DNA of 64,000 nt, taken from positions 620,001 to 684,000 of the forward strand of contig NC_021184.1 of the NCBI RefSeq assembly GCF_000233715.2. Reading direction: 5' to 3'. Numbering within the stretch: position 1 is the stretch's first letter; each line of letters opens with the position of its first letter. This DNA comes from Desulfoscipio gibsoniae DSM 7213 (GTDB lineage Bacteria; Bacillota; Desulfotomaculia; Desulfotomaculales; Desulfallaceae). Below are positions 1 to 64,000 of the stretch, one piece after another. The notes beneath the pieces were generated by a model. It was not told the DNA's origin. It made no database searches and was given only the letters and a program-made list of their open reading frames with translations. Position numbers and translations under genes: made by a program.

Positions 1-1659
1 AGATATAAAGAAATCATTGCTGTTTTTACAAAACATGGTTTTGGATTGCTTGTAAAGCGACTTAGGCTTCCTTATTCTTTAAGGTCCAAAAATAGAATTT
101 TAGACGTCGGAACTGCACCTGACACGGCCGGAGCCTCGGCAGGAAAAAGGCTGAAGATGGCCTTGGAAGAACTGGGGCCGACGTTTGTTAAACTGGGACA
201 AATTTTAAGCATACGACGGGATATTTTACCGGCTGATATTATTGAAGAGCTTAAAAAGCTGCAAGACTCGGTGCAGCCGTTTCCTTTTTCTGAGGTAAAG
301 ACGCTCATTGAAACGGAATTTAATGACACGCTGGGAAATATCTTTAAAGAATTTGATGAGGTACCTGTAGCCGCAGCATCCATATCCCAAGTCCATCGCG
401 CCAGACTGATTTCGGGAAAGCAGGTGGCCGTAAAGGTTCAGAGGCCGGAGATAGAAAGACTCATAGATCTGGACTTAAACATTTTGAAAGACATGGCGCA
501 TCTTCTCGACCATCACACAAAATACGGGGAGATTTATGATTTTAGCGGTATGGTGGCGGATTTTGAAAACACGCTTAAAAATGAACTGGATTTTACCAAA
601 GAAGGGGAAAACGCAGATACCTTCAGGCTTAATCTCAGCCAGGACGAAAACGTAACAGTCCCAAAAGTGAAGTGGATATATACGACAAAGCGGGTTCTCA
701 CCATGGAGTATTTTGAAGGCATCAAGATCAGCGATTCTGCCGCCTTGGATCTGGCGGGCATTAATCGGAGAAAGATCGCAGAGAGGCTTGCCGCATCCAT
801 ATGCAATCAAATACTCAGAGATGGTTTATTTCATGCGGACCCGCATCCGGGCAATATTCAGGTCATGCCGGACGGCACCATCATATTTCTTGATTTGGGG
901 ATGGTAGATTGCCTCAACGAATCCCGGAAAAGAGCGATTTCAAATTTTTTTATCGGGGTTGCCTTCAAAGACAGTCGAATGGTGGTCAACTCCATTTTTG
1001 CTATGGAGGCCGCAACTGCTCGAAGCAATGTGAAAAGCTTTGAAAAAGACGTTGATGCGCTGATCGAAAAGTACCTTACGATGCCTATGAACGAGATGAA
1101 AATTGATAAGCTGCTCCAGGAAATCTTTCATATTGCGTTTTTGAACCATGTAAAAACACCCTGTGAATTTGCTTTGCTTTCCAAAACATTGATAACTCTT
1201 CAAGGACTGTTGGAAAAATTAGCCCCGGATCTTAACGCCCTTGTTATTGCGGAACCTATCGCTAAAAAGCTGCGTTATCAGTTACTTTCATTCGAGAAAA
1301 TGGGAAGCGGAATAAAAAAGAGCTTATTAGATTACTGGAGTCTGTTGGGCGAATTCCCGACCGCAATGCAAAGCCTTCTGCATAAAGCGGCAGATGCAGA
1401 TTTTGCCGTTCAATTTGAGATGAAAGAGATGGATAAACTTCAAAGGCGGCTGGAACGAATCTTCAACAGGATATCCTTCAGCCTGATTTTGCTTGCTGTA
1501 AGCATTATCATCGCCGGAGTTCTGGTAAGCTCCGGCCTTAGTGCGGATACAAGCAACGAAATGTATTTTTTCAATATCACAGTCTTAAAAATAGGTTTAG
1601 CATCGGCGGCTATTATTATTTTGGGACTGGTGATTTCCATGATCAGGTCAAGAAACTGA
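1..1659 (+). CDS. UbiB/AarF (ABC1) family atypical kinase, 5' end outside window
   Basis: The frame is open from base 1, so the gene starts upstream; the first in-frame start inside the window (TTG 46) is too late, because the preceding residues (RYKEIIAVFTKHGFG) fit the family's usual N-terminus. The protein carries the ABC1/UbiB signatures: KLGQ in ELGPTFVKLGQ, the Ala-rich ASISQVH loop before the AVKVQRP lysine, HADPHPGN, and FLDLG in place of DFG. Two hydrophobic helices close the C-terminus, as in membrane-anchored UbiB proteins. The family is made of kinase-like ATPases that support isoprenoid lipid or quinone metabolism; a sulfate reducer would use menaquinone, but the substrate cannot be read from sequence. 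The HD-domain gene follows 29 bp later and is probably co-transcribed. Confidence 0.9.
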   Translation, partial: RYKEIIAVFTKHGFGLLVKRLRLPYSLRSKNRILDVGTAPDTAGASAGKRLKMALEELGPTFVKLGQILSIRRDILPADIIEELKKLQDSVQPFPFSEVKTLIETEFNDTLGNIFKEFDEVPVAAASISQVHRARLISGKQVAVKVQRPEIERLIDLDLNILKDMAHLLDHHTKYGEIYDFSGMVADFENTLKNELDFTKEGENADTFRLNLSQDENVTVPKVKWIYTTKRVLTMEYFEGIKISDSAALDLAGINRRKIAERLAASICNQILRDGLFHADPHPGNIQVMPDGTIIFLDLGMVDCLNESRKRAISNFFIGVAFKDSRMVVNSIFAMEAATARSNVKSFEKDVDALIEKYLTMPMNEMKIDKLLQEIFHIAFLNHVKTPCEFALLSKTLITLQGLLEKLAPDLNALVIAEPIAKKLRYQLLSFEKMGSGIKKSLLDYWSLLGEFPTAMQSLLHKAADADFAVQFEMKEMDKLQRRLERIFNRISFSLILLAVSIIIAGVLVSSGLSADTSNEMYFFNITVLKIGLASAAIIILGLVISMIRSRN

Positions 1660-1688
1660 AAAATAACCCGTAAAAGGAGCAATGCCAA

Positions 1689-2210
1689 ATGATCGGCTGG
1701 ATAATATCAAAATTAAGACTGGAACCGGATTCCTTCGCTGATGCTGAATACTTGGACTGTATAAGCGGGCTGATCAACCATGAAATGGTCCGGTCGATGG
1801 GAAATTATATCCAACACAGCGACATCGATTGTTTAGAGCATAGCCTTTATGTGTCGTACAGCAGCTATCTTGCTTGCGGGAGGATGGGGCTCGATTATCG
1901 TTCGGCGGCAAGAGGAGGGTTGCTGCACGATTTTTTTCTGTACGACTGGCATCTTGAAAAACCGTACAAGGGGCTGCATGGCCTGACGCATCCTCACGTC
2001 GCTTTGCAGAATGCGAATAAATATTTCCATTTAAACAAACTGGAACAGGATATCATCCGAAAACACATGTGGCCTTTGACAGTAACACCGCCCAAATATA
2101 AGGAAGCATACATTGTGACCGTGATAGATAAATATTGTGCATTTATGGAAACTTTCAATTTTGGAGAAAGAAAAAATGTACGTAGGTTGCAAAGCCTATT
2201 GTGCTGTTAA
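1689..2210 (+). CDS. HD-domain phosphohydrolase-like protein
   Basis: A 173-residue protein with an HD-superfamily metal site: an upstream His (CLEHSLYVS), the HD pair in GGLLHDFFLYDW, a following His in HGLTHPHVA and IIRKHMWPL, and a late Asp in VIDKYCAFME. The short single-domain form resembles uncharacterised HD proteins of clostridia and lacks any GYP or nucleotide-synthetase region. ATG 1689 is preceded by AAAAGGAGC (1673-1681). It sits directly behind the UbiB-like gene. The substrate is unknown; a phosphomonoester or nucleotide is expected for the family. Confidence 0.75.
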   Translation: MIGWIISKLRLEPDSFADAEYLDCISGLINHEMVRSMGNYIQHSDIDCLEHSLYVSYSSYLACGRMGLDYRSAARGGLLHDFFLYDWHLEKPYKGLHGLTHPHVALQNANKYFHLNKLEQDIIRKHMWPLTVTPPKYKEAYIVTVIDKYCAFMETFNFGERKNVRRLQSLLCC

Positions 2211-2326
2211 TGCACCTTTCATAGAAAGGATCAAAAAGCAAACCGAAAACGGCAATAGTGAATTACGTCAGACGGATACAGCATAAGATGAATTCTCGGA
2301 TTACTTTGGGAGGGGGCTCGGCTTAA

Positions 2327-2917
2327 ATGCCTGATTCGAATATAACGAAACTGGCTCTTGCCAATTCATTGAAAGGGCTAATGGCAAAGACCGCTTTTAA
2401 TAAGATTTGCGTCAGCGATATTGTGGGTAACTGCGGACTAACAAGGCAAGCATTTTATTATCATTTCAAAGATAAGTATGATCTTATGAATTGGATTTAT
2501 TATACGGAGACCGCCTGTTTTATGAATTCCTATAACAAAGTGGAGCATTGGATGGATGGCCTGACAGATTTGTGTAATTATATGCGGCAAAATAAGACGT
2601 TTTATATCAACGCTCTTAACACAACCGGGCAAAATTCTTTTCAGGAATATCTGCATGATTACATCCGCGATATTTCGATATCTGTAATAGAGAGCATCAA
2701 AAATACTGAATTTGAAGAAGAAAAATGGGGATTTATTGTCGAATTTATTTCCACTGCTTTTGTCGGTCTGATTGTGCGGTGGGCCGACAATGGCATGAAA
2801 GATGATCCGGCAGAGTATGTAATGAAAATGCGCAGCTTATTTGACGGAAGCATTCTTTGTGAACTGGAAAGCCAAAGCGAAGGGATCGCCACGGAAAATC
2901 CGACCAAACCGGAATGA
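2327..2917 (+). CDS. TetR/AcrR family regulator
   Basis: The 196-residue protein has a TetR helix-turn-helix at about residues 20-50 (FNKICVSDIVGNCGLTRQAFYYHFKDKYDL). The C-terminal ligand domain, with an aromatic NWIYYTE stretch, resembles the DhaS-like subgroup of regulators. ATG 2327 follows a strong GGGAGGGGG. It may control the neighbouring radical SAM pair, where a perfect palindrome lies between the divergent genes, but that link is inference. No dhaK-type genes are present in the window, so a dihydroxyacetone role is not supported. Confidence 0.85.
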   Translation: MPDSNITKLALANSLKGLMAKTAFNKICVSDIVGNCGLTRQAFYYHFKDKYDLMNWIYYTETACFMNSYNKVEHWMDGLTDLCNYMRQNKTFYINALNTTGQNSFQEYLHDYIRDISISVIESIKNTEFEEEKWGFIVEFISTAFVGLIVRWADNGMKDDPAEYVMKMRSLFDGSILCELESQSEGIATENPTKPE

Positions 2918-3217
2918 TTATTATGGCAGCCCATTATTTTTTATTTGTCAGTAATCAGATTTTAGCAATGTGAAAGCTGCGCTGCCTGTAAAGCATTCCA
3001 AACTGAAATTGGAGCAGGTAGCGTGAAAAACATTATTGATTACGCAATAGAAGAAAGTGATACAAGGCCAAGTAGATGAAATTAATAATAAAGTTTTTTT
3101 TCTTTTCTATGGTCATACTTTTATCGCCGTAAAACATGATCAGAAGCTTGTACAGGGCTGCATGCTCTGAAGTATTTCAAAAAGCGATTTTGTAAGCTCA
3201 TCTTTTGCTTTGATATA
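2918..3217. other. Intergenic gap with no gene recognised
   Basis: These 300 bp separate the TetR gene from the convergent minus-strand gene. I see no convincing reading frame, RNA gene or T-tailed hairpin. The stretch near 3090-3112 is a T-rich tract. Confidence 0.5.
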
Positions 3218-4183
3218 TCAGCAATAGACCATTTCCGCCAGGTTAATCGCCATGTAACCATCGCCAGAAAGGATTTTTTCACTGATAACCCGCATATCCC
3301 GGAACCATTCCAGCGTAATCAAAGGCTGGCCGTTTTCCCCCCTGACATTGCACGCAAAGGTATATACGGCGTCCCTGCACGTATCCGAAACGCCGTTTTC
3401 AGCGATATATACGCCGAACAGATTGCCGAGGCCGATCGCGGAGTGGATATATTCCAGAGTAGTCAATTGCTTCATAGTATCCTCGTTATAATTTACATGG
3501 AAACCATATAAGCAGTGGTTCTGTTTTAATAGCCGGAATGCGGTTTTATCACTTCCACAGCTAAAATCCGTACCCATTATCTGTACGGAAATCATCATAT
3601 TATGGATTTTGCCGAGAGACTTGGCGGTTTGCTCCGAAATTAAGCCGGGAGATACTTTCAATATGAACAGACATTCATCAAACCGTTTGGCGATTTCACA
3701 TATGGTTGGTATATCATTCTTTTCGTGCGGACAAGCGATATAGCTGTGAATGCCCAGTTCCCGTCCTTCCCCTATGAAACGCTCCATCTGATGAAAAAAA
3801 TCTGCATTGGATTCGTAGATATCAAAAATCAGAAGCCAGGGAATAGGAACCCCCAAATAATCCTGCTTTTTTTTTAGCTTGTTGGCCCCATATACCAGGC
3901 TGCTGTATCCCAGATTCAGACCGACTTTTTTTATCGTATCGTTGTTAACATCGGAAATCATTCTTTTAACCAGCGAATTATAAGGATTCTTTGGATTGGC
4001 AATGACATTTTTGGCGGCATTAAAAAACCATTTCTGATTTTCACATGTTGAAAAAAACAGGCCCAAATCAATCAGATTCCTTATGCTGCGGTTTGTGTTG
4101 CTTTTCATATCTTCCATAGCTTTGCTGACCGCTATATTGATTGTCCGCCTTATCAGCCTATGCTGCAACTCCAACACCGACAA
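3218..4183 (-). CDS. Degenerate radical SAM paralogue (probable pseudoenzyme)
   Basis: I did not recognise this 321-residue protein at first, but it aligns by eye with the divergently transcribed radical SAM/SPASM protein next door. VPIPWLLIFDI matches NIPWTILMDPT, EGRELGIHSYIAC matches QGKELGVYFFIYS, the DECLFILKVSPGLISEQTAK stretch matches DCQFLAFTNGTLIDEKFAD, and QPLITLEWFRDMRV matches KPLFTMDFWNDGEY. The loop that holds CxxxCxxC in the partner is missing: the sequence runs from FDIYES straight to NADFFHQ. It should therefore not bind the SAM cluster. The frame is long and intact, so it is probably a retained non-catalytic partner rather than a decaying gene. Function unknown. Confidence 0.7.
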   Translation of the reverse strand: MSVLELQHRLIRRTINIAVSKAMEDMKSNTNRSIRNLIDLGLFFSTCENQKWFFNAAKNVIANPKNPYNSLVKRMISDVNNDTIKKVGLNLGYSSLVYGANKLKKKQDYLGVPIPWLLIFDIYESNADFFHQMERFIGEGRELGIHSYIACPHEKNDIPTICEIAKRFDECLFILKVSPGLISEQTAKSLGKIHNMMISVQIMGTDFSCGSDKTAFRLLKQNHCLYGFHVNYNEDTMKQLTTLEYIHSAIGLGNLFGVYIAENGVSDTCRDAVYTFACNVRGENGQPLITLEWFRDMRVISEKILSGDGYMAINLAEMVYC

Positions 4184-4253
4184 CTCCCTTCCATAATCAA
4201 GTACATTATTTAATATACCCCAAAGCGGGGAGGTGCTCTATTGACAGACATCT

Positions 4254-4280
4254 GCATGTGTAAAGAATCTTTACACATGC
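4254..4280. promoter_or_regulatory. Perfect 27-bp palindrome between divergent genes, with T7 tail
   Basis: GCATGTGTAAAGA and its exact reverse complement flank a single central A, followed by seven T. It lies 79 bp before the radical SAM start and 71 bp beyond the pseudoenzyme start. Symmetry and position suggest an operator, perhaps for the nearby TetR protein. A terminator reading is possible because of the T run, but no gene upstream on the plus strand would need one. Confidence 0.6.
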
Positions 4281-4358
4281 TTTTTTTGTCTAATTACTCA
4301 AAATATGCTCTATGCTACACTTTCCCATAGATAAATTTGATTGGAGGAGTGTGGTATC

Positions 4359-5738
4359 ATGAACAAAATTATCGGTTCTACAGGGATGAAACTGGCATAT
4401 GCGTACTTAAATTCAAATCCTGAAAAAAATATTCCAAAACTCATGGATTGGGTAGACCGCCTTGCTATAAACAACGTAATGGAAGGTCAGCGTAAGGCGG
4501 TCCGCAAGATCATTGAAGATAAGGACAGCAACTGGTATAAGCTGATTCTCAGTATGTGGACGGATGTTGATCCCGGGATACGGAAGACGTTTTTCGATAA
4601 CTTCATATTGAAAACCTTCATCGGATGGCCCATACAGGAGAAGAACCGGGAAAAGTACGGCTGTAACATACCATGGACAATCCTGATGGACCCCACCTCG
4701 GCCTGCAACCTCAGATGCACAGGCTGCTGGGCGGCTGAATACGGGAACAAGATGTCCATGAGCTATGAGACACTGGATAACGTCATTCAGCAGGGTAAGG
4801 AACTGGGGGTGTATTTCTTCATCTATTCCGGCGGAGAGCCACTTGTCCGCAAAACGGATATCATTCGTCTTTGTGAAAAGCACGGTGATTGCCAGTTTCT
4901 TGCGTTCACGAACGGCACGCTGATTGATGAAAAGTTTGCCGACGAAATGCTGCGCGTCAGGAATTTCATACCCGCCATTAGCATTGAGGGTTTTGAAGAC
5001 GCGACGGATTTCCGCCGCGGCCGGGGCACTTATCATGCGGTTATCCGCGCTATGGAGGTCCTCAAACGAAAAAAACTCCTCTTCGGCGCATCTCTCTGCT
5101 ATACGCGGTATAACACCGAGGCGATCGGCAGCGAAGAATTTTTCGATTTCTTGATCGACAAAGGGGTGAAATTTGCGTGGTTTTTCACCTATATGCCGGT
5201 GGGGGCGGATGCGGCGACCGATCTGATGGTAACCGCCGAGCAGCGCGAGTTCATGTATCGCCAGATCCGTCATTTCCGCCAAACAAAGCCGCTGTTCACC
5301 ATGGATTTCTGGAACGATGGAGAATATGTGCAGGGTTGTATCGCTGGCGGACGCAGGTATCTGCATATCAACGCCAACGGAGATATCGAGCCATGTGCGT
5401 TCATCCATTATTCGGACTCCAATATCCATGAAAAAACGCTTCTTAAGGCGTTGCAGTCTCCGCTGTTCACACAGTACCACAGGAACCAGCCCTTTAACGA
5501 CAACCACTTACGACCCTGCCCTCTTCTGGACAATCCGGGCAGACTGACGGCGATGGTGGAGGCGTCCGGTGCGGCCTCGACGGATTTCGTCAAACCAGAG
5601 GACGTGCGCAGATTGAGCGATAAGTGTGTGGATACGGCTGAAAAATGGGCTGTGACTGCGGAAAGGCTATGGGGTGAATCACACAACTGCGCCGGTTGCG
5701 CGCAATGCGGTGATAAGGCTCAAAAGGCCGTCGGTTGA
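4359..5738 (+). CDS. Radical SAM/SPASM-domain protein
   Basis: Predicted radical SAM enzyme of 459 residues. The SAM-cluster motif is SACNLRCTGCW (Cys116, Cys120, Cys123), followed by the GGEPL motif (YSGGEPLVRK). The C-terminal half is Cys-rich in SPASM style: GCIAGGRR, GDIEPCAF, RPCPLL and a terminal HNCAGCAQCG, enough for auxiliary clusters. ATG 4359 has GGAGGAG 10 bp upstream; TTG 4341 and GTG 4351 would overlap or crowd that site. The family includes peptide-modifying and cofactor-maturing enzymes, but no precursor peptide is visible nearby and the substrate is unknown. Its cysteine-less paralogue is transcribed divergently. Confidence 0.85.
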   Translation: MNKIIGSTGMKLAYAYLNSNPEKNIPKLMDWVDRLAINNVMEGQRKAVRKIIEDKDSNWYKLILSMWTDVDPGIRKTFFDNFILKTFIGWPIQEKNREKYGCNIPWTILMDPTSACNLRCTGCWAAEYGNKMSMSYETLDNVIQQGKELGVYFFIYSGGEPLVRKTDIIRLCEKHGDCQFLAFTNGTLIDEKFADEMLRVRNFIPAISIEGFEDATDFRRGRGTYHAVIRAMEVLKRKKLLFGASLCYTRYNTEAIGSEEFFDFLIDKGVKFAWFFTYMPVGADAATDLMVTAEQREFMYRQIRHFRQTKPLFTMDFWNDGEYVQGCIAGGRRYLHINANGDIEPCAFIHYSDSNIHEKTLLKALQSPLFTQYHRNQPFNDNHLRPCPLLDNPGRLTAMVEASGAASTDFVKPEDVRRLSDKCVDTAEKWAVTAERLWGESHNCAGCAQCGDKAQKAVG

Positions 5739-5826
5739 AAGAGACCGGCGCTTTCCTCAAGTCTCGGGAACTTATTCTGGCGTGCGCTTGCCATAAAAAC
5801 GGCTGCTGTGGTGCAGGGGGCTTACT

Positions 5827-6702
5827 ATGATAAATGATTTTATTATTTTCACTGATGCCGCATCGGACCTTCCGACAGAGTTGATTGAAACCCATGGGAT
5901 TTCTGTTTTACCTATGTATTTTGAAATAGATGGTAGAAGCTACCGTCATTATCCTAACGGCAGAGAACTCGGATATTCCAGGTTTTATCAGATACTTCGC
6001 TCCGGCATCATGGCTAAAACATCGCTGGTTAACAGTTTGGAGTACCTGAACTATTTTGAACCTGTATTAAAACGCGGTCTGGATATCCTCTACATATCGC
6101 TTTCTTCAGGGTTGAGCGGCACTTATCAATCTTCGGCAATAGCCGCAAAAAAGTTGATGGAAAGGTATCCTGAACGAAAAATATACTGCGTTGACTCACG
6201 TTGCGCCAGCGTAGGACAGGGTATGCTTGTGTACAACGCCGCGCTAAAAAAGCATGAAGGTTTAGATATAGACGAACTGAAGGATTGGGTAGTTCAAAAT
6301 CGTGATCACCTGTGTCATTGGTTTACGGTGAATGACTTGAATTACTTAAAACGGGGCGGCAGGTTAAGTACTTCAGCAGCTATCGTCGGCACTATGCTTT
6401 CAGTGAAACCAATTCTTCATGTTGATAAAGATGGTCATCTCATCCTGAGAGGGAAAGTACGAGGACGCCGTAAGTCTCTAGTAGAGCTTGCCGACCATAT
6501 GGAAAAATTCTGTGTTAGCCCGGAGAAACAGACGATCTTCATCGGCCATGGAGACTGCATTGATGATGCAGGTATCCTTGCATCTATGGTTGAGCAAAGA
6601 TTTGCACTAAAGAATATAGCTGTCAGCTATATCGGACCAATTATTGGAGCGCATACCGGACCTGATGTGATGACTTTGTGCTTCTTTGGCAGTGAAAAAT
6701 AG
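5827..6702 (+). CDS. DegV family fatty-acid-binding protein
   Basis: The 291-residue protein has the DegV/EDD fold signatures: an N-terminal FTDAASDLP motif, AKTSLVNSLEYLNYFEP, SLSSGLSGTYQSS and the KRGGRLS stretch that contacts the bound acyl chain. DegV proteins bind fatty acids for the Firmicutes fatty-acid kinase FakA/FakB system, which phosphorylates exogenous fatty acids for phospholipid synthesis. Whether this one acts as FakB cannot be decided here. ATG 5827 follows AGGGGG with good spacing. The next gene starts 15 bp downstream, suggesting a short lipid- or membrane-related operon. Confidence 0.9.
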   Translation: MINDFIIFTDAASDLPTELIETHGISVLPMYFEIDGRSYRHYPNGRELGYSRFYQILRSGIMAKTSLVNSLEYLNYFEPVLKRGLDILYISLSSGLSGTYQSSAIAAKKLMERYPERKIYCVDSRCASVGQGMLVYNAALKKHEGLDIDELKDWVVQNRDHLCHWFTVNDLNYLKRGGRLSTSAAIVGTMLSVKPILHVDKDGHLILRGKVRGRRKSLVELADHMEKFCVSPEKQTIFIGHGDCIDDAGILASMVEQRFALKNIAVSYIGPIIGAHTGPDVMTLCFFGSEK

Positions 6703-6717
6703 CCTGAATAAAAGAGG

Positions 6718-7497
6718 ATGAATCAATTGCTTATTTTATCAAAATACTTTTTATGGTTTATTGCATACAGCTTTTTGGGATGGGTCTATGAATCCGCAAT
6801 TTGTTCAATAAGTGAACGAAGCCTTGTAAATCGTGGATTTTTAAATGGCCCTTTATGTCCGGTATATGGTTTTGGAGCTTTAGCTTCCATATTTATTTTG
6901 GATATGAGAACAGACAATCTTATTGTTCTGTTTTTTGCCGGCATGCTTATAACCTGTGCGGTTGAATATATCACCGCGGTTTTGCTTGAAAAGCTGTTTG
7001 ATGCGAAATGGTGGGATTATTCTAATTACCGCTTCAGTATCCAAGGACGTGTCTGTCTTATAGGAGCCGTAGTTTTTGGTGTTCTCGCGGTGCTGCTTAT
7101 CAAGTATATTCATCCGTTTGTGGGAGGTTTAATTGGCCAACTGCCTTCTTGGTGGCAGATTGTTTTATCAATCGTTATTTTTATTTTTCTCATGCTGGAT
7201 TTGTATATAACTGTGCGTCATCTTCTGGTTCTGAACAGCAGACTGAAAAAGATGCAGTTGGCAATAAACCAATTTTTGAAACAGTACGCTCAACAGGCCG
7301 GAGAACTTAAAGAGTCTATTATGAACGAATTTGAAGAAAGTGAATTTTATAACGAACGTATTAAAGCTTTAATTAGTCTAAGTCGGTTTCAGAGTATAAG
7401 AATTATTAGGGCGTTCCCAGGCTTGCGATCCATGAACTATGATGATGCATGGCAAAAGCTTAAAAGCATTTTGTTAGGCTCTGATAGCAGAAATTAG
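6718..7497 (+). CDS. CmpB-type putative ABC transporter membrane protein
   Basis: This 259-residue integral membrane protein begins with WFIAYSFLGWVYESAICS and contains NRGFLNGPLCPVYGFGA, the hallmark of the family annotated as putative ABC transporter permease CmpB. Five or so hydrophobic segments cover residues 5-165; the rest is a cytoplasmic helical tail. No ATPase gene lies beside it, so the transporter label is only a family name. ATG 6718 directly abuts AAAGAGG, which is too close; TTG 6727, nine bases beyond the AGAGG, may be the true start. Confidence 0.8.
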   Translation: MNQLLILSKYFLWFIAYSFLGWVYESAICSISERSLVNRGFLNGPLCPVYGFGALASIFILDMRTDNLIVLFFAGMLITCAVEYITAVLLEKLFDAKWWDYSNYRFSIQGRVCLIGAVVFGVLAVLLIKYIHPFVGGLIGQLPSWWQIVLSIVIFIFLMLDLYITVRHLLVLNSRLKKMQLAINQFLKQYAQQAGELKESIMNEFEESEFYNERIKALISLSRFQSIRIIRAFPGLRSMNYDDAWQKLKSILLGSDSRN

Positions 7498-7501
7498 AAA
7501 C

Positions 7502-8014
7502 TTGCGTTTAATGAAAGAGTATTATTACGTGTCGGGAATTCTCTTTGTTGCAGCTTCTATTACAGATGCCCTGGATGGATATTTAGCAAGAAAATACAAT
7601 CTCATTACGGATTTCGGCAAGATAATCGATCCCCTGGCTGATAAGCTTCTGATTACATCAGCTTTGATTTGTTTAGTGCAACTAGGCAGTATTGCGGGAT
7701 GGCTTGCCATAGTAATTCTGGCGCGAGAATTTGTAATTACCAGCTTAAGATCTGTTGCGGCTAGAGAAGGCATAATCATTGTTGCAGAAAGATCGGGAAA
7801 AATCAAAACAGTATTGCAAATGTTAGCCTTGTCGGTTATTTTGCTGCGCAATTGGCCTTTTTCAATTTTCACCGATTTACCTATCGGAGATTATTTACTT
7901 TGGCTTGCTGTAGGCATGACCTTGTATTCAGGAATTGAATATATTCTAAAAAATAAAACATTACTTCAGCAAAAAAGTTCAAGCATGAAAACCAGTGCCT
8001 TTTTTTTGTATTGA
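7502..8014 (+). pseudogene. Truncated PgsA-like CDP-alcohol phosphatidyltransferase
   Basis: The sequence contains the full CDP-alcohol phosphotransferase motif DGYLARKYNLITDFGKIIDP with the trailing DK, as in phosphatidylglycerophosphate synthase. Full-length PgsA has roughly 40 residues before the SGILFVAASITD stretch, including the first membrane helix and the NKLTLxRI start. Here only about 8 residues precede it, from TTG 7502 or ATG 7511, and an in-frame TAG at 7475-7477 prevents a longer reading. No good ribosome binding site is visible. It is either a 5'-deleted pseudogene or a translated fragment of doubtful activity; the cell should have another pgsA elsewhere. Confidence 0.7.
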
Positions 8015-8195
8015 AGAGTGGAATATGCATTGGATGCCTCGTCGAGGTGACCTTTATAATTCGAAAAAGGAGTTAAGGTGGGGGAGTTCTTGTGCGAAGA
8101 GTAACGAGAAATGGTTTGGATTAAGCTTCAAATGATATTGGAAATTAATGCCTGTAAATGGTAAAATGTCTATAAAATATTGGGAGTGATTTTTT

Positions 8196-8900
8196 ATGGA
8201 ATTTATATTACAAAAAACAGATATTTTTGACAAGGAAATTGGCGCAAAATTAGACATGATTATAAGAGCCAATCAGGATAGTTTTATTAAAGGATATGTA
8301 TATAAGTTGACTGTCAGCTTTCATGTAAATCTGTTGAACGATCCTAGGTTTGAAGAGTTTAATATTCCGGTTCCCAGTAAAACAAATAAAGGCACAAAAA
8401 AGGATAAAATCTATGATGTAATGAGTTATCAACTAAATAGTCTGGAACAGATTCTTGAGCATCACGGGATTGAAATATATACAGCGACTATCCAAGGAGA
8501 TAATTTGGAAACGGAAAGTATTTTTAAGATAGAGATTTGCGAAGATACTTCTGAACACAAATTCATGGGTAAAGGCAAAAATAAAAAGCGGATGAAGGTT
8601 AAGTCAATTGTACCGAGCCTACCTTACACTCAAGCGAATGTTTCAAAGATAGCGTTTGAACGACTATGTAAAATATATTTTGACATTATTAATATAATAA
8701 AAAACAAAAAAATCATGTCGGAAATATTGGAAATAGAAGAAACACAAGACGATAATATACTATATAAGGCCTTTGTTGAGCAATATGGAGAGTTGTGGCT
8801 CACAACTAGTGAAAGGGAGAAGGAACTTTTGAATCGTCTTAAAGAAAGAACTCTATTAGTTGTTAATAGGTTTCTGGAAAAAGAAGAAAAAGCGCAATAG
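8196..8900 (+). CDS. Hypothetical protein, 234 residues
   Basis: I do not recognise this protein. It starts at ATG 8196 behind GGGAGTG, is soluble, Lys/Glu-rich and has no signal peptide or membrane segment. A basic patch KFMGKGKNKKRMKVKS lies near residue 125 and the C-terminal third is probably helical. It is AT-richer than its neighbours and precedes a stretch of mobile-element debris, so it may be acquired DNA. Confidence 0.6.
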   Translation: MEFILQKTDIFDKEIGAKLDMIIRANQDSFIKGYVYKLTVSFHVNLLNDPRFEEFNIPVPSKTNKGTKKDKIYDVMSYQLNSLEQILEHHGIEIYTATIQGDNLETESIFKIEICEDTSEHKFMGKGKNKKRMKVKSIVPSLPYTQANVSKIAFERLCKIYFDIINIIKNKKIMSEILEIEETQDDNILYKAFVEQYGELWLTTSEREKELLNRLKERTLLVVNRFLEKEEKAQ

Positions 8901-9479
8901 AGAAAAAATGATGAACTTGGTTACGATTATCATGTTAATTAGTTTAAAATAAAAATGGAAGTCGTTCAGTTAGTTGTACAAGTTAGTTAATAAATGTTAG
9001 CAAATTACTCAATTTTTATAAGCTTTCGCTCGGTCTAGTTGTGTCTGCGCTAAACAGGCTAGCAGATTGCCCTCTCTATGTAAAGGGCTTCGCAAGCGGC
9101 TAAGCGGAAACTGTTCATTTTTAAACTGGGATTGACACCAGGGGCCACCTGGACCTCACTCAGGCTGCAATCCGATTGTTTTTGCAATGGTACTGATAAC
9201 ATTCTTGCAATGTTCGTTTCTTAATTTGCCTTTGATGAGCTATAATATCGGAGCTTTCCCAGTATGATAATCTGCCGGTAATCATGATCCTTCTTAACGG
9301 TGCTGAATAAGGATTATATTTGCGGGTTATCATTGGGTGTGGCGACGCACGGCAATGGGCGGTGAACGAATTACCGCCGAAGGCGGTAATTCCAAACTAC
9401 AAGAAAAGCAGGAATTTAGTGGTAAAAGTAGAAAAGCCATCCCTTGTGAAAGTAATCAAGGAGATGGCTTCTTAATCAT
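8901..9479. other. 580-bp gap before mobile-element remnants
   Basis: No intact gene was found. The notable structure is a perfect 11-bp inverted repeat, GAATTACCGCC / GGCGGTAATTC, at 9368-9392 with a GAA loop and no T run. The region probably belongs to the left side of the degraded transposon block that follows. Confidence 0.5.
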
Positions 9480-9869
9480 TTGAGCATAGGAAGATGTAGA
9501 GTTTGCGACCTCTCTCCCTATGCCCCGGATGGACTTGAAGTCCCATACAAGATGAGAATAACAACTCCCTGCCCAAATGTCCAGAGCTATATTAAAAATC
9601 CCAAAAATTTTCTTCCTATCAGGCCTGTTTGCCCTAATAATTCATCCCACAGGCCGCATTGGAATGCCAATTGGGACCGTAAATTATGCCTGGACCATGT
9701 TAACGCAACTAGAATTACGATCTTCAACGCTTATTGCGAGCAATGTCACGAAACAATCAGTTATTGGCCGGAATTTGTGCTGCCATATCAGCGGGAACCG
9801 CTGGAAACCTTGGTTATCGCCAAATCTCCTGACTTGCATCATGATGATCTTAGAGGTAAAACCCCTTAA
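9480..9869 (+). pseudogene. DUF6431-like zinc-finger protein of transposon origin
   Basis: Starting at TTG 9480, the 129-residue frame has paired cysteines near the N-terminus (GRCRVC), in the middle (RPVCPN, KLCLDH) and in YCEQCHETISYWPEF, then LPYQREPLETL. This layout, Cys pairs followed by a WPEFxLPY stretch, is the one I associate with DUF6431 proteins encoded just upstream of Mu-like DDE transposases. The adjacent frame starting at 9896 fits such a transposase N-terminus, so the pair looks like the start of one broken element. Confidence 0.5.
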
Positions 9870-9895
9870 AATTAGCAAGTCAGGAGGGAAAAAGT

Positions 9896-10050
9896 ATGAA
9901 TTTGCCACCGGATGATGAGCGTGAGCGGGTTGCTTTGCAACGATTTGAGATTATTGTACCCTTGCTGAAACGCCCAATGCCACGTGGTGCCCAAAAGCTC
10001 ATACTTGAGGAGCTTACCAAAAAGATGCACCTTGATGCCCAGAACCGCCT
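9896..10050 (+). pseudogene. N-terminal fragment of a Mu-like DDE transposase
   Basis: ATG 9896 follows CAGGAGGG. The first 45 or so residues (DERERVALQRFEIIVPLLKR...RGAQKLILEELTKK) resemble the leader of Mu-type integrase-core transposases. The similarity ends near 10040-10050, where the sequence joins a TnpB-like tail in a different frame. The remaining residues of this frame are out-of-frame translation of that tail. The catalytic DDE core is absent. Confidence 0.5.
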
Positions 10051-10380
10051 AACTGGCCCCATAAGAAGTTCCTCGGCTACCTCGGCTATAAGACAGAAAG
10101 CCGCGGTAAGTATACTCACAAAGCCGACGAACGGTATAGCACCCAGACGTGCTCTAATTGCGGCAACCGGCAGAAACTCAAGCCCACGATACGCACCTAC
10201 AAATGCCCAAAATGCACTATGGTGCTGGGTAGGGACGATAACGCCGCAATTAACCTGCTAAATAACTTATTAACCAGCTTCTACAGGCCGAAGGTGAACT
10301 ACAGGGACTATCGCAAGAAGAAGATATATAGCCGTACCCTAAGTGGTCAGTGGTATGTGGCCTATAAGAAGGTTGGCTAA
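10036..10380 (+). pseudogene. C-terminal fragment of TnpB/OrfB (IS200/IS605-type)
   Basis: Frame 1 is open from 10036 and reads LGYKTESRGKYTHKADERYSTQTCSNCG, then CPKCTMVLGRDDNAAINL. That is the TnpB C-terminal zinc ribbon (CSNC...CPKC) and the RDxNAAxN motif holding the last catalytic Asp. The N-terminal two thirds, including the first RuvC segments, are missing and there is no start, so it cannot act as a nuclease. It ends at TAA 10378. Confidence 0.8.
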
Positions 10381-10500
10381 ACCTAAAAGTTATTGCCTCT
10401 TGTGGCCGGGCCATATCGAAAGGTATGTGCCGTAGCAATGCGGAAATCTCTGGGATGCTGAAAAAAGCTCCCGGCTCTAAGTTGACTATCTTGGGTTAAC
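10381..10500 (+). mobile_element. Probable right end of the TnpB-type element
   Basis: Immediately after the TnpB stop the sequence runs through GCAATGCGGAAATCTCTGG to AAGCTCCCGGCTCT, resembling the structured right end that overlaps the guide-RNA scaffold of IS200/IS605 elements. This is recognition by general resemblance, not by alignment. Confidence 0.35.
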
Positions 10501-10507
10501 TTGGATG

Positions 10508-10537
10508 CCCCTCACTTTAGTGCACTTTAGTGAGGGG
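10508..10537. terminator. Inverted repeat CCCCTCACT / AGTGAGGGG
   Basis: Nine-base perfect arms enclose 12 bases and lie 119 bp before the histidine kinase. There is no T run, so it may be an operator or the edge of the mobile-element block rather than a terminator. Confidence 0.4.
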
Positions 10538-10655
10538 AGGAGGTCACCATGATTCTATAAGTTATCATCATTCGACACGATATCTGAAGGTATTATGTCC
10601 GGAATCGTCTAAGATAAAGATGATCTGCCAGTGACTCTGACCAGGGGGTATATCT

Positions 10656-13094
10656 ATGGTAAATGAGGAGCGGACCAAGGAGCAATTAATCAATGAGTTA
10701 AAGGCAATGCGCCAACGGGTTGCGGAATTGGAAGCATCCGAAGCAAAACTTAAAAATAGCCTTAAAGAGTTAAACAAGGTTAAAGAAAATTATCAGATGC
10801 TGGTGGATAGTCAAATTACTCTGATAGTAAAATTCGACTTTAATGGTAAAATTTTATTTGTTAATAAAACTTACTGTCAAACCTTTGGCAAGGAAGAATC
10901 GGAGCTTTTGGGCGCCTCCTTTGTGCCATTGGTACACGTGGATGACAGGGAAGCCACTCTAAAGGCCATGGAAAATTTATATAGACCTCCTTATTGCAGC
11001 TATGTCGAACAAAGGGCGATGACCAAAGACGGCTGGAGATGGATTGGTTGGACCGGTAAAGCAATTTCGGATGAGCATAATCAGATAACAGCAATTGTAG
11101 CTGTGGGCAAGGATATCACTGAGCGTAAATGCGCAGAAAAGGCTTTGGAAGAGGCCAATCAACAACTGATGGATATCATTGAATTTTTGCCGGATGCCAC
11201 CTTTGTTGTTGACAGGGATAAAAAGGTCATTGCTTGGAATCGTGCTATTGAGGAAATGACTGGAGTGCATAAAAAAGATATTATTGGTAAGGGGAATTGT
11301 GCTTACTCAATACCCTTTTACGGGAAGCCAAGGCCGACTTTGGTGGATTTAATTGAACAAGACGAAACTCAGATCCAAATGTACTATAAGAGTGTGCAAA
11401 GAAATAATAAAACCCTTTACACCGAGGTTTATATTCCACCCCCGTTTAACGGCAGCGGGGCAACTTTATGGGTTAAGACTTCTCCGCTTTATGATACCGC
11501 CGGTAACATTTGTGGTGCTATTGAATCCATCCGTGATATAACCGACCGCAATAAAATGGCGGAGGAGTTGAATAAATACCGTAAACACCTTGAGACGATG
11601 GTAAATAAACGAACTGCCATGCTGCAAAATGCCATGGTGCAACTACAACAAGAAGTTGCCGAGCGTGAGCTGGCAGAGGAGGCCCTGCGCCAAAGTGAAC
11701 TGCAATTGCGCCGCATTACTGATAACATGCTGGATGTAATCGGTATGGTTAATACGCAAGGAATCATTCATTACCAAAGCCCATCCTGCAAAGATGTTTT
11801 GGGCTATGAGCCGGAACAAATGGTGGGAAAGTCTAAAATGGACTTTGTGCACCCTGACGATCTTAAACAGGTACATACTGCCTGGAAGCAGTGTATCAAT
11901 ACGTTATCAAGTAATAAAATAGAGTTTCGTCACCGGCAAGCCAACGGTCAATATATTTGGGTGGAAACATCCTGTAAACCAATCAGCAACGAAAATGGTC
12001 TGGTTGCTGAGGCTGTGTTGTGCAGCAGAGACATCACCGAACGCAAGAATGCAGAGCATATGCTGCGCCTTTCAGAGGAACGGTTCGCCAAATCCTTTAA
12101 TGCCAGCCCTAATATTATGAGTATCAGGACATTGGCTGACGGACGTTATATTTTCGTTAATGATAGTTTTGTTAAGCAAACCGGTTACCAGCATGAAGAG
12201 ATTATCGGCCGTACGACGGAAGAACTGAATATTTACGTTGACTCTAAGGAATATGCCAGGATGATGGAATCATTTACCAAACAGGGATTCGTCCACAATT
12301 ATAAGCAAAAATTCCACAAAAAGTCAGGGGATATTCGTCTGGGTTTAATATCTATAGAGTTAATGGAGCTTAACGGGGAGAAATGTATATTATCTAATGT
12401 TACGGATATTACTGAATTCGACCGCTTGGACCGGCAGATGGCCCGCCTGGACAGGCTTAATCTAATCGGTGAAATGGCTGCCGGCATTGGGCATGAAATC
12501 AGAAATCCAATGACCGGCGTACGTGGACTGCTGCAAATACTTAATAGCAAGGATGATTTTAACGGGTACAGGGATTATTTTAATGTCATGATTGAAGAAC
12601 TTGACAGAGCTAATTCCATAATTACTTACTTTTTATCGCTGGCCAAAAATAAACCTGTGGATAAGGTTAGTCAAAGTCTAAATAATATAATAGAAACTAT
12701 ATCTCCACTAATCCAGGCGGGTGCCAATGAAGCTAACAAATATATAAACATCGAACTTCGAGATATTCCAAATTTATTGCTGGATGAAAAAGAAATGCGC
12801 CAGCTTATTATTAACTTGGTCCACAATGGGCTGGAAGCTATGGCCTTAGGTGGAATACTTACTGTAAAAACGTATACTGACCGCCGGGATGTGGTTTTGG
12901 CCGTTCAAGACCAGGGCCAGGGAATTAAGTCGGATGTATTGGAAAAATTAGGTACACCGTTTATTACTACTAAGGATAACGGAACAGGCTTAGGGCTGGC
13001 AGTTTGTTACAGCATCGCTGAAAGACATCAGGCCAAGATCGAAGTAGATACCGGCCCTTATGGTAGTACTTTCTTTGTGCGTTTCAAACAATAA
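10656..13094 (+). CDS. Soluble multi-PAS sensor histidine kinase
   Basis: 812 residues with an N-terminal coiled coil (about 1-45), four PAS domains with PAC-type ends (GKDITERK, IRDITDRN, SRDITERK, VTDITEF) and a second coiled coil near 310-345. The kinase core has H-box GHEIRNPMTGVRGLLQ, N-box INLVHNGLEA, G1 DQGQGI and G2 NGTGLGLAV. No membrane helix is present, so it senses a cytoplasmic signal. This layout is typical of the orphan kinases that feed Spo0A or NtrC-type regulators in spore formers. No response regulator adjoins it. ATG 10656 sits behind CCAGGGGG. Confidence 0.9.
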   Translation: MVNEERTKEQLINELKAMRQRVAELEASEAKLKNSLKELNKVKENYQMLVDSQITLIVKFDFNGKILFVNKTYCQTFGKEESELLGASFVPLVHVDDREATLKAMENLYRPPYCSYVEQRAMTKDGWRWIGWTGKAISDEHNQITAIVAVGKDITERKCAEKALEEANQQLMDIIEFLPDATFVVDRDKKVIAWNRAIEEMTGVHKKDIIGKGNCAYSIPFYGKPRPTLVDLIEQDETQIQMYYKSVQRNNKTLYTEVYIPPPFNGSGATLWVKTSPLYDTAGNICGAIESIRDITDRNKMAEELNKYRKHLETMVNKRTAMLQNAMVQLQQEVAERELAEEALRQSELQLRRITDNMLDVIGMVNTQGIIHYQSPSCKDVLGYEPEQMVGKSKMDFVHPDDLKQVHTAWKQCINTLSSNKIEFRHRQANGQYIWVETSCKPISNENGLVAEAVLCSRDITERKNAEHMLRLSEERFAKSFNASPNIMSIRTLADGRYIFVNDSFVKQTGYQHEEIIGRTTEELNIYVDSKEYARMMESFTKQGFVHNYKQKFHKKSGDIRLGLISIELMELNGEKCILSNVTDITEFDRLDRQMARLDRLNLIGEMAAGIGHEIRNPMTGVRGLLQILNSKDDFNGYRDYFNVMIEELDRANSIITYFLSLAKNKPVDKVSQSLNNIIETISPLIQAGANEANKYINIELRDIPNLLLDEKEMRQLIINLVHNGLEAMALGGILTVKTYTDRRDVVLAVQDQGQGIKSDVLEKLGTPFITTKDNGTGLGLAVCYSIAERHQAKIEVDTGPYGSTFFVRFKQ

Positions 13095-13182
13095 TAAATG
13101 CACAGCAGTGGCTTCTAATGTAATTCGCAATCAGAGGGTATAAGTCCTCCGCAAAGACATCGTTCAATCCATTAATACCTGT

Positions 13183-13350
13183 TAATAATATATAGCATCT
13201 GTATCAGTGACATTTAATGCCGAAAATATATCAAACAGCATGGTATCCAGCACTACACTTACTATTTCAGGGTCGAATTGAACCCCGCTGAAAATTTTTA
13301 ACTGATCAACCACCTTTGGCAAATCCAGTGCTTTTCGATATATGTAGTAT
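13183..13350 (-). pseudogene. C-terminal remnant of an HD-GYP c-di-GMP phosphodiesterase
   Basis: Reading the minus strand gives YRKALDLPKVVDQLKIFSG and then VQFDPEIVSVVLDTM, ending at TAA (13182-13184). It matches the end of HD-GYP domains, where YRKAL...L...GxQFDPxxV is conserved. The HD and GYP catalytic motifs upstream are gone. A c-di-GMP-I riboswitch with its own terminator lies directly upstream on the same strand, so the intact gene was probably under c-di-GMP control. Confidence 0.7.
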
Positions 13351-13423
13351 GTTATTTAACGATATATAATCCATTAGGCTATTTTTGTTTATCTCGTTCA
13401 TTATATGTATAAACACCCCATCC

Positions 13424-13459
13424 ATAAAGAAAAGGCCTGTTAGAAGAAACTAAACAGGC
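13424..13459 (-). terminator. Terminator hairpin of the riboswitch expression platform
   Basis: On the minus strand GCCTGTT pairs with AACAGGC around an 11-base loop, followed by a T-rich tail. It begins 15 bases after the riboswitch core, the usual distance for an expression platform. Confidence 0.7.
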
Positions 13460-13473
13460 AGAACATAAAAAAT

Positions 13474-13560
13474 CCGGCAGCCTGACTGTCATAGCCCTTT
13501 CAAAAACCTTAGACTCATGGCTTTGCGTCCCTGTCTTTCAACAGGTTTGCCTTTTCAGAA
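13474..13560 (-). ncRNA. c-di-GMP-I (GEMM-I) riboswitch
   Basis: The minus strand carries the conserved core in order: GGCAAACC, a GAAA tetraloop, GGGACGCAAAGCC, the CTAA segment, and a closing 3' stem (CAGGCTGCCGG). These are the nucleotides that build the ligand pocket and tetraloop-receptor contact of the class I c-di-GMP riboswitch. A terminator follows at once, implying transcriptional control. Downstream there is only an HD-GYP remnant, and upstream is a diguanylate cyclase gene on the same strand. Confidence 0.92.
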
Positions 13561-13612
13561 ATTATTTATCTTATATGAATGAAACCTGGTTTTTACCGCT
13601 TTCTTTACTGAT

Positions 13613-14947
13613 TTATAACGCCTTATCCGCAATGTTTACCAATTTACCCACAGTTTTAGCGTCTTCAGGGAAACTGGATACTCCAATGCTTACAGTTACC
13701 GGCCTGCGATTGCCATCCTTATCCATAAAACTTTCCGAGCCAATGGACTCCCTGATACGATCGGCTATTTTGCAGGCGGCTTTTTTAGCGACTCCTATCA
13801 ACAACACTGCAAATTCTTCTCCACCATAACGTGCTATGATATCTTCATCCCTGGTGCATGATCTTAATATACCGGCAATAATCTTCAACAGTTTATCTCC
13901 GGCAACGTGCCCATAGGTATCATTATAATTTTTAAAATTATCGATATCGATCATGAGCAGGGAAACAGGCATTTCATGATGTATGGACCAATCAAGTTCT
14001 CTCCTAAAACGTTCATAGAAATAGCGGTGATTGAAAACGCCGGTTAAACCGTCGGTGATAGCCGTCTTTTTCACATATTCATAATCAGTGGCATTCTTAA
14101 TAGCTATGGCCACGTGGGAAGCCACTATAGAAAGCATTTTGAGCAATTCATCAATGATTTCCTTTTTTTGATCGGTAGTTACGCTTAATATGCCGAGAAT
14201 CCGGCTCTCCACCAGCATGGGCACAGCCAATAGCATACCTGTTCCGGAAAAAGCAGAGTCCCAAGCCTGGGTTTTCAAGTCAATCACCTGGTTTTCCTTC
14301 TTGTTTAATACCAGTTGGTTAACTTGCTGTAGAATGTTGCGCTTGGCTTCTACCTGACCGATAATACTTTCGTAGTGTTTAATTAATACCAAATCGGTGG
14401 ATTGATTATCCATCAAATAAATATAACAATCCTCGTAGTCGATAATTTCCCTGACACAGATCAAAATTTGATCCAATAAATTATTAAAGTTTAGATCAGA
14501 GTTTATGATTTTGCTTATTTTATGTAACGTTCCCAGCTCCAATACTTTTCTGTCCAGCTCTTCGTTTATTGAAGCCAGCCTTTGGGTGATAAATTCAATT
14601 TCATCCACATAAACCTGCAGCCGCTTATAGGCTACTTGCATAGACATGGCCTGCAGCAAATTATCCTTAAGGTCCAGGTATTCTTTATAGGCATTACCGT
14701 AAAAGGTCATAATTTCAATCAATAAATTAAAAGATTTATAGATTTTTGGTACCCATTCACTATAGGGATAGGATTGCAGCACTTCCTTAAAAGATTTTAA
14801 ATGTGTCTCTATAATTTCCTCAGGCCTGATACCATTATTTACTAATTTTTTACTGAATAGAGAGGCCTGGTACAAACAAGACTCGCTTTCGTCCTCCAAA
14901 AAATTTTTAAGGATTTTAACGTATTGCTCATCGAAGTCTTTATGCAA
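13613..14947 (-). CDS. RsbU_N-GAF-GGDEF diguanylate cyclase, stressosome output, with a nonsense codon near its end
   Basis: Makes c-di-GMP from two GTP. Residues 1-90 resemble the RsbT-binding domain of RsbU (LEDESESCLYQASLFSKKLV...), then a GAF domain (about 145-300) and a GGDEF domain with ITDGLTGVFNHRYF, IDNFKNYND and intact active site ARYGGEEFAVLL. Start is TTG 14947 with GGAGGGGG upstream. In Moorella an equivalent cyclase replaces the RsbU phosphatase as stressosome output. The frame stops at ADKAL; the codon expected to be Tyr in the ADKALY motif is TAA, and a plausible original tail (ISKESGKNQVSFI) continues in frame to a second stop at 13571-13573. Loss of about 14 residues may weaken or abolish activity. 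Confidence 0.85.
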   Translation of the reverse strand: MHKDFDEQYVKILKNFLEDESESCLYQASLFSKKLVNNGIRPEEIIETHLKSFKEVLQSYPYSEWVPKIYKSFNLLIEIMTFYGNAYKEYLDLKDNLLQAMSMQVAYKRLQVYVDEIEFITQRLASINEELDRKVLELGTLHKISKIINSDLNFNNLLDQILICVREIIDYEDCYIYLMDNQSTDLVLIKHYESIIGQVEAKRNILQQVNQLVLNKKENQVIDLKTQAWDSAFSGTGMLLAVPMLVESRILGILSVTTDQKKEIIDELLKMLSIVASHVAIAIKNATDYEYVKKTAITDGLTGVFNHRYFYERFRRELDWSIHHEMPVSLLMIDIDNFKNYNDTYGHVAGDKLLKIIAGILRSCTRDEDIIARYGGEEFAVLLIGVAKKAACKIADRIRESIGSESFMDKDGNRRPVTVSIGVSSFPEDAKTVGKLVNIADKAL

Positions 14948-14973
14948 AAGAACCCCCTCCCTTTTTTGTATTG

Positions 14974-15549
14974 TTATTCTATTTTAATAACCATAATTGT
15001 CCGGTCGTCATTTTTCATATATTCTTTTTCAATTTTATGGGCCATATCCCCGGGGTCTTGCAGCAACAAACTGTTTTGTTTTAAAAAGTTACGTGATATA
15101 CCATCAGAAAAGATATAAATATAATTAACACTTTGAACCGTTCCTTTATTAACATAAGGTAAATGGGGTATGGCACGGCCGAGCGTGCCGTTATTGTTAA
15201 CTAAACCTACGGGCTTGTCCCCCTGTATATAACCTTCGACATTGCCGATGCCGATATATTCAAATGCGCCTGAAACAAGGTTCAACCGCAATACACTTGC
15301 CGCAGCACCGCGTTCGCCTTTAACATAAAGGTGACAATTTAACAACAAATCTTTGACATTTAAATGAGTATGTTCTTTAAAAAAGCCAGTTATCCTGTCA
15401 ACAGCTCGAAAGGCATCTGCTCCACTGCCCAAACCGTCCATAACGGCAAACAATGCATAATCATTCTTGACAAAGGCCAGGTAAGCGTCACCGTTCAAAT
15501 CACCCTGATGCTTGGGCAGCGAGACCACCCCATAATCTATCTTAACCAT
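14974..15549 (-). CDS. rsbX: RsbX-like PP2C serine phosphatase
   Basis: 191 residues of the SpoIIE/RsbX branch of PP2C phosphatases: metal-binding Asp residues in NGDAYLAF, MDGLGSGADA, FSDGISRNF and the terminal NDDRTIMVI. RsbX resets the stressosome by removing phosphates from RsbS and RsbR. Its start overlaps the rsbT end by 13 bp, pointing to translational coupling, and the cyclase follows 26 bp downstream. Confidence 0.88.
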   Translation of the reverse strand: MVKIDYGVVSLPKHQGDLNGDAYLAFVKNDYALFAVMDGLGSGADAFRAVDRITGFFKEHTHLNVKDLLLNCHLYVKGERGAAASVLRLNLVSGAFEYIGIGNVEGYIQGDKPVGLVNNNGTLGRAIPHLPYVNKGTVQSVNYIYIFSDGISRNFLKQNSLLLQDPGDMAHKIEKEYMKNDDRTIMVIKIE

Positions 15550-15944
15550 TTACGCACAATCACCTGTGTCCCTTCGCCGAGGCTCGACTTGATACTAAAT
15601 TCATCCATTAACCTTTTGGTGCCGGGAAGCCCGGTACCCAGACCCCGGGAAGTGGTATAGCCATCTTGCATGGCCAGTTTAATATCAACAATCCCGGGTC
15701 CATCATCCGAAGCCAATATTTCAATACCTTTTCGTAAACCATTGTTAATTACCCTAAGATATATAGAGCCTTCCCCTGCATAGAGAACAATATTACGGGC
15801 CAGTTCAGAGATAGCGGTGGTGATCCTGGTTTGGTCCACTAGCCCAAAGCCCATCGATTTGGAGACATTTCGCACTGCCTGCCTGGCTGCGACGATATCA
15901 AAATCATTTTTAAGATATACATTTATTTCTTGCATGCTTTCCAT
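15537..15944 (-). CDS. rsbT: RsbT-like anti-sigma-type serine/threonine kinase
   Basis: 135 residues of GHKL ATPase fold: N-box ISELARNIVLYAG, G1 ASDDGPGI and G2 GLGTGLPGTKRLMDEF. RsbT is held in the stressosome by RsbS, phosphorylates RsbS and RsbR under stress, and then binds its output partner. Here that partner is probably the cyclase two genes downstream, which carries an RsbU-like N-terminal domain. ATG 15944 has AAGGAG seven bases upstream. Confidence 0.92.
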   Translation of the reverse strand: MESMQEINVYLKNDFDIVAARQAVRNVSKSMGFGLVDQTRITTAISELARNIVLYAGEGSIYLRVINNGLRKGIEILASDDGPGIVDIKLAMQDGYTTSRGLGTGLPGTKRLMDEFSIKSSLGEGTQVIVRKWLR

Positions 15945-15956
15945 ATTTTACACTCC

Positions 15957-16301
15957 TTACTTACACGAAGCACGAAGAAGATCAATACCTTTTTGTAAAT
16001 TCAGTATACCACCCAGGGTAATGCCCAATTCTATCAAGGTAATTGCCACACCAGGCTGTATGCCGGTTACCACCACATCAACACCCATCAGCTTGGACAT
16101 GGAAGAAATATCCCCTAGTACTTTTGCCACAAAGCTGTCTACAATTTCCACCGCTGTCAGGTCTACCAGTACTCCCACGGGTTCCTGCTGTGATATGTCC
16201 CTGGCCAGGCTTTCCTGAAGATCAAGGGCTGCTGTGTCGGATAAGCTGCCCTGTATGGATACTACCAAGCAGTTGTCTATTTTTAAAATAGGAATTTCCA
16301 T
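15957..16301 (-). CDS. rsbS: RsbS-like STAS scaffold protein
   Basis: A single STAS domain of 114 residues. The phosphorylatable serine equivalent to Bacillus RsbS Ser59 is Ser56 in EIVDSFVAKVLGD. It forms the stressosome core with RsbR and sequesters RsbT. It lies 3 bp after rsbR and 12 bp before rsbT, consistent with one operon. Confidence 0.92.
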   Translation of the reverse strand: MEIPILKIDNCLVVSIQGSLSDTAALDLQESLARDISQQEPVGVLVDLTAVEIVDSFVAKVLGDISSMSKLMGVDVVVTGIQPGVAITLIELGITLGGILNLQKGIDLLRASCK

Positions 16302-16304
16302 GGA

Positions 16305-17141
16305 TTATATACACCTACCTTTTTGCATGGCGTTTATTTCCAAGCCAATCATACCAAGTGCTGTTTCCAAACCTTTTTTCAAGTTTGTATTGGTGATGAT
16401 TTCATTAAATAAATTTACATCCAGCTTAATAATGGTTTGGGCCATATCAGGGCTGATACCCACTAAAATACAAGTGCTGCCCAATAACCTGGATGCCTTG
16501 GCGGCATTAAGCAAGTTTTGGGCGACGGCTGTATCGATTATCGGCACCCCGGTGACATCAATGATTACAATTTCCGCCTGCTGGGAAACTATGGCGTTTA
16601 ATAAATGCTCTATTATTTGCTTTGCTCGAAAGGTATCGACAGTACCAACCAGAGGTACCACCACAATTTTATCGAAAAGCGGTATTATTGGAGTTGACAA
16701 CTCGTTGAGAGCCTGCTGCTGCTTGATTATTGTATTCTCCCGTACCTCCATGTACACCTTGGCCATGCGAACCCTGGATTCGCCGATAATATTGGTTAAT
16801 ATCTTCAAGTACTTGATTATCTTGTCCGGTTGGTCATAAAATTCACGCTCAAGTACGTCTATTAACTTATCACGTAATATCGTCATTACTTTTTGAATAT
16901 CATTAATGCTGTAGCCTTCGCTGACTTTATGACAGATTAAATCGTAAAAAAAATTAATAAAGTCCTCATCTACACCTGATTTAATTGCTAATACCAATTG
17001 GTGGACCAATTCGCGCATTTGATGCCTCAAGTCAGAGTATTCAATCTCATTAATTAAAGGAATATCTAAATTCTTTAATACCGTCGCTGTTTCATGTGCA
17101 ATTTCTTCAACATTATTAGTTAAGGTTTGGGTCAATCCCAT
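16305..17141 (-). CDS. rsbR: RsbR-like stressosome sensor/scaffold
   Basis: 278 residues: an N-terminal helical sensor region (about 1-150) without a recognised cofactor motif, a linker helix and a C-terminal STAS domain. Both phosphosites are conserved: Thr204 in IIDTAVAQNLL (as Thr171 in Bacillus) and Thr223 in LLGSTCILVGI (as Thr205). RsbR paralogues form the sensory turrets of the stressosome. ATG 17141 follows AGGAGGT. The IS1634-like insertion begins only 67 bp upstream of the start at its repeat edge, so the natural promoter may have been moved or cut. Confidence 0.92.
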   Translation of the reverse strand: MGLTQTLTNNVEEIAHETATVLKNLDIPLINEIEYSDLRHQMRELVHQLVLAIKSGVDEDFINFFYDLICHKVSEGYSINDIQKVMTILRDKLIDVLEREFYDQPDKIIKYLKILTNIIGESRVRMAKVYMEVRENTIIKQQQALNELSTPIIPLFDKIVVVPLVGTVDTFRAKQIIEHLLNAIVSQQAEIVIIDVTGVPIIDTAVAQNLLNAAKASRLLGSTCILVGISPDMAQTIIKLDVNLFNEIITNTNLKKGLETALGMIGLEINAMQKGRCI

Positions 17142-17207
17142 TTGCCTACCTCCTGGATATCATTATATGGAATGTTTAGCCTATGCCGCCAGTTTGTTGA
17201 TTTTGTA

Positions 17208-17256
17208 TATAGCACTAAATGTTGACCCTATTATAATCCAAGATTTGGCTAAATTC
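17208..17256. repeat. 49-bp direct repeat, left flank of IS element
   Basis: Begins TATAGCACTAAATG and ends TTTGGCTAAATTC. It is identical to 19229-19277 in the same orientation and lies outside the terminal inverted repeats, which fits a long target-site duplication. Confidence 0.9.
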
Positions 17257-17406
17257 GTCTTTTCGGAAGCATTGAAAAAAGAGGGTGAACCAAAAAGCAA
17301 AGGAAGCCAAGGCCTGCGGGCTTAATTTTTTTGTCAAGTTTTTGCGAATATGTGTTGTGTAAATATGTGCAATGAGATAGAATAGCAGAATAAAGGGGCT
17401 ACGCAT

Positions 17407-19131
17407 ATGTATCTACGAAAAACCTACTCGAAGCAGACAGGCAGGACATATTTGTCCATAGTGCAGGGGTACCGGAACAAGGAAGGAAAGTCAAAACAAA
17501 AAACGGTTCAAAAGGTTGGTTATCTTGATGAATTAAAAAAGGAATATGACGACCCCGTTGCCCACTTCACAGCAGTTGCGGCAGCAATGGATAAGGAGCG
17601 CCAGGCAGCAAAGAGCGTGACCATCACCATTGACATGACCGGCCAAATTGACCGCAATAACGCAAACCGCAAAAACTACGGGTATATCATTTTCAGCGAG
17701 ATATATCACGAGCTAGAAATAGATATATTCCTAAAAAATGCACGCAGGCACGAAAACTTCATTTTCAACACAGACGCAATTATGCGCCTGCTTGTATACA
17801 CAAGACTTTTATACCCCGGCTCAAAAAGGGCGTCGGTACTAAACAAAAAACGTTTCTTTGACAATTTCAAGTTCTCGCTTGACGATGTCTATGACGCGCT
17901 TACGCACTTCGACAAGATGTCTGGCGCATTGCAGCAGCATCTTCACGAAATAGTTACAGCGCACTATGGGCGGGATACTGACCTTGTCTACTATGATGTC
18001 ACAAACTATTACTTCGAAATAGACAGGCAGGACGATCTGCGAAAGAAAGGGCCATCGAAGGAACATAGGAAAGACCCTATTGTCCAAATGGGCCTGCTGC
18101 TTGACAAGCTCGGTCTGCCTATATCATATAAACTGTTCCCCGGAAACACGCACGATTCACAAACGCTTATGCCAGTCCTGACAGAAGTGAAGAAAAAATT
18201 CGGCGTACGGCGGATAATAACAGTCGCGGACAAAGGGCTTAACAGCGGGGACAATATAGCTTACAGCACTGTACTTGGGGATGGGTATATTTACAGCAAA
18301 AGCGTCAGGGGCGCAAGCGAAGATTTCAAGCAGTGGGTGCTTGACGAAACAGGGTACCGGCAACTCACGGACAGTTATAAGTTAAAGTCCAAGCTTGTCC
18401 CTGATGCAGAAATCAATGTGACGGTGAAGCAAATCGGGAAGAAAAAAATCAAAAAGAAAGAAACCGTAGAACAGAAATGGATTGTATTCTACAGTGAAAA
18501 ATATGCCGCTAGGGCAAAGCATAAACGGGAAGAAGCGATTGCCAAGGCAGTCAGGATGATAGAAAACCCTGCAAAATACCGGCGTACATTTGACTACGGT
18601 GCCGCCGGATATATTGAAAACCTCAAAATCGACAAAGAAACCGGGGAAATAATGAACACAGAAGACACCCTTGTGCTTGACACCAGGAAGATTGAGGACG
18701 AGGAAAAATATGACGGATATTATGCCATTGTGACCAGCGAGCTTGACGATGCAGATGAACATATCATTGAAATGTACAGGGGGCTATGGCGCATAGAAGA
18801 ATCGTTCAAAGTAACTAAGAGCGTCCTCGGTACAAGGCCGGTATATCTTCGTACCAATGAACATATTAATGCGCATTTCCTCATCTGTTTTATCGCCCTT
18901 TTGATTGCAAGAATCGTTGAAATGAGACTCGGCGGCAAATATACCATATCCAAAATAACAGAAACTCTGCAGAATGTAGCATGCAGTCACCTGGATCAAA
19001 ATTTATGGTTGTTTGATTTTGCCGACGAGGTCACGGATGAGTGCAATGCTGTTTTCGGTACGGATTTTGGCAGAAAAGCCATGACACTTCAAGAAATCAA
19101 AAAAAATTTCGGGAAAACCAAAAAACACTAA
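17407..19131 (+). CDS. IS1634-family DDE transposase
   Basis: 574 residues, intact. The N-terminus (MYLRKTYSKQTGRTYLSIVQGYR) and length fit IS1634 transposases of the IS4 superfamily. Candidate catalytic residues are Asp in LVYYDVTNYYFE, Asp in ITVADKGLNSGDN and Glu in YRGLWRIEESFKVTK. ATG 17407 is the first codon of the frame; no strong ribosome binding site is visible, as is common for transposases. Confidence 0.9.
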   Translation: MYLRKTYSKQTGRTYLSIVQGYRNKEGKSKQKTVQKVGYLDELKKEYDDPVAHFTAVAAAMDKERQAAKSVTITIDMTGQIDRNNANRKNYGYIIFSEIYHELEIDIFLKNARRHENFIFNTDAIMRLLVYTRLLYPGSKRASVLNKKRFFDNFKFSLDDVYDALTHFDKMSGALQQHLHEIVTAHYGRDTDLVYYDVTNYYFEIDRQDDLRKKGPSKEHRKDPIVQMGLLLDKLGLPISYKLFPGNTHDSQTLMPVLTEVKKKFGVRRIITVADKGLNSGDNIAYSTVLGDGYIYSKSVRGASEDFKQWVLDETGYRQLTDSYKLKSKLVPDAEINVTVKQIGKKKIKKKETVEQKWIVFYSEKYAARAKHKREEAIAKAVRMIENPAKYRRTFDYGAAGYIENLKIDKETGEIMNTEDTLVLDTRKIEDEEKYDGYYAIVTSELDDADEHIIEMYRGLWRIEESFKVTKSVLGTRPVYLRTNEHINAHFLICFIALLIARIVEMRLGGKYTISKITETLQNVACSHLDQNLWLFDFADEVTDECNAVFGTDFGRKAMTLQEIKKNFGKTKKH

Positions 19132-19161
19132 AATTACACTACAACTCCTCGCAAAATAACA

Positions 19162-19198
19162 AGTCCGCAAGTCCTTGTAATTACATGGCTTGCGGACT
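19162..19198 (+). terminator. Hairpin after the transposase gene
   Basis: AGTCCGCAAG and CTTGCGGACT pair perfectly over ten bases with a 17-base loop, followed by ATTTGG. It lies inside the IS between the stop codon and the right inverted repeat and probably ends the transposase transcript. Confidence 0.6.
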
Positions 19199-19228
19199 AT
19201 TTGGTTATTTTTGGCTTCCGAAAATAAG

Positions 19229-19277
19229 TATAGCACTAAATGTTGACCCTATTATAATCCAAGATTTGGCTAAATTC
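19229..19277. repeat. 49-bp direct repeat, right flank of IS element
   Basis: Exact second copy of 17208-17256, directly abutting the right end of the insertion. Confidence 0.9.
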
Positions 19278-19550
19278 TATCATAATACACTTAAAATAGC
19301 TACTTATTGTTTTTTAAAAGCGGATCTAAGCTAAATAAGTCATAAAATATCATAAAAGCTCTAATTAAGTTTAAAAGATTATTAATGGATTTTTTCAATG
19401 TTTATGTAATTTTTTTGGGTAAGAATAAAGAGGAGAATAACAGCTCATAAAGAATATTACGGTATTTGAATTAGGAGGTGAATTAGGAGGGAGGGTTAGA
19501 CCAAATAGCGCGTTTGTAGCTGTATAAAATAATTTAAGGGAGGTAAGGAA

Positions 19551-20720
19551 ATGTTTCAGAGTAAATGGATTTTATGCATAACCTTTGTTGCTCTTTTCTG
19601 TCTGCTGCTGGCCGTGCCGGCGTTTGCCGCCCAGAGCAATGCTGTAATCTCAGCCGGGGAACTTAACGGTTTTGTAGATAGTGAAGGCGTGGTTATTATT
19701 GATGTCAGGGCTGCTGATGCATATGGTGCGGGGCATATCCCGGGGGCTGTGTCGGTACAAACATCCGAGTTTTTCGAAGAGCTGGCCGGGGTTAAGCAAA
19801 TGGCTGCCGGACCGGAAAAGTTTTCGGCGTTACTGAGCAAAACCGGCGTGGCTGAAGAAAGCCAGGTGGTTATATACAGCGCAGGTAATGACTTTAAGCA
19901 TGCCGCGCGCTTATGGTGGACGTTTCACATATACGGCCACCAAAACGCCCAATTGCTGGACGGTGGTTTTGATACCTGGGTAGCGGCGGGTTATGATGTT
20001 TCCACCGACCCGGTAACACCTGCTGCTTCGGTATACACCTTGACAGCGGAAGATGTAAATCAGGATGCTGTGGCAACTACTGATGAAGTAAAATCTGCGC
20101 TTGGTACCGATACGGTAATTATCGACTGCAGGGATGAAAATTACTATCAAGGTAAAAAATATAAGGCCGCGCGCAGCGGGCACATAGCCGGAACATCTTT
20201 ACTCAGTGAAAGTGATAACTATAATAGTGACGGAACATTAAAATCCGCCCAGGAACTAGCGGAAATTTATGCCGCCAAGGGTATTACGGCCGATACCCCG
20301 GTAATAACCTATTGCAACACAGGGACAACTGCAACTGTTCAGTATTTTGTGTTGACACAAATCCTTGGTTATACCAATGTGCAAAATTATGATGCCTCAT
20401 TGACAGGTTGGGCCGCTGACCCGGCTCTGCCGATGGAAAGTAGCTATGATTACTATGCAATAGGTTCCACTACCGCCGAAGTAAATGCATCGCTGGTTGA
20501 CTTGCCCGTGGCTCCCTTTATTGAAGAAGGTCGTGCTTACCTGCCGGCGGATGTGCTGGCCCAAGGCTTGGGGGCTGAATTAACAGAAATACTGATGCAG
20601 GATATATTGGTCATTGCCGATGGTGCCGATTGCGTGCCCGTTCGTTATGTAGCTGAAACTTACGGCGCCGAGGTAGACTGGGATAGTGAGAGTAAGAAGA
20701 TTTCCGTTTACTTAGAGTAA
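19551..20720 (+). CDS. Secreted tandem rhodanese with C-terminal copper-amine-oxidase-N/stalk-like domain
   Basis: 389 residues with a signal peptide (MFQSKWILCITFVALF...PAFA-AQS). Two rhodanese domains follow (about 35-145 and 160-290). As in thiosulfate sulfurtransferases, only the second has the catalytic cysteine, in TYCNTGTTATVQYF; the first has YSAGNDFKHAARLW with no Cys at that place. The tail (about 310-389), ending PVRYVAETYGAEVDWD, resembles the domain seen on many Firmicutes surface proteins. It probably transfers sulfane sulfur outside the membrane. ATG 19551 follows GGGAGG. Confidence 0.9.
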   Translation: MFQSKWILCITFVALFCLLLAVPAFAAQSNAVISAGELNGFVDSEGVVIIDVRAADAYGAGHIPGAVSVQTSEFFEELAGVKQMAAGPEKFSALLSKTGVAEESQVVIYSAGNDFKHAARLWWTFHIYGHQNAQLLDGGFDTWVAAGYDVSTDPVTPAASVYTLTAEDVNQDAVATTDEVKSALGTDTVIIDCRDENYYQGKKYKAARSGHIAGTSLLSESDNYNSDGTLKSAQELAEIYAAKGITADTPVITYCNTGTTATVQYFVLTQILGYTNVQNYDASLTGWAADPALPMESSYDYYAIGSTTAEVNASLVDLPVAPFIEEGRAYLPADVLAQGLGAELTEILMQDILVIADGADCVPVRYVAETYGAEVDWDSESKKISVYLE

Positions 20721-20742
20721 TCAGTTGTTAGGTTAAGCAACA

Positions 20743-20766
20743 AGCGCCTCGGTTTGAGGCGCTTTT
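20743..20766 (+). terminator. Rho-independent terminator after the rhodanese gene
   Basis: AGCGCCTC pairs with GAGGCGCT around GGTTT, followed by TTTT. Confidence 0.85.
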
Positions 20767-20952
20767 ATGTTGCAAGCCTACTCCGGTTCCAGCTTTGCGG
20801 TAACCCCGCCGCTCACTTTCTCCGTGCATTCATATATTCTTTTAATTAACCAAAGCCTCATGTAATGTATTAAAATTAATTTAGCACAGAACAGACTTGT
20901 GTTGCTAAAGAACAATTCATAACGGCATTTTGCACGGAGGAGAACAAGGTAG

Positions 20953-22488
20953 ATGAAGAAGCTATTTAACTTTATTTTCAACAGGATGACCATGGTAGTT
21001 ATAGCCATCATTGCACAAATATCTTTTTTAGTGGTTTTTGTCTGGAAATTAAATGATTATTTCATCTATATGCAGGGCTTGTTTTGGGTGCTTAGTACCC
21101 TGCTGGTACTAAAAATTATTAACAGCCGCAGCAACCCGATTTATAAGATTGCCATCATTATACCTATATTGATTCTGCCTATTTTGGGCACCCTGCTGTA
21201 TTTTGTGCTTGGGAATAACAAACCCATGAAGAGATTTAAGGAAAGGATCATGAAGGAATTCATGAAGATCAGCGGTTTGCTGGCTCAGGACCGGAAAATT
21301 ATCGATGAATTGGAAGGCCTGGATAAGAACATAGCCAACCAATCCAAATACATTTTGAACACTTCATTATTTCCAATATACAAAAATACCACCACCCAAT
21401 ATTTGTCTCCCGGTGAAGTTATGTTTGAAAAATTAAAAGAAGAATTGGGCAAAGCAAAGCATTATATATTTATGGAATTTTTTATTCTGGAAGAAGGCCT
21501 GATGTGGGACAGCATCCTGGATATTTTGGTGCAAAAGGTGGGGGAGGGAGTGGAAGTACGAGTTATGTATGATGATGTGGGCTCCATTTATCTCCTGCCA
21601 TCCGGGTTCAACCAAAAACTAACCGGTTTGGGTATTCAATGTGTAGCCTTTAATCCTGTTTCACCGGTTTTATCGCTGCGCATGAACAATCGCGACCATA
21701 GAAAAATAGTTGTTATTGACGGGCGGGTTGCTTTTACCGGGGGCATTAATTTGGCGGATGAATATATTAATGCTTATCGCAAATACGGCCATTGGAAAGA
21801 TTCCGCCATTATGATCAAAGGTGATGCGGCCTGGAGTTTTACCGTTATGTTCCTGCACCTTTGGAATGCAACAAGGCCAATGGATACTGACTATACAAAA
21901 TACATGGTGTTTAACCGTGACAGGCTTTCGTGTGCGTCCGATGGATATGTTCAGCCCTATGCCGATATGCCCCTCGATGAGCACCTGGTGGCTGAAAATA
22001 TTTATCTCAACATCATTAATAAAGCTAAAGATTATGTGTATATCAATACACCATATCTTATTGCGGACAATGAAATAGTTACCGCCCTTTGCCTGGCTGC
22101 CCAAAATGGGGTGGATGTAAGGATTATTACACCCTATTACCCGGATAAATGGTATATACACCCGGTTACCCGGTCATATTACCCGCAGCTTATTGAGGCG
22201 GGAGTGAAAATATACGAATACACACCCGGCTTCATGCATGCCAAAACCTTTGTGGCTGACGATGAATTGGCTACGGTAGGTTCGCCCAACCTTGATTTCA
22301 GAAGTTTGTATTTGCATTTTGAATGCGGCGTATGGCTGTACAAATCTAAAGCAGTCAGCCAACTTAAAGAAGATTTTCTGAGCACGTTAAAAGTCTGTAT
22401 CCAAATCCAGGCTGAAAATTGTGTGGCCGTTAAATGGTCTACCAGGTTTTTGCAGATCATTCTTCGAATATTTAGTCCTTTATTATAA
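20953..22488 (+). CDS. cls: Cardiolipin synthase
   Basis: 511 residues, the usual length. Two N-terminal membrane helices precede two phospholipase D HKD motifs: NRDHRKIVVIDGRVAFTGG and FMHAKTFVADDELATVGS. The enzyme joins two phosphatidylglycerols into cardiolipin and glycerol at the membrane. ATG 20953 has GGAGG 12 bases upstream. The gene stands alone between terminators and the island regulator. Confidence 0.93.
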   Translation: MKKLFNFIFNRMTMVVIAIIAQISFLVVFVWKLNDYFIYMQGLFWVLSTLLVLKIINSRSNPIYKIAIIIPILILPILGTLLYFVLGNNKPMKRFKERIMKEFMKISGLLAQDRKIIDELEGLDKNIANQSKYILNTSLFPIYKNTTTQYLSPGEVMFEKLKEELGKAKHYIFMEFFILEEGLMWDSILDILVQKVGEGVEVRVMYDDVGSIYLLPSGFNQKLTGLGIQCVAFNPVSPVLSLRMNNRDHRKIVVIDGRVAFTGGINLADEYINAYRKYGHWKDSAIMIKGDAAWSFTVMFLHLWNATRPMDTDYTKYMVFNRDRLSCASDGYVQPYADMPLDEHLVAENIYLNIINKAKDYVYINTPYLIADNEIVTALCLAAQNGVDVRIITPYYPDKWYIHPVTRSYYPQLIEAGVKIYEYTPGFMHAKTFVADDELATVGSPNLDFRSLYLHFECGVWLYKSKAVSQLKEDFLSTLKVCIQIQAENCVAVKWSTRFLQIILRIFSPLL

Positions 22489-22671
22489 TGAGTGTTCGAA
22501 ATTATATAACCTACATTAGTCAAAAAATTATCACAATCTTTCGCCTATTTAAGGTATATTCAGTCCAACTTCAATATGTTATATTGTTATCAGAAAATAT
22601 GAAACATACTAAAAATTCATAATAGAGATTATATAAATAAAATTGGTATTAAATAGTAGGGGGTATTGCTT

Positions 22672-25125
22672 GTGATTTCCGGTCCGGTATTTACCGACCT
22701 CCTAACTGTAAATAAAGATGAAGGACTCATCAGGTTTAACCAAAACCGCCTGTTATTGATGGAGTCCGAGACCATTTTCCAGCTACGGGAGGAACTAATC
22801 CAAAACCTTGGCTATGATATTGCCCGCAACGTCCTGACACGCTTTGGTTATAGATCCGGCATGAAGGATGTAGTAGCATTTAAGAATCTTTATTATTTTG
22901 AAAGCGATGCGGATTGGTTGCTGGCCGGACCCAAAATGCACACCCTGGAAGGTATAGTACATTCTACTTGCGAGTCACTGGAATATGACCGCAGCCGGGG
23001 CACTTTTCATATGACCGCAATATGGCGCAACTCCTACGAGGCTGAACAACATTTGCAAAAGCATGGCCGGGCAAACGAGCCTGTTTGCTGGAGCTTAACC
23101 GGATATGCCAGTGGCTATGCGTCGGGTTTTATGGGCAGTCAAGTAGTTGGTATCGAGACCATGTGTCAGGGTATGGGGGATCCTTATTGCAAGCTGGAAT
23201 TACGATCCCTGGAGGAGTGGAATGGACAGGAAAACCGGGTTATTGATGACTTAAAGCAAAATATGATCATGAAAAGCTTGCAGACTATGCTGGAGGAAGA
23301 GAGGGAACGGGTAAGCCTACTGAAGCATTTAAACAGTGCCATCATTGATATAGGAATGAGCCTTGAATCATCCAACATGCCTATAAAAACCGTTACCTAC
23401 GCCCAAAGGTTGTTTAATGCTAAAAAGGTCATCCTGGCCATTGTAAATGTGCAATCCGGAAAGGCAGTACTATATGAAACTATCAACCGAAGTGAAGTAG
23501 CCACGAAAGTTTTTGCCGGCGATAGCGATATTGCAGCATTCATACTAAAGAATCGCCAGCCCATGGTTTGGGAAAACAGTGAAAAAGTTCTTGATTTGGG
23601 ATCCGGCAGCATAAGGGTAAGAAATCTTATCTATATACCTTTGGATTCAAAAGAGCTATTCGGCGCCATTATCGTTATCAACAAAGTAAACGGTAAACAA
23701 TTTACCCAGAACGACCAGGAACTGTTAACCTTACTGGCTACACAATCATCTATCGCACTGGGCAATGCAAGAGCGTATGAGCAAACCAATCGTGATCTGA
23801 AGGAAAAGGTAGATGAATTATACAGGGTAAACAAGCTTCTTTATGCTGAACATGATGCTTTGCAGAAGGCTACTAATATTCACAGCCAACTTACTTCTGT
23901 AGTGTTGGAGGGCCACGGGTTGGAAATGATAGCTCGCAATTTAGGTTCGATTGTGAATAAGTCCGTAATTATTACAGACCAGTTTTATAATATTATGTCT
24001 GTTTACGGTCAGGAAGACGATTTTGATTTAAAAGAGTTCTGGCATACTGCCGTGCAGGACCCGACACTAAAGCAGGAATTATCGCTTTTTAAAGAAAAAC
24101 AGCTCAATGTTGATGATAAACGCGCACACATTTTTTACAAATACGGCCATTTCGAAATGTTTATAGTACCGGTGACGGCCAGCAAAGAAAGCCTTGGATT
24201 TGTAATTACCCTGGAAAAAAACAAGACCCATAACCAGTTGGAATCCATAGCCATGGAGCAGGTAGCCACTGTAATAGCGCTGGAGATATTGAAGCAAAAG
24301 GCTGCTTTTGAAACCGAGCGCAGGATTAAAAAAGACTTTCTGGAAGAACTTTTGAAAAATAGCCACGAAAATGAAGACGGCACCATGACTAGAGCCAAAG
24401 AATTGGGGATGGATTTATCACAATTGTATAGGGTGTTTGCTGTTGAGCTTATTGATGAGGACTCCAACGGGCAGACGGAACTGCAGGGCGACACCGTAAA
24501 CAGGCTGGGAAACCTTTGCCAGGCCTTGGAACGCGTGATTAAACAGGTTTCTGACAGTATGGTGCTCATTGGAAAGAAAAATTATTTTATCGGTACATTA
24601 TCGTTAATCGGCAAATCACGCAAGAATACCGACCGCTACCTGCAAGAAGTAATTGAGAATTTGGAAAAACTCTTCAAAATCACCTTCCCAAATTACAGGT
24701 GGTACATAGGAATCGGCTCACCGTGCACCGGGGTGGCTAATTTTAACTCCTCTTATCATGACGCCTGTACTACCATTGAAACAATAAAGTCTTTGAGATT
24801 CGAAAACAAGTGCAGCTCCTATGAGCGAATTGCGGTTTTGGGGTTATTGAACATCAACATTGAGCAGCTGAGAAGGTTTGTTGATAAAACAATCGGCTGT
24901 CTTTTGGAATATGACCAAAAGCATAATTCCAATCTAATATTTACACTGGATTTGTACTATAAAAATAACTGTAACGTGGAAAAGTCAGCCCGCAAGGGAT
25001 TTATGAGTTCCTCCACTATTAAGTACAGGCTAAGGCGTATTACCGAAATTGCCAATATTGACCTGAGTGACCAGGAAACAAACCTGGCTATCCAGTTGGC
25101 ACTAAAAATTATTCAAGGTTTATAA
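22672..25125 (+). CDS. V4R-GAF-PucR aromatic-responsive regulator
   Basis: About 817 residues. Residues 1-175 match the XylR/DmpR-type N-terminal sensor with a V4R end (CWSLTGYASGYASGF, METMCQGMGDPYCKLE-like segment), the part that binds aromatics in XylR and DmpR. A GAF domain follows (about 225-375), then a coiled coil, a second sensor-like region and a C-terminal PucR/CdaR helix-turn-helix (KSARKGFMSSSTIKYRLRRITEI). It lacks the sigma-54 AAA+ domain that accompanies this sensor in XylR. GTG 22672 sits eight bases after GGGGG; TTG 22666 is too close. It lies 58 bp upstream of bbsA copy 1 and is the best candidate for its activator. Confidence 0.85.
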   Translation: MISGPVFTDLLTVNKDEGLIRFNQNRLLLMESETIFQLREELIQNLGYDIARNVLTRFGYRSGMKDVVAFKNLYYFESDADWLLAGPKMHTLEGIVHSTCESLEYDRSRGTFHMTAIWRNSYEAEQHLQKHGRANEPVCWSLTGYASGYASGFMGSQVVGIETMCQGMGDPYCKLELRSLEEWNGQENRVIDDLKQNMIMKSLQTMLEEERERVSLLKHLNSAIIDIGMSLESSNMPIKTVTYAQRLFNAKKVILAIVNVQSGKAVLYETINRSEVATKVFAGDSDIAAFILKNRQPMVWENSEKVLDLGSGSIRVRNLIYIPLDSKELFGAIIVINKVNGKQFTQNDQELLTLLATQSSIALGNARAYEQTNRDLKEKVDELYRVNKLLYAEHDALQKATNIHSQLTSVVLEGHGLEMIARNLGSIVNKSVIITDQFYNIMSVYGQEDDFDLKEFWHTAVQDPTLKQELSLFKEKQLNVDDKRAHIFYKYGHFEMFIVPVTASKESLGFVITLEKNKTHNQLESIAMEQVATVIALEILKQKAAFETERRIKKDFLEELLKNSHENEDGTMTRAKELGMDLSQLYRVFAVELIDEDSNGQTELQGDTVNRLGNLCQALERVIKQVSDSMVLIGKKNYFIGTLSLIGKSRKNTDRYLQEVIENLEKLFKITFPNYRWYIGIGSPCTGVANFNSSYHDACTTIETIKSLRFENKCSSYERIAVLGLLNINIEQLRRFVDKTIGCLLEYDQKHNSNLIFTLDLYYKNNCNVEKSARKGFMSSSTIKYRLRRITEIANIDLSDQETNLAIQLALKIIQGL

Positions 25126-25183
25126 AGATTTAACTTTTGGGGTTAAATGTTTAATTAAATATTTAAAAAGAGGGGGTATTCCT

Positions 25184-25603
25184 TTGGAAGAGCAGGTCAT
25201 TTATCATCCAGATTTTTTTGTAATACCAGAAGGAGGAGAGAAGCCATATTTGATAGCATTCCGCTGCGAGGAATGCGGTAAAACGTGGTTTCCCATACTA
25301 CCGTACTGTCCCAATTGCTGGTCAGAAAAATTCGACAAAAGGGAGCTGCGGAAAGGCAAACTTTATACCTATACGATCATGTACACTCCGCAAAAGGGCA
25401 TCAAACCACCCCTGGCTTTTGGATATATTGATTTCCCGGAGGAAGGCGTAAGGGTTGGCGCGCAAATTGAAGTAGGTGCTGATGTTGAGAAAATAAAGGA
25501 ACAGATAAAAATAGGCATGGAAATGGAGGTAAAGGCCGGAGTAATTAGGGAAGACGCCAGCGGCAAAGACGTTATTAGTTATAAATTCACACCTGCAGTG
25601 TAA
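25184..25603 (+). CDS. bbsA: BbsA-like zinc-ribbon/OB-fold subunit of the thiolase (copy 1)
   Basis: 139 residues of the DUF35 type: a zinc ribbon with CEECGKTWFP and YCPNCWS, then an OB fold (KLYTYTIMYTPQKG...GVRVGAQIE). BbsA partners the thiolase BbsB, which cleaves benzoylsuccinyl-CoA to benzoyl-CoA and succinyl-CoA. The start is TTG 25184 after GAGGGGG, confirmed by copy 2, where the same codon is ATG. Several substitutions separate it from copy 2, unlike the nearly identical bbsB-G. Confidence 0.9.
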   Translation: MEEQVIYHPDFFVIPEGGEKPYLIAFRCEECGKTWFPILPYCPNCWSEKFDKRELRKGKLYTYTIMYTPQKGIKPPLAFGYIDFPEEGVRVGAQIEVGADVEKIKEQIKIGMEMEVKAGVIREDASGKDVISYKFTPAV

Positions 25604-25713
25604 AAATTGTTTTCAAACAGCAATGTTAATAGATATATGGGGTAGATCCTTTTTGATGGGCATTTAAGCCATATACTTTGTGATAACTTTCACATAGGAG
25701 GTGCAACTAAATA

Positions 25714-26874
25714 GTGAATTATAGAGATGTTTATATTATCGGTGTAGGTATGACCAAGATATATAAAAAGGCACCCGTAACCGCTGATGAATTAGGAAGA
25801 CAAGCAATCCATACAGCAGTCAAAGATGCCGGTATTTCACCTAAAGAAATTCAATCCATATTTATCGGTGAAATGGGAGGTCTGTCCGGCAGCGTATGTT
25901 TCGGCCAGCGTGTTTGCGGAACCCTCGGGCTGGGCGGCGTTCCCATGGCCAACGTGGAAAGCGCTTGTTCCAGTGGGGCTATAGCCGTCCACCTGGCGTA
26001 TAAAGATGTGGCGACGGGCAAAAGTGATGTAGCCATGGGCATAGGCGTGCAACACCTTTCCAGTTCAAGAGCAGCCGGCACCGGACTGGCACCGGACCCC
26101 AGAGACCCCGAAGGGATCCAGGGGGCGACAATGGCAGGTATATATGCCATGCGGGCCCAGCGTTACCTGCACGAGTTTGATGCCACACCAACTGATTTAG
26201 CCCTGGTTTCGGTTAAAAACCGCAGGCATGCAGCGATGAACCCGTATTCTTCTTACCAGCAGCCAATTACCGTTGAGGAAGTGTTAAGCGCCAGGACGAT
26301 TGCCGATCCCCTCACCATGCTGATGTGCTGTCCAAACGCCGACGGTGGCGCGGCAGTAATCGTCGCCACCAAAGAAAAAGCGCTGCAGCTGGGCAGCAAG
26401 CTGGTCCGTATAGCAGCGAGCTCACTGACTTCCGGCATATTCAGAAACGACTTCAGAGACATGACAGAGATGGAAATTACCATTAGATGTACCAAAAAAG
26501 CCTATGATATGGCAGGCGTGGGTCCCGATGATATCAACATGGTCGAGTGTCACGACGCCTTTGCCATTGGAGAATTCTTATATTATGAAGCCATGGGCTT
26601 TTGTAAACATGGTGAAGCGGGCCACTTTATCAGAAGCGGCGGTCCCGATTACGGTGGCAAGGTAGTATTCAGCCCCCGGGGAGGCCTGTTATCATGCGGT
26701 CACCCAACCGGTTGTACCGGAGCCGCTCAGATTGTAGAGGCAACCTGGCAATTACGGGGCGATGCCGGAGCCCGTCAGGTGCCGGACTGTAAAGCCGCCA
26801 TAACCCATGTGACGGGCGGCGGGGTATACGGTTTGGATAATGCAGCCTGCACAATGCATATACTTACACGTTAA
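25714..26874 (+). CDS. bbsB: BbsB, benzoylsuccinyl-CoA thiolase catalytic subunit (copy 1)
   Basis: 386 residues of the SCP-x-like thiolase branch. Nucleophile Cys85 lies in ESACSSGA; the later active-site motifs are VECHDAF and CGHPTGCTGA. It performs the last step of the bbs pathway with BbsA. Start is GTG 25714 behind AGGAGGTG; copy 2 uses ATG. The protein is identical to copy 2 over its whole length, and I saw only one base difference between the coding sequences (C/T near 25989). Confidence 0.92.
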   Translation: MNYRDVYIIGVGMTKIYKKAPVTADELGRQAIHTAVKDAGISPKEIQSIFIGEMGGLSGSVCFGQRVCGTLGLGGVPMANVESACSSGAIAVHLAYKDVATGKSDVAMGIGVQHLSSSRAAGTGLAPDPRDPEGIQGATMAGIYAMRAQRYLHEFDATPTDLALVSVKNRRHAAMNPYSSYQQPITVEEVLSARTIADPLTMLMCCPNADGGAAVIVATKEKALQLGSKLVRIAASSLTSGIFRNDFRDMTEMEITIRCTKKAYDMAGVGPDDINMVECHDAFAIGEFLYYEAMGFCKHGEAGHFIRSGGPDYGGKVVFSPRGGLLSCGHPTGCTGAAQIVEATWQLRGDAGARQVPDCKAAITHVTGGGVYGLDNAACTMHILTR

Positions 26875-26923
26875 TCAACCAGCATGAAACATTAATTGAA
26901 TTTACCGGGAGGAGGATAACGCA

Positions 26924-27679
26924 ATGAGTGTGCAAGATAGAGTTGCTCTGGTTACCGGTTCCGGGGGCGGAATCGGGGAAGTGGTAGCCAAAACCCTTGC
27001 GCAAAACGGGGCCAGGGTGGTTATCAACGATATTAATGAAGAAAATGTGATGAGAGTTGCAGAAGATATAAAAAACGCGGGCGGAGAAGCATTGGGCTTT
27101 GTTGCGGACATCTCACAAAGACAACAGGTCCAAATGATGATTAATAGAACCGTGGAGCGTTTCGGCAGTATTGACATCCTGGTCAACAATGCGGGGATTG
27201 CCAAAGACAAGGGCTTTCTTAAAATGACTGAGGAAGATTGGGACAGTGTACTTAATGTAAACCTTAAAGGAATGTTTAATACCTGCCAGGCAGCCATAGC
27301 CCACATGAGGGAAAGGAAATACGGGCGGATTATCAATATTTCGTCCCGGGCCTGGCTGGGCTGGCCGGGGCAGGCCAACTATTCAGCATCCAAGGGTGGC
27401 GTGGTAAGTCTTAGCAGAACACTGGCACTGGAAATGGCCAAACATAAAATCACGGTTAACTGTATAGCGCCTGGGATTATCAGAACTCCTTTATTCGATA
27501 TGTTAAAGGAAGAAGTGCAAAAAAATCTGCTGGCACTCCAGCCCGTGGGCAGAATCGGGGAGCCGGAGGAAATTGCTTATGGCGTTCTGTTTTTTGCTTC
27601 TGACGAATCCAATTACGTTACCGGGCAAACCATATTTATCTGCGGCGGCAAGAGTATCTACAGTTCACTATCCGTTTAA
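26924..27679 (+). CDS. bbsC: BbsC, SDR subunit of the hydroxyacyl-CoA dehydrogenase (copy 1)
   Basis: 251-residue short-chain dehydrogenase with TGSGGGIGE, NNAG and a complete Ser140-Tyr153-Lys157 active site (ISSRAW, NYSASK). With BbsD it oxidises 2-[hydroxy(phenyl)methyl]succinyl-CoA with NAD. As I recall, in betaproteobacterial BbsCD the C subunit is a pseudoenzyme; this one keeps all catalytic and cofactor motifs. Only one residue (Lys/Glu in GFLKMTEED) was seen to differ from copy 2. ATG 26924 follows GGGAGGAGG. Confidence 0.9.
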   Translation: MSVQDRVALVTGSGGGIGEVVAKTLAQNGARVVINDINEENVMRVAEDIKNAGGEALGFVADISQRQQVQMMINRTVERFGSIDILVNNAGIAKDKGFLKMTEEDWDSVLNVNLKGMFNTCQAAIAHMRERKYGRIINISSRAWLGWPGQANYSASKGGVVSLSRTLALEMAKHKITVNCIAPGIIRTPLFDMLKEEVQKNLLALQPVGRIGEPEEIAYGVLFFASDESNYVTGQTIFICGGKSIYSSLSV

Positions 27680-27708
27680 TGCTTTAATTGGAAGGAGGTT
27701 AAAAGGAT

Positions 27709-28455
27709 ATGCAAGTTAAAGATAGAGTAGCTCTAATCACAGGTTCGGGAGGCGGCATAGGGGAAGGAATAGCCAAGAAACTGGCCAAGTGCGGGGCCAA
27801 AGTAGTAGTTAACGACGTTGACAACACCAAGGTTGACCGTGTTGTGGGAGAAATCCTTGAAGCCGGTGGCACAGCCATGGGTATAGTTGCAGATATAACC
27901 AAACTGGCTGAAGTCGAGTCAATGTTCAATAAAACAGTTGAACAATATGGTCAAATTGACATTCTGGTCAACAACGCCGGGGTAGCCAGGGACAAATCAA
28001 TCAGAAAGTTAACCGAAGAAGACTGGGACATCGTATTAAACGTCAACCTGAAAGGCGCGTTCTTCTGTGCTAAAGTAGCCTCTGAATATATGAGAAATCA
28101 AGGTTACGGTAGAATCATCAATATCTCCTCAAGGGCCTGGCTGGGCGGCCCGGGGCAAGCCAACTACTCGGCATCCAAAGGCGGTATAGTCAGCCTCACC
28201 AGGACACTGGCCCTGGAGCTGGGCAGGAAAGGTGTTACCGTAAACTGTATCGCACCCGGTTTAATCGACACACCACTATGGCAAATTCTTACGCCCGAGA
28301 TCCAAGAACGGCTCAGGAATAAACAACCCGGTAAAGAAATCGGCACCGTTGATGACATCGCCAATGGAGTGCTGTTCTTTGCCGGTGAGGGAGCAGGTTA
28401 CATTACCGGGCAAACTATCTTTATCTGCGGTGGCCGGAGCTTATTTGCGGGTTGA
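27709..28455 (+). CDS. bbsD: BbsD, SDR subunit of the hydroxyacyl-CoA dehydrogenase (copy 1)
   Basis: 248-residue SDR, clearly paralogous to BbsC and colinear with it through the catalytic region: TGSGGGIGE, NNAG, ISSRAW and NYSASK (Tyr153, Lys157). It forms the dehydrogenase with BbsC. ATG 27709 follows GGAGG, 29 bp after bbsC. Copy 2 differs at only two residues near the C-terminus (KEIGTVDD versus KDIGNVDD). Confidence 0.9.
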   Translation: MQVKDRVALITGSGGGIGEGIAKKLAKCGAKVVVNDVDNTKVDRVVGEILEAGGTAMGIVADITKLAEVESMFNKTVEQYGQIDILVNNAGVARDKSIRKLTEEDWDIVLNVNLKGAFFCAKVASEYMRNQGYGRIINISSRAWLGGPGQANYSASKGGIVSLTRTLALELGRKGVTVNCIAPGLIDTPLWQILTPEIQERLRNKQPGKEIGTVDDIANGVLFFAGEGAGYITGQTIFICGGRSLFAG

Positions 28456-28613
28456 TGTAAACTGGTTTAATTTTGAAGGGGTTTTATCCCCTTCCCCTCG
28501 GAAGGGGATACTGGAGTATTGGCAGCTCACACTGGGCTGCCGGTAAGCAGGAACTCTTGGCTTGCCGCGATATAACCAAATGCGGCAGGTGAGAGAGGAG
28601 GTAAAGACACAGA
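28456..28613 (+). promoter_or_regulatory. Structured leader between bbsD and bbsE
   Basis: 158 bp with several self-complementary elements: CCCCTTCC...GGAAGGGG, GGCAGC...GCTGCC, and TGCCGC...GCGGCA just before the bbsE ribosome binding site AGAGGAGG. It could be an RNA processing or stability element. The related leader in copy 2 is duplicated. Confidence 0.5.
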
Positions 28614-29861
28614 ATGGAATCAAAAACAAGTCCACTCGCGGATGTGCGGGTGTTGGAATTGGCCGGTGAGGTTGGCAGTTGTGCCGGAAAGATGTTTGCC
28701 GATCTTGGCGCCGATGTAATTCATATCGAACCGCCTCAAGGTGACCCGGCTAGAAGGTATCAACCTTTTTACAAAGATGTGCCCAGTACCGAAGGAAGTC
28801 TTGAATATCAGTACTTTAACACCAACAAAAGAGGTATGGTCCTGGATATAACCACCGAGGAAGGTAAGGAAATATTTCTTAAACTGGTAAAAACAGCCGA
28901 CATCCTTATCGAGAACGAACGCCCCGGTTACCTTGACCAACTGGGACTGGGCTACAGTCAATTAAGCGCTGTAAACCCAAAGCTTGTTCATGTAGCCATA
29001 ACCCCCTTTGGGCAGGATGGCCCGTATAAAGATTTTCCGCAGTCGGATCTGGTATGCATGGCTATGGGTGGCTTTTTATACCTGGCCGGCAAAGATGATG
29101 AAAAACCCTCCCGGGCATACGGCGATCAAGCATATATGATGGGTTCACTGTATGCGGCAATGGGAAGTATCATCGCCCTGTATCATGCTGAAGCAACCGG
29201 AGAAGGACAGTTTCTGGATGTTTCCATGCAGGAGAGCGTATCCACCGCCCTGGAAAACGCGGTGCAATACTATGACCTGGAAGGTATAATCCGCAGGAGC
29301 TTAATCGGTGCGGAAGCCGGATATGGTACATATCCCTGCCGGGACGGGTATATCTTTGTAATGGCGGCCATGGGTAAAAACCGCTACCTGTGGGATCCCT
29401 TCGTTGATTGGCTGATCGAAGATAAAATTGAAGGCGCTGAAGTTCTAAGGGGCGATGAATGGTTGGACCCGCTGTATCGCCGCAAAGAGGAATCGGTAGA
29501 AACATTCAAGAAAATCGTTGAACCTTTCCTAATGAATAAAGATAAGCTGTTTTTATATGAGGAAAGCCAGCGCCGCAAATGCTGTGTTTTCCCCGTGAGC
29601 AGCCCCAAGGATGTTTACAACAATCCCCAACTGCAATACCGGAAATTTTTCAAAACAATGTACCATGAAGCACTGGGGGGCGAGATCCATTATCCCGGTC
29701 CTGCTTATGATATGACTGAGATGAAGTGGGAGCTGAGTAAACCGGCTCCGGTTTTCGGGCAGCACACCAGTGAGATTCTGCAGGAATTGGGGTATACACC
29801 TGATCAAATAGCAGTGCTGGTGAAAGGGGGTGTAGTGGTTGTCAAAGAAGATGCCGCTTGA
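28614..29861 (+). CDS. bbsE: BbsE, succinyl-CoA:benzylsuccinate CoA-transferase subunit (copy 1)
   Basis: 415-residue type III (CaiB/BaiF) CoA-transferase. It has GADVIHIEPPQGD, an Asp at the catalytic place in RAYGDQAYMMGSLYAAM, and GEGQFLDVSMQE. With BbsF it moves CoA from succinyl-CoA to benzylsuccinate, so activation needs no ATP. ATG 28614 follows AGAGGAGG. Its last 23 bases overlap the start of bbsF. It differs from copy 2 at a few places (RRY/RAY, GYL/GCL, CRDGYI/CWDGYV). Confidence 0.92.
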   Translation: MESKTSPLADVRVLELAGEVGSCAGKMFADLGADVIHIEPPQGDPARRYQPFYKDVPSTEGSLEYQYFNTNKRGMVLDITTEEGKEIFLKLVKTADILIENERPGYLDQLGLGYSQLSAVNPKLVHVAITPFGQDGPYKDFPQSDLVCMAMGGFLYLAGKDDEKPSRAYGDQAYMMGSLYAAMGSIIALYHAEATGEGQFLDVSMQESVSTALENAVQYYDLEGIIRRSLIGAEAGYGTYPCRDGYIFVMAAMGKNRYLWDPFVDWLIEDKIEGAEVLRGDEWLDPLYRRKEESVETFKKIVEPFLMNKDKLFLYEESQRRKCCVFPVSSPKDVYNNPQLQYRKFFKTMYHEALGGEIHYPGPAYDMTEMKWELSKPAPVFGQHTSEILQELGYTPDQIAVLVKGGVVVVKEDAA

Positions 29862-31059
29862 TGGAATTATTGTAGCCGACTTTACCTGGGTAGGAGCCGG
29901 TCCCATAGCCACCCGGTTCTTGAGCGAATATGGTGCCAAGGTGATTAAGATTGAAACAAAAAGCAAGCCTGAAATACTGCGGATGACGGGACCATTTAAA
30001 GACGGCATACCCGGGGTAGATCGAAGCGGCTATTTCAGCAACCGCAACCCCAATAAACAAAGTATCTCTTTAAATATGAAACACCCTAAAGCCCGTGATG
30101 TCGCAGCCCGGATAATTGAAAAGAGCGATCTGGTAATTAATAACTTCAGACCAGGGGTTATGGAAAAATGGAAGTTGGGCTACGAAGACGTTAAAAAGAT
30201 TAAGCCAGATATCATATTTGTCACCATGTCAATGCAAGGATCATCCGGTCCGCACAGCTCTTACATGGGATTCGGGGCCACGCTTAACGCCCTGGTCGGT
30301 TTCAACCACCTGAGCGGTTTTCCCGACCAGCCTCCTTTCGGTACGGGAACAAACTACTCCGACCACGTTGCAGTGCCGACCCATACAATTTTTGCCCTTA
30401 TGGCGGCGTTCAGACACCGCAATAAAACCGGTAAAGGGCAATTTATTGAAATCCCGCAGTCGGAAGCAGCGATTTGCATGAAACCGGTTGCGGTCATGGA
30501 TTATGCCGTCAACGGCCGTGAACAAAGCCGCATCGGCAACAGGCATCTCAATGCGGCACCCCACGGGGTTTACCGGACATCGGGCGATAAAAGGTGGATC
30601 GGCATAGCCGTATACAATGACAGCGAATGGGAGTCCCTGAAAAATGTAATGGGTAATCCGGCGTGGGCCAATGACCCCAAATTCGCCACCAAAGAAGGGC
30701 GGATGGCCAACCAGGATCAGCTGGACAGCATGATTGAAAAATGGACCAGTGGGCAAGACGGCCATGAACTGATGCAAAAATTGGCCGGCAGCGGAGTGCG
30801 GGCCGGCATGGTGCTAAATGCCAAGGATATGTTGGAAGACCCGCAGATGCAAGCAAGGGGCCACTGGGTTTACCTGGACCACCCGGAAATAGGGGTAAGC
30901 GCGTATAACGGTTGTCCAGTCCACATGTCCAAAACGCCTGCCCAGTACAAAACAGCCGCGCCTTTACTGGGCCAGCATACTGAGGAAGTAATGAAGGAAT
31001 TTTTAAATATGGACGACCGGGAGTATAAGCAATTAGAAGCTGATCAAGTGTTTGCATAA
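29839..31059 (+). CDS. bbsF: BbsF, succinyl-CoA:benzylsuccinate CoA-transferase subunit (copy 1)
   Basis: 406-residue type III CoA-transferase, paralogous to BbsE, with the catalytic-type Asp in GTNYSDHVAVPTHTIFAL and GKGQFIEIPQSE. TTG 29839 is chosen because GAAAGGGGG lies eight bases upstream inside bbsE; ATG 29851 is the alternative. The protein is identical in copy 2 and I saw no base differences in the stretches compared. Confidence 0.92.
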   Translation: MSKKMPLDGIIVADFTWVGAGPIATRFLSEYGAKVIKIETKSKPEILRMTGPFKDGIPGVDRSGYFSNRNPNKQSISLNMKHPKARDVAARIIEKSDLVINNFRPGVMEKWKLGYEDVKKIKPDIIFVTMSMQGSSGPHSSYMGFGATLNALVGFNHLSGFPDQPPFGTGTNYSDHVAVPTHTIFALMAAFRHRNKTGKGQFIEIPQSEAAICMKPVAVMDYAVNGREQSRIGNRHLNAAPHGVYRTSGDKRWIGIAVYNDSEWESLKNVMGNPAWANDPKFATKEGRMANQDQLDSMIEKWTSGQDGHELMQKLAGSGVRAGMVLNAKDMLEDPQMQARGHWVYLDHPEIGVSAYNGCPVHMSKTPAQYKTAAPLLGQHTEEVMKEFLNMDDREYKQLEADQVFA

Positions 31060-31069
31060 CACTACAGCG

Positions 31070-31152
31070 ATGGTGCCAGGTGTTGAAAGGTTGAAAGTTG
31101 AAAATGAAGACGATCAGGGGTAATGGCTCAATAAGTAATTTTCGCTGTAATA
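31070..31152 (+). repeat. Dispersed island repeat R1
   Basis: Starts GGTGCCAGGTGTTGAAAG, continues with TTGAAAG units, then GACGATCAGGGGTAATGG and ends TAATTTTCGCTGTA. It fills the bbsF-bbsG gap and is repeated in the same place in copy 2 (57869-57951). Confidence 0.85.
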
Positions 31153-31204
31153 ATAATAAAAAACCATATTTACCGGGTTACTTTTAACATAAGGGGGAGC
31201 ACCT

Positions 31205-32410
31205 ATGGATTTTTCCTTACCTGAAGAGTATGTAATGCTAAAACAGATGGTGCGCAAGTTTACCGAAAAAGAAATGTTTCCACTGGAACAAACCATTATC
31301 AACCGGGAAGCGGAAAGAGGTCTGTCGGACACGCCCGTCATTCCCCCCGAAGATGAAAAGAGGCTGCTGGAAAAAACAAATGAATTAGGCCTATGGGGTA
31401 TCGACGTCCCGGAGAAATTCGGGGGGCAGGAACTGGGCTACCTGGCCAAGGTCATTGTGGTGGAGGAGATGAACCGTTCCATTGTTCCTTTGACGCTTCC
31501 TCCCGATGCACCGAACCTGAATTATTTACTGTCCTGCTGCAATGAGCAGCAATATGAAAAATACCTCTTGCCCTATGCTCGGGGAGAAAAAATATCCGCC
31601 CTGGCTATGACCGAGCCCAACGCGGGCACCGACGCCGGCGGTATCCAATTGCGCGCCGACCGCCGGGGAGATAAGTGGGTATTAAACGGCAGCAAAATGT
31701 TCATCAGTTTTGCCCATAAGGCCGATTTCTTCATCACCATTGCGGTATCGGATAGGGAAAAGGGCAAAAGGGGCGGTTTTACCGCCTTCCTGGTGGATAA
31801 GAACACACCCGGCCTGACTGTTGTCCGCAATATTCCGGTTATCGGAGAAATGGTATCCTATGAGCTTGTTTACGATAATGTGGAACTGGATGAAAGTCAA
31901 GTACTGGGTGAGGTTGGGCAGGCTTTTATCCCACTGCAGAACCGCTTTGGCGTGCGCCGTATGGAGCTGGGGGCCCGCTGCTGCGGACTGGCGGACAGAC
32001 TGATTAAATTAATGATTGAACAAGCCAATATTCGAACCACTTTCGGCAAGCCCCTGGCGGATCGCCAGGCTGTGCAGTGGTGGATCACCAATTCAATGAT
32101 GGACCTGCATGCCGCGCGGCTGATGGTTTATCATGCCGCCTGGAAAGCGGACCAGGGGATTAAAGATTTGCGTTTGGAAGCAGCCATGGTCAAGGTATTT
32201 TGTACCGAGATGCTTACCCGCATAGCGGACCGGGCAATTCAAGTGCATGGCGGACTGGGCCTAAGTAAGGAAATGCCCATTGAATACATCTACAGACTGG
32301 TACGTATTTTCCGCATTGTAGAAGGCCCGTCCGAGATACACCGCTGGCTGGTGGCCAGGGAATTAACCAGGAATAACAAAGTTTATGATACATTTGCACT
32401 GGAGCGCTAA
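31205..32410 (+). CDS. bbsG: BbsG, benzylsuccinyl-CoA dehydrogenase (copy 1)
   Basis: 401-residue acyl-CoA dehydrogenase, a flavoprotein that oxidises benzylsuccinyl-CoA to phenylitaconyl-CoA and passes electrons to ETF. The catalytic base is Glu373 in VEGPSEIHRWLVAREL; ALAMTEPNAGTDAGG and RTTFGKPLADRQAVQ are FAD/substrate motifs. ATG 31205 follows AAGGGGGA. The first two thirds match copy 2 nearly perfectly and the last third carries scattered differences, so a conversion tract probably ends near 31.9 kb. Confidence 0.93.
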   Translation: MDFSLPEEYVMLKQMVRKFTEKEMFPLEQTIINREAERGLSDTPVIPPEDEKRLLEKTNELGLWGIDVPEKFGGQELGYLAKVIVVEEMNRSIVPLTLPPDAPNLNYLLSCCNEQQYEKYLLPYARGEKISALAMTEPNAGTDAGGIQLRADRRGDKWVLNGSKMFISFAHKADFFITIAVSDREKGKRGGFTAFLVDKNTPGLTVVRNIPVIGEMVSYELVYDNVELDESQVLGEVGQAFIPLQNRFGVRRMELGARCCGLADRLIKLMIEQANIRTTFGKPLADRQAVQWWITNSMMDLHAARLMVYHAAWKADQGIKDLRLEAAMVKVFCTEMLTRIADRAIQVHGGLGLSKEMPIEYIYRLVRIFRIVEGPSEIHRWLVARELTRNNKVYDTFALER

Positions 32411-32419
32411 CACTGCAGA

Positions 32420-32525
32420 GAATTGGTACCGGGTGTTGAAAGTTGAAAGTTGAAAGTTGAAATATAATCGCCGGGGAAAAGGAAAATACCTGCGGGCAGT
32501 TGTTTAATAGGTAATTTTCGCTGTG
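32420..32525 (+). repeat. Dispersed island repeat R2 (divergent)
   Basis: A variant beginning GGTACCGGGTGTTGAAAG with four TTGAAAG units, ending TAATTTTCGCTGTGC. It separates bbsG from bbsH in copy 1; copy 2 has only a 47-bp gap there and no repeat. Confidence 0.75.
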
Positions 32526-32594
32526 CTGCTAATTTAAATTTAAATTTTAAAAGTATTAAAAATATAAGATAAATATGAGGAAGGGGAATGAAGA

Positions 32595-33362
32595 GTGGGC
32601 GTACTTTTTGAAAAAGATGGTCATGTGGCCGTTGTCACCTTAAACCGGCCGGAAGCTTTAAACGCTTTGGATCCTGAATCCTGGGAAGAGTTAAAGCAAA
32701 TTTGGTACGAGATAAAAACCGATCCGGAAATTAGAGTGACTGTTTTAACCGGGGCCGGGGAAAAATCATTCTGCACAGGCTCGGACATGAAGAAAACCAT
32801 GCCCCCCAAGGAGAATTTTGCTTCCACTTATTTTGAAACCGAAAGCTTAATTGCGCCAATGGAAATGTGGAAACCAATCATCTGTGCCATCAACGGCTAC
32901 GCCATCGGTGGCGGCCTGGAAATGGCCCTTGCCTGCGATATCCGCATAGCATCCTCAAAAGCCTCTTTTGGCTTATCGGAAGTTAAAGTGGGCAGCCTGC
33001 CCGGCCTTGGTGGCACACAGCGCCTGCTCCGTGCCATACCACCGGCCATTGCTATGAAGATGCTTTTAACGGCTGAGCGTATTAATGCTGAGGAGGCATA
33101 CCGGATCGGCCTGATCAGTGATGTTGTGGAGCCCGATCAGCTTTTAGACTACGCCAAACAAATGGCCAAGAAAATCGCCGGCAATGCCCCGTTATCGGTA
33201 AAAGCAGCCAAGCAGGCAGTTGTTATCGGCGCCGACCTGCCCCTCAGGCAAGGTATGGCCTATGAAAACCTGCTCTGGGGAATACTCCGGGACACCGAGG
33301 ATAGGATTGAAGGCCGCGTAGCATTTGCTGAGAAGAGACCTCCAGAATACAAGGGCAGGTAA
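32595..33362 (+). CDS. bbsH: BbsH, phenylitaconyl-CoA hydratase (copy 1)
   Basis: 255-residue crotonase. Both catalytic glutamates of enoyl-CoA hydratases are present, in AIGGGLEMALACD and FGLSEVKVGSLPGLGGTQRL. It hydrates phenylitaconyl-CoA to the hydroxy intermediate used by BbsCD. GTG 32595 follows AAGGGG; an ATG at 32588 is out of frame. Less similar to copy 2 than bbsB-G are (for example ENFAS/ENYAS, IPPAI/ISSAI). Confidence 0.92.
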   Translation: MGVLFEKDGHVAVVTLNRPEALNALDPESWEELKQIWYEIKTDPEIRVTVLTGAGEKSFCTGSDMKKTMPPKENFASTYFETESLIAPMEMWKPIICAINGYAIGGGLEMALACDIRIASSKASFGLSEVKVGSLPGLGGTQRLLRAIPPAIAMKMLLTAERINAEEAYRIGLISDVVEPDQLLDYAKQMAKKIAGNAPLSVKAAKQAVVIGADLPLRQGMAYENLLWGILRDTEDRIEGRVAFAEKRPPEYKGR

Positions 33363-33435
33363 TTAATCAATAAATAAATAGTATGAGCTTAAATATAGAT
33401 TCAATCTAACTTAAGTTTCACTGCGACGGTGAGGT

Positions 33436-33493
33436 GGTGCCAGGTGTTGAAAGTTGAAAATCTAAAGATTTTAAACTTTCAACACCTGGCACC
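33436..33493. repeat. Palindromic island repeat R3 behind bbsH copy 1
   Basis: GGTGCCAGGTGTTGAAAGTT and its exact reverse complement form 20-bp arms, with an inner palindrome AAAATCT-AA-AGATTTT. As RNA it would make a long hairpin and could end or protect the bbs transcript. The rest of the 314-bp gap up to 33676 shows no gene. Confidence 0.85.
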
Positions 33494-33676
33494 AACCAAG
33501 GCGTTTTAAGCCGTCGCATATGATAAAAGCCCGTAGAATCACTGACAGAATGCATTATAAAGTCAGAATATTCTAAATAGTGGACTATTCTAAAAAGTAG
33601 AGTCAAAGTAAGCAAACGAGTTTCAGCAAGTATTTCCGTTGAAACGGAATTTATAAAAAAAGGAAAGGGTGGTATT

Positions 33677-33865
33677 GTGGCTACTTGTGCAGAGTGCAAA
33701 TCATTTTTTGCAATCCCTGAAAACGCGGATGATTTTAAACCGGGGAAAGGTGATTGCGTGCGTGAGGAAAAGGACCAAAAGGGTAAGTACTGGTTGTCAA
33801 AGCCCGTCATGGGCAACGTGGCAGCGGATAACTGCAAATACTTTATGAAAAAGCTGACCAATTAA
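33677..33865 (+). CDS. bssC: Gamma subunit (BssC-like) of glycyl radical enzyme 1
   Basis: 62 residues with four Cys: CAEC at 4-7, GDCVREE and NCKYF. The sequence CAECKSFFAIPENADDFKPG...GKYWLSKPV matches BssC, which carries a HiPIP-like [4Fe-4S] cluster and stays bound to the alpha subunit. Start is GTG 33677 after GGAAAGGGTGG. The alpha gene follows 116 bp later. Very similar to the gamma subunit of module 2. Confidence 0.9.
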   Translation: MATCAECKSFFAIPENADDFKPGKGDCVREEKDQKGKYWLSKPVMGNVAADNCKYFMKKLTN

Positions 33866-33981
33866 CGGCAAATCTATTAACAGGCAAATCAACTAAGGGG
33901 CAAATCAATTAGCGGTTAAACCAATTAGAATTCCATTGCTGGCGAATAAGAACCAATAAAAATAAGGGGGTTAATTATTAA

Positions 33982-36414
33982 ATGCCGATTACGGAAAGAA
34001 CCAAAAGGCTTAAGGCCAGGTGCCGCTGGAAGCATACCTCTGCAGGTGAATTTGTAGATGAAAGCATCAGGACCGGACTTGAACGGGCCAGATTAATCAC
34101 CGAGTCTCACAAACAAACCACAGGCGAGCCAAGGGTTATCAGAAGAGCAAAAGGGTTCGCCAACATCCTAAACAATATCACTGTAATCATCCAGGAAGAT
34201 GAGCTGATCGTTGGGGATCACGTGGAGCACCCGGAGGCTATCCCCCTGTATCCTGAATTAAGTTATTTTGTTACCCTTGACTTGGTTAGGAGCAAATACT
34301 GCCCGGAAGAACTAAAAGAAGAAGCCATGGAAATTGCAAAATACTGGGAACCCTACACTATGCAGCGTAAAGGTGAAGCCTATTATACGCCGGATGAGCT
34401 GGAGCGGGCTTATCAATTCAGTACGGTTGAAGCCCCTGCTTTTGTAACAGGGTTCAACAGTATTGTGCCGCCATACGAAACCGTCCAGGAAGACGGCCTG
34501 CTTAAAAGAATTGAAATAATCCAGGGCAAAATAGATGAGGCGATGGCGCAATTAAAGAAAACCCCCTGGAACGCCACGGAAAACCTGCCATTAATGGACA
34601 AAATCAATAACTGGCGGGCCATGATTATTGCCGATGAGGCTGTGATTGCCTGGGCCAGAAGGCATGCCAGGCTGGCCAGGATAATTGCGGAAAACTTTGA
34701 AACCGACCCGGTCAGGAAAAAAGAACTTATGGAAATCTCGGATATCTGCCACAGGATACCCGCGGAACCCGCAAAAGGCTTAAGGGACGCCGTGCAGTGC
34801 AAGTGGTTTGTATTCCTAATTGCCCACGGTCTGGAGCGTTACGCCAGCGGTTATGCGCAGCAGGAAGATAAGCTGCTTTATCCCTATTACAAGATTAGTG
34901 TCATAGATAAGTCATTCCAGCCTATGACCCGGGATGAAGCCCAGGAGCTTGTAGAATGTGAAAGACTTAAAATCTCTGAACACGGCAGTTGTAAAGACAG
35001 GGGACACCGGGAAGCTTTTCCGGGATCGAATGACCTGTTCATCCTTACCATAGGCGGCATTAAGCCGGATGGAAGCGATGCCTGCAATGATATGACGGAT
35101 ATCATACTTGACGCGGCACTGAGCGTTAGGACCACCGAACCTTCAATCGCCTTCCGGTGGCACCCCAAGGGAAGATTGGAGACCAAAAAGCGTGTGTTTG
35201 ATTGCATCGCGGCCGGACTTGGCTATCCCTCAATTAAGCATGAAGATATTAACTACTCCCAGTTGATCAAGTGGGGCGCCACCCCTGAGCAAGCCCGGGA
35301 TTGGCTCCTGGTGCTGTGTATGTCGCCCGGTGTGGCCGGTAGAAGGGCGACCCAGAAATGCAGGACAGAGGGCGGCGGCTGCGTATTTGTCGCCAAGTGT
35401 TTTGAAATCGCACTGTATAACGGTTATGATGCTACGTTTGCCAACATCCAGCAAGGTCCGGAAACAGGCAATGCCGAGGAATTCGAAACTTTTGATCAGC
35501 TTTTTGAGGCGTTCCGCAAACAAATTCAATATGCCATCAGCCTGGCGATCAAGGGCAAAGATATATCCAGAATGATAGAGCAGCACTACCTGCAAATACC
35601 GTTTATATCCAGCATTGACGACGGCTGTGTGGAAGCTGGCCAGGACGCATCGGGATACGTCGAGCTGCCCAACCCCTGGCACAATATCATATTGAATACA
35701 GTTGCCTCCGACTCCCTGGTAGCCATGAAGAAGTTAATATTTGACGAAAAGAAATATACCATGCAGGAACTGATCACGGCCTTAAAAGCAAACTGGCAGG
35801 GATACGAAGAAATGCGGCGTGATTTCTGGAATGTAACCAAGTGGGGCAATGACGATCCCTACGCGGATGAGATTACCGTCAAGTTCTATGACATGCTGGC
35901 TGAAGAATTCTCCAAAGTTATCATGTATTCCGGCGTTGCCCCGATGCCTCTGGGCCAATCCGTGGGCCATTATGTCACTGTCGGGTCGAAAGTAGGGCCC
36001 ACTCCCAATGGCCGGCTGCACGGTGAGGCAGCGGACGACGGCGGTATCTCACCCTACATGGGTGCGGATAAGAAAGGCCCCACCGCTGTGCTTAAGTCTG
36101 TCTCCAAAGTTAATGCCAGAAAATTCAAGGGTATGCTGCTGAACCAGCGTCTGTCTGCAGAGCAAATGAGAAGTGAAAGAGGATTCGACCTCTGGATGGA
36201 TTACATGGATACCTGGTACGACCTGGAAATAGACCATGTCCAGTTTAACGTTGCCAGTACCAAGGAACTACGGGCTGCTCAAGAAGAACCCGAAAAATAT
36301 CCCGACCTGATTGTCAGGGTTGCCGGATTTAGCGCCCGTTTCGTTGATCTATCCAGGTACGCTCAAGATACCATTATCGCTCGAACCGAGCAATCATTTG
36401 GCGTTGCCCAATAA
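33982..36414 (+). CDS. Glycyl radical arylalkylsuccinate synthase alpha subunit 1 (divergent BssA/HbsA type)
   Basis: 810 residues; adds a methylated aromatic to fumarate. Radical site Gly782 in RVAGFSARF, catalytic Cys446 in VLCMSPG. Aligned to Thauera BssA (from memory), conserved residues are Arg461 (508), Trp566 (613), Ile570 (617), Gln659 (707) and Val661 (709). Changed ones are Phe158 for Tyr197 and Ala345 for Ile384, and GVAPMPLGQ replaces GGPVMPTGQ. About 43 N-terminal residues present in BssA and in alpha 2 are missing; TAA directly before ATG 33982 excludes extension. A segment just before the Cys loop is also shorter. Substrate probably not plain toluene; a cresol or other substituted toluene is possible. 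Confidence 0.88.
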   Translation: MPITERTKRLKARCRWKHTSAGEFVDESIRTGLERARLITESHKQTTGEPRVIRRAKGFANILNNITVIIQEDELIVGDHVEHPEAIPLYPELSYFVTLDLVRSKYCPEELKEEAMEIAKYWEPYTMQRKGEAYYTPDELERAYQFSTVEAPAFVTGFNSIVPPYETVQEDGLLKRIEIIQGKIDEAMAQLKKTPWNATENLPLMDKINNWRAMIIADEAVIAWARRHARLARIIAENFETDPVRKKELMEISDICHRIPAEPAKGLRDAVQCKWFVFLIAHGLERYASGYAQQEDKLLYPYYKISVIDKSFQPMTRDEAQELVECERLKISEHGSCKDRGHREAFPGSNDLFILTIGGIKPDGSDACNDMTDIILDAALSVRTTEPSIAFRWHPKGRLETKKRVFDCIAAGLGYPSIKHEDINYSQLIKWGATPEQARDWLLVLCMSPGVAGRRATQKCRTEGGGCVFVAKCFEIALYNGYDATFANIQQGPETGNAEEFETFDQLFEAFRKQIQYAISLAIKGKDISRMIEQHYLQIPFISSIDDGCVEAGQDASGYVELPNPWHNIILNTVASDSLVAMKKLIFDEKKYTMQELITALKANWQGYEEMRRDFWNVTKWGNDDPYADEITVKFYDMLAEEFSKVIMYSGVAPMPLGQSVGHYVTVGSKVGPTPNGRLHGEAADDGGISPYMGADKKGPTAVLKSVSKVNARKFKGMLLNQRLSAEQMRSERGFDLWMDYMDTWYDLEIDHVQFNVASTKELRAAQEEPEKYPDLIVRVAGFSARFVDLSRYAQDTIIARTEQSFGVAQ

Positions 36415-36424
36415 AGGTTTAAAT

Positions 36425-36461
36425 CCGGGGTTTGGCGTGGTGCTGCCAAGCTAAACCCCGG
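36425..36461 (+). promoter_or_regulatory. Strong hairpin between alpha 1 and the zinc-ribbon gene
   Basis: CCGGGGTTT and AAACCCCGG pair, with inner TTGGC/GCCAA, and there is no T run. Likely an RNA stability or processing element that could raise alpha-subunit mRNA relative to downstream genes. Confidence 0.55.
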
Positions 36462-36506
36462 TCTCAGTCGCTCTTCCATATAGTTCGATAATAGGAGGAG
36501 TCTACA

Positions 36507-36695
36507 TTGAAGTGCACTAAATGTGGGTACGAAGATGATATGGTAAAGTTTAAGCGTGCAAGTATGTCCCTTGGTTGTTGTTCGGGGCAGCACTTGAGAA
36601 CTTGTCCCAAGTGCGGGACCAATAATGCATGCAACCCTCTCATGGAAGAATTGTGGGAGGAACAGCAAAAACAAAAAGCTGATAACGAGAGTTAG
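36507..36695 (+). CDS. Double-CxxC zinc-ribbon small protein in GRE module 1
   Basis: 62 residues from TTG 36507 after ATAGGAGGAG. It has CTKC at residues 3-6 and TCPKCG later, plus a GCCSG turn; a Lys/Glu-rich helix follows. The pattern suggests one zinc or iron site. It does not resemble BssB or BssC and has no counterpart in module 2. It lies between the alpha and beta genes, so it may be an additional subunit or an assembly factor of enzyme 1. Not recognised beyond this. Confidence 0.7.
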   Translation: MKCTKCGYEDDMVKFKRASMSLGCCSGQHLRTCPKCGTNNACNPLMEELWEEQQKQKADNES

Positions 36696-36738
36696 TAATA
36701 AAAGCATGGCAAAATAACTTAACATAGGAGGAAAAATT

Positions 36739-36936
36739 ATGCCAAAATGTGCAGACTGCAAATGGGTTATGGTCCATACAGTGGACCCCATGAAAGGTAT
36801 ATGCACCAACAAAAGGATTAAACTTGCCGAAACCCAGGCAAATCAGATGGCCATAGCCAAACACGTGGTAAACATGGATGATGAAGCTTGCGATAAATTT
36901 GAAGCAGGGAAAATGACCTTTAGAGAAATGGTTTAA
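36739..36936 (+). CDS. bssB: Beta subunit (BssB-like) of glycyl radical enzyme 1
   Basis: 65 residues with CADCKW at 4-8, GICTNKR and ACDKFEAGKMTFREMV. The order CxxCKW...DPxKGxC...CDKFExG matches the beta subunit of module 2 (CLKCKW...DPSKGQC...CDKFEEG), although this one lacks the 20-residue N-terminal leader. BssB carries a [4Fe-4S] cluster and covers the active-site entrance. ATG 36739 follows TAGGAGG. Confidence 0.85.
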   Translation: MPKCADCKWVMVHTVDPMKGICTNKRIKLAETQANQMAIAKHVVNMDDEACDKFEAGKMTFREMV

Positions 36937-37038
36937 GCTGGTCCCATGCTGTTTGTTTACAGGCATTAGTTAAAATGTAATTGTTTGCTTTAAATATAAT
37001 CCTTTGAAATTGATGCTCAATTAACTTTTTAAATAAAT

Positions 37039-37060
37039 GGGGGTTATCCCCCTTTTTTTT
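37039..37060 (+). terminator. Intrinsic terminator between beta 1 and the activase gene
   Basis: GGGGG pairs with CCCCC around TTAT, followed by eight T. It lies 102 bp after the beta gene and 33 bp before bssD, so it should lower activase expression relative to the synthase subunits. Confidence 0.85.
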
Positions 37061-37092
37061 AATTAACAATAAATGGGGTGGGGTGAAAAGTT

Positions 37093-38031
37093 ATGGATCC
37101 TCAAATAAAAATACCTTTAATAACTAATATACAACGGTATTCCCTGGATGACGGTCCCGGCATTAGAACGGTGATTTTTATGAAAGGATGTCCTTTGCAC
37201 TGTCCATGGTGCCATAACCCTGAGAACATATCGCCGAAAATGGGATTGTACTTTCATGAGGATAAATGTGAGCGGTGTGAAAGATGCGCTGCGGTTTGCC
37301 CGGAAAAGGCAATTACATTGCCCGGGGCCGATGGAAGCCCGCCCATAAGGGACCGGGATAAATGTACACAGTGTATGCAATGTGCTTTAGCATGTCCCGC
37401 CGGTGCATTGGAACAAGTTGGCGAGGTTTTGACCATCGAAGAAATAATCAGAGAAGCTATCAGTGATATGCCTTTTTACAGGAAATCAGGTGGAGGGGTA
37501 ACCATAAGCGGGGGAGAGCCGCTGTTATTTCCGGAATTCACTTTGGAACTGGCACAGGAACTGAAAAAGAAAGTAATCCATGTGGCCGTGGAAACCAGCG
37601 GATTTGGAAGTTGGGAACATTTAAGCCAGATAGCGACCTATGCGGATATGTTTTTATATGACATAAAACACATGAATTCGCTAAAGCACCAGGCCTTTGT
37701 GGGCGTTCCCAATAATATTATTCATGATAATCTACGGAAGCTGGTTAAGCTGGGTAAAAAAGTGATTGTCCGCGTTCCGGTGATTCCCGGCTTTAATAAT
37801 GAAAAGCATAATTTTGAAATGATGGCTGAATTCCTAAGGACCCTGGACGGTCCTGTGCAGGCAGTTGATTTGCTCCCCTTTCATAACTTTGGAGAGGCAA
37901 AATATAAACAATTAGATAAAGACTACAATTATAAAGGCCGGCCCAATATGGAAAAGGAAGAGGTAGTGCAATTTTCTGAGATATTGCAAAATGTTATTCG
38001 GACTACCATCGGAGGAGTAACCATTCAGTGA
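37093..38031 (+). CDS. bssD: Glycyl-radical-enzyme activase 1 (BssD-like)
   Basis: 312-residue radical SAM enzyme that makes the glycyl radical on the alpha subunit. SAM cluster Cys33, Cys37 and Cys40 (GCPLHCPWC); two inserted ferredoxin-like motifs at Cys59/62/65/69 and Cys91/94/97/101 give the auxiliary clusters typical of X-succinate synthase activases; GGGVTISGGEPL follows. ATG 37093 has GGGGTGGGG upstream. In module 2 the activase instead lies at the end of the operon and is clearly less similar than the other subunits. Confidence 0.93.
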   Translation: MDPQIKIPLITNIQRYSLDDGPGIRTVIFMKGCPLHCPWCHNPENISPKMGLYFHEDKCERCERCAAVCPEKAITLPGADGSPPIRDRDKCTQCMQCALACPAGALEQVGEVLTIEEIIREAISDMPFYRKSGGGVTISGGEPLLFPEFTLELAQELKKKVIHVAVETSGFGSWEHLSQIATYADMFLYDIKHMNSLKHQAFVGVPNNIIHDNLRKLVKLGKKVIVRVPVIPGFNNEKHNFEMMAEFLRTLDGPVQAVDLLPFHNFGEAKYKQLDKDYNYKGRPNMEKEEVVQFSEILQNVIRTTIGGVTIQ

Positions 38032-38097
38032 CGCACTCAGCAAAAAACAGGGTGTAGAGTTATTGCTAATTAATTGGCCAAAAGGAGTGCATACTTA

Positions 38098-38952
38098 ATG
38101 AACATCAATGATAACATTTTAATTCCCGAGCAAGATCCGTTTTTCTATGTTAGCAGGGAAACCCGGGATATGTTGAATAAAATAAAAATAATCTCCGATA
38201 AACACCCTGTTAATGTGTTGGTTACGGGAAAGCAAGGTTGCGGCAAGTCTTCTCTGGTTCGCCAGTTCGCCGCGGTTTATAACCGCCCCCTGGCTAGTTT
38301 TCAAATCGGTATTTTAGCCGAACCGGGTCAGCTGTTCGGTGAATATGTACTTAAAGAGGGTGAAACAAGCTATCGCCCTTATTTATTTGCCGAAGCCATT
38401 CAGACTCCCTATTGTGTAATTCACCTTGAAGAAATCAATAGGCCCGAACACCCCAAAGCATTGAATATGCTGTTTTCATTGCTTGCTGAAGACAGGCAGG
38501 TTTGGATGGACGAATTGGGGATGCTGAAAGTTGCCCGGGGGGTTACCTTCTTTGCCACCATGAACGAAGGTGAAGAATTCATTGGTACCGAAATGCTGGA
38601 CCCCGCCCTAAGGGACCGCTTCTATACCGTTTTAATGGATTATATACCGGAAGAAGTGGAAGTTGAGGTTTTGACCAAAAAAACAGGTATCAGCAGGGAA
38701 CAATCCCGTGAAATTATAGAGATAGTGAATAAACTGAGGGGACATTCAGAAATGCCCATGGATGTTTCAACCAGAACCAGCTTGATGATTGCAGAACTGG
38801 TGGCTGCCGGGGCCACGATAAGGGAAGCCATCATCTTCAGCATGCAAACAAACAAGGAGTACCTGGAATCCATTCTGCTAACCCTACACCTTGAGAAAAG
38901 ATACACCGAAGCTGAAAACACCGGTGCATACGTACTTTTTACCAGCGATTGA
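38098..38952 (+). CDS. bssE: MoxR-family AAA+ ATPase (BssE-like) 1
   Basis: 284 residues. Walker A GKQGCGKSS (Lys50), Walker B VIHLEEINR, sensor 1 FFATMNEGEEF and the arginine-finger region LDPALRDRF. TutH/BssE proteins of this type are needed for toluene growth and are thought to assemble or remodel benzylsuccinate synthase. ATG 38098 follows AAGGAG. It is nearly identical to the module 2 copy while the VWA gene behind it is much less so. Confidence 0.9.
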   Translation: MNINDNILIPEQDPFFYVSRETRDMLNKIKIISDKHPVNVLVTGKQGCGKSSLVRQFAAVYNRPLASFQIGILAEPGQLFGEYVLKEGETSYRPYLFAEAIQTPYCVIHLEEINRPEHPKALNMLFSLLAEDRQVWMDELGMLKVARGVTFFATMNEGEEFIGTEMLDPALRDRFYTVLMDYIPEEVEVEVLTKKTGISREQSREIIEIVNKLRGHSEMPMDVSTRTSLMIAELVAAGATIREAIIFSMQTNKEYLESILLTLHLEKRYTEAENTGAYVLFTSD

Positions 38953-39013
38953 CGGCCGGTTATTGGAAATGCAGGTAAATGTGGCGCGTGGGTATGTGAA
39001 AGGAGTGCAAACA

Positions 39014-40726
39014 ATGCTGGCCGGCCAAAACGATCAACCGGAAAATGTGATCAAGACTTTTTTAATACCAGGTGAAGAGGGGTATTCCGAGTTCTGGAGA
39101 CGGAATAAATCCCCTGTGGAATCTTTGGAACTGGCCCACCTTTTAGATGCCATCATTAAAATAGCCAGCTTTATAGGCCGAAATGTGGGTAATCTGATCT
39201 GGTCGGGAATGAATAATACTATTGCATCAAATGATATTGTTCTGGATTCCTCGTTGGTATTGGGAAAGTACCCCGTCCCCGGGAATAAAACCGACATAGT
39301 CGTTGGCATGGCAGTCCATGAGGCCTACCAGCGGGTGGAGTGGTGTGAATGGGTAAGAACCCTGGCTTTGGAGAAAATGGGAAAAGTAGCGCCGCTTCTT
39401 TTAAATAAATTTAAACTATTTGTGGAAATGGCTGAGCGAATATACGTGGATTTGGTGGCCAACCGGTCGGTTTTGGGCTTATATGCGGAAAAACACCGTG
39501 ATTATAGATTCAAAGACGCAGCCATGTCCTTTGATCTACCTCCTTCATTTGATGAATTGCTGTATTTCTGGTGGCTGATGGCTGCCAATAACAGCGGCTG
39601 TAAATATAAAGAAAATTTTACCGATGAAATGTATGGGCGTTACAGCGATAACCTGGCACAGTACTATGCAAAACCGCTGTGTCTGCTGAATTCAATTATC
39701 CCTTTTTTAATTGAAGAATGCCCTAAAATACACAGTGTTGTTGACCGCTGCGCCTACAGAACCGATCTTTACTTCAGCATTTGGGAAGAGCTGTATAATT
39801 ACACCCGGACCTGGGTGGCCAGCGAGTGGGACCTGCTCTTTGTGATCAAAAAATCGGATATCATTGAAGCGGCCGGTGTCGCTGAAAAGTCGGAAAAACC
39901 AATGCTAGCCCCCATGGGGCAAGAAATAAGAGCTCATTTAAAAAAGAAAGAAATGGATTATACAGATGCCGTCAAGGTAATCTGTGATGATGATGGGGTA
40001 GTACCCATAGCAGTTAACGATATCGTTCTGCCGCTTAAGTGCAATCTTGATAACCAGCTCCTATATAGATTGCAGGCTGTTTTAAGATCGCATACTGAAA
40101 AAAGAAAAATCACCAGCCGCGGTATGAAAAGCGGCAAGATTGATACAAGGCGTTTATACAGGGCACCCGTGAAGGGAAATATATTTATGCATCATAAGAC
40201 CAATTACGAAATGACCAATGACATTATCCTTGTCGTTGACGCTTCGGGCTCAATGGGTGAACTAAAGTGGGAAACTATCCAAATGGTTTATGCCACGCTG
40301 TATAAAGTTTTAATTAGCTACAATAAAAATACCAGGGTATTTGCCTATAACGATTCCAAAGGAAAATGCGAATTAACCGATCTCTCCCCCCAAAAAGGCG
40401 AACTGTATACCGTTCGCCCCCAGGGTAAGACGGCTTCAGGCGAGGCGATTATCGCCACGGCAATGATGCTCAAAAGAAACAAAAACAAATACCCATATAT
40501 TATCCACATCACAGACGGTGCCTCCAACTGGGGAAGTGATGTGAAATATGCCATCGATTATTGCCGCAAGAAAAAAATAAGCTTGATGACGTTGGGTTTT
40601 GGATGCAAGCCGGAAAGCAAAGAGGCATTGAAGAAGGAATACGGCAACCAGGTACAGTTTATTGACAACCTGAATGAAATGCCCAGAAAATTCGGCAGCC
40701 TACTGGCTTACGGTAAAGTCATTTAA
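39014..40726 (+). CDS. VWA-domain partner of the MoxR ATPase, 1
   Basis: 570 residues. The N-terminal two thirds are helical and unrecognised; the last 190 carry a von Willebrand A domain with a complete MIDAS: DASGSMG, the downstream Thr in GKTASGEA and ITDGASNWG. MoxR and VWA proteins work as pairs, as in CbbQ/CbbO and NorQ/NorD, where the VWA half hands the target to the ATPase. Here the target is presumably the glycyl radical enzyme. ATG 39014 follows AAAGGAG at eight bases; earlier in-frame starts lie inside bssE. It occupies the position where bssF would be expected, but I do not equate them. Confidence 0.85.
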   Translation: MLAGQNDQPENVIKTFLIPGEEGYSEFWRRNKSPVESLELAHLLDAIIKIASFIGRNVGNLIWSGMNNTIASNDIVLDSSLVLGKYPVPGNKTDIVVGMAVHEAYQRVEWCEWVRTLALEKMGKVAPLLLNKFKLFVEMAERIYVDLVANRSVLGLYAEKHRDYRFKDAAMSFDLPPSFDELLYFWWLMAANNSGCKYKENFTDEMYGRYSDNLAQYYAKPLCLLNSIIPFLIEECPKIHSVVDRCAYRTDLYFSIWEELYNYTRTWVASEWDLLFVIKKSDIIEAAGVAEKSEKPMLAPMGQEIRAHLKKKEMDYTDAVKVICDDDGVVPIAVNDIVLPLKCNLDNQLLYRLQAVLRSHTEKRKITSRGMKSGKIDTRRLYRAPVKGNIFMHHKTNYEMTNDIILVVDASGSMGELKWETIQMVYATLYKVLISYNKNTRVFAYNDSKGKCELTDLSPQKGELYTVRPQGKTASGEAIIATAMMLKRNKNKYPYIIHITDGASNWGSDVKYAIDYCRKKKISLMTLGFGCKPESKEALKKEYGNQVQFIDNLNEMPRKFGSLLAYGKVI

Positions 40727-40747
40727 TAGACTGTACGTTGGTGCCGG

Positions 40748-40912
40748 TAAACTGGTGCCGGGTGTTGAAAGGTTGAAAGTTGTCTTTGCTGGTGCCGGGT
40801 GTTAAAGTTAAAAGTTAAAAGTTGGGCCCGCTAGTGCCGGTTGTTGAAGTTAAAAGTTAAAAGTTGGGCCCGCTAGTGCCGGTTGTTGAAGTTTGAAAGT
40901 TGAGAACGATCC
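40748..40912 (+). repeat. Island repeat R4 with 42-bp tandem units
   Basis: Several truncated copies of the GGTGCCGGGTGTTGAAAG unit in a row. The unit containing GGGCCCGCTAGTGCCGG recurs with a 42-bp period (at 40824 and 40866). The tail (AACGATCCCAGGAGAAATGG) is a diverged form of the R1 tail. Confidence 0.8.
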
Positions 40913-41010
40913 CAGGAGAAATGGAGAAAGTAATTCGGGTGATGGCAAAATATTTTTCACAATAGCAGTAAGCTATTATCACAATAATAGGGGTAAATGG
41001 GAGAGATAAA

Positions 41011-41631
41011 ATGGAAGAATTAATCAAGAAAATTATTAATCTTGAGTGGAATGCTTTTACAAATGTACAGAATATCGGAGGAAAAGCCAGCTGCCAGGAA
41101 GATGCACAAACTTTTAAAACCATGCGCACAGGCCAGTTTATTAGCTGGTCGAATAACGCCCTGGAAAGCTATTTAATCGACCTTCTACAAGCCAAGGCCA
41201 ATGGAAGGGATCTAATATCAGAAAAATATGCCCGGATGATGAAATCAACCTCACCGGACGATTATGCCCGGATAGAACACTTGCTGCCGGGTTTGGACCC
41301 GGAGGTCACCCAGTTGATGGATAAAATCATGGAAATTGAACTGGCCTGGCAGGAAGAGGTTATCAAAGCATACCCTTATGTCACCAAACAAGGAAGGCCA
41401 CTCTATAGCCGGGAGGATAACAAATTTTTCACATCCTTTGAAACATATTTGCGCAGTGAACTGGCTACTTATTCAAGCAAAACTCTTAAATTGTATTATG
41501 AAAACCGGGTTGATCAAAAGAACAAAGATATTAACGGCGCCAAAATAACCCTGGAGTATACGGTCAAGCAGTATGGCTATAAATCCTTGGAAGATGCGAA
41601 TAAAAAAATAGCCCTGGTAAGTAGGCAGTAG
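41011..41631 (+). CDS. DUF4125 family protein
   Basis: 206 residues. The start (EELIKKIINLEWNAFTNVQNIGGKASCQEDAQTF) and RTGQFISW, with the later GRDLISEKYARMMKSTSP stretch, match the uncharacterised DUF4125 family. Soluble and mainly helical, with no catalytic motif I can name. ATG 41011 lies behind a weak GGGAGAG. It is the last gene of module 1 and has no intact counterpart in module 2, but a frameshifted scrap of the same gene lies about 290 bp downstream. Confidence 0.75.
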   Translation: MEELIKKIINLEWNAFTNVQNIGGKASCQEDAQTFKTMRTGQFISWSNNALESYLIDLLQAKANGRDLISEKYARMMKSTSPDDYARIEHLLPGLDPEVTQLMDKIMEIELAWQEEVIKAYPYVTKQGRPLYSREDNKFFTSFETYLRSELATYSSKTLKLYYENRVDQKNKDINGAKITLEYTVKQYGYKSLEDANKKIALVSRQ

Positions 41632-41701
41632 CAAGTGAGGGGCGGTTAAGCAGGAAAATCAATTATGCAGGATAATAATTAAGCAGGTTCGGTTTAAGCA
41701 A

Positions 41702-41747
41702 GTTAAAGTTAAAGCAGGTGTACCAATGCACCTGCTTTAACTTTAAC
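41702..41747 (+). terminator. 19-bp-arm hairpin ending GRE module 1
   Basis: GTTAAAGTTAAAGCAGGTG and its perfect reverse complement enclose TACCAATG; a T run (ACTTTTTTA) follows a few bases later. It lies between the DUF4125 gene and the convergent regulator and probably terminates the module. Confidence 0.75.
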
Positions 41748-41785
41748 CGGACTTTTTTATAAAGGAATGGGATACCAGGTAATGC

Positions 41786-41911
41786 TTTATTGTGAAAACC
41801 GTAATAATTAAAATTACTAAAATATAAACGGTGCTAAAATAACCCTGGAGTATAAGGTTAATCAATTGGTTATCAATCGATGACAGAGGCAAATGTAATA
41901 ACAGGTTTATC
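41786..41911 (+). pseudogene. Decayed fragment of a second DUF4125 gene
   Basis: Aligns with the last 130 bp of the DUF4125 gene: TGAAAACCG, then AACGGTGCTAAAATAACC, CTGGAGTATA and GAGGCAAAT match 41495-41625. A single-base deletion near 41865 shifts the frame, and there is no start. The remaining sequence to 41996 shows nothing else. Confidence 0.75.
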
Positions 41912-41996
41912 AAGATCCGTAATTGAAGATAGCTTTGCTATATAAAACAAAAAACTATCAATTAGATATTAGGGGCGTATTTATCAAACCGAATGA

Positions 41997-43964
41997 TTAA
42001 AATTTTTCCGGTAAAGCTTTTTTCATTTTCCTCCATAACGTGGCTTGGCTTATGTTTAACATTTGGGCCATTTTTTTCCTGTTCCAATTAACTTTTTCTC
42101 CTACCTTAAGCAAAAGATCACGTTCCGAAGCAAACCTAGCCTCAGATAAAGTTTGTTTATTGATATGAACAGTGTCAAGGGGCTCTGATTTTGCATGGCT
42201 GAGTGTAAGTCCGCATCTTATTTCCTCAAAGAGTTCTTCCAATGGGAAAGGGGAGGGTTGATGATAAGTTGTAAGGGCAACATATCTTTCAGCAAAGTTT
42301 TCCAATTCGCGAACATTTCCGGGCCAGGGATAATTAGCTAATAATGATAAATCTTTAAGAGTATTGATATTAGTATGTGATTTTATCGCAAACTTTTTTA
42401 CAAAGTAATTAAATAATAAGGGTATATCTTCCGGGCGTTCCCGCAGTGGAGGGATACGCAAAAGAAGGACATTTAAGCGAAAATATAAATCCTGACGAAA
42501 TACCCCTTCTTGTATAGCCGTCTCAAGGTTGTTGTTGGTCGCGGCGATAATTCGGACATTAATAGGTATTATTCTTGTTCCTCCCAATCTTGAGATTTCC
42601 TTCTCCTGAATAACCCGTAATAATTTTGCTTGCAATTCAAGGGGCATGGTACCTATTTCGTCAAGAAAAAGTGTCCCTTCATGCGCTAGTTCAAAAATCC
42701 CTTGTTTGCCAGCCTTTTTGGCGCCTGTAAAAGCGCCTTCTTCATAACCAAAAAGTTCACTTTCAGCTAGCTCTTTAGGTAAGGCAGAACAGTTAACAGA
42801 AACAAATGGACCCTTAGCTCGTGAGCTTAGTTTATGGATACTATGGGCAAATATTTCTTTTCCCGTACCTGTTTCGCCATAAAGAAGAACTGTTGAATCG
42901 GTATTAGCAAAGGCGGACGCTTTTTCTTTAGCCAGTCTTATGGTTTTGCTGCTACCAATAATATCATTAAGGGAAAACTTGGCAACCAAACCCTTGTTAG
43001 ACAATTGCTTACGTATTTTATATTCGATTGATTGTAACTGTGAAGTTTCTGTAAAGGTGATAATAGTTTTGTTTTGGGGATCTTTTAAGGAAGAACGAAC
43101 TATATTGGCTACGATGCTTCCTTCTTTGCGTGGAAGCAATAGCCCAAGATGGGGGGTATTTATTTGATCATCAACTGCCGTTTGTAAAGAAGCAACACCA
43201 TCAGGAGAAATAATGTCATGTAATACATTAAATAAATCTTTGTTCAACAGATTAGCCTTATCAGCTTTAAAAATCTGACAAGCACAGTTGTTAATATAGG
43301 TAATATTGTGGTCTTTATCAAGGAAAATAAACCCTTCGTGCAATAAATCCAGTAATAATTGGAATTCTCTAATGTACTCTTTTTCCTTTTGAATAGCTCT
43401 GAACACATCAAGTGCCTTCCAAATGGACCGAATAATTGTATCCTTTTTCATTTGTATTATTTCGTAGGAAAGCGATAAGTCCGAAGCATGGCTGGCAATC
43501 AATACGCCACCTACAACAACATCGGGATTAAACCTTTTGACTTCATGAATGGTATCGAGCGCATCTTGTCTGGAATGATAATAAAATTTAGCAACCTCAA
43601 TACCAAGAACACGCGGCCAATCGCTTAGTTCATATTCCTGTGTATGGTGAGTAACTAGGGCAATTCTTCGACCTTTATTACGAGCGGTTTTTAAAGCATC
43701 TAAAACGTTGGAAAAGGTAACGGAGCGAGCTATAACAGGTATATTAAGGTGTTCAGATAAAAGTTCTACTGTATCAACGCGACTAATAAGAATATCACAC
43801 TTTTTTTCGAGCTTTTTTGCGGCGGCCAATATTTCTTTTTCATCCAGTGGGTCAGGTTGAGCAATCTCCATGCTCCCTATATCGTTCTTAAAATCTTGAT
43901 AAGCTTCTGAACAAATATCGATTAAATGAGAATGGAAAATAATATGACCAATTCTTGGAATCAT
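41997..43964 (-). CDS. PrpR_N-PAS-AAA+ sigma-54-dependent activator
   Basis: 655 residues: PrpR-type N-terminal sensor (about 1-195), a PAS domain (about 200-310), and an AAA+ domain with Walker A GETGTGKE, the sigma-54 contact loop GAFTGA ([17 protein letters not shown]), Walker B TLFLDEIG, and a Fis-type HTH ([20 protein letters not shown]). PrpR_N domains usually sense small organic acids or CoA-pathway metabolites. The gene is divergent from module 2, whose upstream region has a sigma-54 promoter motif, so it is the probable activator of module 2 and of bbs copy 2. Confidence 0.9.
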
Positions 43965-44587
43965 TCAGGTAGCCTCCTCAGATATCTCAAAACTTATGGC
44001 AGTAGTTTCAATATATTTTATCGACGGTGGCTCTATAGCACCGAAATATTCAGGCTGATAGAAAACATAAAATAAAACATTTATAGTTTCAATTATGAAA
44101 GAAGTGGTTTAGTAATGAATGCAAGTCTTTCATTATTAAAATATTTACCAAAAAGCAATAAACCCAACTTTTGTATAATAATTGCATGTTCCTAGGCGTT
44201 TTCTTTAAAATTTTTCATACTATTCAAAAGGTGGTATAATATTTGCAATATTCAGTAAAGTATAGTTTAATAAGTTGATATGCTGGCTGATAGATTTTAT
44301 ATATCCAATGTATTTGTTATTTCTAACAGTGATATTCTAATGTTTAAATTGTGACTTGTTCTATCTTTTGCTAAATATTGCTTCTATATCCCAGGTCGTT
44401 AATCCTGCTATTGGGGTTTGCACTACAACCATAGTATAAAGGGACAATCTATGTGTATAAAAGATTGAAAATTAAGATAATTTGGGGTATTTGTAAATAT
44501 GCTTAATGATAACATAATAAGCTGTCAAATAATGCTAAATAATTTAATTAAAAAAACAAAAAAATAAACACGAAAGGAGGTGGTATT
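43965..44587. other. Long divergent regulatory region
   Basis: 623 AT-rich bp between the sigma-54 regulator and module 2. Besides the sigma-54 motif at 44232 there is a weaker one (TTGTATAATAATTGCA, 44171-44186, with only one G at -24). No gene was recognised. The length leaves room for upstream activator sites and a 5' leader of about 330 nt. Confidence 0.6.
44232..44247 (+). promoter_or_regulatory. Sigma-54 promoter motif upstream of module 2
   Basis: TGGTATAATATTTGCA has GG and GC separated by exactly ten bases (44233-34 and 44245-46), matching the -24/-12 pattern. It faces bssC2. Confidence 0.75.
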
Positions 44588-44776
44588 GTGGCTAATTGTG
44601 CAGAATGTAAGTCGTTCTTTCCAATTCCAGAAAGCGAGGATGATTTTGAACAGGGTAAAGGTGATTGTATACGTGAAGAAAAGGACCCAAAAGGCAAGTT
44701 TTGGTTGTCTAAACCGGTAATGAGTGATATGCCAGCAGATAATTGCAAATATTTCACTAAAAAACTTGCTAATTAA
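44588..44776 (+). CDS. bssC: Gamma subunit (BssC) of benzylsuccinate synthase 2
   Basis: 62 residues with CAEC, GDCIREE and NCKYF, the cluster ligands of BssC, and the conserved GKFWLSKPV. Start GTG 44588 follows AAAGGAGG. First gene after the sigma-54 promoter, 33 bp before the alpha gene. Confidence 0.92.
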   Translation: MANCAECKSFFPIPESEDDFEQGKGDCIREEKDPKGKFWLSKPVMSDMPADNCKYFTKKLAN

Positions 44777-44809
44777 CCTTTTAATTTATATAAGGAGGGT
44801 TATTTGTTT

Positions 44810-47410
44810 ATGGCAAATAGGCATCATCCAATTGAGTTTAATGGCAAAATTATCGATTTTCCTTATGAAAACCCGGCAGAGGAAAATATACCGGAAGAAG
44901 AACTTCACCAGAATCTGGCGCGCCCGATTACTGAAAGAACAAAAAGACTTAAATCCAGGTGCCGTTGGAAGCATGCAACAGCTGGAGAATTTGTGGATGA
45001 AGGCGTAAGAGCGGGAATAGAGCGGATGCGTTTAATTACCGAGGCACATAAACAATCCGAGGGGAAGCCGCAGGTAATCAGAAGGGCTTTAGGCCTGGCA
45101 AATATTCTAAACAAGTGTACCGTAATCTTGCAGGAAGACGAACTTATCATTGGATATCATGCGGAACACCCCAGCTATGTTCCACTGTATCCAGAGCTGG
45201 CTTACATGGCTGTGCAGGACTACATTCAAAGCCCGAAGTATGCCCCGTTGCCCGTGGAAGAGGCTATGGAAATAAATGAGTACTGGAAAAAATATTCCTT
45301 GCAGTCTCAGTGTGAAGCTTATTTTACAGAGGAAGAATTGTTTCAGATGTACCAGGTAAGCACAATAGAAGCGCCTGAATTTGCCACAGGATATAACAGT
45401 ATTATACCCCCGTATGAAACAGTGTTGGAGGATGGCGTGCTGAAAAGGATTGAGTTGGCCGAACAGCACATCAAGGAAGCAATGGAAAAAATGGCCGAGC
45501 CGTATTGGAATGCCCCGGAAAGATTGCAGTGGATATCAAAAATTGATGAATGGAAAGCAATGATCATTGCCGGCAAGGCTGTTATTGCCTGGGCCAGGCG
45601 CCATGCCCGGCTGTGCAAGATCGTCGCGGAACATTTTGAAACTAATCCCAAGAGAAAAGATGAATTATTAATGATCGCCGATATTTGCCAGAGAGTGCCG
45701 GCTGAGCCTTCTACAGGCCTCAGGGATGCAATGCAGTCCAAATGGTTTACTTATCTTATTTGTCATGCCATTGATCGGTATGCTAGTGGGTACGCCCAAA
45801 AGGAAGACAAATTGTGCTGGCCGTATTACAAAGCCAGTGTAATTGAAAAAACGTTCCAGCCAATGACTCATGAGGACGCGGTTGAACTCTTTGAGTGCGA
45901 GCGGTTAAAAATTTCTGAACATGGTGCCGGTAAATCAAGAGGATATCGGGAAATCTTTCCGGGATCCAATGACTTGTTTATTCTTACAATTGGCGGTCTG
46001 AACCGGGACGGCAGTGATGGTTGCAACGACTGTACCGATGCCATTCTTGAGGCGGCGAGAAATATCAGAACTACGGAGCCTTCTATCGTATTCAGGTGGC
46101 ACCCTAAAGGTCGTGAAAAGACAAAACGCCGTGTTTTTGAATGCATAAGGGATGGATTGGGCTATCCCTCGATTAAGCATGACGGCGTTAATACAGCGCA
46201 AATGCTTTATTATGGTCAGTTCAGCATGAATAATAACGGTGCCACCCCGGAGGAAGCTCATGACTGGGTCAACGTCCTCTGCATGTCCCCCGGTCTTTGC
46301 GGCAGAAGAAAGAGCCAAAAGACCAGGACGGAGGGTGGGGGCGCCATCTTCCCGGCCAAAATTTTTGAAGTCACACTAAATGACGGGTTTGACTGGAGTT
46401 ACGCAAATGCGCAGCTTGGACCGCACACGGGTGATCCCAGAAATTTTAAAACCTTTGAGGATCTATGGGAAGCATTCAGGATACAGTACAGGTATGCTTG
46501 TGACCTTGGTGTCAGATCGAAAGACGTGTCGCGGTATTTTGAGATCAGGCAACTTCAAATGCCCTTTGTTTCCATGCTTGACGATGGCTGTATGGAATTA
46601 GGTATGGATGCCATGGAATTGTCTGAGCAACCAAATGGTTGGAAGAATCCCATAACATCTGTTGTGGCGGGGAATTCACTGGTTGCCATTAAAAAGTTCA
46701 TTTACGACGAAAAAAAATATGCAATGGATGAGTTGCTGACGGCACTACATTGCAATTGGGAAGGCTACGAAGAAATGAGGCGTGATTTTTTGAATGCGCC
46801 CAAGTGGGGAAATGACAATGAATATGCCGATGCGGTAATTAAGCGTTACTATGAAGACATTCTTGCCGGAGAAATGAGGAAAATAACAAATTATTCGGCC
46901 GGTCCTGTGATGCCGGTAGGACAGGCGGTGGGACTCTATATGGAAGTCGGTGCCCGGACCGGCCCGACACCTGATGGTAGATATGGCGGTGAGGCTGCCG
47001 ACGACGGCGGTATCTCCCCGTACATGGGAACCGATAAAAAAGGCCCGACTGCAGTATTGAGGTCCGTTTCCAGAGTTGATTCCAGTTCGCAAAAAGCTAA
47101 CTTGTTGAACCAGCGCCTGTCGGTTCCGATCATGAGGAGCAAACATGGCTTTAAAATCTGGAAGGCTTACATGAGTACTTGGTATGATTTGAATATTGAC
47201 CATGTCCAGTTCAATGTAGTCAGCACGGCTGAAATGAGAGCCGCCCAAAAAGAACCGGAAAAACATCAGGATTTAATTGTACGTGTGGCTGGATTCAGTG
47301 CGCGTTTTGTGGATATTTCCAAGTATGGTCAGGAGACGATTATCGCAAGGACTGAACAGGATTTTGGGCCTGAAGACCTTGAGTTTTTGAATGTTGGCGA
47401 ACTGGGTTAA
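44810..47410 (+). CDS. bssA: Benzylsuccinate synthase alpha subunit 2 (canonical BssA type)
   Basis: 866 residues, the length of Thauera BssA. Radical Gly828 in RVAGFSARF; catalytic Cys491 in VLCMSPG. With a constant offset near two, residues matching the toluene and fumarate contacts of BssA (numbering recalled) are all kept: Tyr195 (197), Ile382/Phe383 (384/385), Leu389 (391), Leu490 (492), Arg506 (508), Trp611 (613), Ile615 (617), Gln705 (707), Val707 (709). This supports toluene or a close analogue as substrate; the product would be benzylsuccinate. ATG 44810 follows AAGGAGGG at ten bases; TTG 44804 is too near. The N-terminal wrap missing in alpha 1 is present. Confidence 0.93.
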   Translation: MANRHHPIEFNGKIIDFPYENPAEENIPEEELHQNLARPITERTKRLKSRCRWKHATAGEFVDEGVRAGIERMRLITEAHKQSEGKPQVIRRALGLANILNKCTVILQEDELIIGYHAEHPSYVPLYPELAYMAVQDYIQSPKYAPLPVEEAMEINEYWKKYSLQSQCEAYFTEEELFQMYQVSTIEAPEFATGYNSIIPPYETVLEDGVLKRIELAEQHIKEAMEKMAEPYWNAPERLQWISKIDEWKAMIIAGKAVIAWARRHARLCKIVAEHFETNPKRKDELLMIADICQRVPAEPSTGLRDAMQSKWFTYLICHAIDRYASGYAQKEDKLCWPYYKASVIEKTFQPMTHEDAVELFECERLKISEHGAGKSRGYREIFPGSNDLFILTIGGLNRDGSDGCNDCTDAILEAARNIRTTEPSIVFRWHPKGREKTKRRVFECIRDGLGYPSIKHDGVNTAQMLYYGQFSMNNNGATPEEAHDWVNVLCMSPGLCGRRKSQKTRTEGGGAIFPAKIFEVTLNDGFDWSYANAQLGPHTGDPRNFKTFEDLWEAFRIQYRYACDLGVRSKDVSRYFEIRQLQMPFVSMLDDGCMELGMDAMELSEQPNGWKNPITSVVAGNSLVAIKKFIYDEKKYAMDELLTALHCNWEGYEEMRRDFLNAPKWGNDNEYADAVIKRYYEDILAGEMRKITNYSAGPVMPVGQAVGLYMEVGARTGPTPDGRYGGEAADDGGISPYMGTDKKGPTAVLRSVSRVDSSSQKANLLNQRLSVPIMRSKHGFKIWKAYMSTWYDLNIDHVQFNVVSTAEMRAAQKEPEKHQDLIVRVAGFSARFVDISKYGQETIIARTEQDFGPEDLEFLNVGELG

Positions 47411-47484
47411 GAAACAGCTTGTAGGGACTTCATGCTTTTGTGCAAGAATCTTATGACTATGCTTAAAAGGAGGAAGTGTTATAT

Positions 47485-47724
47485 ATGGCTGAAACATTAA
47501 AACTTACACATAGATCAGCCGACATCAGGCTTGAGCCGGGGACATCAAAACCTTGCTTAAAATGTAAATGGGGAATTGAGGATCCGACGGACCCCTCTAA
47601 AGGTCAATGCATTGGATCCCGTACCAAAATGGGCAGCATCTGGAAAAGGCTAATCAAAGATTATTATAATATGACCTGTGATAAATTTGAAGAAGGCGAA
47701 GTTTATTTCAGAGACCACGTATAA
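47485..47724 (+). CDS. bssB: Beta subunit (BssB) of benzylsuccinate synthase 2
   Basis: 79 residues with a 20-residue leader, then CLKCKW, DPSKGQC and TCDKFEEGEVYFRDHV. Four Cys can hold the [4Fe-4S] cluster of BssB. ATG 47485 follows AAGGAGG; GTG 47476 is possible but crowds the site. Confidence 0.9.
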   Translation: MAETLKLTHRSADIRLEPGTSKPCLKCKWGIEDPTDPSKGQCIGSRTKMGSIWKRLIKDYYNMTCDKFEEGEVYFRDHV

Positions 47725-47734
47725 AAAAAAGAAT

Positions 47735-47775
47735 GACAACGTGTACCTGTTTTAACAGAATGCACGTTGTCTTAA
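47735..47775 (+). terminator. Hairpin between beta 2 and the MoxR gene
   Basis: GACAACGTG pairs with CACGTTGTC; an inner CTGTT/AACAG stem strengthens it. The T run is weak (TTAAATTATT), so it may reduce rather than stop transcription into bssE2. Confidence 0.55.
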
Positions 47776-47807
47776 ATTATTAATTGGTCCAAAGGAGTGC
47801 ATACGTA

Positions 47808-48662
47808 ATGACCATAAATAATAACATTTTGATTCCAGAGCAAGATCCGTTTTTCTATGTTAGTAGGGAAACCCGGGATATGTTAAACAAAATAAAAATA
47901 ATTTCCGATAAACACCCTGTTAATGTACTGGTTACGGGAAAGCAGGGTTGCGGCAAATCTTCTCTGGTTCGTCAATTCGCCGCTGTTTATAACCGCCCCT
48001 TGGCCAGTTTCCAAATTGGCATTTTAGCCGAACCAGGTCAGCTGTTTGGTGAATATGTACTCAAAGAGGGTGAAACAAGCTATCGCCCTTATTTATTTCC
48101 CGAAGCTATACAGACTCCCTCTTGCGTAATACACCTTGAAGAAATCAACCGGCCCGAACATCCCAAGGCCTTAAATATGCTGTTTTCACTGCTCGCTGAA
48201 GATAGGCAGGTTTGGATGGATGAATTGGGGATGCTGAAAGTTGCTGATGGAGTAACCTTCTTTGCCACAATGAACGAAGGTGAGGAATTCATCGGTACTG
48301 AAATGCTGGACCCCGCCTTAAGGGATCGCTTCTACACTGTTTTAATGGACTATATACCTGAAGATGTTGAAGTTGAGGTCTTGGCACAAAAAACAGGTAT
48401 CAGCAGGGAGCAATCCCGTGAAATTATAGAGATAGTAAACAAACTGAGAGGACATTCAGAACTACCTATGGATGTTTCAACCAGAACCAGTTTAATGATT
48501 GCGGAACTGGTTGCAGTCGGGGCTACGACTAGAGAAGCTATTATATTCAGTATGCAAACAAATAAGGAGTACTTGGAATCTATTCTTTTAACCCTACATC
48601 TTGAAAAAAAATATACTGAAGCTGAAAACACCAGTGCATACGTACTTTTTACCAGAGATTAA
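47808..48662 (+). CDS. bssE: MoxR-family AAA+ ATPase (BssE-like) 2
   Basis: 284 residues with the same Walker A (GKQGCGKSS), Walker B (VIHLEEINR) and sensor 1 as module 1; only scattered substitutions (for example FAEAIQTPY/FPEAIQTPS, VARGV/VADGV). ATG 47808 follows AAAGGAG. Its high similarity to copy 1, against more divergent neighbours on both sides, suggests a separate conversion event or strong constraint. Confidence 0.9.
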   Translation: MTINNNILIPEQDPFFYVSRETRDMLNKIKIISDKHPVNVLVTGKQGCGKSSLVRQFAAVYNRPLASFQIGILAEPGQLFGEYVLKEGETSYRPYLFPEAIQTPSCVIHLEEINRPEHPKALNMLFSLLAEDRQVWMDELGMLKVADGVTFFATMNEGEEFIGTEMLDPALRDRFYTVLMDYIPEDVEVEVLAQKTGISREQSREIIEIVNKLRGHSELPMDVSTRTSLMIAELVAVGATTREAIIFSMQTNKEYLESILLTLHLEKKYTEAENTSAYVLFTRD

Positions 48663-48725
48663 CGGCGGGTTGTATGAAACACGAGATAAAAAATGATGCG
48701 TAAGTATGTGAAAGGAGTGCGGACA

Positions 48726-50435
48726 ATGCCTGCCGGCAAAAATAAACAATCGGGTAATGTGATTAAGACCTTCTTAATACCGGGTGAAGAGGGGTATTCC
48801 GAGTTCTGGAGACGGAATAAATCCCCTGTGGAATTTCTGGAACTGGCTAACCTTTTAGGTGCTATTCTGAAAATATCTGGTTTTATGGGACGCAATGTGG
48901 GTAACATTATCTGGTCGGGAATGAAAACATCTTCGGAAGAAAATGATATTATTTTGGATCCTTCTCTTGTCTTGGGAAAGTACCCCATCCCCGGGAATAA
49001 AACCGATATAGTCGTTGGCATGGCAGTCCATGAAGCGTATAAACGCATGGAGTGGTATGAACGGATAAAAACCTTATCTTTACGAAAAATAGGAAAAGCG
49101 TCTGCAGTTAATATTAGAAAATATATGCTATATGTGGATATGGCTGAGCGGATTTATGTGGACCTGGTAGCTAACCGGTCCATTTTGGGCTTATACGCAG
49201 AGAAAAACCGGAATTATAGATTCGAAGAAGCAAGAAAAGCGTTTTATCAGCCACCTACATTTGATGAATTGCTTTATCTCTGGTGGCTCATTGATGCTGA
49301 TATAAGGGGTTACAAATACAAGGAAGGTTTTACAAATGATATACAAGGTTACTTTGGCTATAATCTTGAACAATTATACCAAAAACCAATGCGCATGCTT
49401 AATTCAATAACTGTAGCTTTAATTGAAGAATGCCTGAAGATCCATAGTATTGTCGACCGCTGTGAGTTCAGGGCGAATCTTTATATCAGTAAGTGGAAGG
49501 AACTTTTAAATCATACCCAATTCTGGATTGCCAGTATTCAAGATTCAACCTACCTGCCAAAAACATCGGATGCCAGTGAAGCGGTCAGTGACGGAGAAAA
49601 ACCACTTAAACCAATTACAGCCTTCATGGCGAAGGAAATCGAAGCTCAATTAAACAGAAAAAACATGGATTTAACAGAAGACATTAGAGTTTTATGCCAG
49701 GATGATGACGTAGTGCCGATAGAGATCAATGATATCGTCCTACCGCTTAAAGATAATTATGACAGACATCTTCTGTACAGATTGCAGGCTATAGTAAGGT
49801 CGCATACAGAAAAAAGAAATTCCATCAGCCGTGGCATGAAAAGTGGGAAGATTGATGCCAGGCGTTTATATAGAGCACCACTTACAGGAAACATATTTAT
49901 GCATAAAAAAGTAGAATACGAAATGACCAATAATATTATTCTTGTCGTTGATGCTTCGGGATCTATGGGTGGTCCTAAATGGAAAGCTATACAGATTATT
50001 TTTTCCATGCTTTATAAAGCTTTAAGCAATTATAACAAAAACACCAGGGTATTTGCCTATAGCGAGGCTAAGGGAACGTGTAATTTAACTGAACTATCCA
50101 AAAAGAGAGGCGAATTATATACGGTTCTTCCCCAGGGCAAGACGGCTTCAGGCGAGGCGATTATTGCCACGGCAATGATGCTGAAAAGAAAGAATAAATA
50201 CCCGTTCATTATTCACATTACAGACGGCGCCTCTAATTGGGGTAGTGATGTAAAGTATGCTATCAATCACTGCAAAAAAAATAAAATAAGTTTAATGACC
50301 TTGGGTTTTGGCTGTGAAAAAAACAATAAGGTGGCATTAAAGAAGGAGTATGGCAACCAGGTGCAGTTTATTGACAATCTGGAAGAGTTCCCGCGCAAAT
50401 TTGGTGATTTATTAGCCCACAGTAAAATTATGTAA
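48726..50435 (+). CDS. VWA-domain partner of the MoxR ATPase, 2
   Basis: 569 residues; colinear with module 1's VWA protein but clearly diverged in the middle helical part. The C-terminal MIDAS is intact (DASGSMGG, GKTASGEA, ITDGASNWG). ATG 48726 follows AAAGGAG. The first 60 residues (NVIKTFLIPGEEGYSEFWRRNKSP) are the most conserved between copies and may be the MoxR-binding part; that is inference. Confidence 0.85.
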   Translation: MPAGKNKQSGNVIKTFLIPGEEGYSEFWRRNKSPVEFLELANLLGAILKISGFMGRNVGNIIWSGMKTSSEENDIILDPSLVLGKYPIPGNKTDIVVGMAVHEAYKRMEWYERIKTLSLRKIGKASAVNIRKYMLYVDMAERIYVDLVANRSILGLYAEKNRNYRFEEARKAFYQPPTFDELLYLWWLIDADIRGYKYKEGFTNDIQGYFGYNLEQLYQKPMRMLNSITVALIEECLKIHSIVDRCEFRANLYISKWKELLNHTQFWIASIQDSTYLPKTSDASEAVSDGEKPLKPITAFMAKEIEAQLNRKNMDLTEDIRVLCQDDDVVPIEINDIVLPLKDNYDRHLLYRLQAIVRSHTEKRNSISRGMKSGKIDARRLYRAPLTGNIFMHKKVEYEMTNNIILVVDASGSMGGPKWKAIQIIFSMLYKALSNYNKNTRVFAYSEAKGTCNLTELSKKRGELYTVLPQGKTASGEAIIATAMMLKRKNKYPFIIHITDGASNWGSDVKYAINHCKKNKISLMTLGFGCEKNNKVALKKEYGNQVQFIDNLEEFPRKFGDLLAHSKIM

Positions 50436-50473
50436 TTATACGTGCATTAGTAATAGAAAGAAGGTGAAAAGTT

Positions 50474-51469
50474 ATGTCAGTCCTAGAAAAGCATAATGAC
50501 CTTTCATTAATCAATAAAATGCCTTTATTTACCAATATACAGCATTTTTCTCTCCAGGATGGTCCCGGTATCAGAACGACGGTATTTGTAAAAGGATGTC
50601 CACTGAGGTGCCCGTGGTGCCATAACCCTGAAACTCAAAGCCCCAAGGTTGAAATTAACTATTTTATTGATAAGTGTATTGGTTGTGCCAGGTGTGTAGA
50701 AATATGTCCAACCGGTGCTACACACGTTGAGTATCATAATGAAGATGCTTTTATTCGGTTTGATAGAAATAAATGCAGCGGGTGTGGTAGGTGTGTGGAT
50801 GTTTGTCTTGAAGGAGCCAGGGAGCGCGTTGGGAACAATTTAACATTAGATGAAGTTGTTAGGGAGGCTACTGCGGATATTTTGTTTTTCATAAAATCTG
50901 GTGGCGGGGTGACTATCAGTGGCGGAGAGCCTCTTTTTTTCCCGGAATTTACAATTGAACTTGCAAAGAAGCTCAAGCAGGAATATATACATGTGGCTGT
51001 TGAAACCTCTGCGTTTTGCCAATGGCATTATTTTGATGAATTGAGGGAATTCGTTGACCTCTTTCTGGTTGACATTAAGACCATGGATCCCGGAAAATAT
51101 CGGGATGTTATTAAATGTGACAGTGAAGTTGTATTTACCAATATTAAAAAACTAGTTGACTCTAGCTCAGCGGTAAGAATTAGACTGCCAATTGTACCCG
51201 GATTTAACAACACGAAAAAGGACTACGAGGCTTATGTAAAGTATCTCAGTACGTTTAAAACAAGAATTGATGTGGATATACTCCCCTTTCATAGCTATGG
51301 AGAAAATAAGTACCAATTATTGGGGAGATTAGATAGCTATAAGTACCGCGGTGTTAATTCAATGTCCAATAACGACGTTATTGATCTGGTAAAAATGCTG
51401 GCAAGTGCGGGATTGCAACCAGGACTTAATATAACAGTCGGTGGTGTGATTGGAGTTGGCGGATCTTAA
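50474..51469 (+). CDS. bssD: Glycyl-radical-enzyme activase 2 (BssD)
   Basis: 331 residues, the usual BssD length. SAM-cluster motif GCPLRCPWC, two ferredoxin-like inserts (CIGCARCVEIC and CSGCGRCVDVC) and GGGVTISGGEPL. It activates alpha 2 by forming the glycyl radical. ATG 50474 is preceded by AGAAGGTG. It is last in module 2, whereas module 1 has its activase ahead of the MoxR gene. Confidence 0.93.
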   Translation: MSVLEKHNDLSLINKMPLFTNIQHFSLQDGPGIRTTVFVKGCPLRCPWCHNPETQSPKVEINYFIDKCIGCARCVEICPTGATHVEYHNEDAFIRFDRNKCSGCGRCVDVCLEGARERVGNNLTLDEVVREATADILFFIKSGGGVTISGGEPLFFPEFTIELAKKLKQEYIHVAVETSAFCQWHYFDELREFVDLFLVDIKTMDPGKYRDVIKCDSEVVFTNIKKLVDSSSAVRIRLPIVPGFNNTKKDYEAYVKYLSTFKTRIDVDILPFHSYGENKYQLLGRLDSYKYRGVNSMSNNDVIDLVKMLASAGLQPGLNITVGGVIGVGGS

Positions 51470-51482
51470 TTATGAAATATAT

Positions 51483-51530
51483 AACATTTCAATACTGAAT
51501 GCCAAAGCTTTCAATATTGAAATGTTTTTT
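51483..51530 (+). terminator. Terminator after bssD2
   Basis: AACATTTCAATA and TATTGAAATGTT pair over 12 bases with a 20-base loop, followed by TTTT. It ends module 2 before the bbs copy 2 promoter. Confidence 0.75.
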
Positions 51531-51608
51531 GGTGCCAGGTGTTGAAAGGTTAAAAGTTGAAAATGAAGACGATCAGGGGTAATGGCTTAATAAGTAATTT
51601 TTGCTGTA
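51531..51608 (+). repeat. Dispersed island repeat R5
   Basis: Starts GGTGCCAGGTGTTGAAAG, has the GACGATCAGGGGTAATGG core and ends TAATTTTTGCTGTAG. It lies between the bssD2 terminator and the sigma-54 motif. Confidence 0.85.
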
Positions 51609-51646
51609 GTAGTAGTGCTTAGAGTGAATTTACTTTTTTGAAAAAC

Positions 51647-51662
51647 TGGCATAGTAATTGCA
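51647..51662 (+). promoter_or_regulatory. Sigma-54 promoter motif upstream of bbs copy 2
   Basis: TGGCATAGTAATTGCA matches the -24/-12 consensus with ten bases between GG and GC. It lies 73 bp before bbsA2. No such motif is present before bbsA copy 1. Confidence 0.85.
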
Positions 51663-51734
51663 ATATTCAAAATATATGAAACATTTACCCAACTTGGTGC
51701 CAGACATAGTTAAATCAAAAAAGGGGGAATTTTT

Positions 51735-52154
51735 ATGGAAGAGCAGGTAATCTATCATCCTGATTTTTTTGTAGTATCAGAAGGAGGAGAGAAACCATAT
51801 TTAATAGCATTCCGCTGCAAAGAATGTGGTAAAACGTGGTTTCCTATACTACCGTATTGTCCCAATTGTTGGTCAAACGAATTCGACAAAAGGGAGCTGC
51901 GCAAAGGTAAACTTTATACCTATACGATCATGTACACTCCGCAAAAAGGTATTAAACCACCCCTGGCTTTTGGGTTTGTTGACTTTCCGGAAGAAGGCGT
52001 AAGGGTTGGCGCGCAAATTGAAATGGATGCTGATGTTGAGAAAATAAAGGAACATATAAAAATAGGTATGGAAATGGAGGTAAGGGCTGGTGTAATTCGG
52101 GAGGACGCCAGCGGGAAAGATACTATAAGTTACAAGTTTATTCCTGTAGGATAA
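51735..52154 (+). CDS. bbsA: BbsA-like zinc-ribbon/OB-fold subunit (copy 2)
   Basis: 139 residues: zinc ribbon CKECGKTWFP/YCPNCWS and an OB fold. ATG 51735 replaces the TTG of copy 1. Differences from copy 1 are spread along the gene (VIPEG/VVSEG, GYID/GFVD, EVGADVEKIKEQ/EMDADVEKIKEH). First gene behind the sigma-54 motif. Confidence 0.9.
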   Translation: MEEQVIYHPDFFVVSEGGEKPYLIAFRCKECGKTWFPILPYCPNCWSNEFDKRELRKGKLYTYTIMYTPQKGIKPPLAFGFVDFPEEGVRVGAQIEMDADVEKIKEHIKIGMEMEVRAGVIREDASGKDTISYKFIPVG

Positions 52155-52260
52155 AATTTTACTCGGGATACTCTATTAAATTTATAAAAATACATGTCCT
52201 TTTAAAATATTAAAGCATACACTTTTTGACAATTTTCATATGGGAGGTGCAACAAAATAA

Positions 52261-53421
52261 ATGAATTATAGAGATGTTTATATTATCGGTGTAGGTATGA
52301 CCAAGATATATAAAAAGGCACCCGTAACCGCTGATGAATTAGGAAGACAAGCAATCCATACAGCAGTCAAAGATGCCGGTATTTCACCTAAAGAAATTCA
52401 ATCCATATTTATCGGTGAAATGGGAGGTCTGTCCGGCAGCGTATGTTTCGGCCAGCGTGTTTGCGGAACCCTCGGGCTGGGCGGCGTTCCCATGGCCAAC
52501 GTGGAAAGCGCTTGTTCCAGTGGGGCTATAGCTGTCCACCTGGCGTATAAAGATGTGGCGACGGGCAAAAGTGATGTAGCCATGGGCATAGGCGTGCAAC
52601 ACCTTTCCAGTTCAAGAGCAGCCGGCACCGGACTGGCACCGGACCCCAGAGACCCCGAAGGGATCCAGGGGGCGACAATGGCAGGTATATATGCCATGCG
52701 GGCCCAGCGTTACCTGCACGAGTTTGATGCCACACCAACTGATTTAGCCCTGGTTTCGGTTAAAAACCGCAGGCATGCAGCGATGAACCCGTATTCTTCT
52801 TACCAGCAGCCAATTACCGTTGAGGAAGTGTTAAGCGCCAGGACGATTGCCGATCCCCTCACCATGCTGATGTGCTGTCCAAACGCCGACGGTGGCGCGG
52901 CAGTAATCGTCGCCACCAAAGAAAAAGCGCTGCAGCTGGGCAGCAAGCTGGTCCGTATAGCAGCGAGCTCACTGACTTCCGGCATATTCAGAAACGACTT
53001 CAGAGACATGACAGAGATGGAAATTACCATTAGATGTACCAAAAAAGCCTATGATATGGCAGGCGTGGGTCCCGATGATATCAACATGGTCGAGTGTCAC
53101 GACGCCTTTGCCATTGGAGAATTCTTATATTATGAAGCCATGGGCTTTTGTAAACATGGTGAAGCGGGCCACTTTATCAGAAGCGGCGGTCCCGATTACG
53201 GTGGCAAGGTAGTATTCAGCCCCCGGGGAGGCCTGTTATCATGCGGTCACCCAACCGGTTGTACCGGAGCCGCTCAGATTGTAGAGGCAACCTGGCAATT
53301 ACGGGGCGATGCCGGAGCCCGTCAGGTGCCGGACTGTAAAGCCGCCATAACCCATGTGACGGGCGGCGGGGTATACGGTTTGGATAATGCAGCCTGCACA
53401 ATGCATATACTTACACGTTAA
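52261..53421 (+). CDS. bbsB: BbsB, benzoylsuccinyl-CoA thiolase (copy 2)
   Basis: 386 residues, protein identical to copy 1, with Cys85 in ESACSSGA. Start is ATG here, GTG in copy 1. The nearly perfect identity begins about at this gene's ribosome binding site (GGGAGGTGCAAC), marking the left edge of the conversion tract. Confidence 0.92.
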   Translation: MNYRDVYIIGVGMTKIYKKAPVTADELGRQAIHTAVKDAGISPKEIQSIFIGEMGGLSGSVCFGQRVCGTLGLGGVPMANVESACSSGAIAVHLAYKDVATGKSDVAMGIGVQHLSSSRAAGTGLAPDPRDPEGIQGATMAGIYAMRAQRYLHEFDATPTDLALVSVKNRRHAAMNPYSSYQQPITVEEVLSARTIADPLTMLMCCPNADGGAAVIVATKEKALQLGSKLVRIAASSLTSGIFRNDFRDMTEMEITIRCTKKAYDMAGVGPDDINMVECHDAFAIGEFLYYEAMGFCKHGEAGHFIRSGGPDYGGKVVFSPRGGLLSCGHPTGCTGAAQIVEATWQLRGDAGARQVPDCKAAITHVTGGGVYGLDNAACTMHILTR

Positions 53422-53470
53422 TCAACCAGCATGAAACATTAATTGAATTTACCGGGAGGAGGATAACGCA

Positions 53471-54226
53471 ATGAGTGTGCAAGATAGAGTTGCTCTGGTT
53501 ACCGGTTCCGGGGGCGGAATCGGGGAAGTGGTAGCCAAAACCCTTGCGCAAAACGGGGCCAGGGTGGTTATCAACGATATTAATGAAGAAAATGTGATGA
53601 GAGTTGCAGAAGATATAAAAAACGCGGGCGGAGAAGCACTGGGCTTTGTTGCGGACATCTCACAAAGACAACAGGTCCAAATGATGATTAATAGAACCGT
53701 GGAGCGTTTCGGCAGTATTGACATCCTGGTCAACAATGCGGGGATCGCCAAAGACAAGGGCTTTCTTGAAATGACTGAGGAAGATTGGGACAGTGTACTT
53801 AATGTAAACCTTAAAGGGATGTTTAATACCTGCCAGGCAGCCATAGCCCACATGAGGGAAAGGAAATACGGGCGGATTATCAATATTTCGTCCCGGGCCT
53901 GGCTGGGCTGGCCGGGGCAGGCCAACTATTCAGCATCCAAGGGTGGCGTGGTAAGTCTTAGCAGAACACTGGCACTGGAAATGGCTAAACATAAAATCAC
54001 GGTTAACTGTATAGCGCCTGGGATTATCAGAACTCCTTTATTCGATATGTTAAAGGAAGAAGTACAAAAAAATCTGCTGGCACTCCAGCCCGTGGGCAGA
54101 ATCGGAGAGCCGGAGGAAATTGCTTATGGCGTTCTGTTTTTCGCTTCTGACGAATCCAATTACGTTACCGGGCAAACCATATTTATTTGCGGCGGCAAGA
54201 GTATCTACAGTTCACTATCCGTTTAA
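53471..54226 (+). CDS. bbsC: BbsC, SDR dehydrogenase subunit (copy 2)
   Basis: 251 residues with the same complete NAD-binding and Ser-Tyr-Lys motifs as copy 1. The one residue change seen is Glu for Lys in GFLEMTEED. A few silent changes are scattered along the gene. Confidence 0.9.
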   Translation: MSVQDRVALVTGSGGGIGEVVAKTLAQNGARVVINDINEENVMRVAEDIKNAGGEALGFVADISQRQQVQMMINRTVERFGSIDILVNNAGIAKDKGFLEMTEEDWDSVLNVNLKGMFNTCQAAIAHMRERKYGRIINISSRAWLGWPGQANYSASKGGVVSLSRTLALEMAKHKITVNCIAPGIIRTPLFDMLKEEVQKNLLALQPVGRIGEPEEIAYGVLFFASDESNYVTGQTIFICGGKSIYSSLSV

Positions 54227-54255
54227 TGCTTTAATTGGAAGGAGGTTAAAAGGAT

Positions 54256-55002
54256 ATGCAAGTTAAAGATAGAGTAGCTCTTATCACAGGTTCGGGAGGC
54301 GGCATAGGGGAAGGAATAGCCAAGAAACTGGCCAAGTGCGGGGCCAAAGTAGTAGTTAACGACGTTGACAACACCAAGGTTGACCGTGTTGTGGGAGAAA
54401 TCCTCGAAGCCGGTGGCACAGCCATGGGTATAGTTGCAGATATAACCAAACTGGCTGAAGTCGAGTCAATGTTCAATAAAACAGTTGAACAATATGGTCA
54501 AATTGACATTCTGGTCAACAACGCCGGGGTAGCCAGGGACAAATCAATCAGAAAGTTAACCGAAGAAGACTGGGACATCGTATTAAACGTCAACCTGAAA
54601 GGCGCGTTCTTCTGTGCTAAAGTAGCCTCTGAATATATGAGAAATCAAGGTTACGGTAGAATCATCAATATCTCCTCAAGGGCCTGGCTGGGCGGCCCGG
54701 GGCAAGCCAACTATTCCGCGTCCAAAGGCGGTATAGTCAGCCTCACCAGGACACTGGCCCTGGAGCTGGGCAGGAAAGGTGTTACCGTAAACTGTATCGC
54801 ACCCGGTTTAATCGACACACCACTATGGCAAATTCTTACGCCCGAGATCCAAGAACGGCTCAGGAATAAACAACCCGGTAAAGACATCGGCAATGTTGAT
54901 GACATCGCCAATGGAGTGCTGTTCTTTGCCGGTGAGGGGGCAGGTTACATTACCGGGCAAACTATCTTTATCTGCGGTGGCCGGAGCTTATTCGCGGGTT
55001 GA
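54256..55002 (+). CDS. bbsD: BbsD, SDR dehydrogenase subunit (copy 2)
   Basis: 248 residues, colinear with copy 1, with intact TGSGGGIGE, NNAG and NYSASK. It differs near the end (KDIGNVDD). Its last bases begin the leader that is duplicated downstream. Confidence 0.9.
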   Translation: MQVKDRVALITGSGGGIGEGIAKKLAKCGAKVVVNDVDNTKVDRVVGEILEAGGTAMGIVADITKLAEVESMFNKTVEQYGQIDILVNNAGVARDKSIRKLTEEDWDIVLNVNLKGAFFCAKVASEYMRNQGYGRIINISSRAWLGGPGQANYSASKGGIVSLTRTLALELGRKGVTVNCIAPGLIDTPLWQILTPEIQERLRNKQPGKDIGNVDDIANGVLFFAGEGAGYITGQTIFICGGRSLFAG

Positions 55003-55145
55003 TGTTAACTGGTTAATTAAAAGAATACCGGCAGCTGGTTTTGAGCTGCCGGTAAGCAGGAACTCTTGGCCTGCCGCGATAGAACCACCCGGCAGGTGAG
55101 AGAGGAGGTAAAGATACAGTATGGAATCAAAAACAAGTCCACTCG
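54994..55145 (+). repeat. First copy of the duplicated bbsD-bbsE leader
   Basis: Runs from GCGGGTTGATGTTAACTGG through the ACCGGCAGCTG hairpin and AGAGGAGG to the first eight codons of bbsE. It recurs at 55251-55437, with island repeat R6 between the two copies. Confidence 0.85.
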
Positions 55146-55186
55146 GATTTACCGTGGTGCCAGGTGTTGAAAGGTTGAAAGGTTGA
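55121..55186 (+). pseudogene. False-start 5' fragment of bbsE2
   Basis: ATG 55121 with AGAGGAGG upstream encodes MESKTSPLG and then runs into repeat R6, stopping after 21 residues at TGA 55184-55186. The real bbsE2 starts at 55413 with the same eight codons and ribosome binding site. Ribosomes may still initiate here. Confidence 0.85.
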
Positions 55187-55242
55187 AAGTTGAAAATGAA
55201 GACGATCAGGGGTAATGGCTCAATAAGTAATTTTCGCTGTAG
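55156..55242 (+). repeat. Dispersed island repeat R6 between leader duplicates
   Basis: Same order as R1: GGTGCCAGGTGTTGAAAG, GGTTGAAAG units, GACGATCAGGGGTAATGG and TAATTTTCGCTGTAG. Confidence 0.85.
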
Positions 55243-55250
55243 TATTAACT

Positions 55251-55437
55251 GCGGGTTGATATTGACCGGTTAAATAAATGGGCTTTATCCCCTTCCCCTG
55301 CGGGAGGGGATAAAAGGATACCGGCAGCTGCTCTAAGTTACCGGTAAGCAGGAACTCTTGGCCTGCCGCGATAGAACCACCCGGCAGGTGAGAGAGGAGG
55401 TAAAGAAACAGTATGGAATCAAAAACAAGTCCACTCG
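55251..55437 (+). repeat. Second copy of the duplicated bbsD-bbsE leader
   Basis: Contains the extra CCCCTTCCCC...GGGAGGGG stem that the copy 1 leader also has but the first duplicate lacks, so this copy looks like the older, copy-1-type leader. Confidence 0.8.
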
Positions 55438-56660
55438 CGGATGTACGGGTACTGGAATTGGCCGGAGAAGTTGGCAGCTGTGCCGGAAAAATGTTTGCAG
55501 ATCTAGGCGCCGATGTGATTCATATCGAACCGCCTCAAGGTGATCCGGCCAGAGCATATCAACCTTTTTACAAAGATGTGCCCAGTACCGAAGGAAGTCT
55601 TGAATATCAGTACTTTAACACCAACAAAAGAGGTATGGTCCTGGATATAACCACCGAGGAAGGTAAGGAAATATTTCTTAAACTGGTAAAAACAGCCGAC
55701 ATCCTTATCGAGAACGAACGCCCCGGTTGCCTTGATCAACTGGGGCTGGGCTACAGTCAATTAAGCGCTGTAAACCCAAAGCTTGTTCATGTAGCCATAA
55801 CCCCCTTTGGGCAGGATGGCCCGTATAAAGATTTTCCGCAGTCGGATCTGGTATGCATGGCTATGGGTGGCTTTTTATACCTGGCCGGCAAAGATGATGA
55901 AAAACCCTCCCGGGCATACGGCGATCAAGCATATATGATGGGTTCACTGTATGCGGCAATGGGAAGTATCATCGCCCTGTATCATGCTGAAGCAACCGGA
56001 GAAGGACAGTTTCTGGATGTTTCCATGCAGGAGAGCGTATCCACCGCCCTGGAAAACGCGGTGCAATACTATGACCTGGAAGGTATAATCCGCAGGAGCT
56101 TAATCGGTGCGGAAGCCGGATATGGTACATATCCCTGTTGGGACGGGTATGTCTTTGTAATGGCGGCCATGGGTAAAAACCGCTACCTGTGGGATCCCTT
56201 CGTTGATTGGCTGATCGAAGATAAAATTGAAGGCGCTGAAGTTCTAAGGGGCGATGAATGGTTGGACCCGCTGTATCGCCGCAAAGAGGAATCGGTAGAA
56301 ACATTCAAGAAAATCGTTGAACCTTTCCTAATGAATAAAGATAAGCTGTTTTTATATGAGGAAAGCCAGCGCCGCAAATGCTGTGTTTTCCCCGTGAGCA
56401 GCCCCAAGGATGTTTACAACAATCCCCAACTGCAATACCGGAAATTTTTCAAAACAATGTACCATGAAGCACTGGGGGGCGAGATCCATTATCCCGGTCC
56501 TGCTTATGATATGACTGAGATGAAGTGGGAGCTGAGTAAACCGGCTCCGGTTTTCGGGCAGCACACCAGTGAGATTCTGCAGGAATTGGGGTATACACCT
56601 GATCAAATAGCAGTGCTGGTGAAAGGGGGTGTAGTGGTTGTCAAAGAAGATGCCGCTTGA
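55413..56660 (+). CDS. bbsE: BbsE, succinyl-CoA:benzylsuccinate CoA-transferase subunit (copy 2)
   Basis: 415 residues, same motifs as copy 1 (GDQAYMMGS, GEGQFLDVSMQE). It overlaps bbsF by 23 bp. Differences cluster in the first 110 codons, which adjoin the rearranged leader; the rest is almost identical apart from CWDGYV. Confidence 0.92.
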   Translation: MESKTSPLADVRVLELAGEVGSCAGKMFADLGADVIHIEPPQGDPARAYQPFYKDVPSTEGSLEYQYFNTNKRGMVLDITTEEGKEIFLKLVKTADILIENERPGCLDQLGLGYSQLSAVNPKLVHVAITPFGQDGPYKDFPQSDLVCMAMGGFLYLAGKDDEKPSRAYGDQAYMMGSLYAAMGSIIALYHAEATGEGQFLDVSMQESVSTALENAVQYYDLEGIIRRSLIGAEAGYGTYPCWDGYVFVMAAMGKNRYLWDPFVDWLIEDKIEGAEVLRGDEWLDPLYRRKEESVETFKKIVEPFLMNKDKLFLYEESQRRKCCVFPVSSPKDVYNNPQLQYRKFFKTMYHEALGGEIHYPGPAYDMTEMKWELSKPAPVFGQHTSEILQELGYTPDQIAVLVKGGVVVVKEDAA

Positions 56661-57858
56661 TGGAATTATTGTAGCCGACTTTACCTGGGTAGGAGCCGGT
56701 CCCATAGCCACCCGGTTCTTGAGCGAATATGGTGCCAAGGTGATTAAGATTGAAACAAAAAGCAAGCCTGAAATACTGCGGATGACGGGACCATTTAAAG
56801 ACGGCATACCCGGGGTAGATCGAAGCGGCTATTTCAGCAACCGCAACCCCAATAAACAAAGTATCTCTTTAAATATGAAACACCCTAAAGCCCGTGATGT
56901 CGCAGCCCGGATAATTGAAAAGAGCGATCTGGTAATTAATAACTTCAGACCAGGGGTTATGGAAAAATGGAAGTTGGGCTACGAAGACGTTAAAAAGATT
57001 AAGCCAGATATCATATTTGTCACCATGTCAATGCAAGGATCATCCGGTCCGCACAGCTCTTACATGGGATTCGGGGCCACGCTTAACGCCCTGGTCGGTT
57101 TCAACCACCTGAGCGGTTTTCCCGACCAGCCTCCTTTCGGTACGGGAACAAACTACTCCGACCACGTTGCAGTGCCGACCCATACAATTTTTGCCCTTAT
57201 GGCGGCGTTCAGACACCGCAATAAAACCGGTAAAGGGCAATTTATTGAAATCCCGCAGTCGGAAGCAGCGATTTGCATGAAACCGGTTGCGGTCATGGAT
57301 TATGCCGTCAACGGCCGTGAACAAAGCCGCATCGGCAACAGGCATCTCAATGCGGCACCCCACGGGGTTTACCGGACATCGGGCGATAAAAGGTGGATCG
57401 GCATAGCCGTATACAATGACAGCGAATGGGAGTCCCTGAAAAATGTAATGGGTAATCCGGCGTGGGCCAATGACCCCAAATTCGCCACCAAAGAAGGGCG
57501 GATGGCCAACCAGGATCAGCTGGACAGCATGATTGAAAAATGGACCAGTGGGCAAGACGGCCATGAACTGATGCAAAAATTGGCCGGCAGCGGAGTGCGG
57601 GCCGGCATGGTGCTAAATGCCAAGGATATGTTGGAAGACCCGCAGATGCAAGCAAGGGGCCACTGGGTTTACCTGGACCACCCGGAAATAGGGGTAAGCG
57701 CGTATAACGGTTGTCCAGTCCACATGTCCAAAACGCCTGCCCAGTACAAAACAGCCGCGCCTTTACTGGGCCAGCATACTGAGGAAGTAATGAAGGAATT
57801 TTTAAATATGGACGACCGGGAGTATAAGCAATTAGAAGCTGATCAAGTGTTTGCATAA
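56638..57858 (+). CDS. bbsF: BbsF, succinyl-CoA:benzylsuccinate CoA-transferase subunit (copy 2)
   Basis: 406 residues, identical to copy 1 at protein level, including the Asp of NYSDHVAV. TTG 56638 start with GAAAGGGGG upstream. Confidence 0.92.
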   Translation: MSKKMPLDGIIVADFTWVGAGPIATRFLSEYGAKVIKIETKSKPEILRMTGPFKDGIPGVDRSGYFSNRNPNKQSISLNMKHPKARDVAARIIEKSDLVINNFRPGVMEKWKLGYEDVKKIKPDIIFVTMSMQGSSGPHSSYMGFGATLNALVGFNHLSGFPDQPPFGTGTNYSDHVAVPTHTIFALMAAFRHRNKTGKGQFIEIPQSEAAICMKPVAVMDYAVNGREQSRIGNRHLNAAPHGVYRTSGDKRWIGIAVYNDSEWESLKNVMGNPAWANDPKFATKEGRMANQDQLDSMIEKWTSGQDGHELMQKLAGSGVRAGMVLNAKDMLEDPQMQARGHWVYLDHPEIGVSAYNGCPVHMSKTPAQYKTAAPLLGQHTEEVMKEFLNMDDREYKQLEADQVFA

Positions 57859-57868
57859 CACTACAGCG

Positions 57869-57951
57869 ATGGTGCCAGGTGTTGAAAGGTTGAAAGTTGA
57901 AAATGAAGACGATCAGGGGTAATGGCTCAATAAGTAATTTTCGCTGTAATA
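57869..57951 (+). repeat. Dispersed island repeat R7
   Basis: Same sequence and position (bbsF-bbsG gap) as R1, so it was copied together with the operon. Confidence 0.88.
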
Positions 57952-58003
57952 ATAATAAAAAACCATATTTACCGGGTTACTTTTAACATAAGGGGGAGCA
58001 CCT

Positions 58004-59209
58004 ATGGATTTTTCCTTACCTGAAGAGTATGTAATGCTAAAACAGATGGTGCGCAAGTTTACCGAAAAAGAAATGTTTCCACTGGAACAAACCATTATCA
58101 ACCGGGAAGCGGAAAGAGGTCTGTCGGACACGCCCGTCATTCCCCCCGAAGATGAAAAGAGGCTGCTGGAAAAAACAAATGAATTAGGCCTATGGGGTAT
58201 CGACGTCCCGGAGAAATTCGGGGGGCAGGAACTGGGCTACCTGGCCAAGGTCATTGTGGTGGAGGAGATGAACCGTTCCATTGTTCCTTTGACGCTTCCT
58301 CCCGATGCACCGAACCTGAATTATTTACTGTCCTGCTGCAATGAGCAGCAATATGAAAAATACCTCTTGCCCTATGCTCGGGGAGAAAAAATATCCGCCC
58401 TGGCTATGACCGAGCCCAACGCGGGCACCGACGCCGGCGGTATCCAATTGCGCGCCGACCGCCGGGGAGATAAGTGGGTATTAAACGGCAGCAAAATGTT
58501 CATCAGTTTTGCCCATAAGGCCGATTTCTTCATCACCATTGCGGTATCGGATAGGGAAAAGGGCAAAAGGGGCGGTTTTACAGCCTTCCTGGTGGATAAG
58601 GACACACCCGGCCTGACTGTTGTCCGCAATATTCCGGTTATCGGAGAAATGGTATCCTATGAGCTTGTTTACGATAATGTGGAACTGGATGAAAGCCAGG
58701 TACTGGGTGAGGTTGGGCAGGCTTTTATCCCACTGCAGAACCGCTTTGGCGTGCGCCGTATGGAGCTGGGGGCCCGCTGCTGCGGAATGGCGGATAGACT
58801 AATTAAGCTAATGATTGAACAGGCCAATATTAGGACAACATTCGGCAAGCCCCTGGCTGATCGCCAGGCTGTGCAATGGTGGATAACTAATTCAACGATG
58901 GATCTGCATGCCGCGCGGTTGATGGTTTATCATGCTGCCTGGAAAGCGGACCAGGGGATTAAAGATTTGCGTTTGGAAGCAGCCATGGTCAAGGTATTTT
59001 GTACCGAGATGCTTACCCGTATAGCGGACCGGGCAATTCAAGTGCATGGCGGACTAGGCCTTAGCAAGGAAATGCCCATTGAATACATTTACAGACTGGT
59101 ACGTATTCTTCGTATAGTAGAAGGTCCGTCCGAGATACACCGCTGGCTGGTGGCTAGGGAATTAACCAAGAAAAACAAGGTCTATGATACATTTGCACTC
59201 GAGAGGTAG
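58004..59209 (+). CDS. bbsG: BbsG, benzylsuccinyl-CoA dehydrogenase (copy 2)
   Basis: 401 residues with Glu373 in VEGPSEIHRW. Nearly identical to copy 1 up to about codon 260, then several replacements (CGMAD for CGLAD, NSTMD for NSMMD, RILRI for RIFRI, TKKNK for TRNNK). Confidence 0.93.
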   Translation: MDFSLPEEYVMLKQMVRKFTEKEMFPLEQTIINREAERGLSDTPVIPPEDEKRLLEKTNELGLWGIDVPEKFGGQELGYLAKVIVVEEMNRSIVPLTLPPDAPNLNYLLSCCNEQQYEKYLLPYARGEKISALAMTEPNAGTDAGGIQLRADRRGDKWVLNGSKMFISFAHKADFFITIAVSDREKGKRGGFTAFLVDKDTPGLTVVRNIPVIGEMVSYELVYDNVELDESQVLGEVGQAFIPLQNRFGVRRMELGARCCGMADRLIKLMIEQANIRTTFGKPLADRQAVQWWITNSTMDLHAARLMVYHAAWKADQGIKDLRLEAAMVKVFCTEMLTRIADRAIQVHGGLGLSKEMPIEYIYRLVRILRIVEGPSEIHRWLVARELTKKNKVYDTFALER

Positions 59210-59256
59210 TCTAATTTTAAAATTAGTTAATAAATCTAAAGGAAGGGGAATGAAGA

Positions 59257-60024
59257 GTGGGCGTACTTTTTGAAAAAGAAGGTCATGTGGCCATTGTTAC
59301 CTTAAACCGGCCGGAGGCATTAAACGCCTTGGATCCTGAATCCTGGGATGAACTACAACAAATTTGGCACGATATAAAAACCGATCCGGAAATCCGTGTA
59401 ACGGTTTTAACCGGGGCCGGGGAAAAATCCTTCTGTACAGGCTCGGATATGAAGAAAACCATGCCCCCCAAGGAGAATTATGCTTCCACATATTTTGAAT
59501 CTGAAAGTTTAATTGCATCAATGGAAATGTGGAAACCAATCATCTGTGCCATCAACGGCTATGCCATCGGCGGCGGTCTGGAAATGGCCCTTGCCTGCGA
59601 TATCCGCATAGCATCCTCAAAGGCTTCCTTTGGCTTATCGGAAGTTAAAGTAGGCAGCCTTCCCGGCCTAGGCGGCACACAACGCCTGCTCCGTGCCATA
59701 TCATCGGCCATTGCCATGAAGATGCTTTTAACAGCCGAACGTATTAGTGCTGAGGAAGCATACCGGATCGGCCTGATTAGTGATGTTGTAGAACCCGATC
59801 AGCTTTTAGACTACGCCAAACAAATGGCCAACAAAATTGCCAATAATGCTCCACTATCAGTAAAAGCGGCCAAGCAGGCAGTTGTTATTGGCGCCGATCT
59901 GCCCCTCAGACAAGGTATGGCCTATGAAAACCTGCTCTGGGGAATACTCCGGGACACCGAGGACAGGATTGAAGGCCGCGTAGCATTTGCCGAGAAGAGA
60001 CCTCCGCAATATAAGGGCAGGTAA
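59257..60024 (+). CDS. bbsH: BbsH, phenylitaconyl-CoA hydratase (copy 2)
   Basis: 255-residue crotonase with both catalytic Glu (GGGLEMALACD, GLSEVKVGSLPG). GTG 59257 follows GGAAGGGG, 47 bp after bbsG without the repeat found in copy 1. Outside the high-identity tract. Confidence 0.92.
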   Translation: MGVLFEKEGHVAIVTLNRPEALNALDPESWDELQQIWHDIKTDPEIRVTVLTGAGEKSFCTGSDMKKTMPPKENYASTYFESESLIASMEMWKPIICAINGYAIGGGLEMALACDIRIASSKASFGLSEVKVGSLPGLGGTQRLLRAISSAIAMKMLLTAERISAEEAYRIGLISDVVEPDQLLDYAKQMANKIANNAPLSVKAAKQAVVIGADLPLRQGMAYENLLWGILRDTEDRIEGRVAFAEKRPPQYKGR

Positions 60025-60078
60025 GTTATAAAAGACAGTTTTGACTTTAACACTACAGTTTCATTTCGACGGTGAGGT

Positions 60079-60125
60079 GGTGCCAGGTGTTGAAAGTCAA
60101 TTTTCAGCTTTCAACACCTGGCACC
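60079..60125. repeat. Palindromic island repeat R8 behind bbsH copy 2
   Basis: GGTGCCAGGTGTTGAAAG and its exact reverse complement as 18-bp arms around an 11-base spacer. It occupies the same place as R3 behind bbsH copy 1, both preceded by GACGGTGAGGT, and may serve as a transcript end. The remaining gap to 60511 shows no credible gene. Confidence 0.85.
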
Positions 60126-60511
60126 TGCCAAGACGACAAAAGCTTTGAACAATGGAGCCTTTACAAATACATTGCGACAACGAGAAACGAGGCTATCAAG
60201 TTTGAAAAAATCCCGGTTTTAAGCCGTAGCATATGGTATTGTTCTATAAAAGTACTAACAATTCGTTATATATATTCAATGCCAGAAAATTTATATCGGT
60301 CTTTTTATATACAAGGATGGGGTACCCACCAGGTAATACTTTTAGGTTAGCCCATAATTCCACCTTTAGTTAATTAAATTAAGCACTGACATATGTAAAA
60401 TCTAATTATACAATAAATTAACATCAACAACAATAATTTGCCGCAACATAATCCAACGTTTAATAAGTGTTTAGCCAGTGCCTCAAATACTAGAAAAAGG
60501 TGGAAATATCA

Positions 60512-62308
60512 GTGAATTTACAGGATTATGTCACTGCCAGCCCGGTCCATGGCCACACTGAAGAAATACTGGATTGCGTCCACAATGGCATACTGGCCAT
60601 TGATACCGGTGGTGTAATTACAGTATGCAATAAAGCAGCCGGACACCTGCTAAGTATAAATCCGGAGGATGTTATCGGCAAAAAATTGCTGAAAGTAATC
60701 GACGTGGGCCAGTGTACCCTATCCCGGGTAATTGCTACCGGCCAACCGGAATACAGTCTTAAAATTAAAGTTAACGGGCGAACTATGGTCTCCAATCATA
60801 CGCCTCTCCTCACGGAAAACAAGCTGGTGGGAGCAGTTGCGGTGTTTCAGGACATTACTGAACTGGAGCGTGTGTCCTCGGAACTGGAAAGCGTGCGCCA
60901 GCTTTGCAATCGACTGGATACCGTCTTTGGTTCTTCCTTTGACGGCATTATGGTAACGGATGCCACGAGCAAAGTGGTTAGAATAAATAAGGCACTGGCC
61001 CGCCTGACTGGTTTGGACGACTCTTATTTTGTGGGTAAGCCTATAGAGGACTTGGTTAGAAATGGGATTTTCAAGTTTGAGTCGGTAACCGCCAAGGCCC
61101 TCCGGGAGGGCCGTACGGTAACCGCTTTTCAATATATCAACCCCAGTAAAAAAGAAGTATTGGTGACCGCCAGCCCGGTTTACAACGATGACGGCAGCGT
61201 TGCCTGGATGATAACCAATTTGCGGGATATCACCGAATTGAATCAGTTCAAGGAAAAGTTAAGAGAGTCCCAGATGAAGACCGCTCTTTACCATGCGGAG
61301 TTATCCCAGCTGCTCAAAGAAAAAATACGGCATGAAACAGTTATTGCCGAAAGTAAAGAAATGCTGAAAGTTTTAGACACCTCCATCAGGGTTGCCCAAA
61401 CAGACAGCACAATACTTATTACGGGCGAGTCCGGAGCGGGGAAAGAAGTTGTGGCCCAGATAATTCACAACGTTAGTGCAAGATCAAAGGGTAACTTTAT
61501 TCAAGTCAATTGCGGCGCCATACCTGAAAATCTACTGGAGGCCGAGCTTTTTGGCTATGAGGCGGGCGCTTTTACAGATGCAAGAAAACAGGGGAAAACA
61601 GGCTTGCTTGAACTGGCCAATAAAGGATCCATCATGCTGGATGAAATTGCCGAGATGCCCGTCAATCTACAGGTGAAACTGCTCCGGGTACTGCAGGAGC
61701 AAGAATTTTACCGCTTGGGCGGCACCAAAACCATCAAGCTTAATGTCAGGGTAATAGCGGCAACCAATAAAGATTTATGGGAATGTGTATGCCGGGGAAC
61801 TTTCCGTGAGGATCTTTTTTATCGGATCAACGTGGTTCCCATCAATGTGCCTTCCCTGAGGCAGCGCCGGGAGGATATTATTCCGCTGGTGATGCATTTT
61901 TTAAACTCCATTAAAGAGAAATACCAGGTTGAGAAGCGTCTTGAGCCGGGGGCGCTGGACATGCTGGAAGAATACCGGTGGCCGGGCAATGTCAGGGAAT
62001 TGAAAAATGTTATTGAGCGGCTGGTTATATTGTGCGAAGGTAATACAATTTCCGTTCAACAAGTGGCCGAGCAGCTTAACCGCAGCCCTAAACGACCGCT
62101 GAAGCCTGTGGTTGTAAACGGTTTACTTCCTCTTAAAGATGCCCAGGAGATGCTGGAAAAGGATCTTCTGGAGATGGCTATGAACAGGCACAAGACCACC
62201 AGGAAGGCAGCCCGGGCCCTGGGTATCGCCCAGTCAAGTGTAGTGCGCAAACTAGCCCGCTATAATATAAAATCGGTGCAGCAATGGACCACAAGTTTAG
62301 ATATTTAA
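60512..62308 (+). CDS. Sigma-54-type activator with two PAS domains and a GAFTDA loop
   Basis: About 598 residues: PAS 1 (about 15-125), PAS 2 (about 140-250), AAA+ domain with Walker A GESGAGKE and Walker B SIMLDEIAEMP, and a Fis-type HTH (TTRKAARALGIAQSSVVRKL). The sigma-54 contact loop reads GAFTDA instead of GAFTGA. Start GTG 60512 is preferred because AAAGGTGG lies eight bases upstream; GTG 60500 overlaps that site. It lies between bbs copy 2 and the CoA-transferase and may control the latter. No input domain for an aromatic is recognisable beyond the PAS folds. Confidence 0.88.
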   Translation: MNLQDYVTASPVHGHTEEILDCVHNGILAIDTGGVITVCNKAAGHLLSINPEDVIGKKLLKVIDVGQCTLSRVIATGQPEYSLKIKVNGRTMVSNHTPLLTENKLVGAVAVFQDITELERVSSELESVRQLCNRLDTVFGSSFDGIMVTDATSKVVRINKALARLTGLDDSYFVGKPIEDLVRNGIFKFESVTAKALREGRTVTAFQYINPSKKEVLVTASPVYNDDGSVAWMITNLRDITELNQFKEKLRESQMKTALYHAELSQLLKEKIRHETVIAESKEMLKVLDTSIRVAQTDSTILITGESGAGKEVVAQIIHNVSARSKGNFIQVNCGAIPENLLEAELFGYEAGAFTDARKQGKTGLLELANKGSIMLDEIAEMPVNLQVKLLRVLQEQEFYRLGGTKTIKLNVRVIAATNKDLWECVCRGTFREDLFYRINVVPINVPSLRQRREDIIPLVMHFLNSIKEKYQVEKRLEPGALDMLEEYRWPGNVRELKNVIERLVILCEGNTISVQQVAEQLNRSPKRPLKPVVVNGLLPLKDAQEMLEKDLLEMAMNRHKTTRKAARALGIAQSSVVRKLARYNIKSVQQWTTSLDI

Positions 62309-62371
62309 TCGAAATTTCTTAATCTTTGTTGATATGGCACAACTTTATAGCACGAGCCAATTTTAATGAAA

Positions 62372-62398
62372 CCGATGCCTCCAGGCATCGGTTTTTTT
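62372..62398 (+). terminator. Rho-independent terminator after the regulator
   Basis: CCGATGCCT and AGGCATCGG pair around CC, followed by seven T. Confidence 0.92.
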
Positions 62399-62707
62399 GT
62401 CCCTTAAACGGTTAAATGCGCCGGCTAATAAAAATGTTTACCGTTCAACATGTATATCTGACCATTCGGGCCATAAAAACGGCCATTCGCAGAGCAAGGA
62501 CTGTACATAGGACCACCTTTTGCACTTTTTTGAATATTTATTAAAGCGTTAAAAGGATGAATGTTGCGGTATGTAAGGCTGCTCGATGCGGTATTGCCGG
62601 TGCTTGCAAAGGCGTGGCCGGAGAAGTTTGTTGTTGATGAGAGGGGTAAGCTGTGGGTAATTGTAAGGACCATGGCAATATAAAGGTTAAATTCTGGGAG
62701 GTAGAGT
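62399..62707. other. Gap before the CoA-transferase, with a 40-codon frame
   Basis: ATG 62561-62683 could encode a 40-residue peptide (LRYVRLLDAVLPVLAKAW...) behind AAAAGG. It has no recognised family and may be a fragment of an older gene. I see no sigma-54 motif with correct spacing here. Confidence 0.35.
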
Positions 62708-64000
62708 ATGTTGAATGTAAATGAAATGTATGATCAGAAACTGGTTTCCCCGGCAGAAGCAGTTAAGGTAATTAAATCTGGTGACCTGATTTATACACCA
62801 TCGGAGGGTAATGAGCCTTGTATCCTCTGGGAGGCTTTAGCCGATCGTAAAGAAGAGCTGGAAAATGTGGTTGTCAGGCAATTCTTGACCAGGCGCAAGC
62901 ACCGTTATGTAGAACCATCCTTTGCACCTCATATTTTTATAGAGTCACTTTTTGTTACAGATGCTATAAGAAATTTAGTTCACGATGGATATGCAAGCTA
63001 TGTTCCGTCAAATTTCAGTGACATACCCCGTATGATCAGGCAAACTAACCATGTGGATGTACTGATGCTCAGCGCGACTCCAATAGACGAATATGGATAT
63101 ATGTGCTATGGTCTGGGTTGCGACTATACTCTCGCTGCTATTGAAGTGGCCAAGAAAATTATTGTAGAAGTTAACCCCAATATGCCCTGGACCGGTGGTT
63201 ATAACAAAATCCATGTCTCCCAGGTGGATCTTATTGTAGAGAGCAATGCGGAGTTGTATGAGCTGCAACCTCCACAGGTAACTGAATTGGATGAAAAGAT
63301 CGGTTCCTATATAGTTGATCTCATTGACGAAGGTTCTACTCTTCAAATCGGTATAGGCGGCATTCCCGCTGCGGTATGCAAGTTCCTGGAACATAAGAAG
63401 GATCTTGGTATACATACTGAACTTATTTCTGACTACCTTGTGGGTTTACTGGAGAGCGGGGCGGTAAACGGGAGCAAAAAAACAATTCATAAGGGCAAGG
63501 TTGTTTGCACTATAGTCGAAGGCACCAAGAGATTTTTTAAATATATTAATAATCATCCATCTATTGAACTCCTTCCGGTGGACTATACTAATGACCAGCA
63601 CATTATTGCCCAGAATCGTAAAATGGTCAGTATTAACGCTACTATTGAAGTTGATATATTTGGACAATGCTGCTCTGAAAGCATCGGAACCAAAATCTGG
63701 GGGGGAAGTGGAGGTCAGTCGGATTTTGCCAGGGGTGTTACCAAATGCCCGGACGGTAAAGGGTTTATCGTCATGAAATCTACGGCAAAAGGCGGTACTA
63801 TATCCAAGATTGTTCCCAGATTGACTCCTGGAGCCATTGTGACTACCGGTATGAACTATGTTGATCATGTGGTGACTGAGTACGGAGTTGCCGAACTTCG
63901 TTATAAGTCCATGCGGGGAAGGGCCTTGGCGCTGATTAACATTGCTCATCCTGATTTCCGAGATGAGTTGCGCTTCGAGGCAAAGAAAATGAATGTCATT
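62708..64000 (+). CDS. Acetyl-CoA hydrolase/4-hydroxybutyrate CoA-transferase family protein, 3' end outside window
   Basis: The frame is open from ATG 62708 (GGGAGGT five bases upstream) to the window end, 431 codons, so the C-terminus is cut. Family motifs are clear: LQIGIGGIPAAV, EVDIFGQCCSESIG, GGQSDFARG and VTEYGVAELR. These enzymes move CoA between acyl-CoA and acetate, butyrate or hydroxyacids. Beside an aromatic-degradation island it might recycle CoA from acetyl-CoA or activate an acid, but the substrate cannot be read from sequence. Confidence 0.88.
   Translation, partial: MLNVNEMYDQKLVSPAEAVKVIKSGDLIYTPSEGNEPCILWEALADRKEELENVVVRQFLTRRKHRYVEPSFAPHIFIESLFVTDAIRNLVHDGYASYVPSNFSDIPRMIRQTNHVDVLMLSATPIDEYGYMCYGLGCDYTLAAIEVAKKIIVEVNPNMPWTGGYNKIHVSQVDLIVESNAELYELQPPQVTELDEKIGSYIVDLIDEGSTLQIGIGGIPAAVCKFLEHKKDLGIHTELISDYLVGLLESGAVNGSKKTIHKGKVVCTIVEGTKRFFKYINNHPSIELLPVDYTNDQHIIAQNRKMVSINATIEVDIFGQCCSESIGTKIWGGSGGQSDFARGVTKCPDGKGFIVMKSTAKGGTISKIVPRLTPGAIVTTGMNYVDHVVTEYGVAELRYKSMRGRALALINIAHPDFRDELRFEAKKMNVI

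Follow-up and report, generated by a model that had tools for sequence, protein, structure and literature searches.

The window analysed here, 64,000 nucleotides of contig NC_021184.1 of Desulfoscipio gibsoniae DSM 7213, contains two clusters of glycyl radical synthase genes, and it raises the question of which substrate is served by the catalytic subunit of the first cluster, alpha 1. According to PMC4148979 (Stand Genomic Sci. 2014), D. gibsoniae grows on m- and p-cresol and not on toluene; that paper names two hbsABC copies, suggests different substrates for them and leaves the assignment open. From the gene content we infer that the two clusters in the window are the two copies named there. 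In that paper, the section dealing with these genes mentions neither pocket residues nor a delta subunit and assigns no substrate to either copy.

Two synthase gene clusters in the window

Alpha 1, a catalytic glycyl radical subunit of 810 aa, is encoded at 33982..36414 (+) and was identified by the Pfam PFL-like and Gly_radical families and by alignment to PDB 4pkc. The gene lies just downstream of a first copy of bbs/bhs-type beta-oxidation genes (25184..33362, +; Pfam matches above cut-off for 7 of 8), which comprises a BbsA-like gene, a thiolase, two short-chain dehydrogenases, two class III CoA-transferases, an acyl-CoA dehydrogenase and an enoyl-CoA hydratase. The first of these genes reached 114 bits with the BbsA model NF053627, below the cut-off of 250. 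Immediately upstream of this copy, a regulator gene (22666..25125, +) was found with XylR_N, V4R, GGDEF_2 and PucR-type HTH domains (Pfam) and a MobR-like N-terminal part (NF041906, below cut-off).

The small subunits of cluster 1 are gamma subunit 1 (BssC/TutF family, 62 aa; 33677..33865, +; PF08201, 107.4 bits, cut-off 25) and a short-form beta subunit 1 (BssB/TutG family, 65 aa; 36739..36936, +; PF18512, 38.3 bits, cut-off 25.6), which matched 4pkf_B in the PDB with an E of 0.00079 and has three residues before its CxxC. They are joined by the radical SAM activating enzyme 1 (37093..38031, +), which scored 367.6 bits with TIGR02494, above cut-off, and 326.2 bits with TIGR04003 (BssD), below cut-off; by AAA ATPase 1 (38074..38952, +; Pfam AAA_5), 94% identical in protein sequence to the product of 47784-48662; by VWA-domain protein 1 (38891..40726, +; Pfam VWA); and by a DUF4125 protein (41011..41631, +; PF13526). 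DUF4125 was rejected as an HBS-specific marker, since a BSS locus (L013, Herminiimonas) and an alkane-type locus (L032) carry it too, as does L182.

Between the two clusters lies a gene for a sigma-54 activator (41997..43964, -; PrpR_N, PAS, AAA and Fis HTH by Pfam). Cluster 2 consists of gamma subunit 2 (44588..44775, +; PF08201, 104.7 bits, cut-off 25), alpha 2 (44804..47410, +; likelier start at the ATG at 44810), a catalytic subunit with N-terminal extension that the tree placed in the BSS clade, a long BssB-form beta subunit 2 (47485..47724, +; PF18512, 140 bits), activating enzyme 2 (50474..51469, +; TIGR02494 above cut-off, TIGR04003 BssD 385.7 bits, below cut-off) and a second copy of the beta-oxidation genes (51735..60024, +; thiolase by Pfam), which is a DNA copy of 25184-33362. 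The two synthases share 64% identity, and the strain that holds both is in culture, uses two known growth substrates and has nearly the same beta-oxidation genes twice; together this amounts to a clean natural experiment on how ring-substituent specificity is set by the pocket.

Fold and pocket residues of alpha 1

The best PDB match of alpha 1 in the sequence search was TutD/BssA of 4pkc, and we used BssA numbering with the Cys of VLCMSPG set to 493 in this TutD. The alignment showed that Cys446, Gly782 and Arg461 correspond to BssA 493, 829 and 508, and that the fumarate-site residues Arg461, Ser160, Asn568 and Gln659 are present. The AlphaFold model (pLDDT 88.8) had 4pkf, 5bwd and 4pkc as top Foldseek matches with TM scores (by query) of 0.96-0.97, and in the structure alignment alpha 1 was 59% identical to Thauera BSS (TutD/BssA; PDB 4pkc, 4pkf, 5bwe, 9pzj). 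The likeness to BSS covers catalytic and fumarate residues, gamma, beta and activase, as well as AAA and VWA genes like those of BSS-clade loci such as L158. In contrast to BSS, alpha 1 lacks the N-terminal extension and a 7-8-residue insertion before the Cys loop, carries Ala/His/His/Asp at 384/711/381/378, is directly followed by a delta-like gene, and is accompanied by a short beta.

An in-frame TAA at 33979-33981 abuts the ATG of alpha 1, which excludes a wrong start call as the cause of its short N-terminus. Its residue 2 pairs with position 41 in 4pkc, so the absence noted in the preliminary description is real, but it covers about 39-40 residues rather than about 43. The 4pkc alignment likewise bore out Phe158 at Tyr197, Ala345 at Ile384, GVAPMPLGQ for GGPVMPTGQ, and a pre-Cys segment of 14 residues instead of the 22 of BssA. 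Phe158, however, is not distinctive, as Phe occurs at this column in 8 of 28 BSS-clade rows and all eight Hbs-clade rows. Alpha 2, said to keep every BssA state, departs from it at the motif (AGPVMPVGQ), where Val705 is the commonest BSS-clade state (22/28).

The most distinctive residues of alpha 1, at 378, 381 and 711, did not figure in that description. Of the 66 synthases aligned, only three, alpha 1 and its two orthologues, have Asp for Ser378 (Asp339 of alpha 1), His for Tyr381 (His342) and His for Leu711 (His663); Ala at 384 and His at 711 each occur in 3/3 rows of this group. Phe158, Asp339, His342, Ala345 and His663 are taken as the pocket residues of alpha 1. The two orthologues, 88% and 78% identical to alpha 1, agree with it at 36 of 40 listed columns (the three differ at 620, 621, 707 and 827), and the pattern is therefore more than chance. 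In the orthologue L004, Gln707 is replaced by Glu, as in MASS, which means that part of the fumarate site has changed within the alpha 1 clade. Judged by the alignment, His663, His342 and Asp339 would lie in the pocket. One model (PMC4848970) has Leu711 among its leading toluene contacts, and according to a published comment Ile384 lies against the ring 4-position, which it is said to block (PMC12583861). The pocket, previously described as larger or more polar, is indeed more polar, and it is larger at 384 but not at 711, where Leu has become His. Alpha 1 has Ile at 617.

The pocket of alpha 2 is of toluene type (Ile384, Leu711) and matches TutD at all but 3 of 22 pocket-region columns (614, 620 and 705). 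That of alpha 1 is unlike the pocket of the bssA product of Desulfosporosinus Tol-M, a member of the same phylum that grows on toluene. All nine Hbs-clade rows have Gln189, Phe384, Gly711, Leu381 and Gly378; Gln189, where alpha 1 has Glu150, has been reported for 4-hydroxybenzylsuccinate synthase (PMC12583861).

Phylogeny and probable substrate

The 62-row tree was built without L022 (broken frame), L059 (in pieces), L074 and L090 (265-aa fragment) and rows alike in the last 400 residues, keeping 14 alkane-type rows and MasD; for the 47- and 51-row trees, 15 further rows, near-copies and alkane rows, were dropped by hand. The sequence set was without NmsA, IbsA and limonenylsuccinate synthase, and no distance to these is claimed. 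Added searches of 399 genomes of L013's order and 395 of L018's phylum, both drawn from larger groups, gave one new row, L154. Named plasmids gave 32 matching records, all below 60% identity; among the 20 matches listed there was no annotated succinate synthase, and the best identity was 32%.

The results showed that alpha 1 falls in the aryl branch, split from the Ass/Mas rows at 100/100. It forms a fully supported clade with sequences of a Desulfotomaculum MAG and a Desulfosporosinus MAG, outside both the BSS clade and the Gln189 HbsA clade. The BSS clade without alpha 1 received 100/100 in one tree and, in another, 100/99 when L185 was excluded and 100/100 when it was included; the HbsA clade without alpha 1 received 100/100. 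Placement inside either clade is thus ruled out by the trees: alpha 1 was not found within toluene-specific BssA, the outcome that had been named as refuting the earlier proposal, and the clustering with HbsA that had been offered as support for a hydroxybenzylsuccinate synthase was not obtained. In the best tree, alpha 1 stands beside BSS and not Hbs (92/84); joining it to the Hbs clade gave p-AU values of 0.161 and 0.19 and is neither favoured nor rejected. Grouping with L185, the only other aryl row with Ala384, was rejected (AU p 1.5e-88).

The pre-Cys segment has 22 residues in 29/29 BSS-clade rows and 14-15 in the remaining 37 of 66. A pattern for an N-terminal motif matched L185 and 23 of the 29 rows of the BSS clade, and none of the 36 others; five of the six BSS rows missed show it by eye, and the TutD stretch compared ends short of it. 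The long pre-Cys segment and the long beta are each confined to the toluene-BSS clade, alpha 2 included, and the N-terminal extension occurs there and in the sister L185. A tie between N-terminal extension and long beta holds only partly: the L140 group has a different N-terminal stretch, 38-42 residues when counted from the stop codon before it, and its beta is short at four of five loci, none being found at the fifth. The clade of Desulfobacula and Desulfosarcina cetonica, which we infer to be the Tol2 HbsA type, resembles alpha 1 in lacking the N-terminal extension, in its short pre-Cys segment and short beta, and in Phe197 and Leu705, but differs from its Glu189, Ala384, His711, His381 and Asp378. 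Since alkane enzymes have a short pre-Cys segment as well, the short form does not identify an HBS. Read from the sequences, the short N-terminus and short pre-Cys segment are probably the older states; the earlier account of a remodelled enzyme without the N-terminal wrap probably reads the change backwards.

The reading that we lean towards, if only slightly, is that alpha 1 serves as catalytic subunit in a hydroxybenzylsuccinate synthase whose substrate is probably p-cresol. Cresols are suggested because the organism grows on m-/p-cresol and not on toluene, and with the position of Ile384 against the ring 4-position this upholds the cresol among the substrates proposed earlier; no support was found for xylene or ethylbenzene. 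p-Cresol is the likelier of the two because Ala345 would free space at the 4-position and polar partners for the hydroxyl would be at hand. Activase 1 would make the Gly782 radical, Cys446 would take hydrogen from the cresol methyl group, and the hydroxybenzyl radical would add to fumarate; Ala345 would open space facing the ring 4-position, His663, His342 and Asp339 could offer polar partners to the phenol OH, and alpha 2 would, by elimination, serve m-cresol. The hydroxybenzylsuccinate synthase reading is supported by the catalytic residues and family, by the cluster's own activase, gamma and beta, by the beta-oxidation genes and the aromatic-sensing XylR_N and V4R regulator upstream, by the two hbsABC copies named for the organism, by Ala at 384 and His at 711 throughout the alpha 1 clade, and by the short forms, Phe197 and Leu705 in common with the Desulfobacula and Desulfosarcina cetonica clade, whose Gln189 agrees with the state reported for 4-hydroxybenzylsuccinate synthase (PMC12583861). 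Against it stand the kept Glu189, the missing Phe384 and Gly711 of the Hbs clade, the place beside BSS in the best tree and Glu at 707 in L004.

The converse assignment, with alpha 1 as the m-cresol enzyme whose polar residues bind a meta hydroxyl and alpha 2 as the p-cresol enzyme, is unlikely, though it deserves some weight. Both cresols are growth substrates with the assignment left open in the paper cited above (PMC4148979), and alpha 1, without Gln189, need not be a p-cresol enzyme. Alpha 2, however, has Ile384, said to block the 4-position (PMC12583861), and a pocket that is nearly that of TutD, and the short architecture is common to alpha 1 and the Gln189 clade. We consider it improbable that the substrate of alpha 1 is some other methyl compound, para-substituted or bulky (p-xylene, a p-cymene-like compound or a terpene), with the cresols left to alpha 2 alone. 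Enzymes for limonene and 4-isopropyltoluene and those of Desulfosarcina have been reported with, or discussed for, smaller residues at 384 (Ala, Val, Thr), which also speaks against p-cresol, and the limonene clade is said to lie closer to the toluene clade than to that for p-cresol (PMC12583861), much as alpha 1 does in our best tree. Yet the growth data and genome analysis in the cited paper name cresols (PMC4148979), alpha 1 is apart from L185, it has Ile at 617 and not the His of the limonene enzyme (PMC12583861), and polar residues at 378, 381 and 711 would suit a phenol over a hydrocarbon. An ordinary Clostridia toluene BSS with drifted residues is highly improbable: the fold, the catalytic residues and the sister position to the BSS clade in the best tree agree with it, but alpha 1 is outside that clade, its unusual residues recur in three genomes, its pocket is unlike that of the Tol-M enzyme, and D. 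gibsoniae does not grow on toluene (PMC4148979).

This genome has two genes above the curated cut-off for 4-hydroxybenzoyl-CoA reductase alpha. Of 27 genomes with a synthase, 10 gave such matches, and the majority of these 10 have BSS but lack an Hbs-clade gene; the matches occurred in 0/8 Hbs-clade genomes and in one of the two other genomes with alpha 1 orthologues (G003, not G001). Given these counts, the enzyme was discarded as a phylogenetic-profile test of cresol use.

A delta-like gene between alpha 1 and beta 1

The delta-like protein gene between alpha 1 and its beta is new here. It lies at 36507..36695 (+), starts with TTG after AGGAGG, and encodes 62 aa with Cys3, Cys6, Cys33 and Cys36. 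The best PDB match was 9o8u_D (MasE, the MASS delta; E 0.0011, single sequence), and the structural model had the same chain as top Foldseek match (probability 1.00, E 0.063), with alkane-type relatives in the model's alignment. The protein was also matched by a profile of delta proteins from alkane-type loci, and Pfam gave a weak zinc-finger match. By sequence and model, it is a predicted homologue of MasE with a CxxC...CxxC rubredoxin-like domain, the single-sequence statistics being weak. The Cys spacing resembles that of MASS delta (3, 6, 32, 35), whereas the protein has 62 aa, not 71, alpha 1 is 37% identical to MasD and in the aryl branch, and the beta is BssB-type. In the alignment, the protein lacks the C-terminal tail (about 20 residues in MASS delta) that contacts the glycyl radical domain, of PWGKSAG type in many alkane-type relatives; the tail is also missing in some of these (L032, L025). 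The 30 delta rows were hand-picked and trimmed at CxxC...CxxC, so that their four invariant Cys are partly a result of selection. The protein may bind one Fe through its four Cys, sit at the activase docking place and tune activation, as proposed for MASS delta.

In 113 genomes of the class, a delta match was found in 12, a synthase in 13 and both in 11 (hypergeometric 1.6e-12, kinship ignored). The co-occurrence argues against a chance zinc-ribbon protein with no tie to the synthase, which we regard as rather improbable, as do the position between alpha 1 and beta 1 in two species and MASS delta as nearest PDB relative in both sequence and fold. Among the 16 delta matches in the class, 11 are on a contig with a synthase, and five, on contigs without a synthase match, fit the chance explanation. 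The same holds for the modest E values to MASS delta, the alkane-type relatives behind the Foldseek match, the zinc-finger match, the missing tail, and the orthologue L004, beside which no delta-like gene was found.

A rubredoxin-like delta has been described for the alkane enzyme MASS. A MASS-delta relative in a cresol-type cluster, lacking the MASS tail and accompanied by a BssB-type beta, would, if true, show that the delta fold is not bound to alkane chemistry, and it would be a second system for deleting delta. A wider picture, which we put forward tentatively and hold to be somewhat short of an even chance, is that many aryl synthases of Clostridia are alpha-beta-gamma-delta enzymes, that delta is a wider family module which the BSS and HbsA of Proteobacteria and Desulfobacterota lack, and that alpha 1 evolved on its own into a cresol enzyme whose His/His/Asp, a set seen in no other synthase here, binds the phenol OH. 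No delta match was found in 7/7 Hbs-clade genomes of the Desulfobacula and Desulfosarcina cetonica families; in the eighth Hbs-clade genome, G007, the delta match adjoins an alkane-type gene.

Phylogenetic position and substrate pocket of alpha 1

The reading frame at 33982-36414 codes for a glycyl radical enzyme of 810 amino acids (alpha 1), the catalytic subunit of the first of two fumarate-adding synthases. Its closest PDB match was the alpha subunit of Thauera benzylsuccinate synthase (BSS, 4pkc), followed by the alkane enzyme MasD (9o8u), and its AlphaFold model (pLDDT 88.8) matched BSS with TM-scores of 0.96-0.97. For phylogenetic analysis, 79 synthase loci from a first genome scan (from the best 80 of 171 matches) were combined with further alphas from 8 genomes holding loci, 86 genomes of the Desulfobacula family, 113 of the class, 4 more, two wider sets (399 and 395 genomes), and 30 genomes of the D. 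cetonica family; N-terminal columns were excluded. The results showed three clades, each at 100/100: alpha 1 together with its orthologues from Desulfotomaculum and Desulfosporosinus BRH_c37 (the latter 78%); the toluene-type enzymes, including TutD and alpha 2; and the Desulfobacula/Desulfosarcina HbsA-type enzymes (Hbs clade). The preliminary description had set alpha 1 apart from toluene-type BssA, which the tree bears out, with the BSS clade at 100/100 lacking alpha 1. It had also named clustering with HbsA as a sign of hydroxybenzylsuccinate synthase, and this was absent from the best tree, where alpha 1 stood beside BSS at 92/84; constraining alpha 1 to the Hbs clade was not rejected (p-AU 0.161 and 0.19). 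Alpha 1 is a member of the aryl branch, in neither the BSS clade nor the described HbsA clade. Gln at position 189, found in 9/9 Hbs-clade rows, is also the residue that a passage of PMC12583861 gives for 4-hydroxybenzylsuccinate synthase, and HbsA of p-cresol activation is described as a clearly separate branch in an excerpt of PMC13416013.

Several other synthases were recovered. Two nearly identical genes of Desulfobacterium genome TRIP AH-1 (L018, L019) have an unusual pocket with Ser197, Asn384, Gln385, and Thr617; a Desulfosarcinaceae synthase (L185), sister to the entire BSS clade, has Ala384, Met617, and Ala711; and a second, mostly Clostridial aryl-branch group (L132, L140-L143, L188) carries Tyr617, His385, and its own N-terminal stretch. 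One Hbs-clade genome, which we take to be Desulfobacula toluolica Tol2, held two Hbs-clade alpha genes (L156 and L157), with no neighbouring beta located for the second. In contrast, the D. gibsoniae paper mentions one hbs set in Tol2 in its relevant passage (PMC4148979).

In the alignment, with TutD/BssA numbering anchored on Cys493, Phe158 (BssA position 197), Ala345 (384), and GVAPMPLGQ of alpha 1 sit where they had previously been placed. Phe at 197 is common, occurring in 8/8 Hbs and 8/28 BSS rows. Among 66 aligned rows, Ala384 was found in the alpha 1 clade, L185, and two alkane-type rows, and the combination of Asp378, His381, and His711 in three, namely alpha 1 and its two orthologues. 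According to the published passages, Ile384 points toward the 4-position of the ring, with a smaller residue taking its place in enzymes for substrates with large 4-substituents (PMC12583861), and Ile384, Arg508, and Leu711 are among the strongest toluene contacts (PMC4848970). Reading the pocket geometry from the alignment and the published roles of aligned residues, we infer p-cresol as the probable substrate, since the states at 384, 378, 381, and 711 would favour a 4-substituted, polar compound of this type. Alpha 1 would function in the manner of a hydroxybenzylsuccinate synthase. This rule for position 384 does not hold throughout, because the Hbs clade has Phe384 with Gly711, another solution to the same problem. 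The BRH_c37 orthologue (L004) has Glu in place of Gln707, as does (1-methylalkyl)succinate synthase (MASS) at this position in an excerpt of PMC12358834, an exception that speaks against complete conservation of the site across the alpha 1 clade.

The cresol idea for this organism is already published, with neither copy assigned: sections of PMC4148979 name two copies each of hbsABC and downstream beta-oxidation genes in Desulfotomaculum (now Desulfoscipio) gibsoniae Groll, suggest differing m- versus p-cresol specificity of the two hbsABC copies, and report growth experiments in which toluene degradation was not observed.

Segments that distinguish the BSS line

Alpha 1 is indeed short at the N-terminus, with a stop codon directly 5' of its ATG; the difference is about 39-40 residues rather than the roughly 43 first claimed. 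The segment ahead of the catalytic Cys loop comprises 22 residues in 29/29 BSS-clade rows and 14-15 in the remaining 37/66, including the alkane enzymes and L185. The N-terminal motif aromatic-K-G-K-x-x-E/D-F-P matched in 23/29 BSS-clade rows and L185, which combines the N-terminal extension with a short pre-Cys segment, and in 0/36 others; it was visible by eye in five more BSS rows. BSS-clade beta subunits have at least 17 residues ahead of the first CxxC in 24/24 loci with a beta found (26 examined, two cut by contig ends), an upper bound counted from the farthest start, the nearest start giving a minimum of 6. This stretch measures 3 residues in the alpha 1 loci (3/3), and in 7/8 Hbs-clade loci it measures 3 or 5, the eighth having no beta nearby. 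These distributions suggest that the N-terminal extension, longer pre-Cys segment, and longer beta were probably gained in the BSS line, and that alpha 1 probably never had them.

A delta-like gene in an aryl synthase locus

Between alpha 1 and beta 1, an ORF at 36507-36695 with a TTG start behind AGGAGG encodes a 62-aa protein, whose best match in the whole PDB was the delta subunit of alkane MASS (E 0.0011). Its predicted fold (pLDDT 77.6, pTM 0.56), from an alignment containing alkane-type relatives, also had MASS delta as top Foldseek match (probability 1.00 versus 0.57 for the next, E 0.063). The 2025 MASS structure paper, in the passage concerned, states that delta has no homology to known superfamily subunits and calls its rubredoxin fold enigmatic (PMC12358834). 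In searches of open-licence literature, none of the titles and abstract openings listed reported a delta in an aryl enzyme.

A profile of 23 proteins from alkane-type loci was searched against 7,357 small frames from aryl loci, many of which were flanked by just 1.5 kb, and matched the window protein (also L003), its orthologue, and one protein in the Desulfosporosinus Tol-M bss locus, with no further match at E 1 or better. Another delta-like gene of the Tol-M genome (G002:C17:3556-3729) lies on a contig that gave no synthase match. Across 113 genomes of the class, 12 had a delta match, 13 a synthase, and 11 both, and 11/16 delta matches shared a contig with a synthase. The gene lies about 90 bases from alpha 1 and from its 88% orthologue, 4.6-4.9 kb from three Clostridial BSS genes (L005, L092, L102), and 1.5-2.3 kb downstream in 4/5 class members of the L140 group; none was found beside L004. 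Matches occurred in 10/30 genomes searched, with 0/7 in Desulfobacula/Desulfosarcina Hbs-clade genomes, 0/8 in Proteobacterial or Desulfobacterota BSS genomes (G205, G206, G207, G902, G1001-G1004; grouped partly by tree position), and none in G006 or G008. No match came from three BSS-carrying Bacillota genomes either (G119, G176, G208), so not every Clostridial BSS gene has a delta. The match in G007, a genome with both an Hbs-clade and an alkane-type synthase (L020, L095), adjoins the alkane-type gene. Of these observations, the one on the delta gene has the greater novelty and lends itself readily to testing.

Gene order of the two clusters

Cluster 1 begins with a regulator (22666-25125) in which XylR_N and V4R aromatic-sensing domains are joined to GAF, GGDEF_2, and a PucR-type HTH, with no match to a sigma-54 AAA domain; beta-oxidation genes (25184-33362) follow, and then gamma, alpha 1, delta-like, beta, activase, AAA ATPase, VWA protein, and DUF4125 protein. 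Cluster 2 runs gamma, alpha 2, beta, AAA ATPase, VWA protein, activase, and a second set of beta-oxidation genes (51735-60024), and a sigma-54 activator sits between the clusters. Cluster 2 has no delta-like gene; a whole-genome search at E 0.01 found one copy, that of cluster 1. Desulfotomaculum MAG BL5_bin.2 carries orthologues of alpha 1 (88%) and alpha 2 on a single contig in the same gene order.

At the DNA level, seven beta-oxidation gene pairs (25714-33362 and 52261-60024) share 91-100% identity (100% in one pair), against 61% for the alphas, which points to duplication or gene conversion of recent date next to two old synthases. The gap separating gamma 1 from the beta-oxidation genes contains a perfect inverted repeat of 21 bases, tggtgccaggtgttgaaagtt (33435-33494; arms at 33435 and 33474), and an IS1634-family transposase (17407-19131) is located upstream of cluster 1.
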